64,000 nt of DNA from Phycisphaeraceae bacterium. GTDB taxonomy: Bacteria > Planctomycetota > Phycisphaerae > Phycisphaerales > UBA1924. The notes beneath the pieces are model-generated. The model did no database searches. It saw only the letters and a program-made list of their open reading frames with translations, and was not told the DNA's origin. Of this stretch, positions 1 to 64,000 are shown in pieces. The stretch lies in NCBI GenBank assembly GCA_019636655.1, contig JAHBXB010000001.1, positions 868,001 to 932,000 on the forward strand, given 5' to 3'. The stretch's first letter is position 1. Each line of letters opens with the position of its first letter. The position numbers and the translations under genes are program-made.

Positions 1-333
1 CCCAATCACCTCGTCCTCCGGCCAGACGCCGCGCCGGAACGGGTCTATCGGCGTGGCAACGAGTCCCTCGGTGCGGCGGCAGCGTGGGCATCGCGGCTCC
101 CGGCGGGCCACCCGGAGGCGTTCATCGAAGCGTTTGCGAACCTCTACCGTGCCGCCGCGGGGGAGATCAGGAGCCGCACCACGGGCGGCCGATTGTCGGG
201 ACAGGCGAGCATCGAGCGGCAGTTCCCGACAGCTGTGGAGGGCGCCCGGGGCGTCGAGTTCATCGATCGCGTTGTTGAGAGCAGTCAGCGCGGGGGCGGG
301 TGGACGCCGCTGCGGCCGGTGACAGGCGGATGA
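1..333 (+). CDS. Gfo/Idh/MocA family oxidoreductase, C-terminal fragment
   Basis: The frame is open from the window edge and ends at TGA 331-333, giving the last 110 residues; the start lies outside. The sequence runs RRGNESLG..., then SRLPAGHPEAFIEAFANLYR, then FPTAVEGARGVEFIDRVVESS. This is the usual C-terminal end of NAD(P)-dependent sugar or inositol dehydrogenases of the Gfo/Idh/MocA family. The N-terminal Rossmann domain and the catalytic Lys are not visible, so substrate and cofactor cannot be judged. It sits 103 bases before a DUF1080-ThuA gene on the same strand. That pairing is common in planctomycetes and suggests oxidation of a sugar to a 3-keto derivative ahead of hydrolysis. The family call is firm; the substrate is inference. 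Confidence 0.85.
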   Translation, partial: PNHLVLRPDAAPERVYRRGNESLGAAAAWASRLPAGHPEAFIEAFANLYRAAAGEIRSRTTGGRLSGQASIERQFPTAVEGARGVEFIDRVVESSQRGGGWTPLRPVTGG

Positions 334-360
334 CACGTCGAGATCCATCCATGGCGGGGC

Positions 361-390
361 TTGTCCGCGGGGAGGCCCTCGTGGTATTCT
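361..390 (+). promoter_or_regulatory. Candidate sigma70-type promoter before the DUF1080-ThuA operon
   Basis: TTGTCC at 361-366 and TATTCT at 385-390 are separated by 18 bases, and TG sits one base before the -10 box (extended -10). Transcription would start near 397. That leaves about 40 bases of leader before the GTG at 437 and argues against the upstream in-frame GTG at 410. Confidence 0.4.
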
Positions 391-436
391 GCCGTAAGTT
401 CCTGATTTCGTGGGATGTTGCGACCGGAGGCGAGGC

Positions 437-2431
437 GTGGCGACCGGCCTGATTCGCGTGTGCGGCGTGCTTCTCGCCACGGCAGTTCTGGTGGCCACCG
501 GTGGTACGACGGCCGTGGACAACGAGCCCGAGGGCGTGCTCTCGGCGGCCGAGCGTGCGGCGGGATGGGCCCCCTTGTTCAACGGCTCGGACCTCTCAGG
601 ATGGACCACGTCCGGGCATGCTGGCGTGTGGGGTGTTGAGGATGGCCAGATTGTGACGCGGCCCGGCGAAGGAGACGGGTGGTGGCTCCGCACAACGCGG
701 CAGTACCGTGATTTCGAACTCAAGCTCGACTTCCAACTTACCCCGGGCGCCAACTCGGGAATCGGCCTGCGCGGTTCCTCCATGGGGGATCCTGCGTTCA
801 CCGGGCTTGAGGTGCAGGTTCTCGACTCGGCGGGCGAGGCGCCGAGCATCACGAACTGCGGGGCTGTCTATGACGCGATCGCGCCGACCGCTATGGCGGT
901 CAGGCCCGCGGGAGAATGGAACACCTACCGGATCCACCTTGTCGGTGACACGCTCAACATCTGGCTGAACGGCGAGCAGATTCACAAGGACCAGCGGCTG
1001 GACGGCCGCGGCTTTGTCCACAGCCCGGATCACCCGAGCCCGCTTCAGGATCGCCTGACCACGGGATTCATCTCGCTGCAGTGCCACGGCGACGTTGTGC
1101 GTTTCCGTAATCTCAAGGTCCTTGATCTCTCTCCCGATCCAGATCCCGGCGACTTCGCGCCGATGTTCAACGGGAAGGATCTCACGGGCTGGCAGGGCAA
1201 GGGGAACGCGACGTGGACCGTCGAGGACGGCGTCGTCGTCGGGCAGAACGGGCCCGGGCACCTGTACGGTGACCCGGTCTTCACGGATCTGGAACTGCGT
1301 GCCCAGGTGCGGATCAACAGCGGCGGCAACTCGGGGCTGTACTTTCGCGCCGTCCCCCGGGGGGATGAGCCCGATGGCTGGCCGCTCGGGTTCGAGGCGC
1401 AGATCGACAACCACGATCCGAAGAACTTTACCGGATGCATCTACGCCAAAGCGTGGCCGGCCACCCGGAGCAGCCCGGTCTCGCGCGACGGCGCGTGGTT
1501 CGATCTTCGGGTACGGGCGACAGGCGGCCGAATCCAGACCTGGGTCAACGGCGAACCCATGGCCGATGCGAGCCTGCTCGACTTTGACATCGGCCGCGTC
1601 GCGCTCCAGAGCCACCATATGGGAAACAGAGTTGAATGGAAGGACCTCCAGGTGCGGGACCTCTCGGCCGGTTCCCACCCTGCCGGTCGGCAGAGTACAC
1701 CCCTGCGAGTCTTCTACTGCACCCATTCCGCGGGCTATCGGCACGAGGTGCTCCCGGAGACGCGGCAGATCCTGAACGACCTTGGGCGCAGACTGGATTG
1801 GCTGAGCGTGACGGTTTCCGATGACGTTCGTGACCTGACGCCCGAGCGCCTGGCCCAAACTGACGTGGTCATGTTCTATACGACGGGCTCGCTGCCGATG
1901 GGGCGGATGCGCGCGATACTGCTCGAATGGGTGGTCGCCGGCGGGGCGCTCGTCGGCGTTCATTCAGCGACGGATACCTTCGCCGATGAGCCGGAGTATG
2001 TGCGCACGATCGGCGGCACGTTCGACGGTCACCCGTGGAACGAGCAGGTGACCATGATCGCCCTTGAGCCGGACGACCCGATCGTCAGGCCGTTCCTCCT
2101 CACGGGCGGGTCGCGCGGCGGCGTCTCCCTGAGCCGCACGTTCACCATCGCGGACGAGATCTACCAGTTCAAGTCGCTCACCAACGATCGCCGCGTGCTG
2201 ATCGCGCTCGACCCCGCGACGCCCGGAGCGGAGCCGGGCCGTGAGTACCCGATCGCGTGGACGCGGGAGGTTGGTCGCGGCAGGGTCTTCTACACCGCCC
2301 TTGGGCACCGGCCCGAGGCCTGGCGTGATGATCGCTTCATGCAGCACCTGCTCGCCGGCCTCCGGTGGGCTGGCGGTCTCGATCCATCTCATGCCGGCGG
2401 AGCTCCCCCGAAGCCACAGGAACATCGATGA
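437..2431 (+). CDS. Secreted double DUF1080 (3-keto-disaccharide hydrolase) and ThuA-like protein
   Basis: A 664-residue exported protein. GTG 437 is chosen because GGAGG lies at 426-430; an in-frame GTG at 410 lacks such a site. After a hydrophobic signal (about residues 5-25) come two DUF1080 lectin-like jelly-roll domains, each beginning with PLFNGSDLSGW or PMFNGKDLTGW (about 42-235 and 240-420). The C-terminal third (about 430-645) is ThuA-like: VFYCTHSAGYRHE, a GGALVGVHSATDTF segment and GGTFDGHPWN. DUF1080 proteins act on 3-keto-glycosides or bind sugars, and ThuA domains have a glutamine-amidotransferase-like fold. The protein probably works outside the cytoplasm on oxidised sugars made with the upstream Gfo/Idh/MocA enzyme. 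Its stop overlaps the next start (ATGA at 2428-2431), so the genes are translationally coupled. Domain calls are firm; the substrate is unknown. Confidence 0.85.
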   Translation: MATGLIRVCGVLLATAVLVATGGTTAVDNEPEGVLSAAERAAGWAPLFNGSDLSGWTTSGHAGVWGVEDGQIVTRPGEGDGWWLRTTRQYRDFELKLDFQLTPGANSGIGLRGSSMGDPAFTGLEVQVLDSAGEAPSITNCGAVYDAIAPTAMAVRPAGEWNTYRIHLVGDTLNIWLNGEQIHKDQRLDGRGFVHSPDHPSPLQDRLTTGFISLQCHGDVVRFRNLKVLDLSPDPDPGDFAPMFNGKDLTGWQGKGNATWTVEDGVVVGQNGPGHLYGDPVFTDLELRAQVRINSGGNSGLYFRAVPRGDEPDGWPLGFEAQIDNHDPKNFTGCIYAKAWPATRSSPVSRDGAWFDLRVRATGGRIQTWVNGEPMADASLLDFDIGRVALQSHHMGNRVEWKDLQVRDLSAGSHPAGRQSTPLRVFYCTHSAGYRHEVLPETRQILNDLGRRLDWLSVTVSDDVRDLTPERLAQTDVVMFYTTGSLPMGRMRAILLEWVVAGGALVGVHSATDTFADEPEYVRTIGGTFDGHPWNEQVTMIALEPDDPIVRPFLLTGGSRGGVSLSRTFTIADEIYQFKSLTNDRRVLIALDPATPGAEPGREYPIAWTREVGRGRVFYTALGHRPEAWRDDRFMQHLLAGLRWAGGLDPSHAGGAPPKPQEHR

Positions 2432-5283
2432 ACAGACCGAACCCCGGCCGCCGCCAAGCCGCCGCGACCGTTCGCCGTCCGCGAGGAGCGGCGGCCCTCT
2501 CCGCCGTCCTGATCGTTGCCGCCGGCGCGGCACTTGTTGCGGTCGCGTCGCACGCCGCACGCTCGGCCGCCCTCGCTCCCGCCGCGGCCGAGTCGCTGCC
2601 GCCGGGCTGGTACGGCAGGTTCAGTGCCCTCGACGCCAAGGGAACGCCCGGAGAACCGGTCGCGGCATTCTCCCCGGTGCCCGCGTTCGCGCTGGAGGCC
2701 GGCGATTCGGTCCACCCGTTGCTCCCTGCGTCAGGGTTCGAGGCGACGTTTGATGCGCAAGTCAACGTCCCCGACTCGGGGCGGTATCGCTTCGGCGCCG
2801 AGTTGGATGGGTGCCGCGTCGAGATTCGGCTCTTTGGCAACGCGCTGAAAGACCAGGTTGTCGCGAGCACCAGCCGTCCGAGCACGGGGTCGGCGCCGTC
2901 GCTGCTCACGCCATGGCTCACGCTCAAGCCCGGGCCGCTCAATGTTCAATACACCATCACACGGTCGGGATCCGGCCAGGCCCGGTTCCGCGCCGTGTGG
3001 GAGATGCAGCGGGCGGGGCTGAAGGGATTCGGCCTCGAGCCGATCCCTGCCTTGGTGACCGCGGTCTCTCCCTATGGCGAGAAGGAGACCGCCGCCGCGT
3101 TCGTGCGGCAGCACGGCGAGGTCCTGCTCGACACGCTTGGATGCCTCAACTGCCACGGTGATGGCGGCGGGTTCAAGGGCCCCGACCTCGCCGGAGTCGG
3201 CTCTCGACTCGGCCCGTCCTGGCTCGGCGAGTGGGTGCTCTCGCCTCAGCACGTCAAGCCCGGATCTGGAATGCCGGCCGTGCTCGGCGATACGGCGAAG
3301 GACAAGGCCGATGCCGCGGCGATCACGCAGTTCCTGCTCGGACTGGGGCGTGTGGGTGAGCCTGTAGCGGAGAGCGTTGCCACCGAGCCACAGACGGTCA
3401 CACAAGGACGCGATCTGTACCTGTCCATCGGGTGCGTGGCGTGCCATGGCGCCGCAAACAAGTCGGGCGCCGAGGCCCCGGCGCCCTTCGGGGCGTTGAA
3501 GGGGAAGTGGCGCCCATCGTCCTTGGCCGAGTTTCTTGTTGACCCCGCGAAGACCCGCCCGCACGGGCGCATGCCCGGGATGAACCTCACCAAGGCCGAG
3601 GCGGACCTGCTGGCAACGTACCTGATCACAGAGTGGGGCGCCCCCGCGGCGGACTCGGTTGCATTCGATCCGTCGCTCGCCGAAACGGGCAAGGCTGCGT
3701 TTGCGGCCCGCGGCTGCGCCGCCTGCCACGAGGCGCCGGACGCGGCCACGGGAAGACCGATCACGCGAGCGGACACGTCCCGCCCGCTGACGTCGCTCCG
3801 GCCTGGCAAGGGCTGCCTCGATCCCGCCGATCACGCTTCGCCGCGCTACACGCTCTCCGCTGGCGACAGGACGGCAATGGAGGCAGCGATCGACGCCCGC
3901 CAGAAGCACGCGAACGGCGCGGGGCTCGCCGGATCGCCCGCGTTTGATGCGCTGCACCGGTTAGCGGCCCTCAACTGCTCCGCCTGCCACGAGTACAACG
4001 AGACAGGCGGTGTGGCCGAGCCGTACCGTGCTTCCTTCACCACGCTGACCGAGGCGGACCTTGGCGATGAAGGCCGCATCCCGCCCCGGCTCACCGGAGT
4101 TGGCGGCAAGTTGAACACCGTGTGGATGAAGGCCGTCCTGCACGACGCGGGGAGGGCAAGACCGTACATGGCCGCCCGGATGCCGCAGTTCCCACGGGCA
4201 TCGCTCGGCGATCTGGCGGAGGAGCTCTCGAGCGTGGACGGCGTCTTCGCCGATTCGGCGCCGACAGAACCGGCCTCCTCCCAGGAACTGATCCGCTCGG
4301 GCGTCCTGCTTGCGGGGGAGACCGGGCTCAACTGCATCTCGTGCCACGTCTTCGGAGACTCGCCCTCAACAGGCACGCCTGGTCCATCGATCACCGCGTT
4401 CGCCGAGCGGCTCCGCTACGACTGGTTCAGCCGCTACATGAAGGACCCCGGGCGCGTGAAGCAGGGCACCCGGATGACCAACTTCTTCCAGACTGGTCAG
4501 AGCACGATCACCGAGGTCTACGGCGGCAACACCCAGCAGCAGATCGACGCACTCTGGTCGTACTTCAACCTCTCCGATTTCATGCCCCCGCCGCAGGGGA
4601 TCGAGCAGGCCCAGGGGTTCAAGCTCCGCGTCGGCGACCGCCCCAAGGTCGTCCGCACATTCCTCAAACGCGCCGGCAGCCGCGGAATAGCGGTCGGCTA
4701 CCCGGTTGAGCGGGGTGGCATTCACTTCGCGTTCGATGCCGGCGCCGTGAGACTCGTCGAGGCGTGGGAGGGCGATTTCCTCGATGCCTCCGGCGCCTGG
4801 GCGGGCCGCGGCGGAACGGTGGCGGGCGGCCAGGGATCGCGTGTGTGGACCGCTCCGGCGGGTCCTCCGATTCTCATCGACGCGGGGCCGAACGGCGGTG
4901 ACGAGGCCGGGACAACGGCCGGCTACCACTTCCGCGGCTATTCGTTCGACGACCGGGGAACGCCGACGTTCGAGTACGACATCGACTGGAAACCCGGCGA
5001 GCCCCCGGTACACGTTCGCGAGACCTTTGAGCCGATGGTGACCGCGGGGAAGGCCGAGAATGCGGCCACGATTCGCCGGCACTTCGAACTCTCGGGCCTC
5101 CCGACGGGTACGAACGGAACGCCCACGATCTGGTTGAACCCGGGCCCCGAGGCTGTGTGTACCGCATCCGAGCCCGGGCTGGCGAAGGTCGCCGGTCCCG
5201 ACGGCGCCGCGTGGTTCTCTATCACCCCCGGTGCATCTCTGCAGGGTCGCCCTATGACGGTCACGATGGAAGTCACACCATGA
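2428..5283 (+). CDS. Exported pentahaem c-type cytochrome
   Basis: A 951-residue protein starting at ATG 2428, preceded by an ACAGGA ribosome site and overlapping the previous stop. An N-terminal membrane/signal segment lies at about 20-45, followed by a PA14-like beta region (SGRYRFGAELDGCRVEIRLF). Five haem-binding CxxCH motifs follow with their first cysteines near residues 239, 336, 430, 517 and 636. The last 250 residues hold no haem motif and look beta-rich (GIAVGYPVERGGIHFAFDAG). Mono-haem cytochrome c units strung together like this usually carry electrons in the periplasm or outer layers. The ATGA overlap with the next gene, a dehydrogenase-like propeller, suggests it accepts electrons from that protein. 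The partner assignment is inferred from gene order; haem ligation is read directly from the motifs. Confidence 0.85.
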   Translation: MNRPNPGRRQAAATVRRPRGAAALSAVLIVAAGAALVAVASHAARSAALAPAAAESLPPGWYGRFSALDAKGTPGEPVAAFSPVPAFALEAGDSVHPLLPASGFEATFDAQVNVPDSGRYRFGAELDGCRVEIRLFGNALKDQVVASTSRPSTGSAPSLLTPWLTLKPGPLNVQYTITRSGSGQARFRAVWEMQRAGLKGFGLEPIPALVTAVSPYGEKETAAAFVRQHGEVLLDTLGCLNCHGDGGGFKGPDLAGVGSRLGPSWLGEWVLSPQHVKPGSGMPAVLGDTAKDKADAAAITQFLLGLGRVGEPVAESVATEPQTVTQGRDLYLSIGCVACHGAANKSGAEAPAPFGALKGKWRPSSLAEFLVDPAKTRPHGRMPGMNLTKAEADLLATYLITEWGAPAADSVAFDPSLAETGKAAFAARGCAACHEAPDAATGRPITRADTSRPLTSLRPGKGCLDPADHASPRYTLSAGDRTAMEAAIDARQKHANGAGLAGSPAFDALHRLAALNCSACHEYNETGGVAEPYRASFTTLTEADLGDEGRIPPRLTGVGGKLNTVWMKAVLHDAGRARPYMAARMPQFPRASLGDLAEELSSVDGVFADSAPTEPASSQELIRSGVLLAGETGLNCISCHVFGDSPSTGTPGPSITAFAERLRYDWFSRYMKDPGRVKQGTRMTNFFQTGQSTITEVYGGNTQQQIDALWSYFNLSDFMPPPQGIEQAQGFKLRVGDRPKVVRTFLKRAGSRGIAVGYPVERGGIHFAFDAGAVRLVEAWEGDFLDASGAWAGRGGTVAGGQGSRVWTAPAGPPILIDAGPNGGDEAGTTAGYHFRGYSFDDRGTPTFEYDIDWKPGEPPVHVRETFEPMVTAGKAENAATIRRHFELSGLPTGTNGTPTIWLNPGPEAVCTASEPGLAKVAGPDGAAWFSITPGASLQGRPMTVTMEVTP

Positions 5284-7391
5284 ATCGCACAACGCTTCAG
5301 GCTGCCACGGTGATCGGAGGAGTGCTTGTTCTCGCTGTCGCTTCCGTCGGGCAGGTGAGAATCTCCGGCATCGAGTACGAGAAGAAGGCGGACCGGGCGC
5401 AGACCGAAGCGGCGTTCATGGCGCGGGCGTCCGGGACCGGCGACATCACGTGGGGTCGCTACTGGCTGCTCACACCGTTCCCGGGAGCCGAGAAGAACAC
5501 GCTCGGAAAGTCGCTGCCGCCCGAGCGGGACCTGTCGAACATGGCGGTCAATGGCACGGGACCCGACCTCAAGGCACACTACAAGGGCAAGGGCGGCGCC
5601 GAGGTCTCCTGGCGGGAACTGAGCGACGCCGAGGGCCCGGACAACGCGCCGATTGAACTCCGCGTGAACAATAGCAACTCGATCGACACCAACGCGACAT
5701 GCTACCTCTACCGCCGCATCACCGCGGCCAAGCCGGCATCGATCGAAGTGACGATGGGGTCGGACGACGGCCTGCGCTGCTGGCTGAACGGGGCGCTGCT
5801 GGTCGATGCCGACGTCCCGCGCGGACTCGACCCGACCGACCACAAGGTGCGGCTCGACCTCAAAGAGGGGGTCAACCACCTGTTCGCCAAGGTTTCCCAG
5901 GGCGGGGGCTCCTGGCAGTACCAGCTCAACAACAGAGTGAGCCTTGATTCCGCCGCGGACGCCGCGCTGCAGTGGCAGCTCAACCAGGATTTCCCGACCC
6001 CGGAACAGGAGTTCTACAAGGTCACGACGGTGCCGATCCCGGACACGATGGTGCTGGAGGTCGGCGGGCTTGACGTGCTGCCGGACGGCAGGGCCGTGGT
6101 CTCCACCCGGCGCGGCGACGTGCTGATCGTCTCGAACTTCGCCGATCAGCCGCCCATCAATGCGACGTTCAAGCCCTTTGCGACCGGCCTGCACGAGGCG
6201 CTCGGGCTGGCGGTGCGGGAGGAGAAGAGTGCCGGCAAATCCGGCTTTGCCGTCTACTGCGTGCAGCGCGGCGAGCTAACTCGCCTTGTCGATCTCGACG
6301 GTGACGACCGAGCCGACCGCTACGAGACATTCTGCGACGCATGGGGCCTCTCGGGCAACTACCACGAGTTCGCGTTCGGGCCCAAGTTCGACCGCGAGGG
6401 CAACGCGTGGGTAACGCTGAACGTCGGGTTCTGCGGCTCGCTCGGCAAGGCGATCGCCCCCTACCGCGGCTGGGCCGTGAAGATCTCGCCCGAAGGCCGG
6501 ATGATCCCGGTGTGTGACGGCCTCCGCTCGCCCAACGGGATCGGGATGTGGATGGACGGGAGCATGTTCTACGCCGACAACCAGGGGGACTACGTCGGCA
6601 CCAACCGGATCAGCCTCCTGGCGCCGGGCATCTACGCCGGGCACCCGGCGGGGCTCGTATGGCGCGAGGGATGGAGCGAGGGGGACGCGCCGCCGGCGCG
6701 AGAGAAGGCCACGATCTGGTTCCCGTACCGGAAAATGGGCCAGTCCACCGCGGACTTCCTGGTGGACTCCACCGGCGGCCGCTTCGGCCCCTTCTCCGAC
6801 CAGGTCTTCGTGGGCGACCAGACGAACGCCACGGTGATGCGGGTGGACATCGAGAAGGTCGACGGCGTCTACCAGGGAGCGTGTTTTCCCTTCTTCTCCG
6901 GGCTTGATTGCGGCGTCAACAGGCTCTGCTTCGCCAAGGACGGGGCCATGCTCATCGGTGAAACGGACCGCGGCTGGGCGTCGGTCGGCCGCCGCCGATT
7001 CGGGATCCAGCGGCTGGAGTGGACGGGCAAGGTCCCCTTCGAGCCTCTCACCATGCGGGCGGCGCCCGATGGATTTGTCCTGACCTTCACTCACGACGTC
7101 GACCCGAAGACCGCCGGCGATCCCGGCTCCTACAGCATGAGTTCGTACACGTACGAGTACCACGCCGACTACGGCTCGCCGGAGATCGATCACAAGACAC
7201 CGACGATCACTCGCGCCACGGTGACCTCGCCGCGGACCGTCCGCTTGACAGTCGATGGTCTGCGGGACGGTGGCGAGGGGTACGTGCACGAGTTGAGCAT
7301 GCCAGGAGTTACCAACAAGGAAGGACGTGGTCTGCTGCATACCGAGGCGTATTACACGCTGCAGCGGCTGCCCGCGGCCTCGACGCCCTAA
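5280..7391 (+). CDS. Exported PA14-like and beta-propeller (sorbosone dehydrogenase-like) protein
   Basis: A 703-residue protein whose ATG at 5280 overlaps the preceding stop. It has an N-terminal signal (GGVLVLAVASVGQVR), then a PA14-like module (SIEVTMGSDDGLRCWLNG...). From about residue 240 comes a six-bladed propeller domain of the type seen in L-sorbosone or quinoprotein glucose dehydrogenase-like planctomycete proteins (VGGLDVLPDGRAVVSTRRGDV, ..SPNGIGMWMDG.., ..VGDQTNATVMRVD..). A short beta domain with TFTHDVDPKTAG ends the chain. No CxxCH motif is present, so any electrons must leave through a partner, most likely the cytochrome encoded immediately upstream. PQQ binding cannot be confirmed from the motifs seen. 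This is the third gene of a tightly overlapping transcription unit. An alternative role is sugar binding without catalysis. Confidence 0.75.
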   Translation: MNRTTLQAATVIGGVLVLAVASVGQVRISGIEYEKKADRAQTEAAFMARASGTGDITWGRYWLLTPFPGAEKNTLGKSLPPERDLSNMAVNGTGPDLKAHYKGKGGAEVSWRELSDAEGPDNAPIELRVNNSNSIDTNATCYLYRRITAAKPASIEVTMGSDDGLRCWLNGALLVDADVPRGLDPTDHKVRLDLKEGVNHLFAKVSQGGGSWQYQLNNRVSLDSAADAALQWQLNQDFPTPEQEFYKVTTVPIPDTMVLEVGGLDVLPDGRAVVSTRRGDVLIVSNFADQPPINATFKPFATGLHEALGLAVREEKSAGKSGFAVYCVQRGELTRLVDLDGDDRADRYETFCDAWGLSGNYHEFAFGPKFDREGNAWVTLNVGFCGSLGKAIAPYRGWAVKISPEGRMIPVCDGLRSPNGIGMWMDGSMFYADNQGDYVGTNRISLLAPGIYAGHPAGLVWREGWSEGDAPPAREKATIWFPYRKMGQSTADFLVDSTGGRFGPFSDQVFVGDQTNATVMRVDIEKVDGVYQGACFPFFSGLDCGVNRLCFAKDGAMLIGETDRGWASVGRRRFGIQRLEWTGKVPFEPLTMRAAPDGFVLTFTHDVDPKTAGDPGSYSMSSYTYEYHADYGSPEIDHKTPTITRATVTSPRTVRLTVDGLRDGGEGYVHELSMPGVTNKEGRGLLHTEAYYTLQRLPAASTP

Positions 7392-7487
7392 TTCATCTCC
7401 GGTCCGTGGTGCTTGCAACTCAGCACGTGGCTATAGATCAGTCCGACTGGCCGCGCCAAGCGCGGAGGTCACCACTGGAGATCGAAC

Positions 7488-8240
7488 ATGTCGAAGCGAC
7501 TTGAAGGCAAGGTTGCGGTCGTGACCGGGGCATCAAAGGGCATCGGCGCCGAGATCGCGCGGCACATGGGCCGCGAGGGGGCCGCGGTCATCGTCAACTA
7601 TGCATCGAGCAAGGAGGGAGCCGACCGAGTGGTCGCGGACATCGTCAAGGGCGGCGGCCGCGCCGTGGCGGTGAAGGCCAATGTCGCCGATCCGGCCGAC
7701 ATCGAGCGACTCTTCGCGGAGACCCGGAAGGCGTTCGGGCGGCTGGACGTGCTGGTCAACAACGCGGGCGTGTACGAGTTCCTCCCGCTTGAGGACGTGA
7801 CGCCCGAGCACTTCCACCGGATGTACGACCTGAACGTCTTGGGGCTCGTCCTGACCACCCAACACGCCGTCAAGCACTTCGGCCCCGAGGGCGGGAGCAT
7901 CGTGAACATCAGTTCGGTCGCCTCCACCGCGGCGCCGGCGACGGGCTCGCTGTACAGCGGGACCAAGGCCGCCGTGGACGCGATCACGAAGTCGCTGGCC
8001 AAGGAACTCGGGCCCCGGAAGATCCGCGTGAATGCCGTCAATCCGGGAATGGTCGAGACCGAGGGAACGCACACTACAGGAATCACCTCGAGCGACTTCC
8101 GCACGCAGATCGAGGCAATGACCCCGCTCGGCCGGATCGGTCAGCCCGCCGACATCTCACCCGCGGTCATCTTCTTCGCCTCATCGGACTCCGGGTGGTT
8201 GACGGGCGAGACGCTGTTCATCGCCGGCGGCTACCGATAG
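7488..8240 (+). CDS. Short-chain dehydrogenase/reductase (SDR), classical type
   Basis: A 250-residue cytoplasmic NAD(P)-dependent oxidoreductase. It shows the cofactor motif TGASKGIG (13-20), NNAG (90-93), the catalytic Ser in NISSVAS (about 141-142) and the YxxxK pair (Tyr155, Lys159). The length and the ending (SGWLTGETLFIAGGYR) are typical of the glucose 1-dehydrogenase/3-oxoacyl-ACP reductase branch. GGAG lies 7 bases before the ATG. It follows the sugar-oxidation operon by 96 bases on the same strand, but a separate promoter cannot be excluded. A strong terminator hairpin follows directly. SDRs of this branch reduce or oxidise sugars, steroids or acyl chains, so the substrate is not predictable from sequence alone. 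Confidence 0.9.
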   Translation: MSKRLEGKVAVVTGASKGIGAEIARHMGREGAAVIVNYASSKEGADRVVADIVKGGGRAVAVKANVADPADIERLFAETRKAFGRLDVLVNNAGVYEFLPLEDVTPEHFHRMYDLNVLGLVLTTQHAVKHFGPEGGSIVNISSVASTAAPATGSLYSGTKAAVDAITKSLAKELGPRKIRVNAVNPGMVETEGTHTTGITSSDFRTQIEAMTPLGRIGQPADISPAVIFFASSDSGWLTGETLFIAGGYR

Positions 8241-8249
8241 GCGTTGCGG

Positions 8250-8299
8250 CGCTCGGCGTGCACACACGGGTTATCTCGCGGACGGCACGCCGAGCGTTT
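8250..8299 (+). terminator. Rho-independent terminator of the SDR gene
   Basis: A perfect 12-bp inverted repeat (CGCTCGGCGTGC at 8250-8261 and its complement at 8285-8296) is followed by TTTC. It lies ten bases after the SDR stop. Its second arm is inside the last codons of the convergent metallo-beta-lactamase-fold gene, so that gene's C-terminus doubles as terminator DNA. Confidence 0.7.
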
Positions 8300-9005
8300 C
8301 CCGATACACCTGGTCAAGGTCAAGGAGGGCCTTCTCGCAGTCGCCGGCGAATGAACTCCCGTGCATGGTCGCCAGGACACGGGGCTTGAGCGCTGCGAGG
8401 CCCTCCAGGAGCGGCCGGGTGTTACGCGTGTACGGTGTATAGTCCATCAACGGCCCCTGCTGGAAGTCGACGATCGCCTGGCGAGCGCGGCCGAGGATGT
8501 CCGACTCGGTCAGGGCCTCTACGTCGCCGTTGTGGGTGAACAGGTCGGAACAGAAGAGGATCCGCTGCGTCTCTTCGAAGAGCACGCCGGCGTCCCAGCC
8601 GTGCGGCAGGTGCGGCGTCGGGCGGTAGCGGAAGCTCAGGGCGCCGGTGCTGAACGATTCCTCGGCGTTCAGGGCTCTGGGCGGGCGGTCGGCGAAGTCG
8701 GTCAGGTTCACGAGCGAACCGACGACCCCCGAGACCGCCTGAGCGCGGGGGGCGACCCTGAGCCAGTCGTTGAGCGACCCGCACTCGTCCACCTCGAAAT
8801 GGCTGAAGCCGATCCAGCGGAGCGTGGCCGGATCGATGACCCGCTTCACCGCCTCCAGCACCTCGGGGAACATGCGCCGCATGCCGGTGTGGTAGAGCAG
8901 CGGCTCATCGTCAACCACCAGGAAGTGGTTGAACTGCAGGTTGATCTCCGGCCAGAGGATGCTGATGCGATGAACGTTGGACGATATCTCGGTGATCACG
9001 GCCAT
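8271..9005 (-). CDS. Diiron metallo-beta-lactamase-fold protein, ODP/FprA-like
   Basis: A 244-residue protein with a GAGGAG ribosome site before ATG 9005. The signature SHFEVDECG (His69-x-Glu-x-Asp73-Glu74) is the metal-binding motif of flavo-diiron proteins and of the oxygen-binding diiron protein (ODP). Later ligand candidates are the His residues in [10 protein letters not shown], the Asp in FCSDLFTH and the His in ATMHGSSF. There is no flavodoxin domain, which fits stand-alone ODP-like sensors rather than NO/O2 reductases. The family binds O2 at a diiron site, and in spirochaetes it works with chemotaxis proteins. No chemotaxis genes are nearby, so a signalling role is only a possibility. 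The gene lies 101 bases after the ArsR-AHSA1 pair on the same strand. Confidence 0.8.
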
Positions 9006-9106
9006 GTGGACTCCTCGACTCGGCCGACATCAGGATGGTTGAGCCAGCACCCGGAACGGTAGGCCTCGCCGTGCCCAGATCGGGTGGCATATGAAGCCAA
9101 CGTGTC

Positions 9107-9613
9107 CTACGCAGGCTGAGCGAGCACCGCATCGAGCTGCTGGTACCCGGCCTCCATCCCCTCATCCATGCCGGAAGCGAGGGCGCTGTCGCGGGCGTCC
9201 TTTGAGTCGTATGTCTGCGTGATGCGCATCATGGTGACCCCGCCCCCACTCACCTCCGCAAACTCGTGCGTCTCTACCAGCCTGCCGATTGTCTCGCCGG
9301 AGGCCAGCACCATCTCTTCGGTGTGCACGATCCGCTCGTGCGGGGCCACCTCGGTGAAGACCCCCCGGAGCGTCATGACCGGATCAGTGTCAGTGCTCTT
9401 CCACAACAGCCTCAGCGTGCCGCCCACACGGGCCTCGACCTCGCAGACCGTCAACGTCCACCCCGGGGGAGGCAGCATCCAGCGGCGCATCCGATCCGGT
9501 GTGAACATGGCCTCCCACACGAGCCGGCGCGGGGCGTTGAACGTACGGGTCAGGACAATGGTGGTGTCGGTCGGCGTGGAGACGTGCAGGCCCTGTGGAG
9601 TGCTCGGGTGCAT
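9107..9613 (-). CDS. SRPBCC/AHSA1-domain protein
   Basis: A 168-residue protein of the START/Bet v1-like AHSA1 family. The pattern is characteristic: VLTRTFNAPRRLVWEAMFTPDRMRRWM at the start, VGGTLRLLW and LRGVFTEVAPHERIVHTE in the middle, and a helical end (MDEGMEAGYQQLDAVLAQPA). AAGGA lies 8 bases before ATG 9613. The helix-grip fold makes a hydrophobic pocket for lipids or small aromatic molecules, but the ligand is unknown. It sits 43 bases downstream of an ArsR-type regulator gene on the same strand. This two-gene arrangement recurs widely in bacteria, so co-transcription and control by that regulator are likely. Confidence 0.9.
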   Translation of the reverse strand: MHPSTPQGLHVSTPTDTTIVLTRTFNAPRRLVWEAMFTPDRMRRWMLPPPGWTLTVCEVEARVGGTLRLLWKSTDTDPVMTLRGVFTEVAPHERIVHTEEMVLASGETIGRLVETHEFAEVSGGGVTMMRITQTYDSKDARDSALASGMDEGMEAGYQQLDAVLAQPA

Positions 9614-9656
9614 AAGCCGGTCCTTGTCATGGCACGGAGGTGCGGGGGGGAGGGGG

Positions 9657-10025
9657 TCAGCGGCGGCGGGAGCGGGATTGCTCCTCAGACTTCATCTCAT
9701 CCAGCAGCCCATCAAGGGCTTGAAAGCGAGCCTCCCAGTTCCGGCGGAACTGCTCGGTCCAGATCATCGCATCTCGGAGCGGCTCCGCACGCAGGCGGCA
9801 CAGGTGCTGCCGCCCTGCGACGCGGCGGCGCACAAGCCGGGCCCGCTCCAGCACACGCACGTGCTTGGTCGCGGCGGGAAAGGTCATCCTCAGGGGCGAG
9901 GCGAGCTCGGTGAGGTTTCGCTCCCCGCCCCCACCACCGGCGAGCTGCCGGATGATCGCGCGCCGGGCCGGGTGGGCCAGGGCGTGGAAAACGAGGTCGA
10001 GCCTGGGAGACCGATCTGATACCAT
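9657..10025 (-). CDS. ArsR-family winged-helix repressor
   Basis: A 122-residue transcription factor. LVFHALAHPARRAIIRQLA is the usual ArsR opening; the helix-turn-helix region reads NLTELASPLRMTFPAATKHVRVLERARLV, followed by a beta-wing (RRRVAGRQHLCRL). There is no CxC metal motif, so it belongs to the non-metal SdpR-like group that accompanies AHSA1 genes. ATG 10025 is preferred because conserved sequence begins there. No Shine-Dalgarno site is visible, and a TATAGT box ends 7 bases before the ATG on the coding strand, so the mRNA may be leaderless. The two palindromes overlapping this region suggest autoregulation. Confidence 0.88.
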   Translation of the reverse strand: MVSDRSPRLDLVFHALAHPARRAIIRQLAGGGGGERNLTELASPLRMTFPAATKHVRVLERARLVRRRVAGRQHLCRLRAEPLRDAMIWTEQFRRNWEARFQALDGLLDEMKSEEQSRSRRR

Positions 10026-10049
10026 ATGGATTACTATACCAAGTGGTAT
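10019..10049 (-). promoter_or_regulatory. Candidate ArsR operator overlapping promoter and start codon
   Basis: ATACCA-AG-TGGTAT at 10036-10049 is a perfect palindrome. A second near copy (ATACCA-TA-TGGAT) begins at 10019 and covers the ArsR start codon; the two centres are about 17 bases apart. The first overlaps a TATAGT -10-like box on the minus strand. The stretch is strikingly AT-rich for this region. Repression of the ArsR-AHSA1 unit by its own regulator is inferred. Confidence 0.55.
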
Positions 10050-10296
10050 GACGACGTCTACCCCCCTCTTCTCCCCACAACCCACCTTCGTGCCGGATTG
10101 ATCTGGCGTCGAGCTCACGCAGTGTGGAAGGGGCTGTCGCTGAACCGCGGCCGACTTTGCTCTCCAGGGATGGAGGTACCGAAGGAAGGGCTTCCTTCCT
10201 CTGGCATTAGTGCTCTCTCCCCCGCTCGATCCTCCCTCGTAATTGCTTTGTGCTTCTGTCGTTCTCACCATACACTTGTTCGTCACAACCCCTATC

Positions 10297-10839
10297 ATGA
10301 AGAGCACAGCCACCACCGTTGCGGCATACCTGGATTCGCTCCCGCCTGATCGCCGGGAGGCGCTTCTGGCGGTGCGCCGGGTGATCCTCGACAACCTCGA
10401 CGACGACCTCCAGGAGTGCGTGCGGTACGGTGTGATCGGCTATTGCGTGCCGCACCGCATCTACCCGCCCGGCCACCACACCCGCCCGGAACTCCCGCTG
10501 ATGTACATGGGCCTGTCGTCGCAGAAGAACGACATGGTTGTCTACGTGCTGTTCCTGCTCCACAACACGCCTATGCGGGAGTGGTTCGACAAGGCGTGGA
10601 AGAAGGCAGGGGTGGGGAAGAAGCTCCACTTGGAGGTGAGCGGAGCCGGGTGCTGCCTGCGGTTCAAGAAAGTCAAAGACCTCTCGCTCGACGTAATCGG
10701 CGAAGCGATGCGCCACATGCCCGTGAAGAAATACCTTGAGGACCACGCCGCCATGCTGACGCGGCTGCGGCGGAAGCCGTCCGCAAAGGGCAAAAAGACG
10801 GGGGCCGGAAGGGCCGCGAAGGCGAAGAAATCAAGGTGA
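10297..10839 (+). CDS. DUF1801 (YdhG/YdeI-like) domain protein
   Basis: A 180-residue cytoplasmic protein. It matches the DUF1801 pattern: VAAYLDSLPPDRREALLAVRRVILDNL at the start, then ECVRYGVIGYCVP, QKNDMVVYVLFL, and SGAGCCLRFKKVKDLSLDVIGEAM. The tail is Lys/Arg-rich (KPSAKGKKTGAGRAAKAKKSR). The family has a small alpha/beta fold whose members have been linked to iron handling or unknown functions; no enzyme activity is established. ATG 10297 is chosen because family similarity starts there. The upstream in-frame start at 10243 would add a short hydrophobic stretch without a ribosome site. It is divergent from the ArsR gene and may share its control region. The basic tail suggests nucleic acid contact, which is inference. 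Confidence 0.8.
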   Translation: MKSTATTVAAYLDSLPPDRREALLAVRRVILDNLDDDLQECVRYGVIGYCVPHRIYPPGHHTRPELPLMYMGLSSQKNDMVVYVLFLLHNTPMREWFDKAWKKAGVGKKLHLEVSGAGCCLRFKKVKDLSLDVIGEAMRHMPVKKYLEDHAAMLTRLRRKPSAKGKKTGAGRAAKAKKSR

Positions 10840-10868
10840 GAGGATTGCACTTCGAAGAGTCATCTCAC

Positions 10869-10905
10869 CATCGCTTCGCGATGTGCCGGACCGATGACGT
10901 CCGGC
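10869..10905. other. Two tandem perfect hairpins
   Basis: CATCGC-TTC-GCGATG (10869-10883) is followed one base later by a 7-bp stem, GCCGGAC and its complement at 10885-10905 with a 7-base loop. No T-run follows. They could end the DUF1801 transcript or belong to the adjacent dispersed repeat. Confidence 0.35.
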
Positions 10906-10918
10906 GCCGCTCTGCTTT

Positions 10919-10983
10919 GCAATCAGGGTGGTAGTACGCCAAGAGAGTTCTTTCTGACGGACTGAGGGCATGGAAGCCTGAAA
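10919..10983. repeat. Dispersed repeat, copy A
   Basis: This stretch contains AATCAGGGTG followed by AGTACGCC, and then a region alignable to copy B at 12605-12716 (AGGGC, TGGA and GCC blocks conserved). On the minus strand both copies can be read as a similar short peptide pattern (SxRTxTLI). That suggests diverged copies of one repeat family rather than chance. An inverted pair GTTCTTTC/GAAAGAAC spans 10947-11030. Confidence 0.5.
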
Positions 10984-11046
10984 TCCGCGCTTTGCTCGCC
11001 CGAGACGCCTCGAAGACTGCGTGAAAGAACACAGCATGAAGCGTGG

Positions 11047-11961
11047 TCACCGCTGAACGGCTACAACACGAAAACCGATATGATCATAACCTCGTTCAGG
11101 TTCGTAACGCAACCGAAGCGCCGAGCGGCAGAACATGCCGTCATCGTTCCAGGCGCCGCCGCGGCGCACACGGGAGAAGGTGCCGTCACGGTTCTTCGTG
11201 GCTGTCGCTTTCGCGTCATACAGGTCCGGGTCGGCTCCACCAGGAAGCTTGGTGTGATACCAGTCGCGGCACCACTCGAACGTGTTGCCGTGCATGTCGC
11301 AAAGCCCCCACGGATTGGCGGGGTATTGGCCGACTCTCGCAGCCTTGCCCAGCGACGGCCCACGCTCGGCGCCGTTATATGGCTTGCCCTTGAAGTTCGC
11401 CTGCTTGTTGCTCAACGAGTTGCCAAACGCGGTGGCCGTCGTCGTGCCCGCCCGGCAGGCGTATTCCCACTGCGCTTCGGTCGGCAGACGAAACTCCCAC
11501 TCGCTTGGCAGATCTCCTGACTTGTGCCCAAGATCGGTGAGTTTCTGACAGAACGCCCCCGCCTCCGCAAAGTTGACATTCCCCACGGGAAGGTTGTCGT
11601 CCTCCGGCAGTTCTGCCGTGAACCTGCCCGGCAGCTTGCCGACGATGTGTTTCCACTGACCTTGCGTCGTCTCGCATTTCGCAGTCCAGAACCCTTTGCT
11701 GAGCGTGACCTCGACATGATCCTCGTCGGAGCGCCGTTCCGGTTCGCTTGCGGGACTCCCCATCATGAACTTGCCGGGAGGACACCAGCACAGTTTGATT
11801 CCCGCAATCTCGCGCTGGTCTCCTGCCGTTGCGCCGTGGAAGGACGAAGAAATCGCCTCTTTGGGCGAATCGTCAGCCACTGCCACCGTCTCCGCAGGTT
11901 GACATCCAACAGCACTACAAACAAGCGGGACAAAGAACCAACCTCGTCTTGAGAGACCCAT
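11047..11961 (-). CDS. SUMF1/formylglycine-generating-enzyme-fold secreted protein
   Basis: A 304-residue protein starting at ATG 11961, which has GGAGG 7 bases upstream; an in-frame upstream start at 12039 lacks one. The N-terminus is an export signal ending in CSAVGC, possibly a lipoprotein attachment site. The SUMF1 fold is clear: PPGKFMMGSPASEPERRSDE, NLPVGNVNFAEAGAFCQKL, RLPTEAQWEYACRAGT, NPWGLCDMHGNTFEWCRDWY and RVRRGGAWNDDGMFCRSALR. In active formylglycine-generating enzymes the segment after RGGS carries a copper-binding Cys pair. Here the first position is Asp (WNDDGMFC), so sulfatase activation is unlikely. More probable roles are carbohydrate or protein binding, as in other planctomycete SUMF1-fold proteins. 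Base composition is less GC-rich than in the flanking genes, which hints at transfer. Confidence 0.82.
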   Translation of the reverse strand: MGLSRRGWFFVPLVCSAVGCQPAETVAVADDSPKEAISSSFHGATAGDQREIAGIKLCWCPPGKFMMGSPASEPERRSDEDHVEVTLSKGFWTAKCETTQGQWKHIVGKLPGRFTAELPEDDNLPVGNVNFAEAGAFCQKLTDLGHKSGDLPSEWEFRLPTEAQWEYACRAGTTTATAFGNSLSNKQANFKGKPYNGAERGPSLGKAARVGQYPANPWGLCDMHGNTFEWCRDWYHTKLPGGADPDLYDAKATATKNRDGTFSRVRRGGAWNDDGMFCRSALRLRYEPERGYDHIGFRVVAVQR

Positions 11962-11963
11962 GA

Positions 11964-11988
11964 CGATACCTCCGAACCAAGGGTATCG
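11964..11988 (-). promoter_or_regulatory. Hairpin that can hide the SUMF1 gene's ribosome-binding site
   Basis: CGATACC at 11964-11970 and GGTATCG at 11982-11988 can pair in the minus-strand mRNA. The Shine-Dalgarno GGAGG (11969-11973) lies across the loop and the proximal arm, two bases before the start codon region. Translation could therefore depend on melting or a bound factor. Confidence 0.4.
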
Positions 11989-12119
11989 GGTAACATTTCT
12001 CATGGGCAACACCCCTGACGGCTCGCGCGCCGCTCGCAACTCCAGAGCGTTTCTGGGGTGTTTGATGGATTATCTCATTGCGATTACGCGGATCTCGAGC
12101 CTGAGTGTCGGAGAAAGCA

Positions 12120-12497
12120 GTGACACAGACTATTTACGGGTGGTATGCGCGCCCGGTGCTCTTTGTTGCCGACTTGAACCGCTCGCTTCATTTCTACGTC
12201 GACATGCTTGGCTTCTGGAAGAAATGGCATGAAGACGACGGCGAAGGCGCTGTCTGTCAGGTCAATCGCGGGGATTGCGAGATCATACTCTGCCAGGATG
12301 GCGCACGCAGAGACAAATCGCGTTTCTTTGTCGAGCTGAATGTAGACGAACTCGCAGAACTTCGCCGACTTCTCGTTGAGCGTTCCGTTCCCAGCAAGCA
12401 GACCTGGTGGGGGTACGACTCGATCCAGATCGACGATCCCGATGGCAACGAATGGCTCTTTCCGATCGAGGGGAATAGCCCTGCAAAAAACGTCTGA
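12120..12497 (+). CDS. VOC (glyoxalase/bleomycin resistance/dioxygenase) superfamily protein
   Basis: A 125-residue single-module VOC protein. GTG 12120 is chosen because GGAGAA lies 5 bases before it; an alternative GTG at 12105 adds five residues. The beta-alpha-beta-beta-beta pattern is visible: ARPVLFVADLNRSLHFYVDMLGF, CQVNRGDCEIILCQDG, FFVELNVDELAELRRLL, then DSIQIDDPDGNEWLFPIE. VOC proteins dimerise to form metal sites or drug-binding cavities. The usual metal-ligand His is replaced in places, so a binding protein (drug resistance-like) is as likely as an enzyme. It is divergent from the SUMF1 gene in the less GC-rich patch. No partner gene is evident. Confidence 0.82.
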   Translation: MTQTIYGWYARPVLFVADLNRSLHFYVDMLGFWKKWHEDDGEGAVCQVNRGDCEIILCQDGARRDKSRFFVELNVDELAELRRLLVERSVPSKQTWWGYDSIQIDDPDGNEWLFPIEGNSPAKNV

Positions 12498-12604
12498 GCA
12501 ACCGTCGGAGGTGATCGCCAAGATCCGCGTGAGCCGCTGTGTCCTTGTTCGCGACATTCCCTATCGAGCAGCAGATGGCCGGCTCAAGCACAAACCCTGG
12601 TGTT

Positions 12605-12716
12605 CCTAAAAAAGAACTCGCCCGCTGATCGAAGGTCTTTCTCGAAAGTCAATCAGGGTGACAGTACGCCGGCTGAACTCTTCTTGGTGAGCGTTAGGGC
12701 CTTGGAGCCGGCGAAT
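12605..12716. repeat. Dispersed repeat, copy B, with a 14-bp match to the tRNA-Pro 3' end
   Basis: It resembles copy A at 10919-10983. The 14 bases GTCAATCAGGGTGA at 12648-12661 are identical to 13433-13446, the 3' end of tRNA-Pro plus five flanking bases. The minus strand reads RRTVTLIDFRERPSISG in one frame, which looks like a fossil coding or repeat-family signature. It fills most of the roughly 300-base gap between the VOC gene and the next gene; I see nothing else there. Confidence 0.45.
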
Positions 12717-12794
12717 CACCAATAGATCGGTCAGGTGCGTGAGAACTCTACCTGAGCGATACGATCGAAGCGATCGCGAACACGGAGAAGCCCC

Positions 12795-13361
12795 ATGCCA
12801 AACGCCTTTGGTCCGGTTCTGCTCGGTGCAGTCATGGGATGGATGCTCTACTACTTTGTCCGAATGTACCGGATCTTCAGCCCAAAGACGCTTGCCGCAA
12901 CGTTGGTCGCATTTGGAGGTGGTCCTGCAATTGAAGCTTTGTCGTCGCTGCTCAAGGCCTCATCATCCTCGGAAAGCGGTTATGCGCTCTGGTATGCAGT
13001 CGGTGTGGGCGCTGGCTTTTTCTCATACGCAACTTGGGCGGGTGTGATCACCTTGCTCTATGTCTTCGGGCGCATTCCGAGTTTTCCAAAGTTCCGTATC
13101 GCGATTGCATGTGGCGCGGGCCTCGATGACGAGCTTCGCCAAGTTGAAGGAATAATGGAACTCGAAGACCTCCTCGGTCGCTGGGCCAAGGGAGAAGAAA
13201 GCGACGATTCGATCAAGCGCCAACTTCCTGCGATCACGCTGACCCAACGAGAATACTGGAAATTGCGGCGGTCAAGAGATCGTCTGGATTGCGATAAGGC
13301 AATTCTTGATCGTTTCGAAACAGAGGGCCTAGCTTCGCTGCTCCCGCTCAAGGCGACGTAG
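12795..13361 (+). CDS. Hypothetical membrane protein
   Basis: A 188-residue protein of no family I recognise. GGAG lies 8 bases before ATG 12795. Residues 5-25 and about 30-50 are moderately hydrophobic, and a clear membrane segment (YAVGVGAGFFSYATWAGVITLLYVFG) lies at about 67-92. The C-terminal half is soluble, charged and helical (DDELRQVEGIMELEDLLGRWAKGEESDDSIKRQ...). That suggests an inner-membrane anchor with a cytoplasmic helical domain. Its composition is less GC-rich than the neighbouring secretion cluster. It lies between repeat copy B and tRNA-Pro, in the accessory patch, so it may be horizontally acquired. No functional motif is visible. Confidence 0.65.
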   Translation: MPNAFGPVLLGAVMGWMLYYFVRMYRIFSPKTLAATLVAFGGGPAIEALSSLLKASSSSESGYALWYAVGVGAGFFSYATWAGVITLLYVFGRIPSFPKFRIAIACGAGLDDELRQVEGIMELEDLLGRWAKGEESDDSIKRQLPAITLTQREYWKLRRSRDRLDCDKAILDRFETEGLASLLPLKAT

Positions 13362-13437
13362 GTAACTACCCACTGGTTTCCACCAGGACAAATGAGTACG
13401 CCCCGAGTCATGGACTCGCGAACGCTCAAATCGTCAA

Positions 13438-13511
13438 TCAGGGTGAGAGGATTTGAACCTCCGGCCTTCTGGACCCAAACCAGACGCTCTACCAAACTGA
13501 GCTACACCCTG
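13438..13511 (-). tRNA. tRNA-Pro (anticodon UGG)
   Basis: A 74-base cloverleaf is visible on the minus strand. The acceptor stem is CAGGGTG/CACCCTG with discriminator A (C1-G72, usual for bacterial tRNA-Pro). The D-arm is GTAGCTCAGTTTGGTAGAGC, the anticodon stem TCTGG/CCAGA has loop TTTGGGT (UGG at 34-36), and the T-loop is GTTCAAATC. The 3' CCA is not encoded. A TACACT box at 13522-13527 could be its -10 element. Confidence 0.95.
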
Positions 13512-13603
13512 GGATCGAGAGAGTGTACGCCCGTGCCACGAGGTCGGGGAGAGCGGGCGGGGGGAACCGGATTTGCGCCGGGGCCGGGAGCCTCGCCGCG
13601 GTG

Positions 13604-13636
13604 CCCCCGCGCGAGAGGAGCCGGGGGGCGCGGGGG
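13604..13636 (-). terminator. GC-rich hairpin after the pseudopilin operon
   Basis: CCCCCGCG (13604-13611) pairs with CGCGGGGG (13629-13636) around a 17-base loop, five bases past the stop of the giant GspK-like gene. There is no T-run, so termination would be weak or Rho-assisted. Confidence 0.35.
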
Positions 13637-13640
13637 CGGA

Positions 13641-16600
13641 TTACATCGGGACTTCCTTGAGCAGCAGGATCCGCGGCTTGTCGGCGCGGGACCGGACGTT
13701 CGAGCGGTCGACGACCATCACGTAGCGGCGCTGGATGCTGGGCACCATCGGCTCGTTGTCGGAGAGGCCCTCGACGTCCGACGGCAGGTAGCCCTGGATC
13801 ACGAACCAGCAGACAAAGACGTCGCTGCGCACCGTGAGCGTGTTGAGCACGGCGTTGGCGATGGTGAGTTTCTCTTCGTAGTCGTCCGCGATGGCGTTGG
13901 GGGCGCGGGTGGCCGGGAGGGAGGCGCCGACCGGGTAGGTCGTGCTGTCCAGGCCGTTGAGCAGGTTGGTCGTGGGCGGGGTGCCCGGGTTCGTGGGGGG
14001 ATCGAACGCAGAGAAGGTCAGGAAGTCGCGGGAGAAGCGGTCGATGGAGACGTCCCTGAACTCCCGCGGCGTGTTTGGCGTGCCCGCGGCGCCGCCCTGG
14101 GGGGCGTACCGCATCGTGGCGCAGAGGATCTCGCCCGGGGTGACGAAGCCGCGGTCCTCGCGGAGGCCGGGCAGGTCGTTCTGGACCTGGCGGACGTTGC
14201 GCACGCCGCCGGGCGGGATGGTGACGCTGCCGGGGGCAGCGGTGTAGTTGGTGGCGAAGTCGATGAGCAACTCGCTGTTCGCCGCGGTTGTCGGCCGGGT
14301 CCAGACCTTGGAGAGGTCTCGGTAGGCCATCAGCGTCGCGGCAACGTCGTACACTTCGGTTGCAGGATCGTACAGCGGCTGGTTGAGGACGCCCGGCGAA
14401 TAGCCCGGGACTTCCCACATCGGCTGCATCAAGTTGGTGTTGATGGTCGTCCAGGAGTCCTTGAGGGGCGCAACGAGCGGCAGGGACCGCAGGACGAAGA
14501 GCGGCGCGGTGTTGACGTTGATGGTGCCGTTGATGCGGGAACCCAGAGCACCGTAGTCGAGGCCGTTGAACTGCTCGACCACGCTCAGAGCCGCGGGGAT
14601 GCCGGGGACGCGGGGGATATCCAGGTCCGGACGAGCAAGGTCGATGTCGGGCATGCCCGAGCCACCGAGCTGGACCTGACCGTCGCCGTTGTAGAACGGC
14701 ACGAAGGCATTGAGGCGCAACTGACCGCGATCGGCGATGTACAGGCCGAAGCGGTCGTAGTTGGCCAGGAAGTTGGCATCAACCCCCGGCTGGCTCGGCG
14801 TGCCGGCACCCGAGGCCGCGGGCGTGTCGTAATCCAGACCAAGGGCGAGGGCCTCGCTGGTGGCGTGCCACTGGCGATTGATGGCCGCGATGTCGGTGAA
14901 GGCGGGGAACGTCGGCGTGGCGTTGGCATCGGGCTCCCACCAGGGGCCGATGATCATCGGGAGCAGCGTCTCGCCGACGCGGATCGTGGAGTACTGGACG
15001 CCGGTGTCGGTGTCGGTGAAGCCGTTGCGGAGGAAGACCTGCGGGTACATCTCGCTCCACTGCCGGCGGGGGTTGGCCTGCGGGTCGAAGGGGACACCGG
15101 GAGCGGGAAGCGGCTCGCCGCCGGAGGCACTGCGGTTGCCACTGGGGGGCATGTCGGTGTTGAGGCCGATGGAGACGGGCGCGGTCGTCACGGCCGTCTG
15201 GTTTTCCGGTCGGGTCCTGATTGAGGGCTTGATGATCTCGGTTTGATTAGCCAAGGCCTTGGCGATGGTCTCATCGCCATCTGTGCCGGTGCCAAAGTGG
15301 CGCTGATAGTCAATGGTGTTGGGATTGTCGATCGACTTGGTCGCGAGGTTCAGGCTTCCCCAGAGCGTGCCGCCGCCGGTCTGGTCGCGGGCTTCGAGGC
15401 AGTAGGCGGGGATGGCGCCCAGTGGGATCGTGGGCGTGGCGCCGGCACGGGGGTCCCGGGGCCGGCGGATGCTGCCCCACATCGTGATAGCGATGCCGGT
15501 GTTCTGATCGATATCACCCGAGCTCGCGCCGGGAAGTCGCGGATCCACACCAGCGACGGCGTTGGTGACAGTGACGAACGTCTGTGACTGATCGAACCGC
15601 TGATCCAGGGCCGGGCGCGTGACGTTAGCCGGCGAGGGATCGCGCAGCCGGTCGGCGAGCATCAGGTTCTGCATCGTCGTAGCGCCGCCGCCATCGAGTT
15701 TGCGCCAGAGGAGCACAGCCTTGTTGCGCGCCGAGCCGTTGACCGGGTCACTGCTCAGAATGTCCTGGACGTCGGTCGCGGGCACAGGCGTCTGGGTCAA
15801 TGTCGTGCGGTTCGTCAGTTCGATCACCTTGTCGCCGCCGGCGGAGGTGCCCAACTGGCGGTCGCGCCAGGCGGTGAAGTCCGGTGTGGTGCCACTGACG
15901 CCAGCCATGGCGCGGCGGACTCGGGAATCGAGGACGCCGACGTCGCCGGGGTTGGTGGCGTAGAGGATGGCCGTCTTTCCCGGGCTGAGGATCGTGCCCC
16001 CCGTTGCGGCGGTGGGGACCGACCACATGCTGTCACCGAACTGCACGATGTAGTCGCTCAGGTCGACCGCGTAGCCAAAGGGGTTGTGGACCTGGAACGC
16101 GACCATCTGGAAGATGAAGTCCGGGTTCCCGGCGCTGACCTTGGTCCCGATGGTGACCTCGCCCCTGCCAATATCGTCTGCGGGGTCAACCTGACCGGGA
16201 ACGGCCCCATTGTCGGTCCACGACCAGTTCTCTTCCAACTCGAAGTTGGCCACTGCCGCCGGCGCAGTGTCGCAGTAGACGATGTACGATGCGACCTGTG
16301 TCAGGAACGGCTGGGCCTCCATCCCGAAGACGCGGATCGAAGGAGGCTGCGTCGCGGGGTTCGGGTTCAGCTTGAGCCGCCCACGTTCGATGCCATCAAG
16401 ATCCAGAGTCAAGCGGCTCGCTGGACCACCCGTGGCGGTGGCGCCACCGGAGTACAAGAGCAGGTCTGCCGTGGTCGGTTGCTCGGCGCTGTACAGGTCG
16501 GGGGCGGTAGGCGCGCCGGGGTCCTTGAGGTCGAACGCATCGATCAGGTTCACGGTCTGGAACCCGGCGCAGCGGAGAGCGAGTTCCGGGCCGCGCCAGC

Positions 16601-18698
16601 CGTAGAAGAGGCTCTGTCGCTTCACAAACTCAGGGTCGGTGCGGTTCCAGGCAAAGTTATCGTTGGAGTCACGCAGCAGGGCATCGGAATAGGCGCGGAA
16701 GAGAAGGTTGACATTCGCAGCGTTCACCGCGCGGAGGGCTTCTGGCAGGTTCACCCGCAGGTCCTGGACGCCCAGCGGCGTATCGATCGACTCATTCGCG
16801 CCGAGCAGGCGGGACCGGATCGGCGCGGCGCCGGACTCGGGGGTGATCAGCCCCCGGACATCCGCGGCGACCTGCCTCATGGCGCTGTCGCTGGGGAGAC
16901 CGCGGTCGAGGTTCTGGCTCTCGGCGGCGATGTTCTCGATGCGGTTCTCGCGCTCGTACTCGGTGGGCCGGGGGCTGCGGAGCGGGTCGTAAGCCTGGAA
17001 CCCATCGGCGCGGCCGGCGGTGATCTGCTCGAGGCGGGAGAGGGTGCCGGGGTCGTTGCTGCCGCGGAAGGTGAAGAGTTCGAGGGCGTCGCCAAGGTCG
17101 GCGCCGAAGCCATACTGGACGGATCCGCCCGCCGCGGGGTCGTAGCGCCCGCCCGCGGGGTTGGCGCCGAACTGGCGGTATTGCCGCCCTCGCTCGGCGG
17201 GCTTGAGCATCTTGTAGCCAACGGGCGTGTAGACCACATCCGAGAGGGGAGGCAGGCCATGTTCCAGCGACTCCCAGAGGGCGGTAAAGGCCGCGAGACC
17301 CACAGCGTCGGCCTGGGCCGGGTCGTAGCGGTTGTAGTTACCGACTGGCTGGGGAATGATCCCGGTGGGATAGTTGGGGATCAGGTCGTACGCGAAGTTG
17401 AACGCATCGGTGGCGTCGGCGAGTCGGAGCAGACGCTCGACATCGACATCGGATGGGTAAAGACCGGCCGGGTAGTGCTCATCCGGCCGCGAATCCTGGC
17501 CGGGGTTGCTGAACTGCAGGGCGGTGTTGATGTTCACCATGCTCGAGGCATCAATGATCCTCGCGGCGATGAAGAGCCTCGCGGGGCCCTGGTTCTGCAG
17601 GATCGGGAGCCCCGCCGGGAGGTTGCCCACACCGCCGTTGGTGACCAGTTCGAACCAGCGGGAATCGAAGAAGCCGTCGCCATCGGTATCGGCGTACTGG
17701 TAGGGCAGGTAGTAGAGGCTGCCGGGGCCCTTGGTCGCGAGGTCAATGCCGGCACCGGGAACTCGCGGAAGCTGGTTCGCCGGGCGGAAGAGCCATCGCT
17801 GGTAGTCCGTCCAGTGGGCGGGCACGTTGAGGTCGGCGCGGTTGCCGGCGCCGAAGACCGCCGGAAGGGGTTGGCGGTTGCTGACGAGGGTTTCCGTGAT
17901 CCGTCCGGCCGCGTCGAAGAGCGTGAGGCCCCAACCGGTGCCGGCGGAGCGCATCGCCGGATCCGCCGCGCCCGGGTTCGGGGGCGTGATGCCGGACGAG
18001 GCGTGGAAGTTCCCGTTGGGGTTTTCCTCCGTCGGGCGGAGGGTGCCGATGTTGGCGAATCCGCCGTCGGGCGAGATGTTCGTGATGGTCAGGTCGTGGA
18101 AGTCGCGGTAGGCATCGGTGGCGCTGGCCGGGCCGTCGATCGAGTACGGGAGCGTGGTGGAAAGCCAGGGGTCGTAGCCTTCGCCGGCCGCGTTGAAGGG
18201 CGTGGCCCAATCGGCGTTCCCCGTTTGCGGGACCTTGCGTACGACGACCTGATGGCCTCGCTTGTCGATGGTGTCGCGCAGGGTGCTCAAGGTGGCGGGG
18301 AGGCCGGCGGAGGAGGCCACGCCAATGGCGGGGCGGGTCTGCGCGGTTCCGGGGATGTCCCATGACTCGCGCACCCGGCGCGGCGTCGCGAGGTCCGCCG
18401 GTGAGTTGCCGGAGATGAGCCGCTTCTCGACGGCCGGGACGAAGAGGTCGTCGCGGAGGACCGAGTTGATATAGGCGACGATGGCGTCGCGCTGGTCCGT
18501 GATCCGGGCGTCCCTCGCCATGGTGGCGGAGTTGCGCCGGTCGGCCTGGCCGATGGCGACGTAGGTCACCGCGACGATGGACAGCAGCGCGAGCACACCG
18601 ACGACCAGGAGCAGGATGGTGCCCCGCTCATGCCTGCCGTATCGAGAGCCGCCCCAGGTGTTCCGGGCGATCCGGTTGTTGCTGCTGGTGCCTTGCAT
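13641..18698 (-). CDS. Giant GspK/PilX-like minor pseudopilin (1685 residues)
   Basis: ATG 18698 has AGGAG 9 bases upstream; the frame stays open to 18860 but without a ribosome site. A basic leader (about 1-25) precedes a type III signal-like segment, ERG|TILLLVVGVLALLSIVA, which matches the K-type pseudopilin pattern lacking Glu at +5. The rest is a very long extracytoplasmic region. Two SxxNINTA-type motifs typical of the GspK saddle domain are visible (MVNINTALQFSNP at about 410 and TINVNTAPLFVLRSLPL at about 1445), so the GspK fold seems split by long insertions. GspK proteins cap pseudopili and are usually about 300 residues, so this is more than five times normal length. It is the last gene of the G-H-I-J-K series. 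K identity is inferred from leader, motifs and position. Confidence 0.75.
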   Translation of the reverse strand: MQGTSSNNRIARNTWGGSRYGRHERGTILLLVVGVLALLSIVAVTYVAIGQADRRNSATMARDARITDQRDAIVAYINSVLRDDLFVPAVEKRLISGNSPADLATPRRVRESWDIPGTAQTRPAIGVASSAGLPATLSTLRDTIDKRGHQVVVRKVPQTGNADWATPFNAAGEGYDPWLSTTLPYSIDGPASATDAYRDFHDLTITNISPDGGFANIGTLRPTEENPNGNFHASSGITPPNPGAADPAMRSAGTGWGLTLFDAAGRITETLVSNRQPLPAVFGAGNRADLNVPAHWTDYQRWLFRPANQLPRVPGAGIDLATKGPGSLYYLPYQYADTDGDGFFDSRWFELVTNGGVGNLPAGLPILQNQGPARLFIAARIIDASSMVNINTALQFSNPGQDSRPDEHYPAGLYPSDVDVERLLRLADATDAFNFAYDLIPNYPTGIIPQPVGNYNRYDPAQADAVGLAAFTALWESLEHGLPPLSDVVYTPVGYKMLKPAERGRQYRQFGANPAGGRYDPAAGGSVQYGFGADLGDALELFTFRGSNDPGTLSRLEQITAGRADGFQAYDPLRSPRPTEYERENRIENIAAESQNLDRGLPSDSAMRQVAADVRGLITPESGAAPIRSRLLGANESIDTPLGVQDLRVNLPEALRAVNAANVNLLFRAYSDALLRDSNDNFAWNRTDPEFVKRQSLFYGWRGPELALRCAGFQTVNLIDAFDLKDPGAPTAPDLYSAEQPTTADLLLYSGGATATGGPASRLTLDLDGIERGRLKLNPNPATQPPSIRVFGMEAQPFLTQVASYIVYCDTAPAAVANFELEENWSWTDNGAVPGQVDPADDIGRGEVTIGTKVSAGNPDFIFQMVAFQVHNPFGYAVDLSDYIVQFGDSMWSVPTAATGGTILSPGKTAILYATNPGDVGVLDSRVRRAMAGVSGTTPDFTAWRDRQLGTSAGGDKVIELTNRTTLTQTPVPATDVQDILSSDPVNGSARNKAVLLWRKLDGGGATTMQNLMLADRLRDPSPANVTRPALDQRFDQSQTFVTVTNAVAGVDPRLPGASSGDIDQNTGIAITMWGSIRRPRDPRAGATPTIPLGAIPAYCLEARDQTGGGTLWGSLNLATKSIDNPNTIDYQRHFGTGTDGDETIAKALANQTEIIKPSIRTRPENQTAVTTAPVSIGLNTDMPPSGNRSASGGEPLPAPGVPFDPQANPRRQWSEMYPQVFLRNGFTDTDTGVQYSTIRVGETLLPMIIGPWWEPDANATPTFPAFTDIAAINRQWHATSEALALGLDYDTPAASGAGTPSQPGVDANFLANYDRFGLYIADRGQLRLNAFVPFYNGDGQVQLGGSGMPDIDLARPDLDIPRVPGIPAALSVVEQFNGLDYGALGSRINGTINVNTAPLFVLRSLPLVAPLKDSWTTINTNLMQPMWEVPGYSPGVLNQPLYDPATEVYDVAATLMAYRDLSKVWTRPTTAANSELLIDFATNYTAAPGSVTIPPGGVRNVRQVQNDLPGLREDRGFVTPGEILCATMRYAPQGGAAGTPNTPREFRDVSIDRFSRDFLTFSAFDPPTNPGTPPTTNLLNGLDSTTYPVGASLPATRAPNAIADDYEEKLTIANAVLNTLTVRSDVFVCWFVIQGYLPSDVEGLSDNEPMVPSIQRRYVMVVDRSNVRSRADKPRILLLKEVPM

Positions 18699-18816
18699 GA
18701 TCCGCACTCCTGCCCCCATCCCGAGGAAACCCTGCGACGAACTCCCCACTCGCGCCCGTGCCCACCACCACACCCCCGTTGCTCCCCACTCCCCCGTCCC
18801 TTCACTCCCTGAGACG

Positions 18817-20574
18817 TCAATAGCTGACGCCGGTGTCCCGCTGCGGGACCTTGAAGACAAACTGGTACGTCTGCTCGTAGGTCGGATCGTTCGGATCGAC
18901 GAGGCTCATTGTGATCCGCATGAGTTTGGGCCAGAGCCAGGGAACGGTGCTCTCCCGCGCGTTCTGCGCGGCGGGATTGAAGGTGGGATCGATGTACCCG
19001 AAGTAGGAGTAGAGCACCGGCGGGGGCGGGTTGGGAACGGGGGTGTTCGCGTAGCCGTGGATCAGGCCGGGGCGGACAGGGTGCTGGAAGACGTTGCCGT
19101 TCTTGAGCGGAACCGGAACGGTGACGGCACCCCCGTAGGGATCGGCGTACAGGCGCTCGCCCGACGCGCTATCCCAGATGTTGTTGCCGTTCACATCCTC
19201 GAACCGGTCGCGCCCGTGCCAGATGACCTCCGGCGCCGTCACACCCGGAGCGACGAGGACGTTGGCCGTCTCACCGAAGGACCACTCGACGATGAACTCG
19301 CTGCACCCGGGCACGAAGTTGAAGGCCGAGAGCGTGACCTGATCGGTGCGGCGGTAGTCCTCGGCGGCAGCGGGCCAGCCCGGGCCGAGGCCCAGGTAGT
19401 TCGGCGGCGTCGGCTCGCAGCGCATCCGCCCGCCGCGGTCGAGCGAGGCGCTCGGGTTGGCGTTCGCGGCTTGAGAACCGCCGATGTCCCCATCGACGGG
19501 GAGGGCCAGTCGCATCCACGCCTGCATGGCGCCGGAGATCGGGGCCGATGGGGTCCCGCCGGGCTCGACGGGGAACTGGCTGACCATCTGGGCCATGGCG
19601 CCCGAGAAGAGCGGGTAGCTGGACACCCCCGTGGGATTGCCCAGGCCAAGGACTGCGGCGCGGATCTCGGCGAGATCGGTGTTGGCGATATCAACGACGC
19701 CGGAGCCGAATCGCGGGACCTTGATATCGGTGGCGCCGTTGCGGACCAGTTGGTTGTCCGGGGTCACCGCCGAGGGGAACCTCGCGGACGAGTTCAGCCA
19801 ACTGAAGATGCTCGGCGCGGCGGGCTGGAGAGAAACCTGGATCGGACAATCGGCCCAGACGGCGGTGTTGATCAGGTTGGGCGGGCGCAGGGCCGCAGGC
19901 GGGATGTCCTGCCGGCTCGGGTCGTTGGCGTGGGCCAGCAGGGTCACGTGGCGCAGCAGAATCCAGTTCGAGGCGTACTGGTTGTAGTACGGCGTGACTC
20001 CGGCGGCGGCCTTGATCCCCAGCGCCCACGGCGCGTGCTGTGTCGGGATGGTGTTGTCGTCATCGATGGCGATGGGCTCGGCCCATTCCTGCTGCGGATC
20101 CTTCGGCTCGCGAGGCAGGCCGTGGCCGTAGTAAATGCGAGCGACGTTGGACCGTGCGATCCGTGAGGGATGGACTGCATCACGAACCGTCGAAAAGTCA
20201 CCCTTGGCAAAGAACGCGAGTTGATCCGCCCGGCGTGTGCGCTGCCGGGCGAGCGGCTGGCCCGGGTAGAGCTCCACCGGGTCGCCGGGGTTGTACCCGC
20301 CGCGGACTTCTTCGTGACGGATCACCATGAACCCGTCGCGGGTCATCGAGTCGATATCCTGGCGCAGCTGGCGCTCGATCGCGGCGGCGTATTGGTTGAA
20401 GTAGGAGAGCCTTCGGCCGCCTTTGAGCGTGGCGCCGGTGGCTCGGAAGACCTGCGAGATGCCGACCGCGAGCAGCGCCACGGCCGCGACCGCGACCATC
20501 ACTTCGAGCAGCGTGAAGGCCGCGGAGGATTTGCGTCGCGGCGCTCGGGGTGTGCTGTGGGTGAATCGGGTCAT
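18817..20574 (-). CDS. GspJ-like pseudopilin, enlarged
   Basis: A 585-residue prepilin-like protein. The type III signal is SSAA|FTLLEVMVAVAAVALLAVG, with Ala instead of the usual Gly at -1 and Glu at +5. After the membrane helix comes VFRATGATLKGGRRLSYFNQYAAAIERQLRQDIDSM, a J-type feature: the helix runs into a region resembling other GspJ proteins. The remainder is about 500 residues of beta-rich, Pro/Asn-rich sequence, about twice normal GspJ length. It lies between the I-like and K-like genes, the standard order in type II secretion operons. Function: minor pseudopilin of the tip complex. The J assignment rests on order and the N-terminus; the body is not recognisable. Confidence 0.75.
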   Translation of the reverse strand: MTRFTHSTPRAPRRKSSAAFTLLEVMVAVAAVALLAVGISQVFRATGATLKGGRRLSYFNQYAAAIERQLRQDIDSMTRDGFMVIRHEEVRGGYNPGDPVELYPGQPLARQRTRRADQLAFFAKGDFSTVRDAVHPSRIARSNVARIYYGHGLPREPKDPQQEWAEPIAIDDDNTIPTQHAPWALGIKAAAGVTPYYNQYASNWILLRHVTLLAHANDPSRQDIPPAALRPPNLINTAVWADCPIQVSLQPAAPSIFSWLNSSARFPSAVTPDNQLVRNGATDIKVPRFGSGVVDIANTDLAEIRAAVLGLGNPTGVSSYPLFSGAMAQMVSQFPVEPGGTPSAPISGAMQAWMRLALPVDGDIGGSQAANANPSASLDRGGRMRCEPTPPNYLGLGPGWPAAAEDYRRTDQVTLSAFNFVPGCSEFIVEWSFGETANVLVAPGVTAPEVIWHGRDRFEDVNGNNIWDSASGERLYADPYGGAVTVPVPLKNGNVFQHPVRPGLIHGYANTPVPNPPPPVLYSYFGYIDPTFNPAAQNARESTVPWLWPKLMRITMSLVDPNDPTYEQTYQFVFKVPQRDTGVSY

Positions 20575-20638
20575 CGGGGTGCTCCGGCTTCAGGTCGCGG
20601 CAGGCATGGGCATAAGAGCGACAAAGGTGGGGACGGGG

Positions 20639-21757
20639 TCAGGGGACAAGGGTCCAGGTCACGACGGCAGCGGGAACCTGCTGGGTGAAGACAATCTGGC
20701 GGATCTCGGGGCGGTTGGCGGCCCCGGGGGACGTTGCAGGGATCGCGGCAGGAACCTCGGGGGTGATGCGCACCCACTGGCGGCCGTCGGCATCGGCCCC
20801 GTTCTCGAGCACGGTGTAGATGCTGCCGAGGTTGTCGATCAGTTTCTGGTTCGGGAGCCTGGCGTAGTTCCAGAGTTCATTGATCTGCGTCTGGTTGACG
20901 CCCGTGTCAAGGTACAGCCTGTCGCGCCGGCCCAGCACGGGGTGGCCCTGTGTGTAGCGGTACTCCACGGCGAGCGTCTTGATCGGGCAATAGGTTGGTG
21001 CTCCGGTGGCGCCCAGGCCATCCTGAGTGGGGATGCCTGTCGTGGGGTCTTCACCGACGGGCACACGCTGGTTCTGCTGCGAGAGGCCGATCCGCTGCGT
21101 CAACGCGGCGAACAGCGTCAGCGGCTGACCGAACGCATCGGTAGCGGCTTCCGGGAGGCGGATGCGGGGATCGAGCCTGCGGACGAAGATCGCGAACCGG
21201 AGGGAGTCGTTGAGATACCCGTCCACGAAACTGGCCTGCCAGGGGATCTCGTCCATGTCCGGCACACGCTGGACGGCGATGTCCCAGACGAACTGCGGCT
21301 CGATTCCGTTGCCGGGGTCGCGCGGGTAGAGCCGCTCGGCCATGCTGATGTGGAACGACGGGACGTTGGCGTTCGGAGGATCGGGGACCTGGACCATGCC
21401 CGTATCGGGGACGACGGACAGCGGCTTCCACTCGCCGCGGATGTCCGAGGCGTTGAGGGGCATCACGAGCTGGTTCGTATCGTCCCTCAGGATTTGCCAA
21501 AGCGTCTTGCCGGTATTTGGACCGGTGCCCTGGATGGGCGGATTGGAGGCCAGCTGCTCAAGCTGGTCTCGGGCCGACTGCGCGGCGAGAACGCCGAAGG
21601 TCGTCTCGGTTCCGATCCGCTGCTCGCGCACGACGACGGGGAACACCGCGCCAAGGCCGAGAAGGCCAAGACCGAGGATCAGCACGGCGATAAGCACCTC
21701 GATAAGCGAGAAGCCCCTCGTGTGTCGCGACAGCATGCGGCGGTGGGCCCGGGTCAT
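20639..21757 (-). CDS. GspI/PilV-like pseudopilin
   Basis: A 372-residue protein whose ATG 21757 overlaps the stop of the previous gene (ATGA). The leader ends RHTRG|FSLIEVLIAVLILGLGLLGLGAVFP, an excellent class III signal with Gly at -1 and Glu at +5, and the SLIEVLIAxLIL pattern of GspI/PilV. The soluble part (Val/Pro-rich, about 340 residues) is longer than the usual 120-residue GspI. It includes TLAVEYRYTQGHPVLGRRDRLY near the C-terminal third. Role: minor pseudopilin acting in the inner-membrane tip complex. Coupled translation with the H-like gene implies a fixed ratio. The I label is inferred from order and leader type. Confidence 0.78.
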   Translation of the reverse strand: MTRAHRRMLSRHTRGFSLIEVLIAVLILGLGLLGLGAVFPVVVREQRIGTETTFGVLAAQSARDQLEQLASNPPIQGTGPNTGKTLWQILRDDTNQLVMPLNASDIRGEWKPLSVVPDTGMVQVPDPPNANVPSFHISMAERLYPRDPGNGIEPQFVWDIAVQRVPDMDEIPWQASFVDGYLNDSLRFAIFVRRLDPRIRLPEAATDAFGQPLTLFAALTQRIGLSQQNQRVPVGEDPTTGIPTQDGLGATGAPTYCPIKTLAVEYRYTQGHPVLGRRDRLYLDTGVNQTQINELWNYARLPNQKLIDNLGSIYTVLENGADADGRQWVRITPEVPAAIPATSPGAANRPEIRQIVFTQQVPAAVVTWTLVP

Positions 21758-22971
21758 AGTTCGATCTCCACGCGCTTGATATCGCCGGTGAACCGGTCGA
21801 TCACGAATACCTTGGCCTGCGGCTCGTCGACGCGGCCCTGGCCGTCGGGGTTGACGCGGTCGGCCATGGTGCCGTCGAAGTTCGTGTCGCCCTCGATCCA
21901 GTCGTTCATGTAGACGCCCAGTTGTTGGCTTGTCACGGACGAGGGCACGAACTGCGGGGACGTGACGGTGGAGCCGGGCATCTGGTAGAGGCAGCCGGAC
22001 TCGCGGTCGGTCCGGACCTCGAAGCGGGCCAGGGCGCCCGCGAGTTTGGCCTCGTCGTAGAGCGCGAGCTGGCCGACGCTGCGGGCGAGGATGGTGTCCG
22101 CCGACTGGTCGCCAAGGAGCTCGCGGCGGACGATCGTCGCTGCAAAGCCGGGCTGCTCCGCGATCGGTGTGCTGGCAGGGTTGTCGTCGCGGAGCGGGCT
22201 GGCGAGCACCCGCTGCACGTAGCGACGGATGTCGGGCGTGGTATCGATGCGGAAGTTGGATTGGGGCGCATTCGACCGGCCGATGATCGTCTGCCGCGGG
22301 GCCACGATGATCGCCTCGGCTCCGCCGCCGTTGGAGAGCAACCCGGTCCCGGCTTCGAAGCGGACCATGAACGTCTGGCGTGTACGGCCCGCCGGTCCCG
22401 CATTGATGGTCGCGGGGTTTGGGTCGTAGAAGCCTGTCTCGGGGAACACCCAGTCCCCCAGCCCCTGCGCCATCCGGCCGCCGTACCGGCGGGAGGTGGC
22501 GCCGCCCGGCCCATCTTCGTACCACGCCCCCGTGGGGCGGATCGTGCCGACCGGCGCGTAGCCGCGGACCATCCAGTCGCGGGGCAAGGCGACGGGCTCG
22601 AAGAGAGAAGAGACGACGAACACATCGCGGCGGAGGCTCCGCGCGGGGTTCCCGGGGGCGACGGGGTCCTCGTCTTCGAGCACGCCGACCTTGACGAACG
22701 GAACGAGCATCATGCGGCCGCCGGGCTCGAAGAAGAACACGACGGCGGCGTCGGCGTCCCCGCTGGAGCGGATCGCGGCATCACGGGCGGTGCGGAGAGC
22801 GTTGACGAGCCTGGTGTTGGCGAGGGCGGACTCGCTCGACGCGATCATCGATGAGAACGACGGGATCGCGATGGTCGCGACCAGCACGATGATGATGATC
22901 ACCACCAGCAGTTCGGTGAGCGTGAATGCCCGCCGCGGCTGGGCGTGGGGTTGGATGGATCTACGGATCAT
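21754..22971 (-). CDS. GspH/FimT-like pseudopilin
   Basis: A 405-residue protein whose ATG 22971 overlaps the stop of the G-like gene. The signal PRRA|FTLTELLVVIIIIVLVATIAIP has Ala at -1, as in the J-like gene, and Glu at +5. FSSMIASSESALANTRLVNALRTARDAAIRSSGDADAAVVF matches the GspH/FimT N-terminal helix followed by a strand, so the H call is fairly strong. The soluble region is about 370 residues, more than double the classic size. It ends EPQAKVFVIDRFTGDIKRVEIEL. Role: minor pseudopilin joining the main pseudopilus to the tip complex. Confidence 0.8.
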   Translation of the reverse strand: MIRRSIQPHAQPRRAFTLTELLVVIIIIVLVATIAIPSFSSMIASSESALANTRLVNALRTARDAAIRSSGDADAAVVFFFEPGGRMMLVPFVKVGVLEDEDPVAPGNPARSLRRDVFVVSSLFEPVALPRDWMVRGYAPVGTIRPTGAWYEDGPGGATSRRYGGRMAQGLGDWVFPETGFYDPNPATINAGPAGRTRQTFMVRFEAGTGLLSNGGGAEAIIVAPRQTIIGRSNAPQSNFRIDTTPDIRRYVQRVLASPLRDDNPASTPIAEQPGFAATIVRRELLGDQSADTILARSVGQLALYDEAKLAGALARFEVRTDRESGCLYQMPGSTVTSPQFVPSSVTSQQLGVYMNDWIEGDTNFDGTMADRVNPDGQGRVDEPQAKVFVIDRFTGDIKRVEIEL

Positions 22972-23867
22972 TCGCCGACCTCCACGACATCGTCCTCGGT
23001 GGTCGAGTCGAGTGGGTTAGGGTCGGTAGCGGGCGTCACCACACCGGCGGTCGGCAAGGGCTTGCGCTCGTCGGTCTTGCCGTCGGGCCCGACGCTGACA
23101 ATGGCGAACCGGGCGCTGCGCAGCTTGGGGTTCTTGTCGGGGTCGCCGACGGCCCGCGGCACGAGGTACTGCGAGATCTGCCCGGCGTTGGGGCCCGCGG
23201 CGGTCTCCTGCGGCAGCCAGCGGTAGTAGCGGATCGCGTGCTCCCGCTGCGAGGCGCCGGTGTGCCACCGATCGACCATGAAGATCTCGGCTTCGGCGGC
23301 GCGATTCGCGGGGTTGCCCGGGCGGATCAGTCGGTTCTTCGTTCCCGGATCGAACAGCGGGTTGAACGTCTCGCCGCGCTGGGAGAACGAGCCGTCGGCG
23401 AGTGGCCGGGTGAACCCAGGTCCCTTGACCCCATCGACGGGCTTGGGTGATGCGGCGCTCATGTCGTCGGTGTCGAGCACGCCCATGAGGTAGAACGGGA
23501 GCGAGAAGATGCTGTACCGCGGCTTGTCGGGCTGGACCTCGTACCGCAGGAACGCGTCGTTCCAGACCACCGGGCGACGGACGCCGACGTCGGGAACGGG
23601 GAATCCGGTCCCGGCGCCGTCGTCGTCAACCAGGGGTGGGAGAAAACCAAACGTCTGCTTAAACTGCTCCACCGCAGTCGCGAGCGAACGCACCACCTCT
23701 CGCTCCGCCGTGACGCGCGAAGACCGCACGACGCGGCCGACAGCAACCGTCACCAGCGCCGCCATGATGGCGACGATGACGATGACCACCGAGAGCTCGA
23801 TGAGCGTGAACCCGGCGCGAGACCGGCACGCTCCTCTCATTGCTTCAGCCCTGACGTTGCGGTGCAT
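22968..23867 (-). CDS. GspG/PilE-like major pseudopilin
   Basis: A 299-residue protein. ATG 23867 has GGAGAG upstream; a later ATG ten codons in would shorten the leader. RSRAG|FTLIELSVVIVIVAIMAALV is a canonical class III signal (Gly at -1, Glu at +5). REVVRSLATAVEQFKQTFGFLPPLVDDDG resembles the GspG alpha-helix followed by the Pro-rich loop. The C-terminal part contains YRWLPQETAAGPNAGQISQYLVPR and FAIVSVGPDGK, the last like the calcium-binding GspG tail (x-SxGxDGx). Role: main subunit of the pseudopilus, or a pilin of a type IV-like filament. It is longer than usual (about 150) by an internal insertion. Confidence 0.8.
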   Translation of the reverse strand: MHRNVRAEAMRGACRSRAGFTLIELSVVIVIVAIMAALVTVAVGRVVRSSRVTAEREVVRSLATAVEQFKQTFGFLPPLVDDDGAGTGFPVPDVGVRRPVVWNDAFLRYEVQPDKPRYSIFSLPFYLMGVLDTDDMSAASPKPVDGVKGPGFTRPLADGSFSQRGETFNPLFDPGTKNRLIRPGNPANRAAEAEIFMVDRWHTGASQREHAIRYYRWLPQETAAGPNAGQISQYLVPRAVGDPDKNPKLRSARFAIVSVGPDGKTDERKPLPTAGVVTPATDPNPLDSTTEDDVVEVGE

Positions 23868-23902
23868 CGCGTTGCTCTCCAGGTAGGAGCGGGACTGGTG
23901 GA

Positions 23903-25198
23903 TCACAGGCCGCCGTTGCCGCCCTGCAGCGACTCGATCATCGCGACCAGGGGCATGAACATGGCGACGACGATGGTGCCGACGATGCCGCCAAGGCACA
24001 CGACCAGCATGGGCTCGATCAGCGAGACGAGCGCGGCGACTGCGACGTCGACCTCCTCGTCGTAGTTGTCCGCGATCTTCAGCAGCATGGCGTCCATGTC
24101 GCCGGTCTCTTCACCGACATCGATCATGTTGACGACGATCGCGTCGCAGACCTTGCTCTCCCGCAGCGGGTTGGCGAAACTCTCGCCCTCGCGGATCGAG
24201 TCGTGCACCTTTCCCAGCGCCTTCTCGAAGACGTAGTTGCCGCAGGTATCGCGGGTGATCAGGATCGCCTCGAGAATGGGGACGCCGGCGGAGATCAGGG
24301 TGCCCAGCGTCCGGGTGAAACGTGCGATCGTGGTCTTGCGGGCCAGCGTCCCGATCACCGGCGTCCATAGCAGGAGCTGGTCGAACAGCGCCCGCCCGGG
24401 GGTCGCCTTCCTCGCCAGCTTGACGAGGATGATGATCAGGAACGGGCTCAGGAAGATCCACACCGCCCCGGGGATAGTCTGCCCGATGTTGTTGCCGGCC
24501 ACCCACCGGCTCGCCTCGATCAGCGACCGGGTGATGCTGGGCAGCGAGACCTGGAAGTCCTTGAAGATCTCCTCGAACTTCGGGATGATGAACCACATGA
24601 TGAACGTCACGATCGCGACCGCGACGAAGACGACCACCGCGGGGTACACGAGCGCGCCGATGATCTTGCGGCGAAGCCGCTGGGCCTTCTCCATGAACTC
24701 GGCGAGGCGCTGAAGGATCACGTCGAGCACGCCGCCTACCTCGCCCGCGGCCACCATCTTGGTGTACAGCCGGTCGAACGCACGCGGGTGCTTGCTCATC
24801 GATTCCGAAAGACTCGTGCCGCCCTCGACATCCTCGCAGACATCGCCGAGGATGCCCTTGAGCTTGCCGGGCTTGAGCTGGCTCTCGAGGATCTGCAGCG
24901 AACGCAGAAGGGGAAGCCCGGCGTCCTGCAGCGTCGACAACTGACGCGTGAACGTCGTCAACTGTTTCTTCGAAACGCCGCCGATGCTGATCGTGATGCC
25001 CTGGCTGCTCTTCTTCTTCGCTTTCTTGGCATCGGCGGCATCGGGCCCGGCCTTCTTGCCCTTCTGCTCCTTCACCAGAGTCGGGAAGAACCCCTGCGCC
25101 TTGATCCGCTGGATCGCTTCCTCGCTCGAGGTGGCCTCGACCGTCCCCTTCTGGGGCTTTCCGGCGGCGTTCAGGGCTTCGTAGACAAAGGTGCTCAT
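23903..25198 (-). CDS. gspF: Type II secretion/type IV pilus inner-membrane platform protein
   Basis: A 431-residue GspF/PilC family protein of standard length. It begins MSTFVYEALNAAGKPQKGTVEA, with a Lys-rich stretch (KKAGPDAADAKKAKKKSS, about 47-64). Two T2SSF repeats follow, each with a LxxAGxPLLRSLxIL-type helix (QDAGLPLLRSLQILE; ISAGVPILEAILIT) and three membrane segments (about 185-210, 240-265, 395-425). The DVGEETGDMDAMLLKIADNYDEEVD segment is a family hallmark. It anchors the ATPase and guides pilin insertion. It lies between the gspE-type ATPase and the G-like gene, as in typical operons. Confidence 0.95.
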   Translation of the reverse strand: MSTFVYEALNAAGKPQKGTVEATSSEEAIQRIKAQGFFPTLVKEQKGKKAGPDAADAKKAKKKSSQGITISIGGVSKKQLTTFTRQLSTLQDAGLPLLRSLQILESQLKPGKLKGILGDVCEDVEGGTSLSESMSKHPRAFDRLYTKMVAAGEVGGVLDVILQRLAEFMEKAQRLRRKIIGALVYPAVVVFVAVAIVTFIMWFIIPKFEEIFKDFQVSLPSITRSLIEASRWVAGNNIGQTIPGAVWIFLSPFLIIILVKLARKATPGRALFDQLLLWTPVIGTLARKTTIARFTRTLGTLISAGVPILEAILITRDTCGNYVFEKALGKVHDSIREGESFANPLRESKVCDAIVVNMIDVGEETGDMDAMLLKIADNYDEEVDVAVAALVSLIEPMLVVCLGGIVGTIVVAMFMPLVAMIESLQGGNGGL

Positions 25199-25290
25199 GG
25201 ATCGCTCCGATTCGTCAGCCGCCGTCCCGGGCGGCCCTGTTCATCCCCGCCCCGCCCTGCCCCGTGCACGCTGTCCGCCCAACCGAGCGG

Positions 25291-27033
25291 CTACGCCTCG
25301 TCCGCGATGGTCTCGCGTACGACCTCGTCGATCGTCGTCAGGCCGTCGAAGATGGCCATCAGCCCGCACTCGCGGAGCGTGCGCATCCCGAAGCGACGGG
25401 CGGCATCGCGGATCAGGTTGGTGCTCGCTCGCCGCATCACCAGCTCGCGCAGCTCGTCGTTCATCGCCATGATCTCGAAGATGGCGCACCGGCCGCGGAA
25501 GCCGGAGCCATGGCAGTTGTCGCACCCCCGCCCTCGGAAGAGCCGCTGGCCCTCGATGTCCGCCGGAGTCAGGGCCAGCTCCATCAGCTCCTCTTCCTTG
25601 GGGATGTAGGGCTCCTTGCAGTCCTTGCAGATGGTGCGGACCAGTCGCTGGGCGACGATGCCCTCGATCGTGGCGGTCAGGAGGAACGACTCGATCCCGA
25701 GATCGAGCAGACGGATGATCGAGCTCGGCGCATCGTTGGTGTGCAGGGTGGTGAGCACCAGGTGGCCGGTCAGCGACGCCTGCACGGCGATCTGGGCGGT
25801 CTCGAGGTCGCGGATTTCGCCGACAAGGATGATGTCCGGATCCTGACGGAGGAACGACCGCAGCGCCTTGGCGAAGGTCAGTTCCATCTCCGTGTTCACC
25901 TGCACCTGGCACAGCCCGTCGATGTCGTACTCGACCGGGTCCTCCGCCGTAAGGATCTTGGTCTCGATGTCGTTGAGTTCCTGCAGCGCGGCATAGAGCG
26001 TCGTCGTCTTGCCCGAACCGGTCGGGCCGGTGACGATCACGATGCCGTTGGGGCGGTTCACGAGCTTGCGGAACGTGTCGAGGTCGTCCTCGCGGAGACC
26101 TACGCGGTCCAGGGCCAGCTCGACGTTGCTGCGGTCCAGCACACGCATCACGACGCTCTCGCCGTGCATCGTCGGCAGCACGCTCACGCGAAGGTCGATC
26201 GGCGTCCCCCCCACCGTCAGCTCGATGCGGCCGTCCTGGGGCAGCCGCCGCTCGGCGATGTCGAGGTTCGCCATGACCTTTACGCGGCTGGTGATCGCCG
26301 GGCCAAGGTGCTTGGGCGGCGGGACCATCTCGTACAGCACGCCGTCGATGCGGTACCGCATCTTGAACTCGTTCTCGAACGGCTCGAAGTGGATGTCGCT
26401 GGCCCGGTCCTTGATCGCCTGCAGAAGGACAAGGTTCAGCAGCTTGACGACCTTGTTGTCGTCCGCAGCCTCCATCACCGCGTCGAGGTCGATCGAGGCG
26501 CCGCCGCGTCCGCCCGCGAGGCTCTTGAGCCGATCGTCCGCCGCGAGGGCGCTCACAACCTCCGTCATCGACTCCTTCTTGGAGTAATGCTTCTTGAGCA
26601 GGGCGTCGATCTCGGCCGCGTCCGCGACAACCGCCTCGACGTTGAAGCCGAGCAGCATCCGCAGGTCGTCAACCGCCCGGAAGTTGTCCGGGCTCTTCAT
26701 CGCGATGCGGAGGCGGCGGCTCTTGGGGTTGTAATCGACCGGGACGACCTGGTAGGCCTGGGCCGTTTCCGAGGTGATCGCGTCGCGGACCTCGTCCGAG
26801 AGCTCCTTCCCGGCGAGGCTGACGTACTCCATCCCCGCCTGGCCCGCCAGAGCCTCATTGACGTCCCGCTGGGTGCAATACCCCAGTTCGACGAGCAACT
26901 GCCCCAAGGGGACCTTGCGAGTCTTCTGAACGGCCAAGGCTTCGTGGACTCGCTCGCGGGTGACCTTGCCGAGCTTCGCCAGCACCCGGCCGATCTTGCG
27001 GCCCTTGAGTTCCGTTGGATCAATCCCAGCCAT
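25291..27033 (-). CDS. gspE: Type II secretion assembly ATPase, GspE/PilB family
   Basis: A 580-residue motor ATPase. The N-terminal MshEN-like domains (about 1-150: LGQLLVELGYCTQRDVNEALAGQAGMEYV) usually bind c-di-GMP or GspL-type partners. The catalytic half has Walker A GPTGSGKTTT (about 336-345), Asp-box/Walker B DPDIILVGEIRDLETAQIA, His-box TGHLVLTTLHTNDAPS, and a tetra-Cys zinc site (CKDC...CDNC). It powers pseudopilus assembly. This is one of two such ATPases here; the other (28397-30139) is closer in style to PilB. No GspL-like gene is in view, so recruitment to the membrane may be through GspF alone. Confidence 0.93.
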   Translation of the reverse strand: MAGIDPTELKGRKIGRVLAKLGKVTRERVHEALAVQKTRKVPLGQLLVELGYCTQRDVNEALAGQAGMEYVSLAGKELSDEVRDAITSETAQAYQVVPVDYNPKSRRLRIAMKSPDNFRAVDDLRMLLGFNVEAVVADAAEIDALLKKHYSKKESMTEVVSALAADDRLKSLAGGRGGASIDLDAVMEAADDNKVVKLLNLVLLQAIKDRASDIHFEPFENEFKMRYRIDGVLYEMVPPPKHLGPAITSRVKVMANLDIAERRLPQDGRIELTVGGTPIDLRVSVLPTMHGESVVMRVLDRSNVELALDRVGLREDDLDTFRKLVNRPNGIVIVTGPTGSGKTTTLYAALQELNDIETKILTAEDPVEYDIDGLCQVQVNTEMELTFAKALRSFLRQDPDIILVGEIRDLETAQIAVQASLTGHLVLTTLHTNDAPSSIIRLLDLGIESFLLTATIEGIVAQRLVRTICKDCKEPYIPKEEELMELALTPADIEGQRLFRGRGCDNCHGSGFRGRCAIFEIMAMNDELRELVMRRASTNLIRDAARRFGMRTLRECGLMAIFDGLTTIDEVVRETIADEA

Positions 27034-27202
27034 CCAGCCACCTCAGCGTTGGATCGATTCAGGTCGGCGCGGCCCTACCGCTATCGGCACGCCTCACCCA
27101 ATCCTAATCGAAAGCATGACCTCACCGGTTCCCAGGGCCAACCTGAGTGCCAGCGAAATCTCAATACGACACTTGGATTTACGCACTTATTTCGGGGCGT
27201 TA

Positions 27203-28339
27203 TCAGGCCTTTTTCTCGCCCTTTTCGCCCTCGTCGTCCGCCTCGTCCAGCTCAGCACGCCCGACTGTGCGTCCCAGTTTGTGTACCTTGTCGGTCAGGT
27301 CACCTGGATTTTTGCTCTTATCGATCATCTCTTCAGCCGAAATCATCCCCCGCATATAGAGCGACCACAGGTGGTCATCCAGCAGCTGCATGCCGAACTT
27401 GCGGCCCGTCTGAATGGAGGAATCGATCCGGAATGACTTGTTGTCGCGGATCAGGTTCGAGATAGCCGGGGTGACTACGAGGAACTCATACGCGGCGACC
27501 AGCCCAGGCTGGTCAGCCCGGCCAAGAAGGACCTGGCTTAGAATACAGATAAGCGACGTGGAGATCTGGACTCTGATCTGGTTCTGTTGGGTCACCGGAA
27601 AGGCGTCGACAACGCGGTCGATCGTCTTGGCCGCGCCCGTCGTGTGCAGAGTCCCGAACACCAAGTGGCCGGTCTCGGCGGCCCGGATGGCGGCCTCGAT
27701 CGTTTCCAGGTCTCGCATTTCGCCGACAAGGATGACGTCGGGGTCCGACCGGAGCACGCGGCGGAGGGCCTCGGCGAACGACGGCACGTCGTTCCCGACC
27801 TCACGCTGGTTCACGATCGACTTCTTGTGGTAGTGGTAGTACTCGATCGGGTCTTCCATCGTGACGATGTGGCGGTCCAGCGTCTGATTGATGAAGTCGA
27901 GCATCGTGGCGAGCGACGTCGTCTTGCCCGAACCGGTCGGACCCGTGACAAGGAACAGGCCACGGGGACGGCGGACCAGGTCGCGGCACATTTCCGGCAG
28001 GCCGATCTGCTCGAAGGTCAGCAGACGATTCGGGATCTGGCGGCAGACGATCGCGATATCGCCTCGCTGCTTGAAGATGGAGACGCGGAAGCGTGCGGCA
28101 TCGCCGTAGGCAAACCCGAAGTCGCACCCGCCCTCTTCCTGGAGTTCCTGCTGCGATCGCTCAGGGGTGATGGACTTCATCAGCGAAACCATGTCGTCGG
28201 AATCAAGCACCTTGGTCTGCAGGTTCCGCAGGTGGCCGTGGAGCCGCAGCGTCGGTGGACGGCCGACGGTCATGTGCAAGTCGGAAGCGCCGAGCTTTAC
28301 AACGGTGTCGAGCAGGCGGTCGATTTGAATGGTGGACAT
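27203..28339 (-). CDS. pilT: Twitching-motility retraction ATPase PilT-like
   Basis: A 378-residue PilT-family ATPase. It has the short PAS-like N-domain (LGASDLHMTVGRPPTLRLHG), Walker A GPTGSGKTTS (about 133-142), the PilT EDPIEYYHYHKKSIVNQREVG and Walker B DPDVILVGEMRDLETIE. It also has the signature AIRAAETGHLVFGTLHT. No zinc tetra-Cys region is present, as expected for PilT. PilT depolymerises type IV pili. Its presence beside a G-H-I-J-K pseudopilin set suggests the cluster builds a retractable filament or a hybrid machine, since plain type II systems lack PilT. The C-terminus is highly charged (DEADDEGEKGEKKA). Genes on both sides are on the same strand. Confidence 0.93.
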   Translation of the reverse strand: MSTIQIDRLLDTVVKLGASDLHMTVGRPPTLRLHGHLRNLQTKVLDSDDMVSLMKSITPERSQQELQEEGGCDFGFAYGDAARFRVSIFKQRGDIAIVCRQIPNRLLTFEQIGLPEMCRDLVRRPRGLFLVTGPTGSGKTTSLATMLDFINQTLDRHIVTMEDPIEYYHYHKKSIVNQREVGNDVPSFAEALRRVLRSDPDVILVGEMRDLETIEAAIRAAETGHLVFGTLHTTGAAKTIDRVVDAFPVTQQNQIRVQISTSLICILSQVLLGRADQPGLVAAYEFLVVTPAISNLIRDNKSFRIDSSIQTGRKFGMQLLDDHLWSLYMRGMISAEEMIDKSKNPGDLTDKVHKLGRTVGRAELDEADDEGEKGEKKA

Positions 28340-28396
28340 CTGGGGAACCCGGGAAGGTGGGGTCGGAACTCAGGACGACTCTGGGGACGGATCGGC

Positions 28397-30139
28397 TCAG
28401 ACCTCCTGGGCCTCGACGGTGGCCATGTCCGCATCGACCTGGGCCATCTTGGCGATCTCGTCAGGGGTCGTCACGCCGCGAAGGACCTTGAGTTTGCCGT
28501 CGTGAACGAGCGACCGCATTCCATTGTTGATCGCGGCCTTGCGGAGCTGGGAGATCGAGGCCTTGTTGAACGCCAGTTCACGGATCTCCGAGTTCATCTG
28601 CATCATCTCAAAGATCGCCTGGCGGCCGCGGAACCCGGTGTTGTTGCAGTTGGAGCACCCGACCGGCTTGAGCACCCGGCCGGCGGCCTCTTCGGGGGAG
28701 ATATCGGTAAGCGCCAGGAACTTGTGATCCGGCTCCGGATCCGGGGCCTTGCACTGCTTGCAGAGCACGCGGATGAGCCGCTGGGCCATGACGGCCTGGA
28801 TCGACGAAGCCACGAGGAAGGGCTTGATGCCCATATCGATGAGGCGCGTGATCGCGCTGGGCGCGTCGTTGGTGTGCAGCGTGGAGAACACGAGGTGACC
28901 GGTAAGCGCGGCCTGGATGGCGATCTCACCGACCTCGCGGTCGCGGATCTCGCCCACCAGGATGATGTTGGGCGCCTGGCGGAGCATCGTGCGCAGGATC
29001 GTCGGGAATCCCAGCCCGATCTTCTCGTTCACCTGGACCTGGTTGATCCCCTCGAAGTTGTACTCGATGGGGTCCTCGGCCGTGATGATCTTCTTGTCCG
29101 GACGATTCAGCACATCGAGCGCCGAGTACAGCGTCGTCGTCTTGCCTGAGCCGGTGGGGCCGGTCACGAGGAAGATGCCGTTGGGCCGGCGGATGATGCG
29201 GTTGAAGACGGCGAGGTTCTCTTCCTCGAAGCCGAGATTGACCAGGCCGATCCGGACCGAATCCGGCCGGAGAATACGCAGCACGACCGACTCGCCGTGG
29301 TACACCGGGCACGCCGAGACACGGAAATCGATGCTCACATCGTCGACCGGGATCTTGATGCGGCCGTCCTGCGGCACACGCTTCTCGGCGATGTTCATGC
29401 CAGACATCAGCTTGAAGCGGCTGAGCACGGAGTTCTGCATGCGCTTGGGCAGGTTGTCCCGCTCGATACACACGCCATCGATCCGGTAGCGAAGCCGAAC
29501 GCGGTCGGCCATCGGCTCGATGTGCACGTCCGACGCCCGCATCTTCACCGCCTCGGTGAGGATGCGGGTGCACAGGCGGACGATCGGCGCTTCCTCTGCG
29601 GCGATATCGATCGACTTGTCAACCGACCGGTCAACCGAGCGATCGATCGTGCGATCGATGGACTCGGTCACCAGGCTCTCGTTCGCGCCGATGAGCTTGT
29701 TGTCCGCCTTGAGCTTGGTATCGATGAACTTCTTGATCTGCCCCCGCCCGGACAGCCTCGGATCGATCTCGACATTGAGCCGGAACCGAAGCATGTCCTG
29801 CAGTTCCAGGTCCATGGGGTCATGGATGACCAGTTGCAGGCGCCCGCCCGCCTTGGCCAGGGGCAGGATCAGGTGCTTCTTGATGAGGTCCTCGGGGATG
29901 AGCTTGGAGTCGATGCGGCTTGCGACCCCATCGGCCGACAGGTCGACGTACTCCATCCCGAACTGGTTGGCCAGGGCCTTGGCCACCTGGTCCTCGGTGA
30001 CAAACCCGAGATCGACCAGTGATTCGCCGATGCGCTTGCGGCTGGCCTTCCCGGCCTCGAGGGCCTTGTCCACCTGAGCCTGGGTGACTGCACCCCATCC
30101 CACCAGGATCTCGCCGAGTTTCTTTCTGGATCGTGCCAT
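28397..30139 (-). CDS. pilB: Type IV pilus extension ATPase, PilB-like
   Basis: A 580-residue GspE/PilB ATPase, first gene of the cluster. MshEN-type N-domain (LGEILVGWGAVTQAQVDKALEAG), Walker A GPTGSGKTTT (about 327-336), Walker B APNIILVGEIRDREVGEIA, His box TGHLVFSTLHTNDAPS and zinc Cys pairs CKQC...CSNC are all visible. Between the N-domain and the catalytic core sits a repetitive linker, SIDRTIDRSVDRSVDKSID (160-178), coded by a short tandem repeat. It makes up the anabolic motor partner of the PilT-like gene 57 bases downstream. ATG 30139 lacks a strong ribosome site, with only AAGGA about 14 bases upstream. Confidence 0.92.
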   Translation of the reverse strand: MARSRKKLGEILVGWGAVTQAQVDKALEAGKASRKRIGESLVDLGFVTEDQVAKALANQFGMEYVDLSADGVASRIDSKLIPEDLIKKHLILPLAKAGGRLQLVIHDPMDLELQDMLRFRLNVEIDPRLSGRGQIKKFIDTKLKADNKLIGANESLVTESIDRTIDRSVDRSVDKSIDIAAEEAPIVRLCTRILTEAVKMRASDVHIEPMADRVRLRYRIDGVCIERDNLPKRMQNSVLSRFKLMSGMNIAEKRVPQDGRIKIPVDDVSIDFRVSACPVYHGESVVLRILRPDSVRIGLVNLGFEEENLAVFNRIIRRPNGIFLVTGPTGSGKTTTLYSALDVLNRPDKKIITAEDPIEYNFEGINQVQVNEKIGLGFPTILRTMLRQAPNIILVGEIRDREVGEIAIQAALTGHLVFSTLHTNDAPSAITRLIDMGIKPFLVASSIQAVMAQRLIRVLCKQCKAPDPEPDHKFLALTDISPEEAAGRVLKPVGCSNCNNTGFRGRQAIFEMMQMNSEIRELAFNKASISQLRKAAINNGMRSLVHDGKLKVLRGVTTPDEIAKMAQVDADMATVEAQEV

Positions 30140-30306
30140 GGCTTGCGATCAGGTTCCTTGCTCTGGGCGGCCCCGCCGCGGCCCCCCAAACCACGAACCG
30201 GGCATGGTAGCGGCTCCGCATGCGACCCGCGCGACGCGAAACGGTTCCACGACGCGGACATCCAACGTACGCTCAGTCACGGACGACTCGCCCGGCACGG
30301 CCACTC

Positions 30307-31014
30307 ATGTCACCATCCACGCGTCGCACCATCCTCATCACGGCCGGGCCCACCCACGAGCCCATCGATGCTGTGCGCTTCATTGGCAACCGATCTTCGG
30401 GCCGACTCGGCATCCGATTGGCCGAGCAGGCCGCAGACCGTGGCTGGGGCGTAACGTTGCTGCTGGGACCGGTTCCCGCGACACCCTCCGATTCGCGAGT
30501 TCGAGTCCGGCGGTTCCGAACCGTTTCCGACCTTGATCTGCTGCTGCGCGAAGAGTTTCCCGGGAAGTCCGGCCAGGAAGGCCCTGGCCCGGGTGTGCTC
30601 GTGATGGCCGCGGCGGTGGCCGACTACCGGCCCGTGCGAGTCGGGGGGGCGCCGGTAGATCCCGTGAAAACAACAAAGTTCCGCCGAGCCCCGGGCCCGC
30701 TCACGATTGAACTGGAGGCCACACCGGACCTCCTCGCCGCGTGTTCGGATCGGGCCGCGCCCGGGCAGATTCTGGTCGGGTTCGCGCTGGAGCCGCGGGC
30801 GGCGCTCCAGGAATCCGCTCGCGCCAAACTGGAGAGGAAACGGGTCGACATGATCGTCGCAAATCCCCTTGAGACCATGGATGCGCCCGACATCGAGGCG
30901 ACCGTTGTCCGTCGAGTCGGCCAGAATGCCGCCACGCCGGGGGTCATCTCGAAGGAGCGGTTCGCCGTCTGGCTGATGGACCAGATCGAGGCTGAGGCGG
31001 CCGCTCGGCCGTGA
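30307..31014 (+). CDS. coaB: Stand-alone phosphopantothenate-cysteine ligase
   Basis: A 235-residue CoaB, normally the C-terminal half of the bifunctional CoaBC. It joins 4'-phosphopantothenate with cysteine (CTP- or ATP-dependent) in CoA synthesis. Motifs: ILITAGPTHEPIDAVRFIGNRSSGRLGIRLAE at the start, AAAVADYRP, the substrate-Lys region VKTTKFRR, ATPDLLAAC, VGFALEP and KRVDMIVANPL. No CoaC decarboxylase domain precedes it; the sequence upstream is the divergent pilB region. ATG 30307 was chosen at the start of family similarity; no good ribosome site is visible. Later in the window CoaE appears as a fusion, so CoA genes are scattered here. Followed 40 bases later by a pseudouridine synthase fusion. 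Confidence 0.92.
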   Translation: MSPSTRRTILITAGPTHEPIDAVRFIGNRSSGRLGIRLAEQAADRGWGVTLLLGPVPATPSDSRVRVRRFRTVSDLDLLLREEFPGKSGQEGPGPGVLVMAAAVADYRPVRVGGAPVDPVKTTKFRRAPGPLTIELEATPDLLAACSDRAAPGQILVGFALEPRAALQESARAKLERKRVDMIVANPLETMDAPDIEATVVRRVGQNAATPGVISKERFAVWLMDQIEAEAAARP

Positions 31015-31054
31015 CGAGCCGGTAAGCCTGCGGGGCTCTCCTATTGTTCGGGCA

Positions 31055-33046
31055 ATGAGTTCATCTCAGCCCCAACAGACCGTTGACGAGTTCCTCAGGG
31101 CGTCCATGCCGGAGTCCACGGCCCGCACCCGGGTTCGCATGATCAAGTTCGGACGGGTGCTCGTGAACGGCGACGCAGCCCGCTCGCTGAGTGATCCCAT
31201 CGGTTCTGGCGACACGGTCGTCATCAGTGATCCTGTCAAACCAGAGGGAGCAGGGGTGCCTCCCCCGCGCAGGTCCCCCGCCGAAGGCCGTTCCCGACCA
31301 CGCAAGCCAACGGACCGAACGGGACCGCGCGAACGCTCGGCGCCCTTGCGCAGAGAAACCGGACGCCAGGCTCAGCCCACGGACCAGGATGGCGCACCAA
31401 CCCCCGCCGCCGCAAGCCGGTTCCTCCGTGGCGGGCTCCGAATCGTCTTTGAGAACGATGATCTGATCGTCGTCGACAAACCGACAGGCATGATCACCGC
31501 CTCCCCCACTCCTACCCGCGAACCAACCGCGTTCGACATCCTCAAAGTGGAGATGAAGGGCCGTCGCGGGGCCCGCCGTCCCCGGCGCGCCGACGGCCCG
31601 CCGCCGCAGCCTGTGTACGTCGTGCACCGACTCGACAAGGAAGCGTCGGGGATCGTCGTATTCGCCAAGACACCCAAGGCGTTCAACTGGCTCAAGGAGG
31701 ACTTCCGGGCCAAGCGCGTTCACAGGATCTACGCGGCCTTGGTTGAGGGCACGCTCGGAAAGAAGGGGGACACCGGCACCATCCAGTCCTTCCTGAAGGA
31801 AGACGCCACCGGCCGCGTCCGCAGCATTGACCCTGATGCGTTCCGCGGGTCGCCTGCGGGCGCGCCGCCGCGAGAGCGGTCGCCGCGCCCCCACGGGCGT
31901 GGGCGCGGAGAGGAGGCCGAGCCAGCTAAGCTCGCCGTAACGCACTACCGCGTGCTCGGCGCTGCGGAGGGGCTCACCCTGCTGCAGGTGCGGCTCGAGA
32001 CGGGCCGGAAGAACCAGATCCGCGTCCATCTCGCGGAGCGCGGTCATCCCCTGGTGGGCGATCAGCCATTCGGAAGTCTCCGAGACCCGATTGGCCGGCT
32101 GGGCCTGCACGCGAGCGAACTCTCGTTCGCCGATCCGGCGACCGGGCGGACGCTCCGGTTCAGTTCCCCGCCGACGGCCGGGTTTTTCCGTGCGGTCGGC
32201 CTCGAGCCGCCAAAGACGGTCGAGTCCCCGGCGCCCTCGGCCTCCGAGCCGGTGCCGAGTGACCGCGGCGGCAACACGTCGTGGGAGGCCGTGGCCGGGT
32301 GGTATGACCAAATGCACGAGCGGGGCAACGACCACTACCAGCAGGTCATCCTGCCGGGAGTCCTCCGCCTGCTTCAGCCAGACCGGGGCCAGCAGATCCT
32401 TGACGTCGCCTGCGGTCAGGGAATCCTGAGCCGCCACCTCGCCGCACTCGGGGTCCATGCGACCGGCGTCGAGGCCTCGCCGTCGCTGGTCGAGCTGGCC
32501 CGTCAACGGGGATCAGGCGCAGAGGGTGTGCCGCCGCCGGCGTACCTCGTCGGCGACGCACGGGATCTGTCGTCGCTCGGTCCTGATCGCTTCGATGCCG
32601 CGGCGTGCGTCATGGCGCTGGGGAACATCGAGCCGCTCGAGCCCGTGATGAAGGGCGTCGCGGACGCCCTCAAGCCCGGCGGTCGGTTCGTCTTTGTGGT
32701 CTCGCACCCCGCGTTCCGCGCGGCGGGGCAAACCTCCTGGGGCTGGGATGACGCGGCGAAGCTGCAGTTCCGACGGGTCGATGGGTATCTCTCAGCGGGC
32801 CAGAAGGAGATCGAGATGCACCCGGGTCGGCGGGCACAGGGCGCCGGCGGAGCGACCACATGGTCGTTCCATCGGCCGATTCAGACCTATGTCCGAACGC
32901 TGATCGCCGCGGGATTCTTGATCCAGGCTCTGGAAGAGTGGCCGGGCCAGCGCACCAGCGAACCGGGTCCGCGCGCCAAGGCGGAGAACCGGGCTCGGAG
33001 AGAGATCCCGCTGTTCCTGGGCATCCGAGCGGTCAAGCCCGCCTGA
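31055..33046 (+). CDS. RluA-type pseudouridine synthase fused to a SAM methyltransferase
   Basis: One uninterrupted 663-residue frame with two enzymes. Residues about 1-60 form an S4-like RNA-binding domain (RVRMIKFGRVLVNG), then a Pro/Arg-rich linker (65-120). About 125-385 is an RluA-class pseudouridine synthase: VDKPTGMITAS, catalytic HRLDKEASG (Asp194), ETGRKNQIRVHLAERGHPLVGD and LGLHASELSFADP. After a short linker, 408-660 is a class I methyltransferase with motif I ILDVACGQG (448-456), acidic GVEAS, and motif IV-like AACVMALGNIE. The synthase isomerises uridine in rRNA or tRNA; the methylase target is unknown. An insert rich in Arg/Gly (262-290) interrupts the synthase domain. It lies 40 bases after coaB and probably shares its transcript. 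Confidence 0.88.
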   Translation: MSSSQPQQTVDEFLRASMPESTARTRVRMIKFGRVLVNGDAARSLSDPIGSGDTVVISDPVKPEGAGVPPPRRSPAEGRSRPRKPTDRTGPRERSAPLRRETGRQAQPTDQDGAPTPAAASRFLRGGLRIVFENDDLIVVDKPTGMITASPTPTREPTAFDILKVEMKGRRGARRPRRADGPPPQPVYVVHRLDKEASGIVVFAKTPKAFNWLKEDFRAKRVHRIYAALVEGTLGKKGDTGTIQSFLKEDATGRVRSIDPDAFRGSPAGAPPRERSPRPHGRGRGEEAEPAKLAVTHYRVLGAAEGLTLLQVRLETGRKNQIRVHLAERGHPLVGDQPFGSLRDPIGRLGLHASELSFADPATGRTLRFSSPPTAGFFRAVGLEPPKTVESPAPSASEPVPSDRGGNTSWEAVAGWYDQMHERGNDHYQQVILPGVLRLLQPDRGQQILDVACGQGILSRHLAALGVHATGVEASPSLVELARQRGSGAEGVPPPAYLVGDARDLSSLGPDRFDAAACVMALGNIEPLEPVMKGVADALKPGGRFVFVVSHPAFRAAGQTSWGWDDAAKLQFRRVDGYLSAGQKEIEMHPGRRAQGAGGATTWSFHRPIQTYVRTLIAAGFLIQALEEWPGQRTSEPGPRAKAENRARREIPLFLGIRAVKPA

Positions 33047-33065
33047 CTCGACTCACGGAACGAAA

Positions 33066-33091
33066 GCGGCCGGACCGTACGGTCCGGCCGC
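33066..33091 (-). terminator. 26-bp perfect palindrome between convergent genes
   Basis: Arms of 11 bases (GCGGCCGGACC and its complement) flank GTAC. On the minus strand it is followed by TTTCGTT, so it can end the cytochrome transcript. The plus strand continues with GGGGGTCT, so for the fusion gene it would be weaker. It fills the 65-base gap between the two stops. Confidence 0.55.
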
Positions 33092-33111
33092 GGGGGTCTG
33101 CGACGGTTGTT

Positions 33112-35064
33112 TCAGTTGCAGTTGCCGTTCACGCCGTTGAACCACTTGTTGATGAAGCCCGCGATGTCGGACGGCGTGATGACGCCGTCAAGGTCGAAGT
33201 CGGCAAACGTCGTGGCATTGCCAAGGTCGGTGAACCATGTATTGATGAAGATGGCGATGTCCGTCGGCTCGATGACGCCGTTTCCATCCCAGTCCGCCGC
33301 GCACCGCCCGGTTACGATGGAGCCCGTGTCCATCAGCACCGGGGCGCTCTTGCCGAACTGCTCCCACATCGTGTAGGCCACCTGGCCGTCCGCGTTGGTA
33401 ACGTTCGCATCCCGCAGGAACTCGATGTACTCCTTCGTCGTCGTCTGGTGGTAGACGGAGACGATGGCCGAAGCCGCGAGGGGCGGAATGGGATAAGAAG
33501 TGTCGTCCCAGTACTGCCCGTCGGCGTAGCCGTAGCCGACCGGCCGCGCCTGCACGCTGGCGAACCCGGCGTTGGTGAAGCCCATCGGCGGGATGCGGTT
33601 GTCAAAGAAAATCTTGTTGTTGACCGCGAAGTGGAAACCCTCGCCCTCGGGCAGACCGGTGGCTGCCGCCGCGGCGGCATCGAGACCCATGGTGGCCTCG
33701 TAAACCTTGGTGTCCGAGTGACTGAGAACAGCGGTCTCAGGGTTGTACGCGCCGCGCTCGGCGATCAACTGGTTGTTGGCGTTGTAGAACTTAACGTTGA
33801 CCCACATTCGCCGGCCCTCGTGGTAGCCGGTCGGGAGCTTGTGCCCGGTCATGTTCACGACCCGCGCCCGCAGGCCGGTGCCGATGACCGAGAGCTCGAG
33901 GTCACTGGCTCGCTGCAGCATGTCGATGTTCCTGGCGATCGCCTCGTCGACTCGCTGCGGGGTCAGGTTGGTCTCGGACGGCGGGTACAAGTAGTTGATC
34001 GCCCGCAGCACCCAGCTGTTCGCGCCGTTGAAGTTGTGCTGCCCGATCACGGGCCGCTCGGGCGGGCCGAAGCCGGGCAGGCAGACCTGCCCGCTGGTCC
34101 GGGGCATGTGGCAATCCTGGCACGAGGAGACGGCCGGCCCGATCGAGCCGCCGAACCGGGGCTGGGCGCCGTTGGACGGGTAGACGCCGGTGTTGACCGG
34201 ACCCTGTGCGAAGAGGCTCTGAGACCATTCGCTGTACGTGCGCTCCACGGGGAACATGTCGTACTTGTCCTGCGTGGCATGGGCCTGGTTCAGCGGGTTC
34301 AGCGCGTACGAACCGTCGATCTGGCGTGTGTACACGGGGTTGCTGACGTCGTGGCACGTGGCGCACAGGCTGGAGGACAGGTGGAACGGCGACCGTTCCC
34401 AATAGTGGAATGTGAAGTTGGGTCCCCAGAACTCGGAGAGGTCAAAGGGCCCGCGCCGGACGTCGAAGCGATCGATGACGTAGTTGGCGGAGGAGGGATT
34501 GATCGGAATGCCGTTCGGTGGCACGTTGAGTGCCGCCAGTTCCTCGATGTCCCGCGCCGGCGCTCCTGGGGAGTTGGCCGGGTCCACCATGCGGTGGCAG
34601 AGATGGCAGGAAACTCCCTCGAAGTCTCCGGGGAACTCGTAGACCATGTTCTCGGGGTCGTACTGCCCGCCGAGGCCGGACATATCCGGCGGTTCGCTGC
34701 GTCCCTCGATCCACGCCAAGGGGGCGTGGCAACGGAGGCAGAGCTCGCCGGCAAAGGCCGCGTCCTGATTCGAAATGGTCAGACAGGCGTGGGTAATCGG
34801 GTCCCGCGAAGCCTGAGCCATCATGCTCGCCGACCATCTCGTGTACGGCTCGACCTGCTCGTTGTACCCCGCGTGACAGATGGAGCAGTTGTCCGCCCCC
34901 TGCTGCATGCCGTCGATGAGCGAGCCCGGTTGGGACCCCTTGAGGAAGAAGTCCTGCAGGGTGGTCGGGACCGGGTTGTACGCGAGCGCGGCCCCGACGC
35001 CGCCGATCGCCACAACCGCGACCCAGGCGGCCTCGACGCCACGCCGACGAAGCTTCCATTGCAT
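33112..35064 (-). CDS. Secreted pentahaem cytochrome with tandem dockerin-like tail
   Basis: A 650-residue protein. ATG 35064 has GGAG about 9 bases upstream; a further start at 35121 has none. A signal/membrane segment (AAWVAVVAIGGVGAALA) is followed by five CxxCH motifs with first cysteines near 60, 109, 153, 234 and 315. Additional His residues nearby could ligate haem iron. A haem-free region (about 400-585) follows. The last 60 residues hold two Ca-binding loop/helix units (DWDGNGVIEPTDIAIFINTW and DFDLDGVITPSDIAGFINKW), ending in Cys-Asn. It is probably an extracellular electron carrier held on the cell surface. The tail is nearly the same as that of the protein at 37808-40774. Partner cohesin and redox role are inference. 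Confidence 0.83.
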   Translation of the reverse strand: MQWKLRRRGVEAAWVAVVAIGGVGAALAYNPVPTTLQDFFLKGSQPGSLIDGMQQGADNCSICHAGYNEQVEPYTRWSASMMAQASRDPITHACLTISNQDAAFAGELCLRCHAPLAWIEGRSEPPDMSGLGGQYDPENMVYEFPGDFEGVSCHLCHRMVDPANSPGAPARDIEELAALNVPPNGIPINPSSANYVIDRFDVRRGPFDLSEFWGPNFTFHYWERSPFHLSSSLCATCHDVSNPVYTRQIDGSYALNPLNQAHATQDKYDMFPVERTYSEWSQSLFAQGPVNTGVYPSNGAQPRFGGSIGPAVSSCQDCHMPRTSGQVCLPGFGPPERPVIGQHNFNGANSWVLRAINYLYPPSETNLTPQRVDEAIARNIDMLQRASDLELSVIGTGLRARVVNMTGHKLPTGYHEGRRMWVNVKFYNANNQLIAERGAYNPETAVLSHSDTKVYEATMGLDAAAAAATGLPEGEGFHFAVNNKIFFDNRIPPMGFTNAGFASVQARPVGYGYADGQYWDDTSYPIPPLAASAIVSVYHQTTTKEYIEFLRDANVTNADGQVAYTMWEQFGKSAPVLMDTGSIVTGRCAADWDGNGVIEPTDIAIFINTWFTDLGNATTFADFDLDGVITPSDIAGFINKWFNGVNGNCN

Positions 35065-35210
35065 CGGGCTCTTCTCCAAAATCCGGGTGTGCCCGGCAAT
35101 GATGCGCCGAACCACCGACATTGATCAGGGTCACCGGCAGCGTGCCTGCGATCCGGACACACGGGTCTGCAACTATGCCTCAGGCCCGACGGCCTGCCAC
35201 GCGAGAATAC

Positions 35211-35242
35211 GGCCCAACCCGGCGGAGCCGCCGGGGTTGGCC
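35211..35242 (-). terminator. Long intergenic hairpin after mqnD
   Basis: Fifteen-base arms with two mismatches and a 2-base spacer form a strong stem. It lies in the 307-base gap between the mqnD stop (35372) and the cytochrome start (35064). Only a weak T-rich stretch (GTATTCTC) follows on the minus strand. It may end mqnD transcription or insulate the cytochrome promoter. I see no gene in this gap. Confidence 0.4.
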
Positions 35243-35371
35243 TGTATCTACCGGATACGCCTCATCGGACCGCCCGGATGCGGGCTTCACGCCCCCGAGT
35301 GGCCCCAGCAGGCATTTCGCTCGCCACCGCAAGCAACTGAGACTGAGTATCAGCACATCCCAATTGCCGGT

Positions 35372-36334
35372 TCATGCGTCAGCCGAGGGACCGATAAGGC
35401 TGATGTCGCCTGGGTCCGGGCACAAACCCGCCGCGAACCCAGCTGAGAGCAGTGTCCGGACGGCGTTGCGGCCCACGATACCGGCGTCGACGGTCAGGTC
35501 GTTGACGTACATGTCGATGTAGCGGTTGGCCTGGTCGTAGTCGATCTCGGGGGCGAATGACATCGCATAGCGGATCGACTCATCCCGATTTGCGAGGGCG
35601 TGGCGGATCGAATCCAAGAGGATCCCGGCAACGTCGTCGCAGGTGCCGGGCCCGAAACGGTCATCCAGGTCGCGCCGGACCGCGTTGCCGCCGAGCGGCA
35701 GGGGCAAGCCGGTGTGGTCGCGCCACCAGGCTCCCACATCGGCGATCTGTTCCAGGCCGAGGGTCGCGAAGGTGAGCTGCGCCTGGTGGATCAGGAGCCC
35801 GGCATCGATGGCCTCGCCGCGGGGCCCGGAGCCGGACGAGACCGCGTCCATGATTCGATCGAAGGGCATCTCGACGGACTCCACTTGGCCGCCGACCATC
35901 AGCGAGAAGACCAGATACGCCGTGGTCTTGGCGCCGGGAATGGCAAGTCGAGCGGACCGACCCGGGGCTCGCAGCCGGTCGGCAACGTTCGATGCGGTCA
36001 GACCGCTCCCCGCCCTCGCTACCAGTTTGGGTCCGTACCCGTACCCCATTGATGAGCCGCAGGCCGTCAGCGCGTAGCGGCCGCGGATGTACGGGTAGGT
36101 ACTCATGGACACGGCGGTGATGTCCAGATCACCGTGCTCGACCGCGCGTCGGTTGAGGACGTCGATGTCGGCCGGGATGGCCTTGAACCGGAATCGGCCC
36201 GTATCCAGAACTGGCGCCTGGAGGGGAGCCCCCGGGTTCCGGACATCTACCTTGCCAGTGATGGGCCACCACATGAACACATCGTCTGGATCGGGCGAGT
36301 GTGCGAGCGCCAGCGTCGGTCGAGAGTCACTCAT
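35372..36334 (-). CDS. mqnD: 1,4-dihydroxy-6-naphthoate synthase (futalosine pathway)
   Basis: A 320-residue MqnD, converting cyclic de-hypoxanthine futalosine to 1,4-dihydroxy-6-naphthoate in the futalosine route to menaquinone. It starts MSDSRPTLALAHSPDPDDVFMWW; HSPDPDD is the family signature, so ATG 36334 is preferred over the longer frame at 36370. VLNRRAVEHGDLDITAVSMSTYPYIRGRYALTACGSSMGYGYGPKLVA, IPGAKTTAYLVFSL and DAGLLIHQAQLTFATLGLE follow the MqnA/MqnD periplasmic-binding-protein-like fold. The enzyme is cytoplasmic. No other mqn gene is in the window. Menaquinone use fits the cytochrome-rich respiratory genes nearby. Confidence 0.93.
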   Translation of the reverse strand: MSDSRPTLALAHSPDPDDVFMWWPITGKVDVRNPGAPLQAPVLDTGRFRFKAIPADIDVLNRRAVEHGDLDITAVSMSTYPYIRGRYALTACGSSMGYGYGPKLVARAGSGLTASNVADRLRAPGRSARLAIPGAKTTAYLVFSLMVGGQVESVEMPFDRIMDAVSSGSGPRGEAIDAGLLIHQAQLTFATLGLEQIADVGAWWRDHTGLPLPLGGNAVRRDLDDRFGPGTCDDVAGILLDSIRHALANRDESIRYAMSFAPEIDYDQANRYIDMYVNDLTVDAGIVGRNAVRTLLSAGFAAGLCPDPGDISLIGPSADA

Positions 36335-36545
36335 GCCGCATCGTAGAGGGCTCCGGCGGCCTCCCGGCATCGCCGATTTCGGGGTGGCGCCCGGCGCGTC
36401 TTTGCGATCTTCACAGTCCTGACAAACTTAACATTCAGATCCTTAGCGCAACCACCGCCGTTCCTTAGCACGTCGCCGGCGCGGGTGCCGCTAGTCTGCG
36501 CTCACACACGCACACACCTCACGGAACAGCACGGAGCAGCAGGCA

Positions 36546-37601
36546 ATGCACATCGAGCACGGACGTCGCGGCTTCACCCTCATTGAACTCCTCGTCGTCA
36601 TCGCGATTATTGCGCTGCTGGTCGGGCTCCTGCTCCCCGCACTGGGGAGCGCCAGGGCTGAAGCCAGGGCGCTCAAGTGCTCGGCCAACCTCAGGTCCGT
36701 CACCCAGGGTGTGAACGTGTACGCGGCCGACTACCGCGATTTCCTGCCCCCGTCGTACGTCTACGGGGCGGCGACCGAGGGGGGGGACTGGAGGATCGAG
36801 GACCAACTCACCAGCAATCCGGTTCCAGCGAACGGGTATGTCCACTGGACCTACAGCCTGTTCAGCAGCGACGGGTTCGGCGTGCCGGAGCAGGCGTTTA
36901 CCTGCGAGGCCGTGCTCAACAAGGGAGCCCCGAAGACCAATCCGGGCCCGCGTGCGGAGGACTGGGAGGCCGGCCAATCCAATGACGCCGGTTCGACAGC
37001 GCCGAGCGACTACCCCAACGACCGGCAGGCTCGCCGTCTTGCCTACGGCGGCAACCACTCCATCTTCCCGCGGAACAAGTTTGTCCCCTCGACCGGCCGC
37101 AGCAACACGCTCGTGAAGATGTCGGCGATCGATTCCACCGGCCGCGGGGCCGCGGGAACGATCCTCGCGGCGGAGTTTGCCACCAACGTGGGTACGTGGT
37201 CCTCGCTGGTCGATGTCAACGACGGCGGCTCGAACCTGTACAAGAGCCACCGCCCGATCACGCCGTTCGTCGGTCAATCAGCGCCGGCGGACAACCCCTA
37301 CGCCGAGCCCCAGTCTCTGGGCGGGAACAACTTCCCGCGGTTCCAGTACCAGACTGTTGCATCGCTGCACCAGGGCCCCCGCCTGACGGACGGCTCGATG
37401 TTCGGCGCGATTACGCAGGGACTCAACGCCGTCGGCCGCCAGCATCCCGGCGGCAAGGACAAGGCATTCGGCGGTTCGAGCAACTTCGGCTTTGTCGACG
37501 GTCACGTGACCCGCGACACGGTCGCGGAGTCGATCCGCCAGCGATGGTGGGGTGAGAAGTTCCACAGCATTACCGGCCGGGGCACCGGGGTCGTCCCCTA
37601 G
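36546..37601 (+). CDS. Prepilin-like secreted protein (H-X9-DG family, DUF1559-related)
   Basis: A 351-residue protein with a perfect class III signal ([29 protein letters not shown]), then an [36 protein letters not shown] helix typical of the planctomycete/lentisphaeral prepilin-like family. The C-terminus ends in FGFVDGHV, the DG-H end of the family's H-X9-DG motif. Here the preceding His (RQHPGGKD) is 17 residues away rather than nine. These proteins are exported and cleaved by prepilin peptidase, but their job is unknown. A CGGAG site precedes the ATG. The next gene, a dockerin-tailed protein on the same strand, may be co-regulated. The 210-base stretch before it carries two CCTTAGC copies (36441-36447 and 36463-36469) that could bind a regulator. 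Confidence 0.87.
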
Positions 37602-37807
37602 GGCGGCGTCATCCCAACCCTCGGTCGTCCGTTCCGCGTGCGGACGGCCAGAGGAGAAGCAATCAGGTCAGCGGCGCGGAGAGAGGAGAAGCGTCACCAA
37701 CAGCGACGTGCGCGATCAGTCTGTCCCCGCAACCCAGCCCCGCCAATCCGCAGCCGACCCGCTTCGAGTCGTCCCGTAAACCCGCTTGATTACGAAGGAG
37801 CATCCCA

Positions 37808-40774
37808 ATGACCCGCAAGTCCAACCGTCCCATCAACCTGCTCGCCGCGTGTGGGCTCGTCGCAGGCCTCTCGGCTGTTACGTATGCCCAGCCGCAGACG
37901 CCCCGCCTCATCAACCTCAGCGGCGCGACGCTGCAGGAGAACTTCCTCTCCGCCCCCGCGCAGGGCAATGACTACATCGATGCCAACAACGACGGCTACT
38001 CGCGCCTGATCAATCCCCCGCCCGCAGCGGTGCAACGGCTCAATCTGAGCAACAACCTTGCGTTCACCTCGCCGTACCCGGCGATCCCCGCGCTGCCGGA
38101 CCGCACGCGGCTGCACTGGATCATCCAGTACCGCGCCGTCGGATCGATCAACGGCTTCATCGAGCTCGAGCAGTTCGGCCGCACGGACCTTGCCGGGACC
38201 AATGCCGCGTCCTACATCACGACCGATGCCCTTGGCCCGCTGACTTCACGGGCCTGCGAGCGTGCGTACGCCAATGGTGACGGCAACTCGACCGCTGAGC
38301 GCTACATCAACACCGGCTCGGGAGCCGGACGGGCCAACTTCAACCCCGGCAATCCCGGTGGAGCTCCGGTGCGCTCGATGACGAACGGCACCTACCTGGC
38401 GACGGCGTACAACGTGGTTCCCTGCGGTGACAGCGTGCCGGCGGACGGCCCCGGACCCAATGAGCCCATCCCGGCCGGCGGTGTCGGCGGGGCTTGGGGT
38501 TGCCCCGGCGTCGGCGGCATCCAGATCGATATCGCGGCACTCGACGTTCCCAGCGCCTGGGCGGTGCAGGTCGCCGGCGGCTCGCCCGACCCGCTCGATA
38601 AGCCGTTCGCGGCCGGTTACGGCCGGAACCCGCGACTCGCGGTTGCCAAGTCCGGCGCCACGTTCAGCCCCGCATTCGGCGCGGTGCTGGCGCCCCTAAC
38701 CACCCGCAACCTCTACGCGGGCGGCGCGGCCGATGTGAACACGATATTCGACACGAGCACGACGTTCACGCCCATCGCGCCGATCACCAGCTACGGCACG
38801 GGCTACCAGCAGATGACCTATAGCCAGTTGCGGCATCTCTTCGCGGCGGGCCGGCTCCCGAGCGGCGAGAACCTTATGGCGATCACCCGTGACACGGGCT
38901 CGGGCACGCACAACGGAATGATGAACTCCATCGGCCTCGATCCCTCGTGGGGAATCGGCGAGAACATCGCCGGCGGCAGCGGGCTCTCCAGCTCCACCCC
39001 AGAAAACAACCTCGGTTCCTCCTTCGTCCCCGGCAACAAAAGCGGCTCGGGCGGCCTTGAGTCGACCATCTACAACGTTCGTCTCGGCATCGGCTACACC
39101 GGCGCCGAGCGTGGCATCAACAGCGGCTGGCTTCCCAACCGCATCAATCTCCTGGCGGTGCAGAAGGACGGCGTGCGCTCCGACTCGCTCCCGGGCGACT
39201 TTGTTCGCCCGACCATCGACCGGGTTCTGAACAACGGCCTCCGCGGTCAGACCGATCCCTCGAGTGGTTTGATCTACACGGTCGACGGATTCCAGATCGG
39301 CGGGCCTGCCGTGTTCGCCTCTCTCGGGTTCGCCCGCAACGCCCCTGCCAACAAGGGCGGGTGGGGCTGGGACGCCGTGAACGAGGCGGGCGTCAATCCG
39401 AACGCAGCGCTCCCTGCGATGTCGAACGTCGAGGCCGCGGCCTATATCAACAACATCAGCCGCAGCCTGGACGCCATCAACGCGAATCCCGGGTCGGCGT
39501 CGAATGACTCGACCCCCGGCGAGTTCCTCGCCGCGACCTTCATCCTCCCCGCGGCGACCGACTACCGGCAGGAAGTCTCGGACCCAACGAGTTTCGTGCT
39601 GAACACCGAGCGACGCCAGACGGTTCAGGACTTCACCCTCGCGCCGGGATTCAACGCCCTCTCGAACTCGGCGTACAGCGCGTTCGACACGACCAAGGCC
39701 GGGCTCGTGCCGGTCCGCAACAGCGGAGCCGGGATCTCGTACGGCGACGGCGTGGTCGATGGGCTGAACTACATCAACCAGAACGGTGTCGCCGTGTCCT
39801 ACGGCGGGACCCTGTCGCTCCGCAACAAGATCGCCGGCGACTTCAACAACGACGGCGCTCGAACCGCGGCGGATGTGAACGACATGCTTCTGGCCTACAA
39901 GGACCGCAACGTGGACGGCGCACCGGTGACCTGGCAGGCCGGCACCGACGCCGTCATCGAGATCCTGGGCGACTTCACCTGCGACGGCCGGTTCGACCAG
40001 GCCGACATCCGCTACTGGGCCGACGGGCTGCACGTGGTTTCCGGCTCGCTGAACCGCGCCGCCGGCTTCCTCGCTGTCGACTCCGCATGGAACACGATCG
40101 GCGGCTCGTCCAACTTCTTCGGGACCACCATGTCGACCGGCGCGGCCTACACGCCGGGCGCTTCGGCCGCGGACGTCTGCAACGCCACCGAGATCACCCC
40201 GCGCGGCTTCGTGCAGGTCGTCGACGGCAAGGTCGATGTCCACGACGTCAAGTTCATCTACGCCCAGTTCCGGGACAACGTCTCCGACGGCGAGGCGAAC
40301 TGGGACGACATCGCCGAGGCCGTCAAGTTCGATCTCTCGGCCGACGTGAACGGCGACCTGAAGGTCAACGAGGACGACATCACCGCCATCCTCGGGCCGA
40401 GCATTCTCAAGGCCCGTCGCGGCGATATCGACCTCAACGGCCGCGTCGATCTGTGCGACTACGCGATCTCCAACTTGAGCCAAGGCCAGTCGCTCCCGGC
40501 GGCCCGCTTCACCACCGGCGATGCGAACCGTGACGGCAGCGTCAACGCCGCCGACCTGGCCATTATCCTGTGCCAGGCGGCCGACCGCGACGGCAACGGC
40601 TCCATCGAACCCACCGACATCGCCGTGTTTGTTGGCGACTGGTCGACCTCGCTGACCGCCGGGACCCTGGTCGGCGACTACGACTGCAACGGCGCCATCG
40701 AGCCGTCCGACATTGCCGGATTCGTGAACAACTGGGTCACGCAGTTGAACGTCACCGGCGGCGTCTGCAACTGA
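37808..40774 (+). CDS. Secreted dockerin-tailed protein with a PBP-like N-terminal region
   Basis: A 988-residue protein with an AAGGAG site before ATG 37808. The signal peptide ends near AVTYAQ (about residue 29). The N-terminal half contains TYSQLRHLFAAGRLP...ITRDTGSGTHNG (Arg361), reminiscent of the anion-binding loop (R..GSGT) of PstS-type phosphate-binding proteins; the rest of that fold is not verifiable. From about 680 come type I dockerin-like loops (GDFNNDGARTAADVNDML, GDFTCDGRFDQADIRYW, DVNGDLKVNEDDI, DIDLNGRVDLCDYA, DANRDGSVNAADLAII). The final pair (DRDGNGSIEPTDIAVFVGDW, DYDCNGAIEPSDIAGFVNNW) ends in CN. The tail matches the cytochrome at 33112-35064. The role could be substrate capture at the surface; this is inference. 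Confidence 0.78.
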   Translation: MTRKSNRPINLLAACGLVAGLSAVTYAQPQTPRLINLSGATLQENFLSAPAQGNDYIDANNDGYSRLINPPPAAVQRLNLSNNLAFTSPYPAIPALPDRTRLHWIIQYRAVGSINGFIELEQFGRTDLAGTNAASYITTDALGPLTSRACERAYANGDGNSTAERYINTGSGAGRANFNPGNPGGAPVRSMTNGTYLATAYNVVPCGDSVPADGPGPNEPIPAGGVGGAWGCPGVGGIQIDIAALDVPSAWAVQVAGGSPDPLDKPFAAGYGRNPRLAVAKSGATFSPAFGAVLAPLTTRNLYAGGAADVNTIFDTSTTFTPIAPITSYGTGYQQMTYSQLRHLFAAGRLPSGENLMAITRDTGSGTHNGMMNSIGLDPSWGIGENIAGGSGLSSSTPENNLGSSFVPGNKSGSGGLESTIYNVRLGIGYTGAERGINSGWLPNRINLLAVQKDGVRSDSLPGDFVRPTIDRVLNNGLRGQTDPSSGLIYTVDGFQIGGPAVFASLGFARNAPANKGGWGWDAVNEAGVNPNAALPAMSNVEAAAYINNISRSLDAINANPGSASNDSTPGEFLAATFILPAATDYRQEVSDPTSFVLNTERRQTVQDFTLAPGFNALSNSAYSAFDTTKAGLVPVRNSGAGISYGDGVVDGLNYINQNGVAVSYGGTLSLRNKIAGDFNNDGARTAADVNDMLLAYKDRNVDGAPVTWQAGTDAVIEILGDFTCDGRFDQADIRYWADGLHVVSGSLNRAAGFLAVDSAWNTIGGSSNFFGTTMSTGAAYTPGASAADVCNATEITPRGFVQVVDGKVDVHDVKFIYAQFRDNVSDGEANWDDIAEAVKFDLSADVNGDLKVNEDDITAILGPSILKARRGDIDLNGRVDLCDYAISNLSQGQSLPAARFTTGDANRDGSVNAADLAIILCQAADRDGNGSIEPTDIAVFVGDWSTSLTAGTLVGDYDCNGAIEPSDIAGFVNNWVTQLNVTGGVCN

Positions 40775-40819
40775 TCGGTTTCCGTGCAGGCTTCCGTGGC
40801 CTGAATGTGTGATGAGTTC

Positions 40820-40853
40820 GCGGCGCGTCGCCTAACGGCGGCGCGCCGCTTTT
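40820..40853 (+). terminator. Rho-independent terminator
   Basis: GCGGCGCG (40820-40827) pairs with CGCGCCGC (40842-40849), followed by TTTT (40850-40853). It lies 46 bases past the stop of the dockerin-tailed gene and before the convergent purF stop at 40876. Confidence 0.75.
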
Positions 40854-40875
40854 CCTGGCCTGATCCGCGAAGAGG

Positions 40876-42396
40876 CTACTCGACGAAGATCCGCATCTGG
40901 CTGGTGACCAGTTCGCCTGACACCGGGTGCTCGGGGTCCAGCCGGTAGTCGCCGCTGTAGCACGCCGTGCAGTAGTGCTCCGCCGGCCTGTCAACGCACG
41001 CGAGCATGCCTTCGAGCGAGAGGTAGTGCAGCGAGTCCACCCTGAGGTACTCGGCGATCTCCTCCACGCTGCGGTTGTGCGCGATCAGTTGATCGCGCGT
41101 CGCGAAGTCGACGCCGAAGTAGCAGGGGTGGCGGATCGGCGGACACGAAATCCTCAGGTGGATCTCGCTCGCTCCCGCCTGCCGGATCTGCTCGATCTTG
41201 GCGCGGGTCGTCGTGCCCCGGACGATCGAATCATCGACGACGACGAGCTTCTTGCCCTCGACGATCTCGCGGATCACGTTGAGTTTTAGCCGGACCGCGG
41301 CGTGGCGTTGCTCCTGTGTCGGCTTAATGAACGTGCGGCCGACGTAGCGGTTCGGGACGATCGCTTCCCGCACCGGGATCCCCGACTGTTGCGAGTAGCC
41401 CATCGCCGCGGAACGGCCAGAATCGGGCATCGGCACGATGTAGTCGGCGTCGACCGGGGCCTCGTCGGCGAGCCGCTGCCCCATGCGCTCACGGGTGATC
41501 TGGACGTTCTGCCCAAAGACCGTGCTCGCGGGGTTCGCGAAATACACGTGCTCGAAGACGCAGTACGCGGGACGCGGGGCGACGTCGGAGAAACGGCGGG
41601 AGGCAACCCCAGCGTCGCTCAGCGTCACGATCTCTCCCGGCTCGACTTCTCGGATCACCCTTGCGCCAATCACGTCGAGCGCGATCGTCTCACTCGCGAC
41701 CACGTGCCCGCCGTCGGGCATCTGTCCGAGCACCAGCGGGCGCCAGCCCCACGGGTCCCGGGCGGCCTCGATCCGGTCGGGGAACAGCAGCACCATGGAG
41801 AACGCGCCCTGCAGGTGCCGGAGTGTCGCGGCCAGCGGGTCGACGGCCTGCTGCTGCTGGGGCGACGCGAGCAGGTGCACGACCACCTCGGTGTCCGAGG
41901 TCGTGTGGAACAGGTGCCCCGCCTCCTCGAACCTCAGCCGGAGCAACTCGGCGTTGATCAGGTTGCCGTTGTGCGCGACGGCAACCTGGCCGGCGATGTA
42001 CGACTCGATCAGCGGCTGGGCGTTGCACTCCAGCGAGCCGCCCGCGGTCGAGTAGCGGTTGTGGCCGATCGCGCCGCGTCCGCCCCGCTCGCCCCCTTCC
42101 TGCTCCAGACCCGCGAGCACGGCTCGCGAAAATACCTCGGGGACAAGCCCCATCCCCATCACGCCGGAGATCCGGCGGCCGTCGGTCACCGCGATCCCGG
42201 CGGACTCCTGCCCCCGGTGCTGCTGGGCATAAAGCCCGAGGTACACGGACCCGACGGGCCGATCGGAGCCCCAGATCCCCAGCACGCCGCACTTTTCCTT
42301 CTTCTCCGGGGCAGAGCCGTCCGCGCCGGGGGCGCGTGTCGGTGGCCGCGCGTCACGAGGCGCGCGCAGAACGCTCAGATGCACGTCGTTGGCCAT
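40876..42396 (-). CDS. purF: Amidophosphoribosyltransferase
   Basis: A 506-residue class II glutamine amidotransferase catalysing the first step of purine synthesis (PRPP + Gln to phosphoribosylamine). After a variable N-terminal extension (1-35), Cys36 in EKCGVLGIWG is the nucleophile exposed after propeptide cleavage, as in the Bacillus-type enzyme. GRISG..NRYSTAG and NGNLIN are glutaminase features. The PRTase has VVVDDSIVRGTTT (PRPP loop). Cys residues in CPPIRHPC and CTAC near the C-terminus match the 4Fe-4S binding pattern of the oxygen-sensitive type. It lies 48 bases downstream of a CPBP protease gene on the same strand. Hpt and PurF occur in the same window but not together. Confidence 0.95.
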   Translation of the reverse strand: MANDVHLSVLRAPRDARPPTRAPGADGSAPEKKEKCGVLGIWGSDRPVGSVYLGLYAQQHRGQESAGIAVTDGRRISGVMGMGLVPEVFSRAVLAGLEQEGGERGGRGAIGHNRYSTAGGSLECNAQPLIESYIAGQVAVAHNGNLINAELLRLRFEEAGHLFHTTSDTEVVVHLLASPQQQQAVDPLAATLRHLQGAFSMVLLFPDRIEAARDPWGWRPLVLGQMPDGGHVVASETIALDVIGARVIREVEPGEIVTLSDAGVASRRFSDVAPRPAYCVFEHVYFANPASTVFGQNVQITRERMGQRLADEAPVDADYIVPMPDSGRSAAMGYSQQSGIPVREAIVPNRYVGRTFIKPTQEQRHAAVRLKLNVIREIVEGKKLVVVDDSIVRGTTTRAKIEQIRQAGASEIHLRISCPPIRHPCYFGVDFATRDQLIAHNRSVEEIAEYLRVDSLHYLSLEGMLACVDRPAEHYCTACYSGDYRLDPEHPVSGELVTSQMRIFVE

Positions 42397-42444
42397 GCGC
42401 GCAGAGTGTAGGAGGCACGCGCCGCGCCTTCATCCTCTCGCGGG

Positions 42445-43947
42445 CTACCCGCGCATCGCGTACAGCGCGGCGAGCATCAGCGCCATGACCAGCGAGTTGT
42501 GCAGGAAGTGGGCGGTCATTGACGCGATGAGCGAAGACCGCCATTCCCGCATCATCCCGAAGACAAACCCCAGCGTCCCCACCATCAGCAGCCCGGCGAA
42601 TACGTACGAGTGCATCGCCGCGAACATCGCCGCGGTGAGTAGCGCCGCACCCGCCGCGGGCATCTTGGCCCGCATGTTGCGGTACAGGCACCCGCGGAAA
42701 ATCCCTTCCTCGACGATCGGGGCCCAGATCACGGCCAGCCCGAGGATGCAGACGATCATCCACGGCCCGCCCTGCCCGAGCATTTCAACGACCTTGTTCG
42801 CCGGGGGCTGGGGCGCGGGCCCGTCGCTGAAGATACTCCGCAGCATCATGGCCAACGCCACGATGACGGCCATGCCGAAGTAGATCGGCAGTGCCGCCGC
42901 GTACGCGAGGATGCCGGCGCCGACTTCCCGGAAGACACCGCGGCCGCGGTGCCAACCGATCTCACCCGAGAACTGCGACCACGACACGCCCCTTGCCAGC
43001 GGCCAGAGCAGGAGCAGCGCCAGAGACACTTGCCCGCCCAGGCGCAGCCACACCGGCCACGCCGCGTCGGGGCCCGCCGCGTGCATTGCAATGGACCCGA
43101 GCACGTGGAGCGCGGCAAATCCGCCGGCGAACACGATGAACGTCTCCACCCACACGCGCCCGCCGATCCGCGGCGGGACCATCGCCATGCGCAGCTGCCC
43201 GGAACCCGCCAGAATGATCGTGATCAGCAGAACAGCCAGCCCGACGAGGAACCCCAGCAGGAACGCGCCGAGGACCACCATCGCCACAACGAGGAAGACC
43301 GTCGCCTCGTGCGCCGCCTGGTCGATGAACGCGTTGCCGGGGGCGGCTCCGTATGCCTCCGCAAGCCGCCCGAACCAGCCATGACGCTCGACCAGGACTT
43401 TCGATTGGTCGGGGCTCAGCGGCGTCCCGGAGGAGTACATCGAAATGAGGGATTCGACATCCTCGTTGAGAGCCGAATCGCTGGCCAGATCGGGCTTGAG
43501 CGTTTCGAGGCGCTTGACAGCCTCGGCCCCCCCCATCGCCTCGCCGATCACAATCGCAGCCCTCAGCCGTTCGGCCGCAACCCCCTCAGGCTGATCCGAC
43601 GGGACAGGCGGGGGCCCTAACAGGAAGCCACGGGTGGGCGTCGTGACCTGATCGAGGAGCGTTGCAAACTCGGCGTTGGCGGACCCGCTCGATCCGAGCC
43701 GGTGGAGGAAGACGGCAATCTTGCCAAAGAGCACGAACGGACTGCCCTCGGGCGACGGAACGTCCGCTCCCGTCGCGAGGGCCTTCAGGTGCTCGGGAGT
43801 CGGGGGAGGCTCCGCCGCCGGCGTCTGCAGCAATGCGACGACCCCCAGAGCGAGCACAGCGACCAGCCAGAGCCACACCGGTGTCCGACGCTGGGCGGCG
43901 TTGGGCTCGGCAGGGGAGAGTCGTTCGGGTTCAGTCATGTGAGTCAT
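42445..43947 (-). CDS. CPBP-family intramembrane glutamic protease
   Basis: A 500-residue membrane protein. An N-terminal TM (about 24-40) is followed by a soluble periplasmic or cytoplasmic insert (about 45-210), then several TMs. The Rce1/CAAX-like catalytic motifs are in the C-terminal third: VEEGIFRGCLYR (EExxxR), AMFAAMHSY (FxxxH) and MTAHFLHNSL (HxxxN). CPBP proteases cut or bind membrane-linked peptides; in bacteria they are tied to bacteriocin maturation, signal proteins or immunity. The N-terminal insert gives no clue of target. Start 43947 has only a tight GAGAG; ATG 43938 is equally possible. The gene is divergent from rplM across a 244-base gap that holds the ribosomal promoter. 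Confidence 0.87.
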   Translation of the reverse strand: MTHMTEPERLSPAEPNAAQRRTPVWLWLVAVLALGVVALLQTPAAEPPPTPEHLKALATGADVPSPEGSPFVLFGKIAVFLHRLGSSGSANAEFATLLDQVTTPTRGFLLGPPPVPSDQPEGVAAERLRAAIVIGEAMGGAEAVKRLETLKPDLASDSALNEDVESLISMYSSGTPLSPDQSKVLVERHGWFGRLAEAYGAAPGNAFIDQAAHEATVFLVVAMVVLGAFLLGFLVGLAVLLITIILAGSGQLRMAMVPPRIGGRVWVETFIVFAGGFAALHVLGSIAMHAAGPDAAWPVWLRLGGQVSLALLLLWPLARGVSWSQFSGEIGWHRGRGVFREVGAGILAYAAALPIYFGMAVIVALAMMLRSIFSDGPAPQPPANKVVEMLGQGGPWMIVCILGLAVIWAPIVEEGIFRGCLYRNMRAKMPAAGAALLTAAMFAAMHSYVFAGLLMVGTLGFVFGMMREWRSSLIASMTAHFLHNSLVMALMLAALYAMRG

Positions 43948-44017
43948 CGCTCTCTATCATCGGTTGCCGGGTGCTGGTCCGGACCATCAGCCCGATTATC
44001 CGTCCACGCAATGCCGG

Positions 44018-44045
44018 TTGACCGGCCCGCCGGCCCCGCTAACCT
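44018..44045 (+). promoter_or_regulatory. Sigma70-like promoter of rplM-rpsI
   Basis: TTGACC (44018-44023) and TAACCT (44040-44045) are separated by 16 bases. Transcription would begin near 44052, giving a leader of about 140 bases before rplM. L13 leaders can be autoregulatory in other bacteria; no matching fold was established here. Confidence 0.55.
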
Positions 44046-44191
44046 TACTCCGTTCGCGGCCGGGCCCACCCGGCGCGTTCGTTCCACAACCTTCGCCGAC
44101 GCCCTGTCGGCCCGCCCCGCCCGGTAGGCGGCGAGCCAATCACGCTTCCCGCGGCGAGCCCCGCTCGGCCACGGAACACTGGAGCCGCACC

Positions 44192-44641
44192 ATGCCTGCC
44201 GTGACCTCCCGACGCCAGACGTACTTCGCCAAGCCCGGCGAGATCCGCAACAACTGGCGGATTGTCGATGCGACGGGCGTCTCACTCGGACGCTTGGCGG
44301 TCGAAGTCGCCAATGTCCTGATGGGCAAGCACCGGCCCGAGTACACCCCCCACGCCGATTGCGGCGACTACGTGGTGGTGACCAACGGCAAGCAGGTCGG
44401 CCTCACCGGCAAGAAGGCCGACCAGCGGCTCAAGCTCCGCTACTCCGGCTATCCCGGCGGATTGAAGGCCGAAACGTACGGGCAGGTCCGCGAGCGCAAG
44501 CCCGAGAAGCTGATCTCCGATGCCGTCCGTCGCATGCTCCCCAAGAGCCGCCTCGGGAGGGTCATGATCGCCCGGCTCAAGGTCGTTCCGGGAGCAGAGC
44601 ACCCCTTCGCCCAGCACCAGCCGACCGAACTCAAGGTCTAA
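44192..44641 (+). CDS. rplM: Large-subunit ribosomal protein uL13
   Basis: A 149-residue L13. GGAG lies 7 bases before ATG 44192; the longer frame upstream has no ribosome site. The sequence fits the family from start to end: RQTYFAKPGEIRNNWRIVDATGVSLGRLAVEVANVLMGKHRPEYTPH, GDYVVVTN, KLRYSGYPGGLK, and MLPKSRLGRVMIARLKVVPGAEHPFAQHQP. It binds 23S rRNA early in assembly. It is followed 83 bases later by rpsI, the conserved bacterial pair, in one unit ending at the terminator at 45284-45311. Confidence 0.97.
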   Translation: MPAVTSRRQTYFAKPGEIRNNWRIVDATGVSLGRLAVEVANVLMGKHRPEYTPHADCGDYVVVTNGKQVGLTGKKADQRLKLRYSGYPGGLKAETYGQVRERKPEKLISDAVRRMLPKSRLGRVMIARLKVVPGAEHPFAQHQPTELKV

Positions 44642-44724
44642 GTCGATCCCTTTCCCAGATTGCACGGCAACCCCGATGACCGACAGCCGGACCCGAGCCG
44701 GTGACCCGACAAGAGAGCAACACG

Positions 44725-45252
44725 ATGTCGCAACTCAACGTCCCCGATTTCTCCATCGACGATCCGATCACGAACGACCCCGAGGCTCCGGCGAAGCCGC
44801 GGAAGATTGAGCGGGTTGTCCGCGAGCCCGCCGCCGCCAAGCACGGCTGGTGGTGGGGCACCGGGCGTCGCAAGACCTCCGTCGCCCGGGTCCGCCTGCG
44901 GCCAGCCCAGTCCGGCGAGGGCAAGATCCTGCTGATGTCCCAGGGTGACACGACCAAGACAGTCGAGCAGTTCTTCGCCGAGGAGCGGGACCGCAGCGAC
45001 TGCATCGCCCCGCTCAAGGTGACGAACACCCTGGGCAAAATGGACGTCATCATCCGCTGCACGGGTGGTGGCTTCATGGGCCAGGCCGGCGCAGCCAAGC
45101 TCGGGTTGGCCCGGGCACTGCGGGGTTATGACCCGAACCTGGAAGGCGCCCTGCGTGACCATGGCATGCTCACCCGCGATGCACGCGACGTCGAGCGGAA
45201 AAAGTACGGTCAGGCCGGTGCCCGCCGGCGGTTCCAGTTCTCCAAGCGATAG
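44725..45252 (+). CDS. rpsI: Small-subunit ribosomal protein uS9
   Basis: A 175-residue S9. GAGAG precedes ATG 44725; a GTG at 44701 would add eight residues without support. The S9 core runs from YGxGRRK-like GTGRRKTSVARVRLRPAQ through DIIxCTGGG-like MDVIIRCTGGGFMGQAGAAKLGLARAL to the canonical C-terminal end ARRRFQFSKR, whose basic tail reaches the P-site tRNA. About 45 residues at the N-terminus are extra (acidic, DFSIDDPITNDPEAPAKPRK), as in some other planctomycetes. Second gene of the rplM-rpsI unit. Confidence 0.96.
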   Translation: MSQLNVPDFSIDDPITNDPEAPAKPRKIERVVREPAAAKHGWWWGTGRRKTSVARVRLRPAQSGEGKILLMSQGDTTKTVEQFFAEERDRSDCIAPLKVTNTLGKMDVIIRCTGGGFMGQAGAAKLGLARALRGYDPNLEGALRDHGMLTRDARDVERKKYGQAGARRRFQFSKR

Positions 45253-45283
45253 GCCCCCACTCCTGGGCGGATACGTATTTCAG

Positions 45284-45311
45284 ACAGCCCGGCCGGTGCC
45301 GGGCTGTTTTT
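45284..45311 (+). terminator. Strong Rho-independent terminator of rplM-rpsI
   Basis: ACAGCCCGGC (45284-45293), CGGT loop, GCCGGGCTGT (45298-45307), then a run of T to 45311. It is a perfect 10-bp stem, 31 bases past the rpsI stop. Confidence 0.92.
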
Positions 45312-45423
45312 CTTGAGCTGATCGGCGCGCTTATTGTGAGAGACAATTCAGTCGAACTGCAATGACGGGGAACCCCTGAACGTTTCCCTTGGAAAGGTGT
45401 GTGGTCCACGCGTGGGCCGGCGC

Positions 45424-45930
45424 ATGCAGGTAACAGTTACACGACAGTGGTACATCGTTCTGGCGGCGTACGGAGCCGTCGGGCTGTTGCTGCGCCTGGC
45501 GATCTTCCCGGTTGAGTCGTACCTGCATGCCCACGCGATGCGCACGGGTATCCCGGTCATGCTGGCCGTGAACCTTGCCCTGCCCATCCTGATCATCATG
45601 CTCGCGGTCTACTGCCCTCGGTTCCCGGTCATCAGCGCCGGTGCGGTGCTGGCCACCCTTGGCTGGATCATCGGGGGGATGCTCTTGCGTGACTGGCACA
45701 TCTCGCATTGGACAACGTCCCTCTTGCGGGATTCGACCCATCCGATCCTCATCCCGGCAACCCTCGAGTACATCCTGGTCGGCGCCACCGCGGCGGCCGT
45801 AGCGACCGAGGTTCGGGCAGGACGCGTCACCGCGAACGGCGGACCGACGTGCCCTGCATGCGGGTTTCCGCTCGAGCGAGCCAACGCGATTCGGTGTCCG
45901 GACTGCTACGCCCCGATCCCGCCGAACTGA
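45424..45930 (+). CDS. Membrane protein with C-terminal zinc ribbon
   Basis: A 168-residue hypothetical protein. ATG 45424 is used; GTG 45397 with GGA upstream would add nine residues. Four membrane segments are visible (about 8-30, 44-63, 66-90, 112-130), then a short linker and a zinc ribbon CPACGFPLERANAIRCPDCYAPI. Planctomycetes have many small membrane proteins with such Cys4 tails of unknown function. The ribbon faces the cytoplasm if the topology has an even number of TMs. It stands between the ribosomal unit and prmC, separated from the former by a terminator. Confidence 0.7.
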   Translation: MQVTVTRQWYIVLAAYGAVGLLLRLAIFPVESYLHAHAMRTGIPVMLAVNLALPILIIMLAVYCPRFPVISAGAVLATLGWIIGGMLLRDWHISHWTTSLLRDSTHPILIPATLEYILVGATAAAVATEVRAGRVTANGGPTCPACGFPLERANAIRCPDCYAPIPPN

Positions 45931-45981
45931 ATCCCGCCGGGGTCGGGTCCGCGTGCAACGGATCACTTACACTTCGGCCCG

Positions 45982-46905
45982 ATGGGATCATCCCAGGCCA
46001 TCCAGGGCCCATGGACGACTCGCCGGCTCATCCAGTGGATCGGCGATGCGTTTGCACGCGCCGATCTCGATTCTCCGCGGCTGAGCGCCGAGCTATTGCT
46101 CTCCCACGTGATCGGGTGCGACCGGATCCGCCTCTACACCGACCCCGATCGGCCGGCCTCCCCGCTGGAGCGAGACTCGCTCCGCGAACTGGTCTCCCGG
46201 GCGCTCAAGCACGAGCCCATCCAGTACCTGACCGGCGAAGCGTGGTTCCACTCACTGCCGTTCCACGTTGACAAGCGGGTGCTCGTCCCCCGACCGGCGA
46301 CGGAGACGATCATTGAGCAACTCCTGGCGCATGCCCGATCACAGCCGGGGTTCGGCGGGCGGATGAACTCCGGAGAGGGCCTCACCATCGCCGACATCTG
46401 CACGGGCTCCGGGTGTGTCGCCGTGGCGCTGCTGAAGACCCTGCCTCACGCCCGCGCGGTCGCCGTTGACATCTCCGCCGATGCGCTGGAAGTCGCCCGG
46501 CAGAATGCCTCTCGCCACGGTGTCTCCGACCGCCTTGACCTGCTTCGCGGCGATCTGCTCGCCCCGCTCGATGGGCACCCGATGGGCCTGCACCTGCACT
46601 ACATCACCGCCAACCCACCCTACATCTCCGATGCGGAATGGGACGATGTCCCCCCGAACGTCAAGCTCCACGAGCCGACGATTGCTCTGCGTGGCGGGGC
46701 CGACGGGCTCGAGCTTGTCCGCCGGTTGATCAATGACGCGCCATCGCGGCTGCGCCCCGGCGGGATGCTGCTCATCGAGTTGGGGAGCGCGGGAGCGGAC
46801 CATGCCCTCCGGGCTGCGAACGAGTCGCCGTCGCTCCGAGATGCCCGGATCTGCCCGGACTTTGAGGGACTCCCTCGCGTCCTGGTCGCGCGGCGAACCG
46901 AGTAA
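45982..46905 (+). CDS. prmC: Peptide chain release factor N5-glutamine methyltransferase
   Basis: A 307-residue PrmC/HemK. It methylates the GGQ glutamine of release factors RF1 and RF2 with SAM. The N-terminal helical domain (AELLLSHVIGCDRIRLYTDPDRP) is standard. LTGEAWFHSLPFHVDKRVLVPRPATE matches the family sequence, with PRPATE in place of PRPETE. Motif I is IADICTGSGCVAVALL, and NPPY (in ITANPPYISDAEW) is the catalytic motif. The enzyme is cytoplasmic. It is 51 bases after the zinc-ribbon gene and convergent with the regulator at 46912 with only six bases between stops. Confidence 0.95.
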   Translation: MGSSQAIQGPWTTRRLIQWIGDAFARADLDSPRLSAELLLSHVIGCDRIRLYTDPDRPASPLERDSLRELVSRALKHEPIQYLTGEAWFHSLPFHVDKRVLVPRPATETIIEQLLAHARSQPGFGGRMNSGEGLTIADICTGSGCVAVALLKTLPHARAVAVDISADALEVARQNASRHGVSDRLDLLRGDLLAPLDGHPMGLHLHYITANPPYISDAEWDDVPPNVKLHEPTIALRGGADGLELVRRLINDAPSRLRPGGMLLIELGSAGADHALRAANESPSLRDARICPDFEGLPRVLVARRTE

Positions 46906-46911
46906 GTGCGA

Positions 46912-48663
46912 CTAGTTCCCCGCCGCCGCCTTTGGGGCGACCGCCTTGCGGACCTCCTCGATGAGCCGCTCGGCTTGGAATGGCTTGAAGAGCACGCACT
47001 GCAGGCCCTCCTGGGAGGCCCGCACGATCGAGTGGTGTGGGTCGTATCCGAATCCCGTCATCAGGATCACCGGAACGTCGGCATCGGCCCGCCGAGCCGC
47101 GGCGAAAACCTCGTAGCCGTTGTGATCCGGCATCTTGATGTCGCTGATCACCAGGTCAAATCGAGCCGAGGCGCCCCGCTCGGCAATCTCGGCCGCCATG
47201 TCGTCGAGCCGATCGATCGCCTGCTTGCCGTTCTCGCACACCACGACGCGGCAGCCGCGGCCCTCGAGCAGTTCCCTCAGGGTCTGGCGGATGCGTGCCT
47301 CGTCGTCGGCCACGAGCACCCGACGCCCGATGAGTTGCGGGTCGATCGCAAGGTCCACGAGAGCCTTCTCGGCGCCCAGGATCCGCTGGGGACCCGAGGC
47401 GGCCTCCTGCACACGGCGGCGGATCGCGTCGACGTCCGACAGGATCCGCTCGATGTGCCGCCGCAGCTCGGGGTCTCGCCCGGCGGCCTGGCGCAACACA
47501 TCGGCCTCCCGGGTGATGTCGTCCAGCGGCTCGACCAGTTCCCCCTGCACCGTGCCGGTGATGGCCTGACCGGTGGCGGCTCGCTCGATTACCAGCAGGT
47601 CGAGGATGTGCAGGGCAAGGGCCACGTGGTTCGCGAACATCTCGGCGAACTGGCGGTCCTCCTCGGTGAACGCGTTGGGCTTCTCCGATTCGACGTTGAA
47701 GATCCCGATGACCTTGTCGTGCATCAGGAGCGGAACCGTCAGGGACGACCGGGCCCCCGACAGCCCGGTGAGGTAGCGAGGATCCCGCTCGACGTCCGGG
47801 CACAGGTACGAGCGTGCCGTCGCGGCCACGAACCCCGAGATGCCGCTGCCCTCCCTCGCGGCGAAGAGTTCCAGCCCCAGCGCTTCGGGCGGGAGCCCGG
47901 AGGCAATGACCAGTTCCAGCCGTCCGGACCGATCGTCCAGCACCCGCACCGTAAAGTGATCGAAGTGCATCAGCTCGTGGGCATAGCGGATGATCTTCTC
48001 TTCGAGGAGCTTCAGCCGCTCGCTCACGTGCAGTTTTCGGATGGCCTCGCCGTCCAGGCGGACCAACTCCCGCCCGGCCCGGTCGATGGCCTCGACCTTC
48101 TGGCGGGCCCGGCGAGAGGCCGTGGCATCGATCACCACCCCCACCGCGACCGCCCGCCTGGCGCCCGGCGCGAACTCGGGCATCCCGGAGGGCATGGGGT
48201 GCCGCTCAACCGGGGAGACGACGACCTCGAAGAACCGAGATCCGTCGGGGGAAGCCACCTCGAACTTCGTGCTCTCCGGCCATCCTTCGGAGCCGCCAGC
48301 CGCCCTCTTCTCGACGAACACGATGGCGGCCCGGCGACAGACGGCCTCGATCCGGGCGCGGGTCTGCTCGTCGTAGCCCCGGAATCGCTCGTTCGCCCAG
48401 ACCAGCAGCCCCTGCGCATCGGCAAGGCAAAGGCCCTCGCCGATTGCTTCAAGGAGCGCACTGGCCTGGTGGACAATGATCGGCGGAACCGCCTTTTCAG
48501 GGGATTGCAAAACCGCATCGAACCCGGCGCCGCCCGACCGGGCGAGGTCGGAATCCTGGGGGGTATGGACCACCTCGTATCGTTCTGCAAGGAGCGCAGC
48601 CATCGCGGCCGCGTCTTGAGGCGTTCCGCCGACAATCAGCATGCGAGGTCGAGTCGTGGACAT
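46912..48663 (-). CDS. PAS-GAF-receiver regulatory protein without kinase
   Basis: A 583-residue signalling protein. ATG 48663 is chosen where the N-terminal receiver-like segment begins (MSTTRPRMLIVGGTPQD). That segment (about 1-60) lacks acidic Asp pairs and is degenerate. PAS-like region about 65-185 (LLEAIGEGLCLADAQGLLVWANERFRGY). Coiled coil about 195-220. GAF about 230-380 (HFDHFTVRVLDD..., SSLTVPLLMHDKVIGIFNVES). A helical linker (390-445) leads to a C-terminal receiver, VLVADDEARIRQTLRELLEGRGC with Asp in DLVISDIKMPDHNGYE and Lys in LFKPFQAE. No HisKA/HATPase or HTH output is present, so it must act through partners. A possible TGCACA-17-TACACT promoter lies upstream. Confidence 0.85.
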   Translation of the reverse strand: MSTTRPRMLIVGGTPQDAAAMAALLAERYEVVHTPQDSDLARSGGAGFDAVLQSPEKAVPPIIVHQASALLEAIGEGLCLADAQGLLVWANERFRGYDEQTRARIEAVCRRAAIVFVEKRAAGGSEGWPESTKFEVASPDGSRFFEVVVSPVERHPMPSGMPEFAPGARRAVAVGVVIDATASRRARQKVEAIDRAGRELVRLDGEAIRKLHVSERLKLLEEKIIRYAHELMHFDHFTVRVLDDRSGRLELVIASGLPPEALGLELFAAREGSGISGFVAATARSYLCPDVERDPRYLTGLSGARSSLTVPLLMHDKVIGIFNVESEKPNAFTEEDRQFAEMFANHVALALHILDLLVIERAATGQAITGTVQGELVEPLDDITREADVLRQAAGRDPELRRHIERILSDVDAIRRRVQEAASGPQRILGAEKALVDLAIDPQLIGRRVLVADDEARIRQTLRELLEGRGCRVVVCENGKQAIDRLDDMAAEIAERGASARFDLVISDIKMPDHNGYEVFAAARRADADVPVILMTGFGYDPHHSIVRASQEGLQCVLFKPFQAERLIEEVRKAVAPKAAAGN

Positions 48664-48700
48664 ACGCCCGGCGAGCGAGGATCCCCCCGGCACCAAGAAC

Positions 48701-48729
48701 AGTGTAGTTTCGGTCCGAGGCCCTGTGCA
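48701..48729 (-). promoter_or_regulatory. Candidate promoter of the PAS-GAF-receiver gene
   Basis: On the minus strand TGCACA (complement of 48724-48729) and TACACT (complement of 48701-48706) are 17 bases apart, about 40 bases ahead of the start codon. Match to sigma70 is fair. Confidence 0.4.
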
Positions 48730-48751
48730 ATCGTTCGAAAAAGACGGGGAG

Positions 48752-48767
48752 ATCCCGCTAGCGGGAT
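48752..48767. promoter_or_regulatory. 16-bp perfect palindrome upstream of the Gld-like operon
   Basis: ATCCCGCTAGCGGGAT is a perfect palindrome 35 bases before the ATPase start. It lies between the two divergent genes and could be an operator or a hairpin in the leader. Confidence 0.35.
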
Positions 48768-48801
48768 ATTCGCGGATCTATCACCTACTGTTCCCCTGCA
48801 C

Positions 48802-49812
48802 GTGATCGAGGCGCTCAGGGTCAGCAAGTGGTACGGGCACGTCCCAGCGCTTCGGGACGTCTCCTTCAACGTGCCCCAGGGCCAGATCGTCGGTCTTCTC
48901 GGACCCAACGGGGCCGGGAAGACGACGACCATCCGCATTGCGACGGGCTTCTTGCCGCCCTCGGCGGGCTCGGTGTCGGTGTGCGGGCACGACACCGTTG
49001 ACGATTCGCTCGCCGCACGCAGGTGCATTGGATACCTGCCCGACTCCGCACCCTTGTATTCGGAAATGAGCGTCCAGGGTTACCTGGACTACCGGGGGCG
49101 GCTCTACGGACTGCAGCGCCGGGCCAGACGGGATGCCGCCGCGAGAGTTGTTGATCGATGCCGGCTTGGAGAGGTGCGGGCACGACGCATCGGTCAACTC
49201 TCCAAGGGCTTCCGCCAGCGCGTCGGGCTCGCTTCGGCGCTCCTGCACGATCCACCGGTGCTGATTCTCGACGAGCCGATGACCGGCCTCGATCCCTCAC
49301 AGATCCGCGAAGCGAGATCGCTGGTACGTGAGCTGGCGGAGAACCGGACGGTGCTCATCAGCTCTCACATCCTCCCAGAGGTGGAGCAGACGTGCCACCG
49401 TGTGATCATCATCGCCAATGGCATGGTCCGGGCTGACGGCGCTCCATCCGAACTGGTGTCGGGTTTGAGCGGCTCGGCGCCCTATGTGGCCGAGGTGCTG
49501 CTGGGGCCCACGGGTGATACCGCCACAGTGGTGAGTGTCCTGAGCGCCGTCGCGGGCGTGGCTTCGGTCCGGGCCGAACCCATGGCGCCCGACAATGGCC
49601 AGACACAGTGGTGGGCCAGGCTCACGCTGACCCCCTCGCCGGGTACGCCCGACCTTCGGGAAGCGATCGCCCGGGCCGCGGCTTCGCGATCGCTGACCCT
49701 GCGGGAACTCCGGCGGGATCGGGCAACGCTGGAGCACCTGTTCATGCGTGTGATCGAGGACGGCTCGGCAGGCCTCCCCGCCGCGCCGGTGAGGGAACAG
49801 GTGACACCATGA
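48802..49812 (+). CDS. ABC transporter ATP-binding protein, GldA-like
   Basis: A 336-residue ATPase. GTG 48802 begins where similarity starts (VIEALRVSKWYGHVPALRDVSFNVP); the frame is open far upstream, but that stretch is antisense to the regulator gene. Walker A GPNGAGKTTT, Q-loop-adjacent YLPDSAPLYSEMSVQGYL, signature LSKGFRQR, Walker B VLILDEPMTGLDP and switch SSHILPEVEQ are all present. The C-terminal 100 residues are the extension typical of ABC-2 exporters. It overlaps the permease start (ATGA). The combination with a permease and a GldG-like protein fits the gliding-associated Gld ABC system, although its substrate is unknown. Confidence 0.9.
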   Translation: MIEALRVSKWYGHVPALRDVSFNVPQGQIVGLLGPNGAGKTTTIRIATGFLPPSAGSVSVCGHDTVDDSLAARRCIGYLPDSAPLYSEMSVQGYLDYRGRLYGLQRRARRDAAARVVDRCRLGEVRARRIGQLSKGFRQRVGLASALLHDPPVLILDEPMTGLDPSQIREARSLVRELAENRTVLISSHILPEVEQTCHRVIIIANGMVRADGAPSELVSGLSGSAPYVAEVLLGPTGDTATVVSVLSAVAGVASVRAEPMAPDNGQTQWWARLTLTPSPGTPDLREAIARAAASRSLTLRELRRDRATLEHLFMRVIEDGSAGLPAAPVREQVTP

Positions 49813-50522
49813 CCAGCGCCTGGGCCATCGCGGCGCGCGAATACTCGTCGATGTTCCGGATCCCGCTGGGCTGGATCGTGACCGCCCTGTTCCTGGCGCT
49901 CTCGGGCGTCCTGTTCTCTCGCGTCATCCAGCCGGGCGAGGTGGCATCGATGCGGCCGTTCTTCACCATCTGGTGGAGCCTGCTCGTCGTCGTCGCCCCG
50001 GCGATCTCCATGCGGCTGCTCAGCGATGAGCTTAGGAGCGGAACGATCGAGCCCCTGCTGACGGCGCCGATCTCGGAGGCCTCCGTCGTCGCGGGCAAGT
50101 ACGCTGCGTCGGTGCTGTTCCTCTGCACGATGCTCGCTCCCAGCCTGCTCTACGTGCTGGTGATTGCATCGCTCTCGAGCCCGGACCTGGGACCGATCGC
50201 TTCGGGGTACATCGGGATCGTGCTGCTGGGCATGGTGTATCTCGCCGTCGGGCTGCTGGCCTCGGCGATGACGTCGAGCCAGACCCTGGCCTTCCTCGGA
50301 ACGCTCTTTGTGCTGCTGCTCGCCGACGTGGCGGCACGGGTCGGCTCTGGCTTCGCGCCGGACTGGGCGGTCCCGGCGCTCTACGCCCTGTCGCCGACAC
50401 TGCGAATCGACGACTTTGCCAAGGGCGTCATCGATACCGGCAACGTGGCGTACTTCATCGTGGTCTCGCTGTGGTTCCTTGCCGTGACCACAATCGTCCT
50501 GCAATCACGGAGGTGGCGATGA
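49809..50522 (+). CDS. ABC-2 type permease, GldF-like
   Basis: A 237-residue protein with six membrane helices. ATG 49809 overlaps the ATPase stop and the gene's own stop overlaps the next start, giving two ATGA junctions. The N-terminus reads AWAIAAREYSSMFRIPLGWIVTALFLALSGVLF, then a helix pair with RLLSDELRSGTIEPLLTAPISEASVVAGKYAA, a GldF hallmark region. The pairing with the auxiliary gene after it is typical of planctomycetes. Role: membrane channel of the ABC system. Confidence 0.9.
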   Translation: MTSAWAIAAREYSSMFRIPLGWIVTALFLALSGVLFSRVIQPGEVASMRPFFTIWWSLLVVVAPAISMRLLSDELRSGTIEPLLTAPISEASVVAGKYAASVLFLCTMLAPSLLYVLVIASLSSPDLGPIASGYIGIVLLGMVYLAVGLLASAMTSSQTLAFLGTLFVLLLADVAARVGSGFAPDWAVPALYALSPTLRIDDFAKGVIDTGNVAYFIVVSLWFLAVTTIVLQSRRWR

Positions 50523-52696
50523 GCGACTCCGCCGCCGGATCAGACGCAGGTACCCCGCCGGTCTCGGCCGCGGCTCGCAGGGCGAGGTACGCGGTCCGCG
50601 CTGTCGTCCTTCTGTTCGCGATCACGGCGTGCTGCTTGTTTGTCGGCCTGATCGCCGCCCGCCTCAACGCCAGGCTTGATGTGACGGTAACGCGCGAGCA
50701 CCGCCTGTCACAGCGCTCGCTCGATGTACTCTCCGGGCTCGACAAGCCGTACGAAGTGGTCGTCGCGGCGGATGTCCGATCGCTTGACCCGGCGAGCTGG
50801 CAGCGCACCGTGGATGTGCTCGACAACTTCGGGCGGGCCTCCAAGAACCTGACCATCACCCGTATTGATACCGGCTCTGCCGATGGCCTGGCGAGGTTCG
50901 ACGGGCTGATGAAGCGCCTGGCCGAACGATTCCGTGAGAAGTCCGCCGCCGCGGTGGCCGCCGTGCAGCAGGGCGACGTGTCGTGCGAGCAGGTGGCCGA
51001 GCAGCTCGACTCGCTTTCCGCGGCGATCCTGAGGCTGCGCGAGGCTATCCCGGCTCCGCCGACAGGCCCACCCAATGCGCAGCAGTACCGCGGCTACCTG
51101 GAGGCGACGGCCGCAAGTTGCCGCGTGAGCGCCGGCGACCTCCGCAAGGCGGTGCAGACCTCCCGAGAAACCCTCCTCAAGACCGCCGGTCCCCTGCCGA
51201 TCCCCCCTACCGACGAAGCCGTCTACACCGTGCGAGCGACAGTCGGCGACGCACAGACCCTTGCCGCTCAGGTCGGCGACAACGTCGCCCGGCTGGAGCT
51301 GGACACATCGCTCTCCGCCGAGGCCCGGGACCAGATCAAGCCGCTGGTCAGCGAGGCCGCCTCGCTTCGCGACAAGGCCGGGCGCGCGGGCGCGATGCTC
51401 GAGGGGGTGCCGCACCCATCGGTCCTGCGGGTGGTCCGTGCGTTGGAGCAGACCGCCGCGGCGCTGGTGATCGGACCACCCGATGCCTCGGGCGCCGGTA
51501 TCACGGCGATCGACCTGGCGCAGCTCGTGCCGCCACGCCCAGCGCCGGGCGAGCCATCACTGCCCGATACCCGGTTCCGCGCGGAGGAACTGATCGATGC
51601 GGCGATCACCGGATTGATCGATCAGCTCAACCCGATCGTGGTCTTCGTCCACGCTCTGCCGACGAACTTTGCGCCCTCGTATCGTGAGTTTTCGCTTCTT
51701 GTTGATCGCCTGCGGCTGCGCGGCATCGACGTTGCCGAGTGGAACGTGAGCATCTCGCCCGAAAGTCCCGCTCTCACGCGCCTTGACGCAACGGGCAAGC
51801 GTCCGGTTGTCTACGCGATCGTGAGCGTCCCCGCTGTCGCCGCGGACAGCGCTCGCCGGATGGGCCGGCTCGCCGATGCCACCGTGCGGCTGATCAACGC
51901 GGGCAAGCCGGTGCTGCTCTCGGCGACGCCCTCGACCCTCCCAGGCATCGGGTCACCGGACCCGATGGTCTCCTTCCTTTCGCAGTTGATGGTGACCATG
52001 GACTCGGGGCGTCCGCTCCTTCGCCAGACGCAGACCCCCACCGGCAGGTCCGTGGGAGCGGACCACATCGCCGAGTCGGCCGGCGCGGATCATCCGATTG
52101 CACGATCGCTCGTTGGGATCCGGACGCCGCTGTTGTGGCCGTTGCCGATTACACGCAACAACCCCGCCGACGGCGTCGGCGACTCCGGAATCACCTTTAC
52201 ACCGCTGCTCAAGGTTCCGGCTTCAAAGGATGTGTGGGCGGAATCGGATTGGATGGACTACGCGACAGTGTGGCCGAGCCAACCGGCAACAGGCTCGCCG
52301 GCTCCGGACAGTTCAAGAGATGCCACCAGCACCGAAGACTGGGTGGTCGCCGCCGCGGTGGAACGGCTGCTCCCGAACTCCAAGTCCCCGCAGCGGCTGG
52401 TGCTGGTCGGCTCGTACCGTTGGTACTCCGATCAACTGGCAGTTCTGATCGGTGACAAGCGGGCGGACCCGGCGGATGTGTTCAGGCTCGTCGGAAACCT
52501 TGAGCTGTTCGAGGCCGCGACGCTGTGGCTTGCCGGGCAGGACGAGCGGATCTCGCAGAGCCCAACGGCCCAGTCGGTGCCGCTGATTCCAACAATGAGT
52601 GCCCAGCGCGTCACTGTGATCCGGTGGATGTTGATTGCCGGGCTTCCCGCGTTGGTGCTGCTCGCCGGCGCGGCGTGGCGGGTGCTGCGGGGTTGA
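50519..52696 (+). CDS. GldG-like ABC auxiliary protein
   Basis: A 725-residue protein anchored by N-terminal (about 25-48) and C-terminal (about 703-722) membrane helices. REHRLSQRSLDVLSGLDKPYEVVV is the typical GldG opening after the first helix. About 110-330 is an alpha-helical, Ala/Leu-rich insertion that is not usual for the family. VFVHALPTNFAPSYREFSLLVDRLRLRGIDVAEWNVS belongs to the ABC-type uncharacterised transport domain. Later GSYRWYSDQLAVLIGDKR and FRLVGNLELFEAATLWLAGQDE are family-like. It ends the operon. The last 86 bases overlap an antisense gene. Function in the complex is unknown; gliding itself is not assured. Confidence 0.83.
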   Translation: MSDSAAGSDAGTPPVSAAARRARYAVRAVVLLFAITACCLFVGLIAARLNARLDVTVTREHRLSQRSLDVLSGLDKPYEVVVAADVRSLDPASWQRTVDVLDNFGRASKNLTITRIDTGSADGLARFDGLMKRLAERFREKSAAAVAAVQQGDVSCEQVAEQLDSLSAAILRLREAIPAPPTGPPNAQQYRGYLEATAASCRVSAGDLRKAVQTSRETLLKTAGPLPIPPTDEAVYTVRATVGDAQTLAAQVGDNVARLELDTSLSAEARDQIKPLVSEAASLRDKAGRAGAMLEGVPHPSVLRVVRALEQTAAALVIGPPDASGAGITAIDLAQLVPPRPAPGEPSLPDTRFRAEELIDAAITGLIDQLNPIVVFVHALPTNFAPSYREFSLLVDRLRLRGIDVAEWNVSISPESPALTRLDATGKRPVVYAIVSVPAVAADSARRMGRLADATVRLINAGKPVLLSATPSTLPGIGSPDPMVSFLSQLMVTMDSGRPLLRQTQTPTGRSVGADHIAESAGADHPIARSLVGIRTPLLWPLPITRNNPADGVGDSGITFTPLLKVPASKDVWAESDWMDYATVWPSQPATGSPAPDSSRDATSTEDWVVAAAVERLLPNSKSPQRLVLVGSYRWYSDQLAVLIGDKRADPADVFRLVGNLELFEAATLWLAGQDERISQSPTAQSVPLIPTMSAQRVTVIRWMLIAGLPALVLLAGAAWRVLRG

Positions 52697-53234
52697 GGGC
52701 CGGGGACTGCCCGGCCGCGGGGGGCGGGGATTGCCGCCCGGTCGCTTCGCCGCAGGGCGCTTCGGGGGGCGGCGGGTTCAGCACAATCTCGCGGCAGCCC
52801 GGACCGGACCATGGCGTGTGGCACCGCGGACAGACAATGGCAAGCGGGTCAGCATCTCCAAAGTCCAGGTCGCAGACGCCGCAGCGGTAGAACTGCTCGG
52901 CGCCGCACTCGGGGCACATCAGGCCTCGGGGATCCAAGCCGTGGAGGTCGTAGCCACACACGCGGCAGTAGCCGTCGCCGGGCACGCGTCGCGGAAGCAC
53001 GCAGATGAACAATCCAACAGCCAGCACGGTGCCCGCGTACGGCCAGAGCAGGACTGAGAAGAGCTCCGATCGCAGCACGCCGAAGAGGGCGTGTTTGTCG
53101 TAGAGGCTCAGCAGGTGCACCGGTGCCGCGATCGCCGCGACACCGGCGACCACCACCGCAACCGACCGCCAGCTTCGGCGCCAGCGGGAAGCCAGGAACC
53201 AGATGAACACCGCGTAGATCGCGAGCAGAATCAC
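52611..53234 (-). CDS. Membrane protein with rubredoxin-like zinc ribbons
   Basis: A 207-residue hypothetical protein. The start is uncertain: GTG 53234 is proposed since hydrophobic sequence (ILLAIYAVFIWFLASRW) begins there; the frame is open further upstream without a good site. Three membrane segments are visible (about 3-20, 28-50, 62-85). Then come three Cys pairs: CRVCGYDLHGLDPRGLMCPECG, CGVCDLDFGD and CPRCHTPW. The CxxCGYDLxG pattern is very frequent in planctomycete proteins. The Pro/Ala-rich tail is disordered. It overlaps the 3' end of the Gld operon by 86 bases. Confidence 0.65.
   Translation of the reverse strand: MILLAIYAVFIWFLASRWRRSWRSVAVVVAGVAAIAAPVHLLSLYDKHALFGVLRSELFSVLLWPYAGTVLAVGLFICVLPRRVPGDGYCRVCGYDLHGLDPRGLMCPECGAEQFYRCGVCDLDFGDADPLAIVCPRCHTPWSGPGCREIVLNPPPPEAPCGEATGRQSPPPAAGQSPALNPAAPATPRRRAAPTREARQSTSTGSQ
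52698..52716 (+). terminator. Hairpin after the Gld-like operon
   Basis: GGCCGGG (52698-52704) and CCCGGCC (52710-52716) form a 7-bp stem with a GACTG loop, two bases after the GldG stop. It has no T-run and lies inside the antisense gene. Confidence 0.35.
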
Positions 53235-53325
53235 GTCGTTGTGTCCATACGATCGGCACCGGCCCGCAAGTCGCGGTCCGCCGGAATCCCCGATTGATCC
53301 TAGACGCGGGGGAATACGCGGACGG

Positions 53326-54420
53326 CTACTTGCCGGCCTTGAAGAACGTGCGCAGGGACTCGTAGATATCGTCGCGCCCGCCGACGCGGCTGGTGACAAC
53401 CCGCTGCCCCTCCTTGGTCGGGAACGCCTCCCGCAGGACGTTGATGAACGACCCGGATCCGTACGGGCTGGTAACCTGGCAGTACCCGAAGAGGTTGCTG
53501 ACCGGGACAAGGTGCTTCTCGAGGATCTGGACGCAGAGGCGGTTGTCCGACTCCGAGGAGTTGTCGCCGTCGGAGAAATGGAACAGGTAGATGTTCCAAT
53601 CCCCGGGGTCGTAGCGGCGTTCCAGAAGTTCCTTGCAGCACTGAAGCGCCGACGAGATGCGGGTGCCACCGTCCTCCCGGACGGAGAAGAACGTCTTGCG
53701 GTCGACTTCCTGTGCGACGACGTCGTGGACCACGTAGCGGCTCTCGATCCCCTCGTAGTTGCGGCGGAGCCATGTGTCGATCCAGAACGCCTCCAGGCGA
53801 ACGATTTCCTTCTGCTCCTCGCCCATTGAGCCGGAGACGTCCATCATGTAGACGATGACGGCGTTGCTTTGCGGCTTGCGCACCTCGGTCCAGGAGCGGA
53901 ATCGCAGGTCGTTCTTGATCGGGATGATGACGGGATTGTCGGGGTCGTAGGTGCCCAGGGCCACCTGCCGTCTCAGTGCCTCGCGGTAGGTGCGCTTGAA
54001 GTGACGAAGCGAAGCGGGCCCTTGGGGCCGAATGCCCGAGTACTTGTCCTTGGTTGTCGTGATCTGGTGCGCCCCCTTGGGCTGGATGCGCGGGAGTTGC
54101 AGTTCCTCGCCGAGGATGTCGGCGAGTTCGTCGAGCGAGACATCGACCTCAAGGATGTGCTTGCCTTCCTTGTCGCCTCCCTTGGACTGCCCCTGTCCGA
54201 CCCCCTGCCCTTCCTCGCCCTCGCCCATCCCGACGCCGCCGGAGTTGTCGCCGTAGCGAAACGTCGGGATGTCAATGTCGTGCACCGGGATCGAGACAAA
54301 CCGGCGTCCCTCCTTGCCGATCAACTCGCCCTTGGCGATAAAGCGCCGGAGCTCACGCCGGATCTTGCCTCGGACGATCTGCCTGAAGCGCTGGTGATCC
54401 TGTTCGATCTTGCTGACCAT
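53326..54420 (-). CDS. DUF444 (YeaH-like) VWA-domain protein
   Basis: A 364-residue protein. ATG 54420 is chosen at KIEQDHQRFRQIVRGKIRRELRRFIAKGEL, the family's usual opening, with GGAG before it; the frame runs to 54480 otherwise. SIPVHDIDIPTFRYGDN leads to a Gly/Gln-rich linker (60-88). The VWA domain has MIDAS-like MMDVSGSMGEEQKE (Asp194), TRISSALQCCKELLERRY and LFHFSDGDNSS. DUF444 proteins accompany the PrkA (YeaG) kinase and SpoVR in stress-related operons. Neither is found here, so the partner genes must be elsewhere or lost. It lies 153 bases beyond the flippase-like gene on the same strand and may be in the same unit. Confidence 0.9.
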   Translation of the reverse strand: MVSKIEQDHQRFRQIVRGKIRRELRRFIAKGELIGKEGRRFVSIPVHDIDIPTFRYGDNSGGVGMGEGEEGQGVGQGQSKGGDKEGKHILEVDVSLDELADILGEELQLPRIQPKGAHQITTTKDKYSGIRPQGPASLRHFKRTYREALRRQVALGTYDPDNPVIIPIKNDLRFRSWTEVRKPQSNAVIVYMMDVSGSMGEEQKEIVRLEAFWIDTWLRRNYEGIESRYVVHDVVAQEVDRKTFFSVREDGGTRISSALQCCKELLERRYDPGDWNIYLFHFSDGDNSSESDNRLCVQILEKHLVPVSNLFGYCQVTSPYGSGSFINVLREAFPTKEGQRVVTSRVGGRDDIYESLRTFFKAGK

Positions 54421-54573
54421 TGGCGCTCCCGTACCCCGGAGACTTCTCCGTGTGTCACGCGTGCCGGTTGCGATCACCAACCACGATTGTCATCGGCCCG
54501 ACACCCCACGCGCGCCAAGATCGCCCGTGGATGCGGCCTCCAGTCGGAGGATGGGACCGGCAACCCACTGCAA

Positions 54574-55566
54574 TCACGGGACGCGAGGCTTCCCCGAACG
54601 TCCGCATAACCAAGCCAAGCACCCCACCCCGACTGGTATCACAACGAGCAGTTCGCACGCTCTGTTCAGCAGATCTGCCAGAAGGCCGGGAGTTGCCGCA
54701 GAAACTCCGACGCCTGCCTCCTTTCCGGCGAAGATCGCTCGCGGGAGGCCGGCCGCCGCGACACCGACGATCCACTCCCGGACCCCAACCTGCACGGGAA
54801 CTGCCATTGCGGCCTGGCTCGCCGCGGCGACAATCGCGGCACCGGCGGGCGAGATCGGAGCGCCGATCACGCGAAATGCCAGCCAATACCGAACCGCCCA
54901 AAGCAGGACATCGAGGTATCGAAGCAACCCGGCGACCCAGGTGCGCCAGCCAACGAACTCCCCTCCCGTGCCGTTCCGCCAAATCCAAGATGTGGCCCAC
55001 GCCACCGCCAACAAGATGAACACCGGGGCTGCGACGATCCCTGCCGAGGCCATAACCGAACCATGCGGAACCATGGCGACACCAAGGACGGCAACCGCTC
55101 CCAGAACGGTGCAGCCCATCGACAGGGCGAGGACTTTCGCGGAATCACGGATTCGGATCCGATTCACCGTCTTGTGGTAGGTCACTCGGCCGATCAAACC
55201 CGGGCGGAGCGGCAGCATGTTCAGCAGCCATGCCGCGCCGATGAGGGCGCTCATTTCACCAAAGCCGACGCGGCCGTAGCGACGCGTCAGCACCCAGAAC
55301 ACGGCGCTGGTCACCAACCAATTGCAGACGGGCAACAGCAGCAGCATCGCGAGTTCAAGCCGCGGGGCTCGTGTGATGGACTCGCGTGCGATGGTCCAGG
55401 CATCGCCCTCTCGCGCAACCGCAAGCACAGCGGCGCCAATCAGCAGCAGGCCGACTCCGAAGCCCAAGACCGAGAGCACCCGGCGGCAACGGGAACTCTG
55501 GGGTGTCGATGGCTCATCCTGGCCCGGTCCGCCCAGCACCGCCGCGGCGTCACCGGGCTCGCTCAT
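54574..55566 (-). CDS. Lysylphosphatidylglycerol synthase TM/flippase-like (UPF0104-type) membrane protein
   Basis: A 330-residue polytopic protein with about eight helices, no soluble domain. The segment LIGAAWLLNMLPLRPGLIGRVTYHK corresponds to the MprF/YbhN family core, and VPVQVGVREWIVGVAA to the next loop. No synthase domain is attached, so it resembles the stand-alone transmembrane half, which may flip lipids. ATG 55566 overlaps the stop of the upstream TPR-like gene (ATGA), so its translation depends on it. Substrate unknown. Confidence 0.72.
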   Translation of the reverse strand: MSEPGDAAAVLGGPGQDEPSTPQSSRCRRVLSVLGFGVGLLLIGAAVLAVAREGDAWTIARESITRAPRLELAMLLLLPVCNWLVTSAVFWVLTRRYGRVGFGEMSALIGAAWLLNMLPLRPGLIGRVTYHKTVNRIRIRDSAKVLALSMGCTVLGAVAVLGVAMVPHGSVMASAGIVAAPVFILLAVAWATSWIWRNGTGGEFVGWRTWVAGLLRYLDVLLWAVRYWLAFRVIGAPISPAGAAIVAAASQAAMAVPVQVGVREWIVGVAAAGLPRAIFAGKEAGVGVSAATPGLLADLLNRACELLVVIPVGVGCLAWLCGRSGKPRVP

Positions 55567-58175
55567 TTCGGGGGCGCTCCCGGAGCCGGGATCGAATCGC
55601 CGGCCGGGGCAGCGGCGCTGCCCGGGGCTGGATTGGGCTGGACGGGCAATGCCGATGGGTCGGTCACGGCCTCGGTAGCGGTCATCGCGGCGTAGCCGCC
55701 GATCAGGTCATCGAGGCGGCGAGTCAACAGGCTGGCGAATTCGCCGACCCGGGCTTCGGGGCTCCCAGGTTTGGCGCCCTGCCCGAGCGTCGCAGCGCGA
55801 GCCAGCACCGGATTCTTTGGGTCGGTTACCCGGCTGAGGATCACTGCGGCAAGGACATCGGGATCCTGCTCTGCCAGAGCCGCTGCGTCGAAGGGTGCGA
55901 GCGCCGGCACACGCAGAGCCGGCGGGAGCATCGTGACCATCATGATTCGCCCTGGCACATCCAGCTGTGGGTAACGGGCGGCAAGGGCCTCGGCGAGCAA
56001 CTTGGCCTCGTCATCCGTGAACTTGCCGCCACCGGACTCGCCCAGCCATCGCGCGGCCATCCCGGAGATCGCCTGCCCGACCGATTGGGCCGAGCCATTC
56101 GTCACACTGTCGACCAGCGACTGGACCGTTGCTCGGCTCATCGGCGGCGGAGTACGAAGGACCATGGATCGGGTCTCGCTCGTCAACGAGAGCGGACCAA
56201 GCGCCACGATCCCTGTGTTGGTCATCCGGAATCCCTGGAGGACGCGCCAGCGAAGCCGTGCGGTCTTGTCGCCCACAAGACCCAGTGTGTACCACAGCCG
56301 GCCCGAGTCGGCGTCGACGAGGAGGTCCATTGTTTGTTGCGGCATCAGGCGGAGCCGCCGGTCGACCGAGAGCACTTCCATCGCGGACCTGCCGCCGATC
56401 CGCTCAAACCCCGCCTCAGCGCTCGCGGTGGCGATCAAGCGGGAGTTGATTGGCTTCTCGGGCCCCAAGGCCAATGGAATGGGAGAAACATTGCCCAACC
56501 GGATGCGCAACGGAAAGGTCTCGATGATCCCGCCGTAACGGTTCTCGGGTTCGGGTGTCTCCACCAAGAGAGACATGAACTCACGCGGGCTCTTGGCGAG
56601 GGCCTCCATCCAGGCCGGTACCGCGTCGGCGGTGCGTTCCAGTTGCTCCGCCTCTTCGGGACCCGCGGGCTCGACCCCTGACAACGTGCGGGCCCGCGTC
56701 CGCGCCCATGTACCGGCGGTGCTGCCCGCCTGCCGGCGCGCGTAGTCGGCGTACCCATCCACGGCGGCCGAGCGATTGCCCTCGAGTTCGAGGGTCACGA
56801 TGAGGCCCAGCTCCGCCAGCGGATCGGTTTTTGCGAGCGGGGTCAAGATCTCCTTGGCTCGAGCGAACTGGCCGGCTCGCATCGCCCGCCACCCCTCCAG
56901 CCATTGAAACCGATCGGGATCCACCGAGGGGTCGGCGCGAGCGGCCTCCATCTGTTTGTCCGCTTCATCGAGTTGACGGCCGGTCCAGAGCCGCATCCAA
57001 AGCAGGTTGGCCTGCATTCCCAGCGCTTCGGCCTCGGTGGGCTTCACGGGCGGCTTGTTCGGATCAAGAGCCGGCGGATCGAGGTGGAATGCGGTCGAAG
57101 TGGCCAGTTCGGTCATCGCCCAGTCGGTCTGAGCATCGTCGCCGATCGAACTGGCCATCGCCGCGAGGAGGGCGGCGGTCTGTGGAGCCAACTGGAGGGT
57201 CTGCGGGTCCGGGAGATCGAGCAAGGGGGCGCCGCCTGCCTTGAGTTGCTCGGCCTGCTTCATCATGCGGCCGCGTTGCGTGTCCACGGCATCCCGCATC
57301 TCGGCGATGCGCTTCCGGGGCCCTTCAACGTTCCAGATCGCCAGATCGGACTCCGTCACGATCTGCTGATCCTGCGGCAGGTTGTACGCCGCGGCAAGAC
57401 GAAGGAATGTGTCATAAAACCGCTTGGAGCCCTTGTACGCCCCGTGCGCCGCCAAGTGTCTGGCGATCTCCAGGTGCGTATGAGGATCGAGCGGGTCGGC
57501 TCTGAGCAGGACCAGCAGCAGGTCGAGGCGACCTGCCGGGTCGACGACGCGGTTCGAGTAATAACCCGCGGCGATAGCCGCCGCGTCCTTGTTCGTTGCA
57601 TCAAGCTCGATCGCTTGGGCGAGCTTTTTGACAAAGCCGTCGGCGTTTCCCTGTTCCTGGAGCAGGAGAGCCGCATCGAGCGCCAAGCGGCTGCGAATCG
57701 CCGGGCTGAAGGCCTGTCCCTGCGGACCGAGAAACTTCTCGTACGCCGCGAGACGTGCATCAACATCTTGCAAGTCCGCAATCCGGCCGGAGATCAGCCG
57801 GAGCAACGCGATCTCGTCGTCAGGAGCGAGGTTGACCAGCCGACGTGCCGGCTCGTCAAGGCGATCCCGATCCCCGGCCGCTCCCCATGCCTCGATCAGG
57901 CGACGGAGCAGGTACTCGTCATCCGGGCTCAGCCCGGTGGCGATCTCCATGGCTAGCGCCGTGATTCGGTAATCCCGAGCCGCCGGGGTGGGAACCCGGC
58001 TGAGGTCCCAGGTTGCGACGCGGCCGAGCGATCTTGCCGCCGCGTTCGCGACGGCCGATTGGGCCGGGTCCTGGTTGGCGGGCTGGGCCATCAATGACCC
58101 TGCTCCGAAAACCAGCGATGCCGCAACGGCGAGCGAAGCCAACCGATGACTCATCCAGAACGCGGCGTCGCGCAT
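55563..58175 (-). CDS. Exported helical-repeat (TPR-like) protein
   Basis: An 870-residue protein of no family I can name. ATG 58175 overlaps the previous stop (TGATG), which favours this start over ATG 58154. A signal peptide (HRLASLAVAASLVFGAGSLMAQ, about 10-31) is clear. Residues about 45-400 are helical pairs with TPR-like spacing (DDEIALLRLISGRIADLQDVDARLAAYEKFLG; KDAAAIAAGYYSNRVVDPAGRLDLLLVLLRADP). The later part (about 560-700) is beta-rich, then a helical region (ETRSMVLRTPPP.., DDEAKLLAEALAARYPQLD). The tail is Pro/Ala-rich. It is probably a periplasmic scaffold with the flippase-like partner encoded next. All ties to rho are positional. Confidence 0.68.
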   Translation of the reverse strand: MRDAAFWMSHRLASLAVAASLVFGAGSLMAQPANQDPAQSAVANAAARSLGRVATWDLSRVPTPAARDYRITALAMEIATGLSPDDEYLLRRLIEAWGAAGDRDRLDEPARRLVNLAPDDEIALLRLISGRIADLQDVDARLAAYEKFLGPQGQAFSPAIRSRLALDAALLLQEQGNADGFVKKLAQAIELDATNKDAAAIAAGYYSNRVVDPAGRLDLLLVLLRADPLDPHTHLEIARHLAAHGAYKGSKRFYDTFLRLAAAYNLPQDQQIVTESDLAIWNVEGPRKRIAEMRDAVDTQRGRMMKQAEQLKAGGAPLLDLPDPQTLQLAPQTAALLAAMASSIGDDAQTDWAMTELATSTAFHLDPPALDPNKPPVKPTEAEALGMQANLLWMRLWTGRQLDEADKQMEAARADPSVDPDRFQWLEGWRAMRAGQFARAKEILTPLAKTDPLAELGLIVTLELEGNRSAAVDGYADYARRQAGSTAGTWARTRARTLSGVEPAGPEEAEQLERTADAVPAWMEALAKSPREFMSLLVETPEPENRYGGIIETFPLRIRLGNVSPIPLALGPEKPINSRLIATASAEAGFERIGGRSAMEVLSVDRRLRLMPQQTMDLLVDADSGRLWYTLGLVGDKTARLRWRVLQGFRMTNTGIVALGPLSLTSETRSMVLRTPPPMSRATVQSLVDSVTNGSAQSVGQAISGMAARWLGESGGGKFTDDEAKLLAEALAARYPQLDVPGRIMMVTMLPPALRVPALAPFDAAALAEQDPDVLAAVILSRVTDPKNPVLARAATLGQGAKPGSPEARVGEFASLLTRRLDDLIGGYAAMTATEAVTDPSALPVQPNPAPGSAAAPAGDSIPAPGAPPK

Positions 58176-58489
58176 CAAAGCAGCACTCCCATGACGGCAA
58201 GGACAATCACACCGGTCGCCGCCGCCCATGCGGCGAGCTCGAACGATCCGGTAACCCAGGGGTTGGCTCCAGTAAACCATCGGTCGGCGGTTACCCCAGC
58301 AATGAACAGGCCCATGGAGACCAGCACCACACCGATGACGCGGAAGACGACGCCAGAGGCCGGGTACCGGCCAGCGAACTCCAGCACGGCCAGGAAGCCC
58401 ACGACCATCATCAGCCAGGCCCAGAGGGTGGCATGGACGAACGAGACGCCGCGCCAGAGTCGAGGGGATCCTCCCAAGGTGGCCTCCAT
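58175..58489 (-). CDS. Small three-helix membrane protein
   Basis: A 104-residue hypothetical protein, only 15 bases after the rho stop. Hydrophobic stretches lie at about 18-38, 46-65 and 80-104. The sequence reads SFVHATLWAWLMMVVGFLAVLEFAG, VVFRVIGVVLVSMGLFIAG and GSFELAAWAAATGVIVLAVMGVLL. No conserved motif is apparent. No ribosome site is visible, so it may need coupling to rho. Its stop overlaps the start of the helical-repeat gene (TGATG). Confidence 0.65.
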   Translation of the reverse strand: MEATLGGSPRLWRGVSFVHATLWAWLMMVVGFLAVLEFAGRYPASGVVFRVIGVVLVSMGLFIAGVTADRWFTGANPWVTGSFELAAWAAATGVIVLAVMGVLL

Positions 58490-58504
58490 TGAGGAACCGC
58501 GTGC

Positions 58505-60328
58505 TCAGCCCATGTTCATCGTCATCAGGAACTCGGCGTTGGTCTTGACCTTGGTCAGCCGATTCTTCATCAACTCCATGGCCTCGACAACGTTCATATC
58601 CGAAAGCACCTTTCGGAGCCGGTAGACCAGTTCGAGCTCCTTCTTGTCGAGCAGCAGCTCCTCCCGCCGTGTGCCGGATGCGGCGACGTCGATGCAGGGG
58701 TAGATGCGCTTGTCCATGAGCTTGCGGTCCAGGTGCAGTTCCGAGTTGCCGGTTCCCTTGAACTCCTCGAAGATGACCTCGTCCATCTTCGAGCCGGTAT
58801 CGACGAGCGCGGTGCCGATGATGGTCAGCGAGCCGCCGTTCTCGATCGCCCGGGCCGCTCCGAAGAACTTCTTGGGTCGCTGCAGGGCGTTGGAGTCGAG
58901 ACCGCCGGTCATGATCTTGCCCGAGTGGGGCATGTTCGAGTTGTACGCGCGGGCGAGCCGGGTGATCGAGTCGAGCAGGATGACCACATCGTCCCCGAAC
59001 TCGACCATCCGCCGGGCCTTCTCGATGACCATCTCGCACACTTGCACGTGGCGTGAGGAATCCTCGTCGAAGGTGCTCGCGACAACCTCAACGTCCTTGC
59101 CGACGTTGCGGCGGAAGTCCGTGACCTCCTCGGGGCGCTCATCGACCAGCAGCACGATGATCTTGGTATCCGGGTAGTTCTTGTGGATCGCCTGCGTCAT
59201 GCGCTGCAGCAGCACCGTCTTTCCGGTGCGGGGCGGCGCGACAATCAGCGCTCGCTGGCCTTTGCCGATCGGAGCCACAAGGTCCACCACCCGCATCTCG
59301 ATCTGGTCGGGGGTTGTCTCGAGCACGAACCGCTGCTCGGGGTGGAGCGGCGTGAGATCCTCGAAGTTGGAGAGCTCGTGGATAGTCGCGGGAGTCCGGT
59401 TGTTGACGTCATCAACCCGAAGAAGGGCGAAGTACCGCTCGCTCTCCTTCGGCGGCCGGATGGCGCCTCGAACGACCATCCCCTTCTTGAGGCCGTAACG
59501 CCGGATCTGCGTGGGCGACACGTAAATATCGTCCGGGCCAGCCAGGTATGACTGCTCGGCGGAGCGGAGGAAGCCGAAGCCGTCCTGCATGATCTCCAGC
59601 GTGCCCTCGCCGATCATCAGTCCCTGCTTCGCAGCACGGGCCTTGAGAACCTTGAAGATCAACTCTTGCTTGGGAATCTGGTGGAAGTCCTGCAGGCCTT
59701 CCTTGTCAGCGACCTTGTGCAGTTCCTCGATCCCCATGCGCTGCAGCTGGGACATCGAGAGCGCGTCCTTGCCAGCCGGAGTCGAGGCCGCAATCCGCTC
59801 CAGTTCCGCCGCTTCGCGTTCGAGCTCCTCGTCGCTGGGGAGTGTGAAGTCGTAGTGACCGCCCCCACCGCCCATGGGGCCACCCATCGAGGGACCGCCC
59901 ATGCCCATCCCCATGCCACCCTTGCGCCGCTTTCGCTTTCGGCGGTGGCCGCCCCGCATGCCGTACATATCTCCGCCACCGTACCCGGGGCCCTGTCCCA
60001 TCGGTCGCTCATGCTGAGGGCCTCCACCGCCACCACCCGACTCGGGTACATGCCCACTCTGGCCGTTGCCGGACTCGCCACGGCTTGAAGGCGGCGCGGC
60101 CGGGCGGCTCTCTTCGGCCTTGGGCTCGGGCTTCGGCTCGGACCGGGCCTCGGGACGCGGACCAGGCTTGCGTTCGGAACGCCCGCCGCCCGCTCCTCCA
60201 CCCTCGGTCCGCGACTGCTTCGTCGTCTTCGTTTCTTCGGCACCCACGATCGGCTCCTGCGGCGCCGCATGTCCCTCGCTGGAACGCGAGACCATCCGGC
60301 TGGTTTTCTTGTTTCGGTTTCCCCACAT
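58505..60328 (-). CDS. rho: Transcription termination factor Rho with long disordered N-terminus
   Basis: A 607-residue Rho (E. coli length 419). ATG 60328 with GGGGGA upstream is preferred over 60379. Residues 1-160 are low-complexity: Ser/Glu/Lys-rich, Pro-rich, then Gly/Met/Arg-rich ([16 protein letters not shown]). The N-terminal RNA-binding domain starts near 188 ([23 protein letters not shown]) with the cold-shock-like FGFLRS. Walker A is APPRTGKT (364-371), Walker [17 protein letters not shown], and the R/Q-loop region has [25 protein letters not shown]. It is a hexameric RNA translocase that ends transcription. Extensions of this type in other phyla bind RNA or drive condensates. It heads a run of overlapping membrane and envelope genes. 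Confidence 0.96.
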
Positions 60329-60650
60329 GCTTAGGTCCCCCGGAACGCCGCCGAGATCACGGCGACCTCCCGTTTCCAATCTGGTCGGTTTGGAAGGCCG
60401 GGCATGGCGGGAACGCGGGCGGGCCCGTTATCCATCTCGGCTTTCGCGAGATCGCACCGTCTGATCAACACGTGAAGAGCGTCCCTGTTCGTAGACCGCA
60501 GCCCTGATGGCCCGGTCCCGCCCGCCCCATTTGCAGATCCTTGAACAACCGCCCCTATTGGCACCCCCGACAAAGTACTGCACCGGCATAACAACGGTCT
60601 GGGAAGAGTCGGGCACTGATCGCAAAGGCGATTGGCCGCCAACTCGTTTC

Positions 60651-60660
60651 AGTATAGCAC
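60651..60660 (-). promoter_or_regulatory. Extended -10 promoter of rho
   Basis: TATACT (complement of 60651-60656) with TG one base upstream forms a good extended -10 element. No -35 is obvious. The start site would be about 315 bases before the rho ATG. The 368-base gap between coaE and rho holds this leader and no gene I can support. Confidence 0.5.
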
Positions 60661-60680
60661 GCCCGGCGACCCCGGCGTGC
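60657..60680. other. Inverted repeat abutting the rho promoter
   Basis: GCACGCC (60657-60663) and GGCGTGC (60674-60680) flank a 10-base spacer and directly touch the -10 box. It could be an operator or the 3' end hairpin of coaE transcripts; the T-run lies on the wrong side for termination on the minus strand. Confidence 0.35.
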
Positions 60681-60697
60681 CGAAGACAAAAAACCTG

Positions 60698-61855
60698 TCA
60701 CCCGCCTGCACGATCGTGGGAGTGGCTTGAACGGAGGCGACCCAAGACATCCGCCGCATGCCGGTCAAGATCCGCCACCGACCCCTCATTGGGAACAATG
60801 TAGGCTGCACGACGGCGCTTTTCCGCAACCGGCCACTGGACCGCCTCGCGCCGGTCCAGTTCGGCCTCATCCCAGCCGCGAGTCCGTTGGACCCGTTCGA
60901 GCCGCAGGGCCCGGGGGGCGTCGACAAAGACGACGGCGTCGCACTCGGCGTCGACCCCGGCTTCGTACAGGAGCGGCGCATCGATGACGATCGCCGACGG
61001 GGCCGGTCTCCGGACCCGAACCTCGTCGATGCGACGCAAGCGTGCTGCCTTGAGCCGCGGGTGGATCACCTCCTCCAACCGCCGACGCTCGGTAGGATCG
61101 GAGAAGACAATTCGAGCCACCTTTGAGCGATCGATCCGGTTGTCAAGGCCGAGGATCTCCCCCCCCCACCATCGCACCAACTGGTCGCTCACCTCCGGAT
61201 CGTCCAGCAGGGCCTTGGCCTCGGAGTCCGAATCGAGCACGACCGCACCGAGTCGCGAAAAAGCCACTGCGACTTCGCTCTTGCCCGAGCCGATACCGCC
61301 CGCGATTCCGACAACTGGCACCCAGTTTGGCTCCTCAGGCACGGCTCGAGCACTCGCGGGAACCGGGTCGCCGAGCGAGCGATCTGCCGATCCGGCCTGC
61401 ACCAGGTGCTCGCGTGCCAGCGCGGCCACGTGTTGCGGACTGGAGACCATGGTCCACACGACTTCGTACCCGTCCGTGCCCGCCGTGGCGAATCCGAGTG
61501 TGCCGAGCCCGAAGATCCGCTCCCTCAGCGAACGGAAGAGCACGACGTTCTGGATTCGCTGGAGAGGCGCCTCAACGACCAGCCGCCGGAAGACACCGGA
61601 TCTCCAGATCAGGCGTCGCTCGGTCAGAACGTAGGTCTGGTTTGCCCAGACCAGTGAGGCCCATACGACTGCGGCGAATGCGAGAACAAAAAGCCAGGCC
61701 GCTACGGCCGCGAGAGTCGCCGTCATCTGCGGGAGCAGAGTGAGATTCAAGAGTGCGACCGCCAGCGCGGCCAGGCCGACCCACCGGCCCGCCCTCCAGA
61801 GCAGCACGAACCACGGGCTGGCGCGTGATTCCCAGAGAATCCGCTCTCCCGTCAT
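60698..61855 (-). CDS. coaE: Membrane PH-like (bPH2) domain fused to dephospho-CoA kinase
   Basis: A 385-residue fusion in one frame. ATG 61855 has GAGAG upstream; ATG 61903 would add 16 residues. Residues about 15-70 hold two or three hydrophobic segments, and 75-150 is a bacterial PH (DUF304/bPH_2) domain: YVLTERRLIWRSGVFRRLVVEAPLQRIQNV..., LGTLGFATAGTDGYEVVW. A short linker (150-178) leads to CoaE: P-loop GIAGGIGSGKS (183-193), LDSDSEAKALL, APLLYEAGVD, LRRIDEVRVRRP and the LID-like QRTRGWDEAELDRR. CoaE phosphorylates dephospho-CoA in the last CoA step. The attachment implies the kinase may sit at the membrane. Hpt is 62 bases upstream. Confidence 0.88.
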   Translation of the reverse strand: MTGERILWESRASPWFVLLWRAGRWVGLAALAVALLNLTLLPQMTATLAAVAAWLFVLAFAAVVWASLVWANQTYVLTERRLIWRSGVFRRLVVEAPLQRIQNVVLFRSLRERIFGLGTLGFATAGTDGYEVVWTMVSSPQHVAALAREHLVQAGSADRSLGDPVPASARAVPEEPNWVPVVGIAGGIGSGKSEVAVAFSRLGAVVLDSDSEAKALLDDPEVSDQLVRWWGGEILGLDNRIDRSKVARIVFSDPTERRRLEEVIHPRLKAARLRRIDEVRVRRPAPSAIVIDAPLLYEAGVDAECDAVVFVDAPRALRLERVQRTRGWDEAELDRREAVQWPVAEKRRRAAYIVPNEGSVADLDRHAADVLGRLRSSHSHDRAGG

Positions 61856-61917
61856 GGGACTCTCATCTGGCCTGCCGGACTGATTCACCGACGACGCTTG
61901 CATGGACGGTGTATCGA

Positions 61918-62466
61918 CTAGACGCCGGGTACAAGCACGCCGATGTCCGGCAGGTTCCTGTAATACCCGTCGAAATCGAGGCCGTAGCCCACCACGAACT
62001 CATCCTCGATGTCGAAACCGGCGTAGTCCACGTCGACCTCTTCGTCCCGACCCTTGGGCTTGTGCTTGCGGAGCAGGACGGCGAGGCGCAAGCTGGCGGT
62101 GCCCTGCGCCGCGATCATCCGGCGGATGACACCCAACGTTCGGCCGGAGTCGAGGATGTCGTCCACCACGACCACGTGGGTGCCGTGCAGATCGGTCGGG
62201 AGCCCGCCGCGAATGTTGGCACCCTGCGAGGTCGTGGCCGCACCGGGGTAACTGCTGACGGTGATCGGGCGGATTGACATGCTCAGGGGCATGGCCCGGA
62301 TGAGGTCGGCGACGAACACGACGGCGCCGGTCAGGATCGGAACGAGGACGATCGGGCCATCGCAGGCCGCGACGTTCTCCGCAAGATCGCGGGAGATCTC
62401 CTCGCCCATCTCCTCGACTCGGGCGGCGATTCGCTGGCGATCAATGAGGATTCTGCCGACCTGCAT
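61918..62466 (-). CDS. hpt: Hypoxanthine phosphoribosyltransferase
   Basis: A 182-residue HPRT of usual length, salvaging hypoxanthine/guanine with PRPP. ILTGAVVFVADLIRAM, the SSYPGAATTSQG region and the PRPP motif VVVVDDILDSGRTL are clear; YAGFDIEDEFVVGYGLDFDGYYRNLPDIGVL is the family C-terminus. CAGG precedes ATG 62466. It lies between ppa and the coaE fusion on the same strand with small gaps. Confidence 0.95.
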   Translation of the reverse strand: MQVGRILIDRQRIAARVEEMGEEISRDLAENVAACDGPIVLVPILTGAVVFVADLIRAMPLSMSIRPITVSSYPGAATTSQGANIRGGLPTDLHGTHVVVVDDILDSGRTLGVIRRMIAAQGTASLRLAVLLRKHKPKGRDEEVDVDYAGFDIEDEFVVGYGLDFDGYYRNLPDIGVLVPGV

Positions 62467-62487
62467 GCGTGCCTGCCCGGTGGGGTG

Positions 62488-63054
62488 TCAGTTGATCAGG
62501 CCCTTGATCCCGCCGCTGCGGCGGGCTTTCCAGTACCGCGCCAGGGAGTCTTCGATGATCGCGTGCGCCGCCTCGGCGGGCATGATCTCGTCAACATCGA
62601 CCGCCTTCCCTTCGAGGTTCTTGTACTCCTCGAAGAACTGCCGGAGCATCCGGAAGATATGCCGAGGGAAGTCTGAGGCCTTGTTGAACTCGCTGTAGAT
62701 CGGGTCGCCGATGAGGACGGAGATGACCTTGTGGTCCGGCTGCCCGTGGTCCACCATGGTCATGAGTCCGACGGCCCGGGCTTCGCACAGGCACAGGGGG
62801 GGAATCTCCTCGGTGCAGTAGACCAGCACGTCCAGCGGGTCGTCGTCTTCGCCCAGCGTCTGGGGGATGAACCCGTAGTTTGCGGGGTAGTGGACCGCGG
62901 ACGACAGAATACGGTCGAGCTTGAGCAACCCCGAGCCTTTGTCGAGTTCATACTTGTTGTTCGAGTTCTTGGGGATCTCGATTACGGCCTTGAAGCTCGA
63001 TGGCAAGCTGTTCTCGTCGATCCCGGGGGTAACGTCGTGCCAAGGGTGGACCAT
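62488..63054 (-). CDS. ppa: Inorganic pyrophosphatase, family I
   Basis: A 188-residue soluble PPase. AVIEIPKNSNNKYELDKGSGLLKLDR, HYPANYGFIPQT, DDDPLDVLVYC (metal Asp cluster) and DHKVISV are family-defining. It hydrolyses PPi made by biosynthetic reactions; hpt next door releases PPi, which makes their pairing sensible. The start has no strong ribosome site. Twenty-one bases separate it from hpt. Confidence 0.95.
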   Translation of the reverse strand: MVHPWHDVTPGIDENSLPSSFKAVIEIPKNSNNKYELDKGSGLLKLDRILSSAVHYPANYGFIPQTLGEDDDPLDVLVYCTEEIPPLCLCEARAVGLMTMVDHGQPDHKVISVLIGDPIYSEFNKASDFPRHIFRMLRQFFEEYKNLEGKAVDVDEIMPAEAAHAIIEDSLARYWKARRSGGIKGLIN

Positions 63055-63115
63055 GGGCGGAGGGTAGCGCCGTGGCCCCGGGTGCTCCGAGAGGCTTCAG
63101 ATGGAATGACTCCCG

Positions 63116-63784
63116 CTACTCAATCAGCCACAGGGTATTGGGTAGCTCATTTCGGCTGCCCTCCTCCCGGGGAAACTCCCTGGTGAGAGCCTGGCCGCAC
63201 CGCTCAACCGCTTCAATCAACCCGTCGGTAGGGTTGCCGTGGCGAAAAGCCCCAGCGATGCCAGCGCATGCCTTAACGAACAGGTCCTGGTTGACCCGAC
63301 GCTCGATTGCGACATCCCCGACGACCCAGCAGGTTCGCTCGAGCAGCGAGACGAAGATCAGCAGGCCGTTCCGGGCGTGCGTGCGCCCCACGTGGAACGT
63401 GTGGAAAGCCTCGAAGCCCCGGCGTCGCACCTCGGCCTCTCTTTCGCGACGTGAGATGAATGGGCGGATCAGCGCCGGAAACCGGGACGCAAGGGCCGCT
63501 CCAACGCCTGTCCCGATGGCCAGGACCAGCAGCACCGAGGTCAGCCCGAGCACGAGGGTTTGGCCACCCGACCACTCCCGGGTATCGGGCCGCAACCCCT
63601 GCCAGAGCGACCATGCGATGACAACGCCGATCATCCCCATCACAAGGCCGAAAAGATCCTCAACTCGGTCGTACCGGCCGCTGCGGCGGGCGACCACGAC
63701 AACGATCTGGGCCGAAGTGCCGGCCTCGGCTGCGGCGATCGCCGCCTCGATCCGGACACGGTCGTCGGCGGAGAAGACTTTCAT
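63116..63784 (-). CDS. TPM-domain (TLP18.3/Psb32/MOLO-1-type) membrane protein
   Basis: A 222-residue protein. ATG 63784 is preferred because GGAG lies 7 bases upstream; ATG 63796 has no site. VFSADDRVRIEAAIAAAEAGTSAQIVVVVARRSG opens the TPM fold, two membrane helices (about 47-68 and 75-100) interrupt it, and RRRGFEAFHTFHVGRTHARNGLLIFVSLLERTCWVVGDVAIERRV completes it. Similar membrane-inserted TPM proteins occur in pairs with a Gly-rich TPM protein, as here. Role is undefined, possibly membrane quality control or phosphatase-like. Confidence 0.85.
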   Translation of the reverse strand: MKVFSADDRVRIEAAIAAAEAGTSAQIVVVVARRSGRYDRVEDLFGLVMGMIGVVIAWSLWQGLRPDTREWSGGQTLVLGLTSVLLVLAIGTGVGAALASRFPALIRPFISRREREAEVRRRGFEAFHTFHVGRTHARNGLLIFVSLLERTCWVVGDVAIERRVNQDLFVKACAGIAGAFRHGNPTDGLIEAVERCGQALTREFPREEGSRNELPNTLWLIE

Positions 63785-63799
63785 CGCGGTCTCCATGTG

Positions 63800-64000
63800 T
63801 TACCACGAACCCGTGGCGCCACCGCCGCCGGAGAACCCTCCGCCAAAGGAACCGCCTCCGCCGCCAAACCCACCCCCTCCAGAGAAAAACGATGGCCCAG
63901 GTGAGCTCCCGCGAGCCCCCGCATTCGAGGAAGACCGCAATCCGGTCATCTGGCCGAGGATGAAGCCGGGCCAGAAACCTCCGAACACCTGAGAACCGGT
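63800..64000 (-). CDS. TPM-domain protein with Gly-rich tail, C-terminal fragment
   Basis: The frame is open at the window edge, so the start is missing. The visible 66 residues read VFGGFWPGFILGQ then a Gly/Ser-rich tail (FFSGGGGFGGGGGSFGGG...) ending ATGSW. That is the classic C-terminal end of YgcG-like TPM proteins. It is three bases upstream of the preceding TPM gene, so the two are co-translated. The TPM core itself lies outside the window. Confidence 0.75.
   Translation of the reverse strand, partial: TGSQVFGGFWPGFILGQMTGLRSSSNAGARGSSPGPSFFSGGGGFGGGGGSFGGGFSGGGGATGSW

Follow-up and report, generated by a model that had tools for sequence, protein, structure and literature searches.

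Among the described systems closest to the locus studied here, XcpX forms the top of the XcpUVWX tip according to the accessible part of PMC6211770, and GspK is presented in the accessible part of PMC8179133 as a modular pilin whose alpha domain is inserted into the pilin sheet. The latter text also describes pilins that carry an added binding domain, with GspK and ComZ as cases of insertion into the sheet, and of the open-access papers searched it is the one that mentions GspK together with planctomycetes.

We analysed a window of 64,000 nucleotides (the whole stretch of DNA under study) from a Phycisphaeraceae bacterium, below called the host. The long frame singled out in an earlier note at 13641-18698 exists, with the correction that it lies on the minus strand: it runs stop-free for 1685 codons from an ATG at 18698, and the plus strand across the same positions is broken by stops. 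Other in-frame starts are an ATG at 18719 and a TTG at 18860, the frame being open that far (1739 aa). E. coli GspK has 327 aa, so that the window protein (K below) is about 5.2 times longer, in line with the previously claimed size of more than five times that of classic GspK. Its leader reads HERG/TILLLVVGVLALL (slash, cleavage point), and the asparagines of its two N-x-NTA motifs, which had been placed about 1000 residues apart, stand at 374 and 1379 (1670-residue numbering), a measured distance of 1005 residues. Columns D322, G325, D326 and D330 of its DGDG loop are invariant in 25 sequences. The features of the K frame, from the N-terminus onwards, are as follows:

13641..18698, minus strand: giant K-type minor pseudopilin gene, 1685 aa, an open frame matched in 39 of the 41 genomes searched from the order
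18459..18620, minus strand: N-terminal hydrophobic helix behind the cleavage point RG/T, without Glu at +5
17655..17690, minus strand: DTDGDGFFDSRW, a loop that we take to be EF-hand/TSP3-like, with columns invariant in 25 sequences
17520..17561, minus strand: motif 1, RIIDASSMVNINTA, placed where GspK has its first NxN motif (classical GspK 96-114, E 0.0084)
16530..16553, minus strand: VNLIDAFD, candidate counterpart of I-x-D-x-x-D in the first helical domain of GspK
15894..16346, minus strand: inserted beta-rich stretch, lamin-tail-like in relatives (PF00932 below cut-off in relatives)
14304..14528, minus strand: motif 2, GTINVNTAP...VLRSLP...AYRD, second SAM/HHH-like domain (hhalign E 1.4e-8, GspK 216-256)
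13644..13844, minus strand: C-terminal strands, TVRSDVF...RRYVMVVDRSNV...LLLKEVP (hhalign E 4.5e-4, GspK 272-321)

K is the last gene of an operon on the minus strand in the order ATPase-PilT-ATPase-GspF-G-H-I-J-K. Its partners, from K outwards, are:

18817..20574, minus strand: J-like minor pseudopilin, 585 aa, TIGR01711 sub-threshold, prepilin leader
20639..21757, minus strand: I-like minor pseudopilin, 372 aa, TIGR02523 sub-threshold (scanned from 21751), prepilin leader
21754..22971, minus strand: H-like minor pseudopilin, 405 aa, TIGR01708 sub-threshold, prepilin leader
22968..23867, minus strand: G-like pseudopilin, 299 aa, TIGR01710 sub-threshold, prepilin leader
23903..25198, minus strand: GspF/PilC-type platform protein, TIGR02120 400.8 bits (cut-off 424)
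25291..27033, minus strand: PilB/GspE-type ATPase with MshE-like c-di-GMP motif, TIGR02538 635.5 bits, NF053729 44.3 bits
27203..28339, minus strand: PilT/PilU-family ATPase (retraction type), TIGR01420 437.8 bits, over the cut-off of 319.1
28397..30139, minus strand: second PilB/GspE-type ATPase with MshE-like c-di-GMP motif, TIGR02538 602.6 bits, NF053729 61.6 bits

The genes are closely packed, with overlaps of 4 bases each between G and H and between H and I and a gap of 118 bases between J and K when the latter is started at 18698. The two PilB/GspE-type ATPases flank PilT, an order kept in 24 of 31 loci, and both exceed the cut-off of 38 of the c-di-GMP motif model NF053729; neither reaches the PilB cut-off of TIGR02538 (675.65 bits, against 635.5 and 602.6) or that of GspE (630.25 bits, against 624.1 and 552.5). 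Inspected by eye, Glu5 is present in the window G, H, I and J and absent in K, as in all 25 of the 25 aligned K proteins. The host genome has one frame with a prepilin-peptidase match (PF01478 30.7 bits, over cut-off). The reported enlargement of G (299 aa), H (405 aa), I (372 aa) and J (585 aa) was borne out, and H, I and J are large across the order too, with mature lengths of roughly 170-400, 210-500 and 380-720 residues by automatic leader calls. Median identity over 15 same-family loci is 71-83% for the ATPases and GspF, 31-37% for G to J and 28% for K, the low identity of pseudopilins and K relative to the machine proteins being expected for exposed parts. Elsewhere in the window, on the plus strand, one frame at 31055-33046 presumably joins an RluD-type pseudouridine synthase to a methyltransferase (by eye), and a 972-aa frame at 2365-5283 contains several CxxCH motifs and has the look of a multi-haem cytochrome c (by eye).

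Single-sequence searches of K against Pfam, NCBIfam and the PDB gave no match, and neither GspK model (PF03934, NF037980) matched it at all. We therefore turned to profiles, aligning segments of a 17-member K alignment with hhalign to a classical GspK profile made from 13 planctomycete loci hand-picked from 34 together with E. coli GspK; the other PF03934 places of the host genome (L001-L004) were excluded from this set, and the E-values refer to a single comparison. The leader segment (1-75) aligned to classical GspK 2-47 with E 9.8e-7, motif 1 to 96-114 with a weak E of 0.0084, motif 2 to 216-256 with E 1.4e-8 and the C-terminus to 272-321 with E 4.5e-4, and the stretch ending in VNLIDAFD fell on 140-155 with an E of 0.18 that is non-significant alone. 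Column shuffling (40 controls) never gave as high a score for any landmark. The same was true of two inserted stretches outside the landmarks (E 0.066 and 0.55), which makes the shuffle control lenient, so that the real weight rests on the leader, motif 2 and the C-terminus only. The C-terminal part of 20 K proteins matched classical GspK at 98.0% with E 2e-13 over 217-322; with the operon's own H, I and J families as controls the values were 0.1, 0.1 and 0.4%. Of the 25 aligned K proteins, five touch NF037980 (best E 9.5e-5) and one touches TIGR02600 (E 0.031). A same-class member of 1020 aa (L177) exceeds the PF03934 cut-off (39.3 bits against 24.2) and reaches 61.5 bits with NF037980 (cut-off 130) over profile positions 200-286 of 307, both matches sitting at the motif-2 and C-terminal region; the NF037980 cut-off of 130 was reached by no K member scanned.

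No pilin or pseudopilin came up when the PDB was searched with the lamin-tail-like alignment, with the C-part alignment or with L177; the last two matched, weakly, nothing but a helix-hairpin-helix nuclease chain. NINTA also draws ComEA-type models as well as this nuclease chain and is thus a generic helix-hairpin-helix motif. The original argument from a K leader and two NINTA copies is therefore sound in as far as the profile comparison places them where GspK has them; the copies by themselves prove little. Structure prediction of two constructs, each from six sequences including L078 cut at a contig start, gave mean pLDDT values of 31.8 (L079, 892 aa) and 30.2 (window residues 474-1670), and the models are unusable for fold, probably because of the shallow alignment. 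In the L079 model (pLDDT 31.8; order only) a long N-terminal helix, strands, helices and strands are followed by a long stretch free of secondary structure, helices and three final strands, an order that agrees with GspK and to which we give little weight. Judged from the profile comparisons, window K is homologous to GspK, and the assignment as a K-type minor pseudopilin holds, with the C-part match and the PF03934 score of L177 among its grounds. As it stays under every curated threshold, we term it a GspK-type variant, outside the curated GspK family.

The large size of K is real, as first proposed, and no oddity of one genome. At E <= 0.001 window K has a match in 39 of the 41 genomes searched from the order: its own, all 24 that belong to its family and 14 of the remaining 16; no match was found in the genomes G029 and G032. 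A K frame is present in 31 of the 36 stretches read (the window region and 35 more), the five exceptions (L062, L066, L067, L068, L070) being places with short matches in the genome search. We aligned 25 of these 31 frames, leaving out L037, L051, L054, L057, L058 and L063 because of an unrecognised leader or a cut at a contig end; the 17-member and 10-member K alignments are subsets of this one. The 25 proteins have 1015-2076 aa, with a median mature length of about 1606, and in the 15 same-family loci the alignments span, in the median, 1.07 times the length of the query. In 24 of the 31 loci K lies behind the G-J run with the four machine genes upstream in window order; six of the others are cut short (L045, L051, L056, L057, L058, L071) and L063 shows no first ATPase or PilT within the stretch read. 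One or more of G, I and J were too diverged for labelling in L064, L065 and L069, and in more distant families (L053-L055, L059-L061, L063, L064) the cluster holds a second G-like pseudopilin gene. A scan of a contig collection gave at least five K loci, titled Phycisphaerales, Phycisphaerae or Phycisphaera, and two of these are compact members with the same landmarks, of 892 aa (L079) and 820 aa (L080).

Across the phylum, matches to the 17-protein K profile at E <= 0.001 came from 163 of 294 planctomycete genomes. Among the matches listed from beyond the class, most are confined to the leader. Twenty phylum regions were read for the leader, DGDG/motif 1, VNxxDxxDxD, motif 2 and T-x-RS-x-x-F. 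Several of these landmarks stand in profile order, in whole or in part, in 12 regions (L166, L168, L170, L173-L179, L183, L184, with L175-L178 of the same class), in frames of 894-1947 aa. The other eight regions have no ordered landmarks: L171, L172 and L180 match at the leader only, L181 and L182 at the leader and an out-of-place piece of motif 2, and L165, L167 and L169 hold no K candidate at threshold, though the profile search listed matches there. A G-, H- or I-type gene lies downstream of the K frame in L168, L179 and L183, which are outside the order; K is thus not invariably last, and gene order is not fixed over the phylum. Large K size is the rule in the order and is also met elsewhere in the phylum.

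The added length sits between the landmarks. E. coli GspK, with 327 residues, has its NxN motifs near positions 104 and 216, and the three resulting intervals of about 100, 112 and 111 residues have become about 363, 1005 and 291 in window K, in all some 1300 residues added between GspK landmarks. In finer division the spacings of window K are 314 (leader to DGDG), 49 (DGDG to motif 1), 328 (motif 1 to VNxxD), 677 (VNxxD to motif 2) and 231 (motif 2 to RSD), with a tail of 60; the fourth varies most over the 25 K proteins (380-963). Directly behind VNxxD window K has a beta-rich-looking stretch with G-x-E-x-QPF and NPF. The lamin tail model PF00932 gave sub-threshold matches in four of the 25 K members (best E 0.0017) and, among nine proteins scanned of which two are shared with the 25, matched L065, L069, L173, L176 and L178, best in L176 (E 4.9e-7, 30.6 bits, below the cut-off of 34.3); it did not match window K itself. 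A lamin-tail-like insert is thus probable in the relatives, and from them we infer one for window K. No recognised adhesin or carbohydrate-binding domain was found in K.

We favour, as rather probable, the reading of K as a giant distant GspK relative that carries, in its inserted modules, a head for ligand binding on a filament that is retractable and responds to c-di-GMP. The prepilin peptidase would cut K at RG/TILLL. Given the absence of Glu5, K would then start and cap the filament together with I and J, as is thought for GspK, with its pseudopilin core docking it onto the filament. The inserted modules, including at least one lamin-tail-like beta sandwich in relatives, would stand out from the tip and form a head that binds a surface, a polymer or another ligand. 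The ATPases would push the K-tipped filament out and PilT would pull it back; the presence of PilT and of two ATPases with c-di-GMP motifs suggests regulated extension and retraction. With a docking part that is kept and insertions that change fast, a ligand-binding head is the most economical interpretation, and we prefer a binding function of the head over envelope scaling.

The host genome has other clusters to set beside this operon. One, at C1:1162233-1175412, contains an ATPase, F, G-type pseudopilins, a secretin and a K-like frame of 497 aa (PF03934 29.5 bits, over cut-off). Another, at C3:18737-41249, contains an ATPase (opposite strand), F, G-type pseudopilins and a K-like frame of 549 aa, below the PF03934 cut-off and over that of HHH_3, and its run continues to a PilM-like gene and a secretin of 3900 aa, in which 31 Secretin_N stretches were counted. 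A further PF03934 place (L074, 424 aa), in which no pseudopilin neighbours were seen, was not counted as K. There are six secretins in the host genome; further secretin/ATPase sets lie at C2:274251-278692 and C6:2238-6367, and two of the four sets (C1, C3, C2, C6) have pseudopilins. The 3900-aa secretin is at G000:C3:29547-41249 on the plus strand (loci L075, L129, L186), one of 4624 aa with 40 Secretin_N stretches is found in G022 (L187), and stop-free secretin frames of at least 3000 aa occur in at least 22 of the 41 genomes. A giant secretin is perhaps a stalk spanning a very deep periplasm.

Could K instead be the DNA-binding tip of a natural-transformation pilus, similar to ComZ, with PilT retracting the captured DNA? 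We keep this as a rival reading and hold it to be unlikely. The operon does contain PilT, and at another place in the host genome PF03934 matches a frame of 154 aa that we guess to be ComEA-like. A ComEC-type channel (PF03772) is present in 40 of the 41 genomes; its occurrence does not follow that of K, since it is found in the K-less G029 and G032 and missing in the K-bearing G038. No DNA-binding domain was found in K and no com gene among the operon genes. A precedent is ComZ, which has a beta-solenoid set into its pilin sheet and is believed to bind DNA (PMC8179133, accessible part).

A type II secretion machine whose giant head serves to recruit or push exoproteins of unusual size would fit the G-H-I-J-K order and the relationship with GspK, and is in our view likewise unlikely. 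None of the six host secretins lies within the window, the frames of the cluster itself, flanks aside, are all assigned to parts other than GspC, L and M, and the operon includes a PilT-type ATPase. A type II secretion system is more readily seen in the C1 and C3 clusters, each of which combines a secretin with an ATPase, F, pseudopilins and a K-like frame.

It had also been suggested that a giant tip could fit a very thick envelope. An enlargement of the whole tip solely to span such a depth is suited by the size of H, I and J in the order and by the secretins of 3900 and 4624 aa in two genomes, which would fit a deep periplasm. Depth alone would make the C3 K giant, yet that frame has 549 aa in the very gene run of the 3900-aa secretin and the remaining host K-like frame 497 aa, and K length varies about twofold among 25 relatives; the suggestion is thereby disfavoured and seems to us quite improbable. 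An artefact, by frameshift or fusion of two genes, is suggested by the large size only and can be set aside, as the homologues in 24 other loci are unbroken and of similar size (1015-2076 aa), which speaks against the frameshift that had been named as a possible refutation, and the phylum frames of 894-1947 aa carry ordered landmarks.

Beyond the retractable ligand-binding tip that we prefer for the window, we tentatively propose, as a serious possibility that we stop short of calling probable, that giant tip pseudopilins of about 900-2400 aa make up an undescribed clade shared by Planctomycetota. Their GspK scaffold may have grown into a multi-module, lamin-tail-bearing head, possibly stabilised by calcium at the DxDGDG loop. 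Such proteins would be among the largest pilin subunits known and would give the phylum a route to surface contact or polymer capture via a c-di-GMP-controlled retractable filament. The GspK scaffold would seem able to bear more than 1000 extra residues, in a design that is stable across the order and met elsewhere in the phylum. Since no Pfam or NCBIfam model recognises window K, annotation misses such genes and makes the pili of Planctomycetota appear less rich than they are in fact. With a head of this size, a conserved operon and a retraction ATPase, a role of a giant tip pilin in attachment, DNA uptake or polymer capture is open to test. In the open-access literature, searched over titles and the starts of abstracts, we found no report of giant K proteins or of giant planctomycete secretins, and the term "Verru_Chthon cassette" was not found in the open-access literature searched.

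By size, the nearest described family is the Verru_Chthon cassette protein A (TIGR02600, 1296 positions), which we compared over planctomycete sequences. At E <= 0.001, TIGR02600 has matches in 68 of the 199 planctomycete genomes scanned, those listed covering the leader end and many lying in frames of 1000-2100 aa; none of the 199 genomes exceeds its cut-off. Window K has no match, and its membership was rejected at this cut-off. Positions 1198-1228 of the model match the C-terminal region of L173 (E 0.003) and L174 (E 0.042), and Verru_Chthon D (TIGR02596) matches the H-like protein of the window below threshold.

With GspK/XcpX the giant K shares a leader without Glu5, the NxNTA helical domain, the terminal strands and the place of its gene directly behind G-H-I-J, in the window and in relatives, and it has a candidate for the first NxN motif at the right place. 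It differs in its 1685 aa against 327 in E. coli, in its long insertions and in matching neither PF03934 nor NF037980, and the window operon has PilT and no secretin. The modular pilins PilB of Streptococcus sanguinis and ComZ of Thermus likewise combine a small pilin module with a bulky functional one, inserted into the sheet in ComZ and GspK, as the accessible text of PMC8179133 has it; the inserted domains are other ones, giant K has several insertions, and it is longer than the 860-residue many-module pilin quoted in that text. The Kil pilus tips of Myxococcus, in which minor pilins, one of them large, make up an exchangeable functional tip, are similar in principle, although they belong to a Tad/Flp system with another pilin family (PMC12075869, accessible part). 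The type IV pilus machine, finally, has its counterpart here in the PilT-type retraction ATPase, over the cut-off of TIGR01420.
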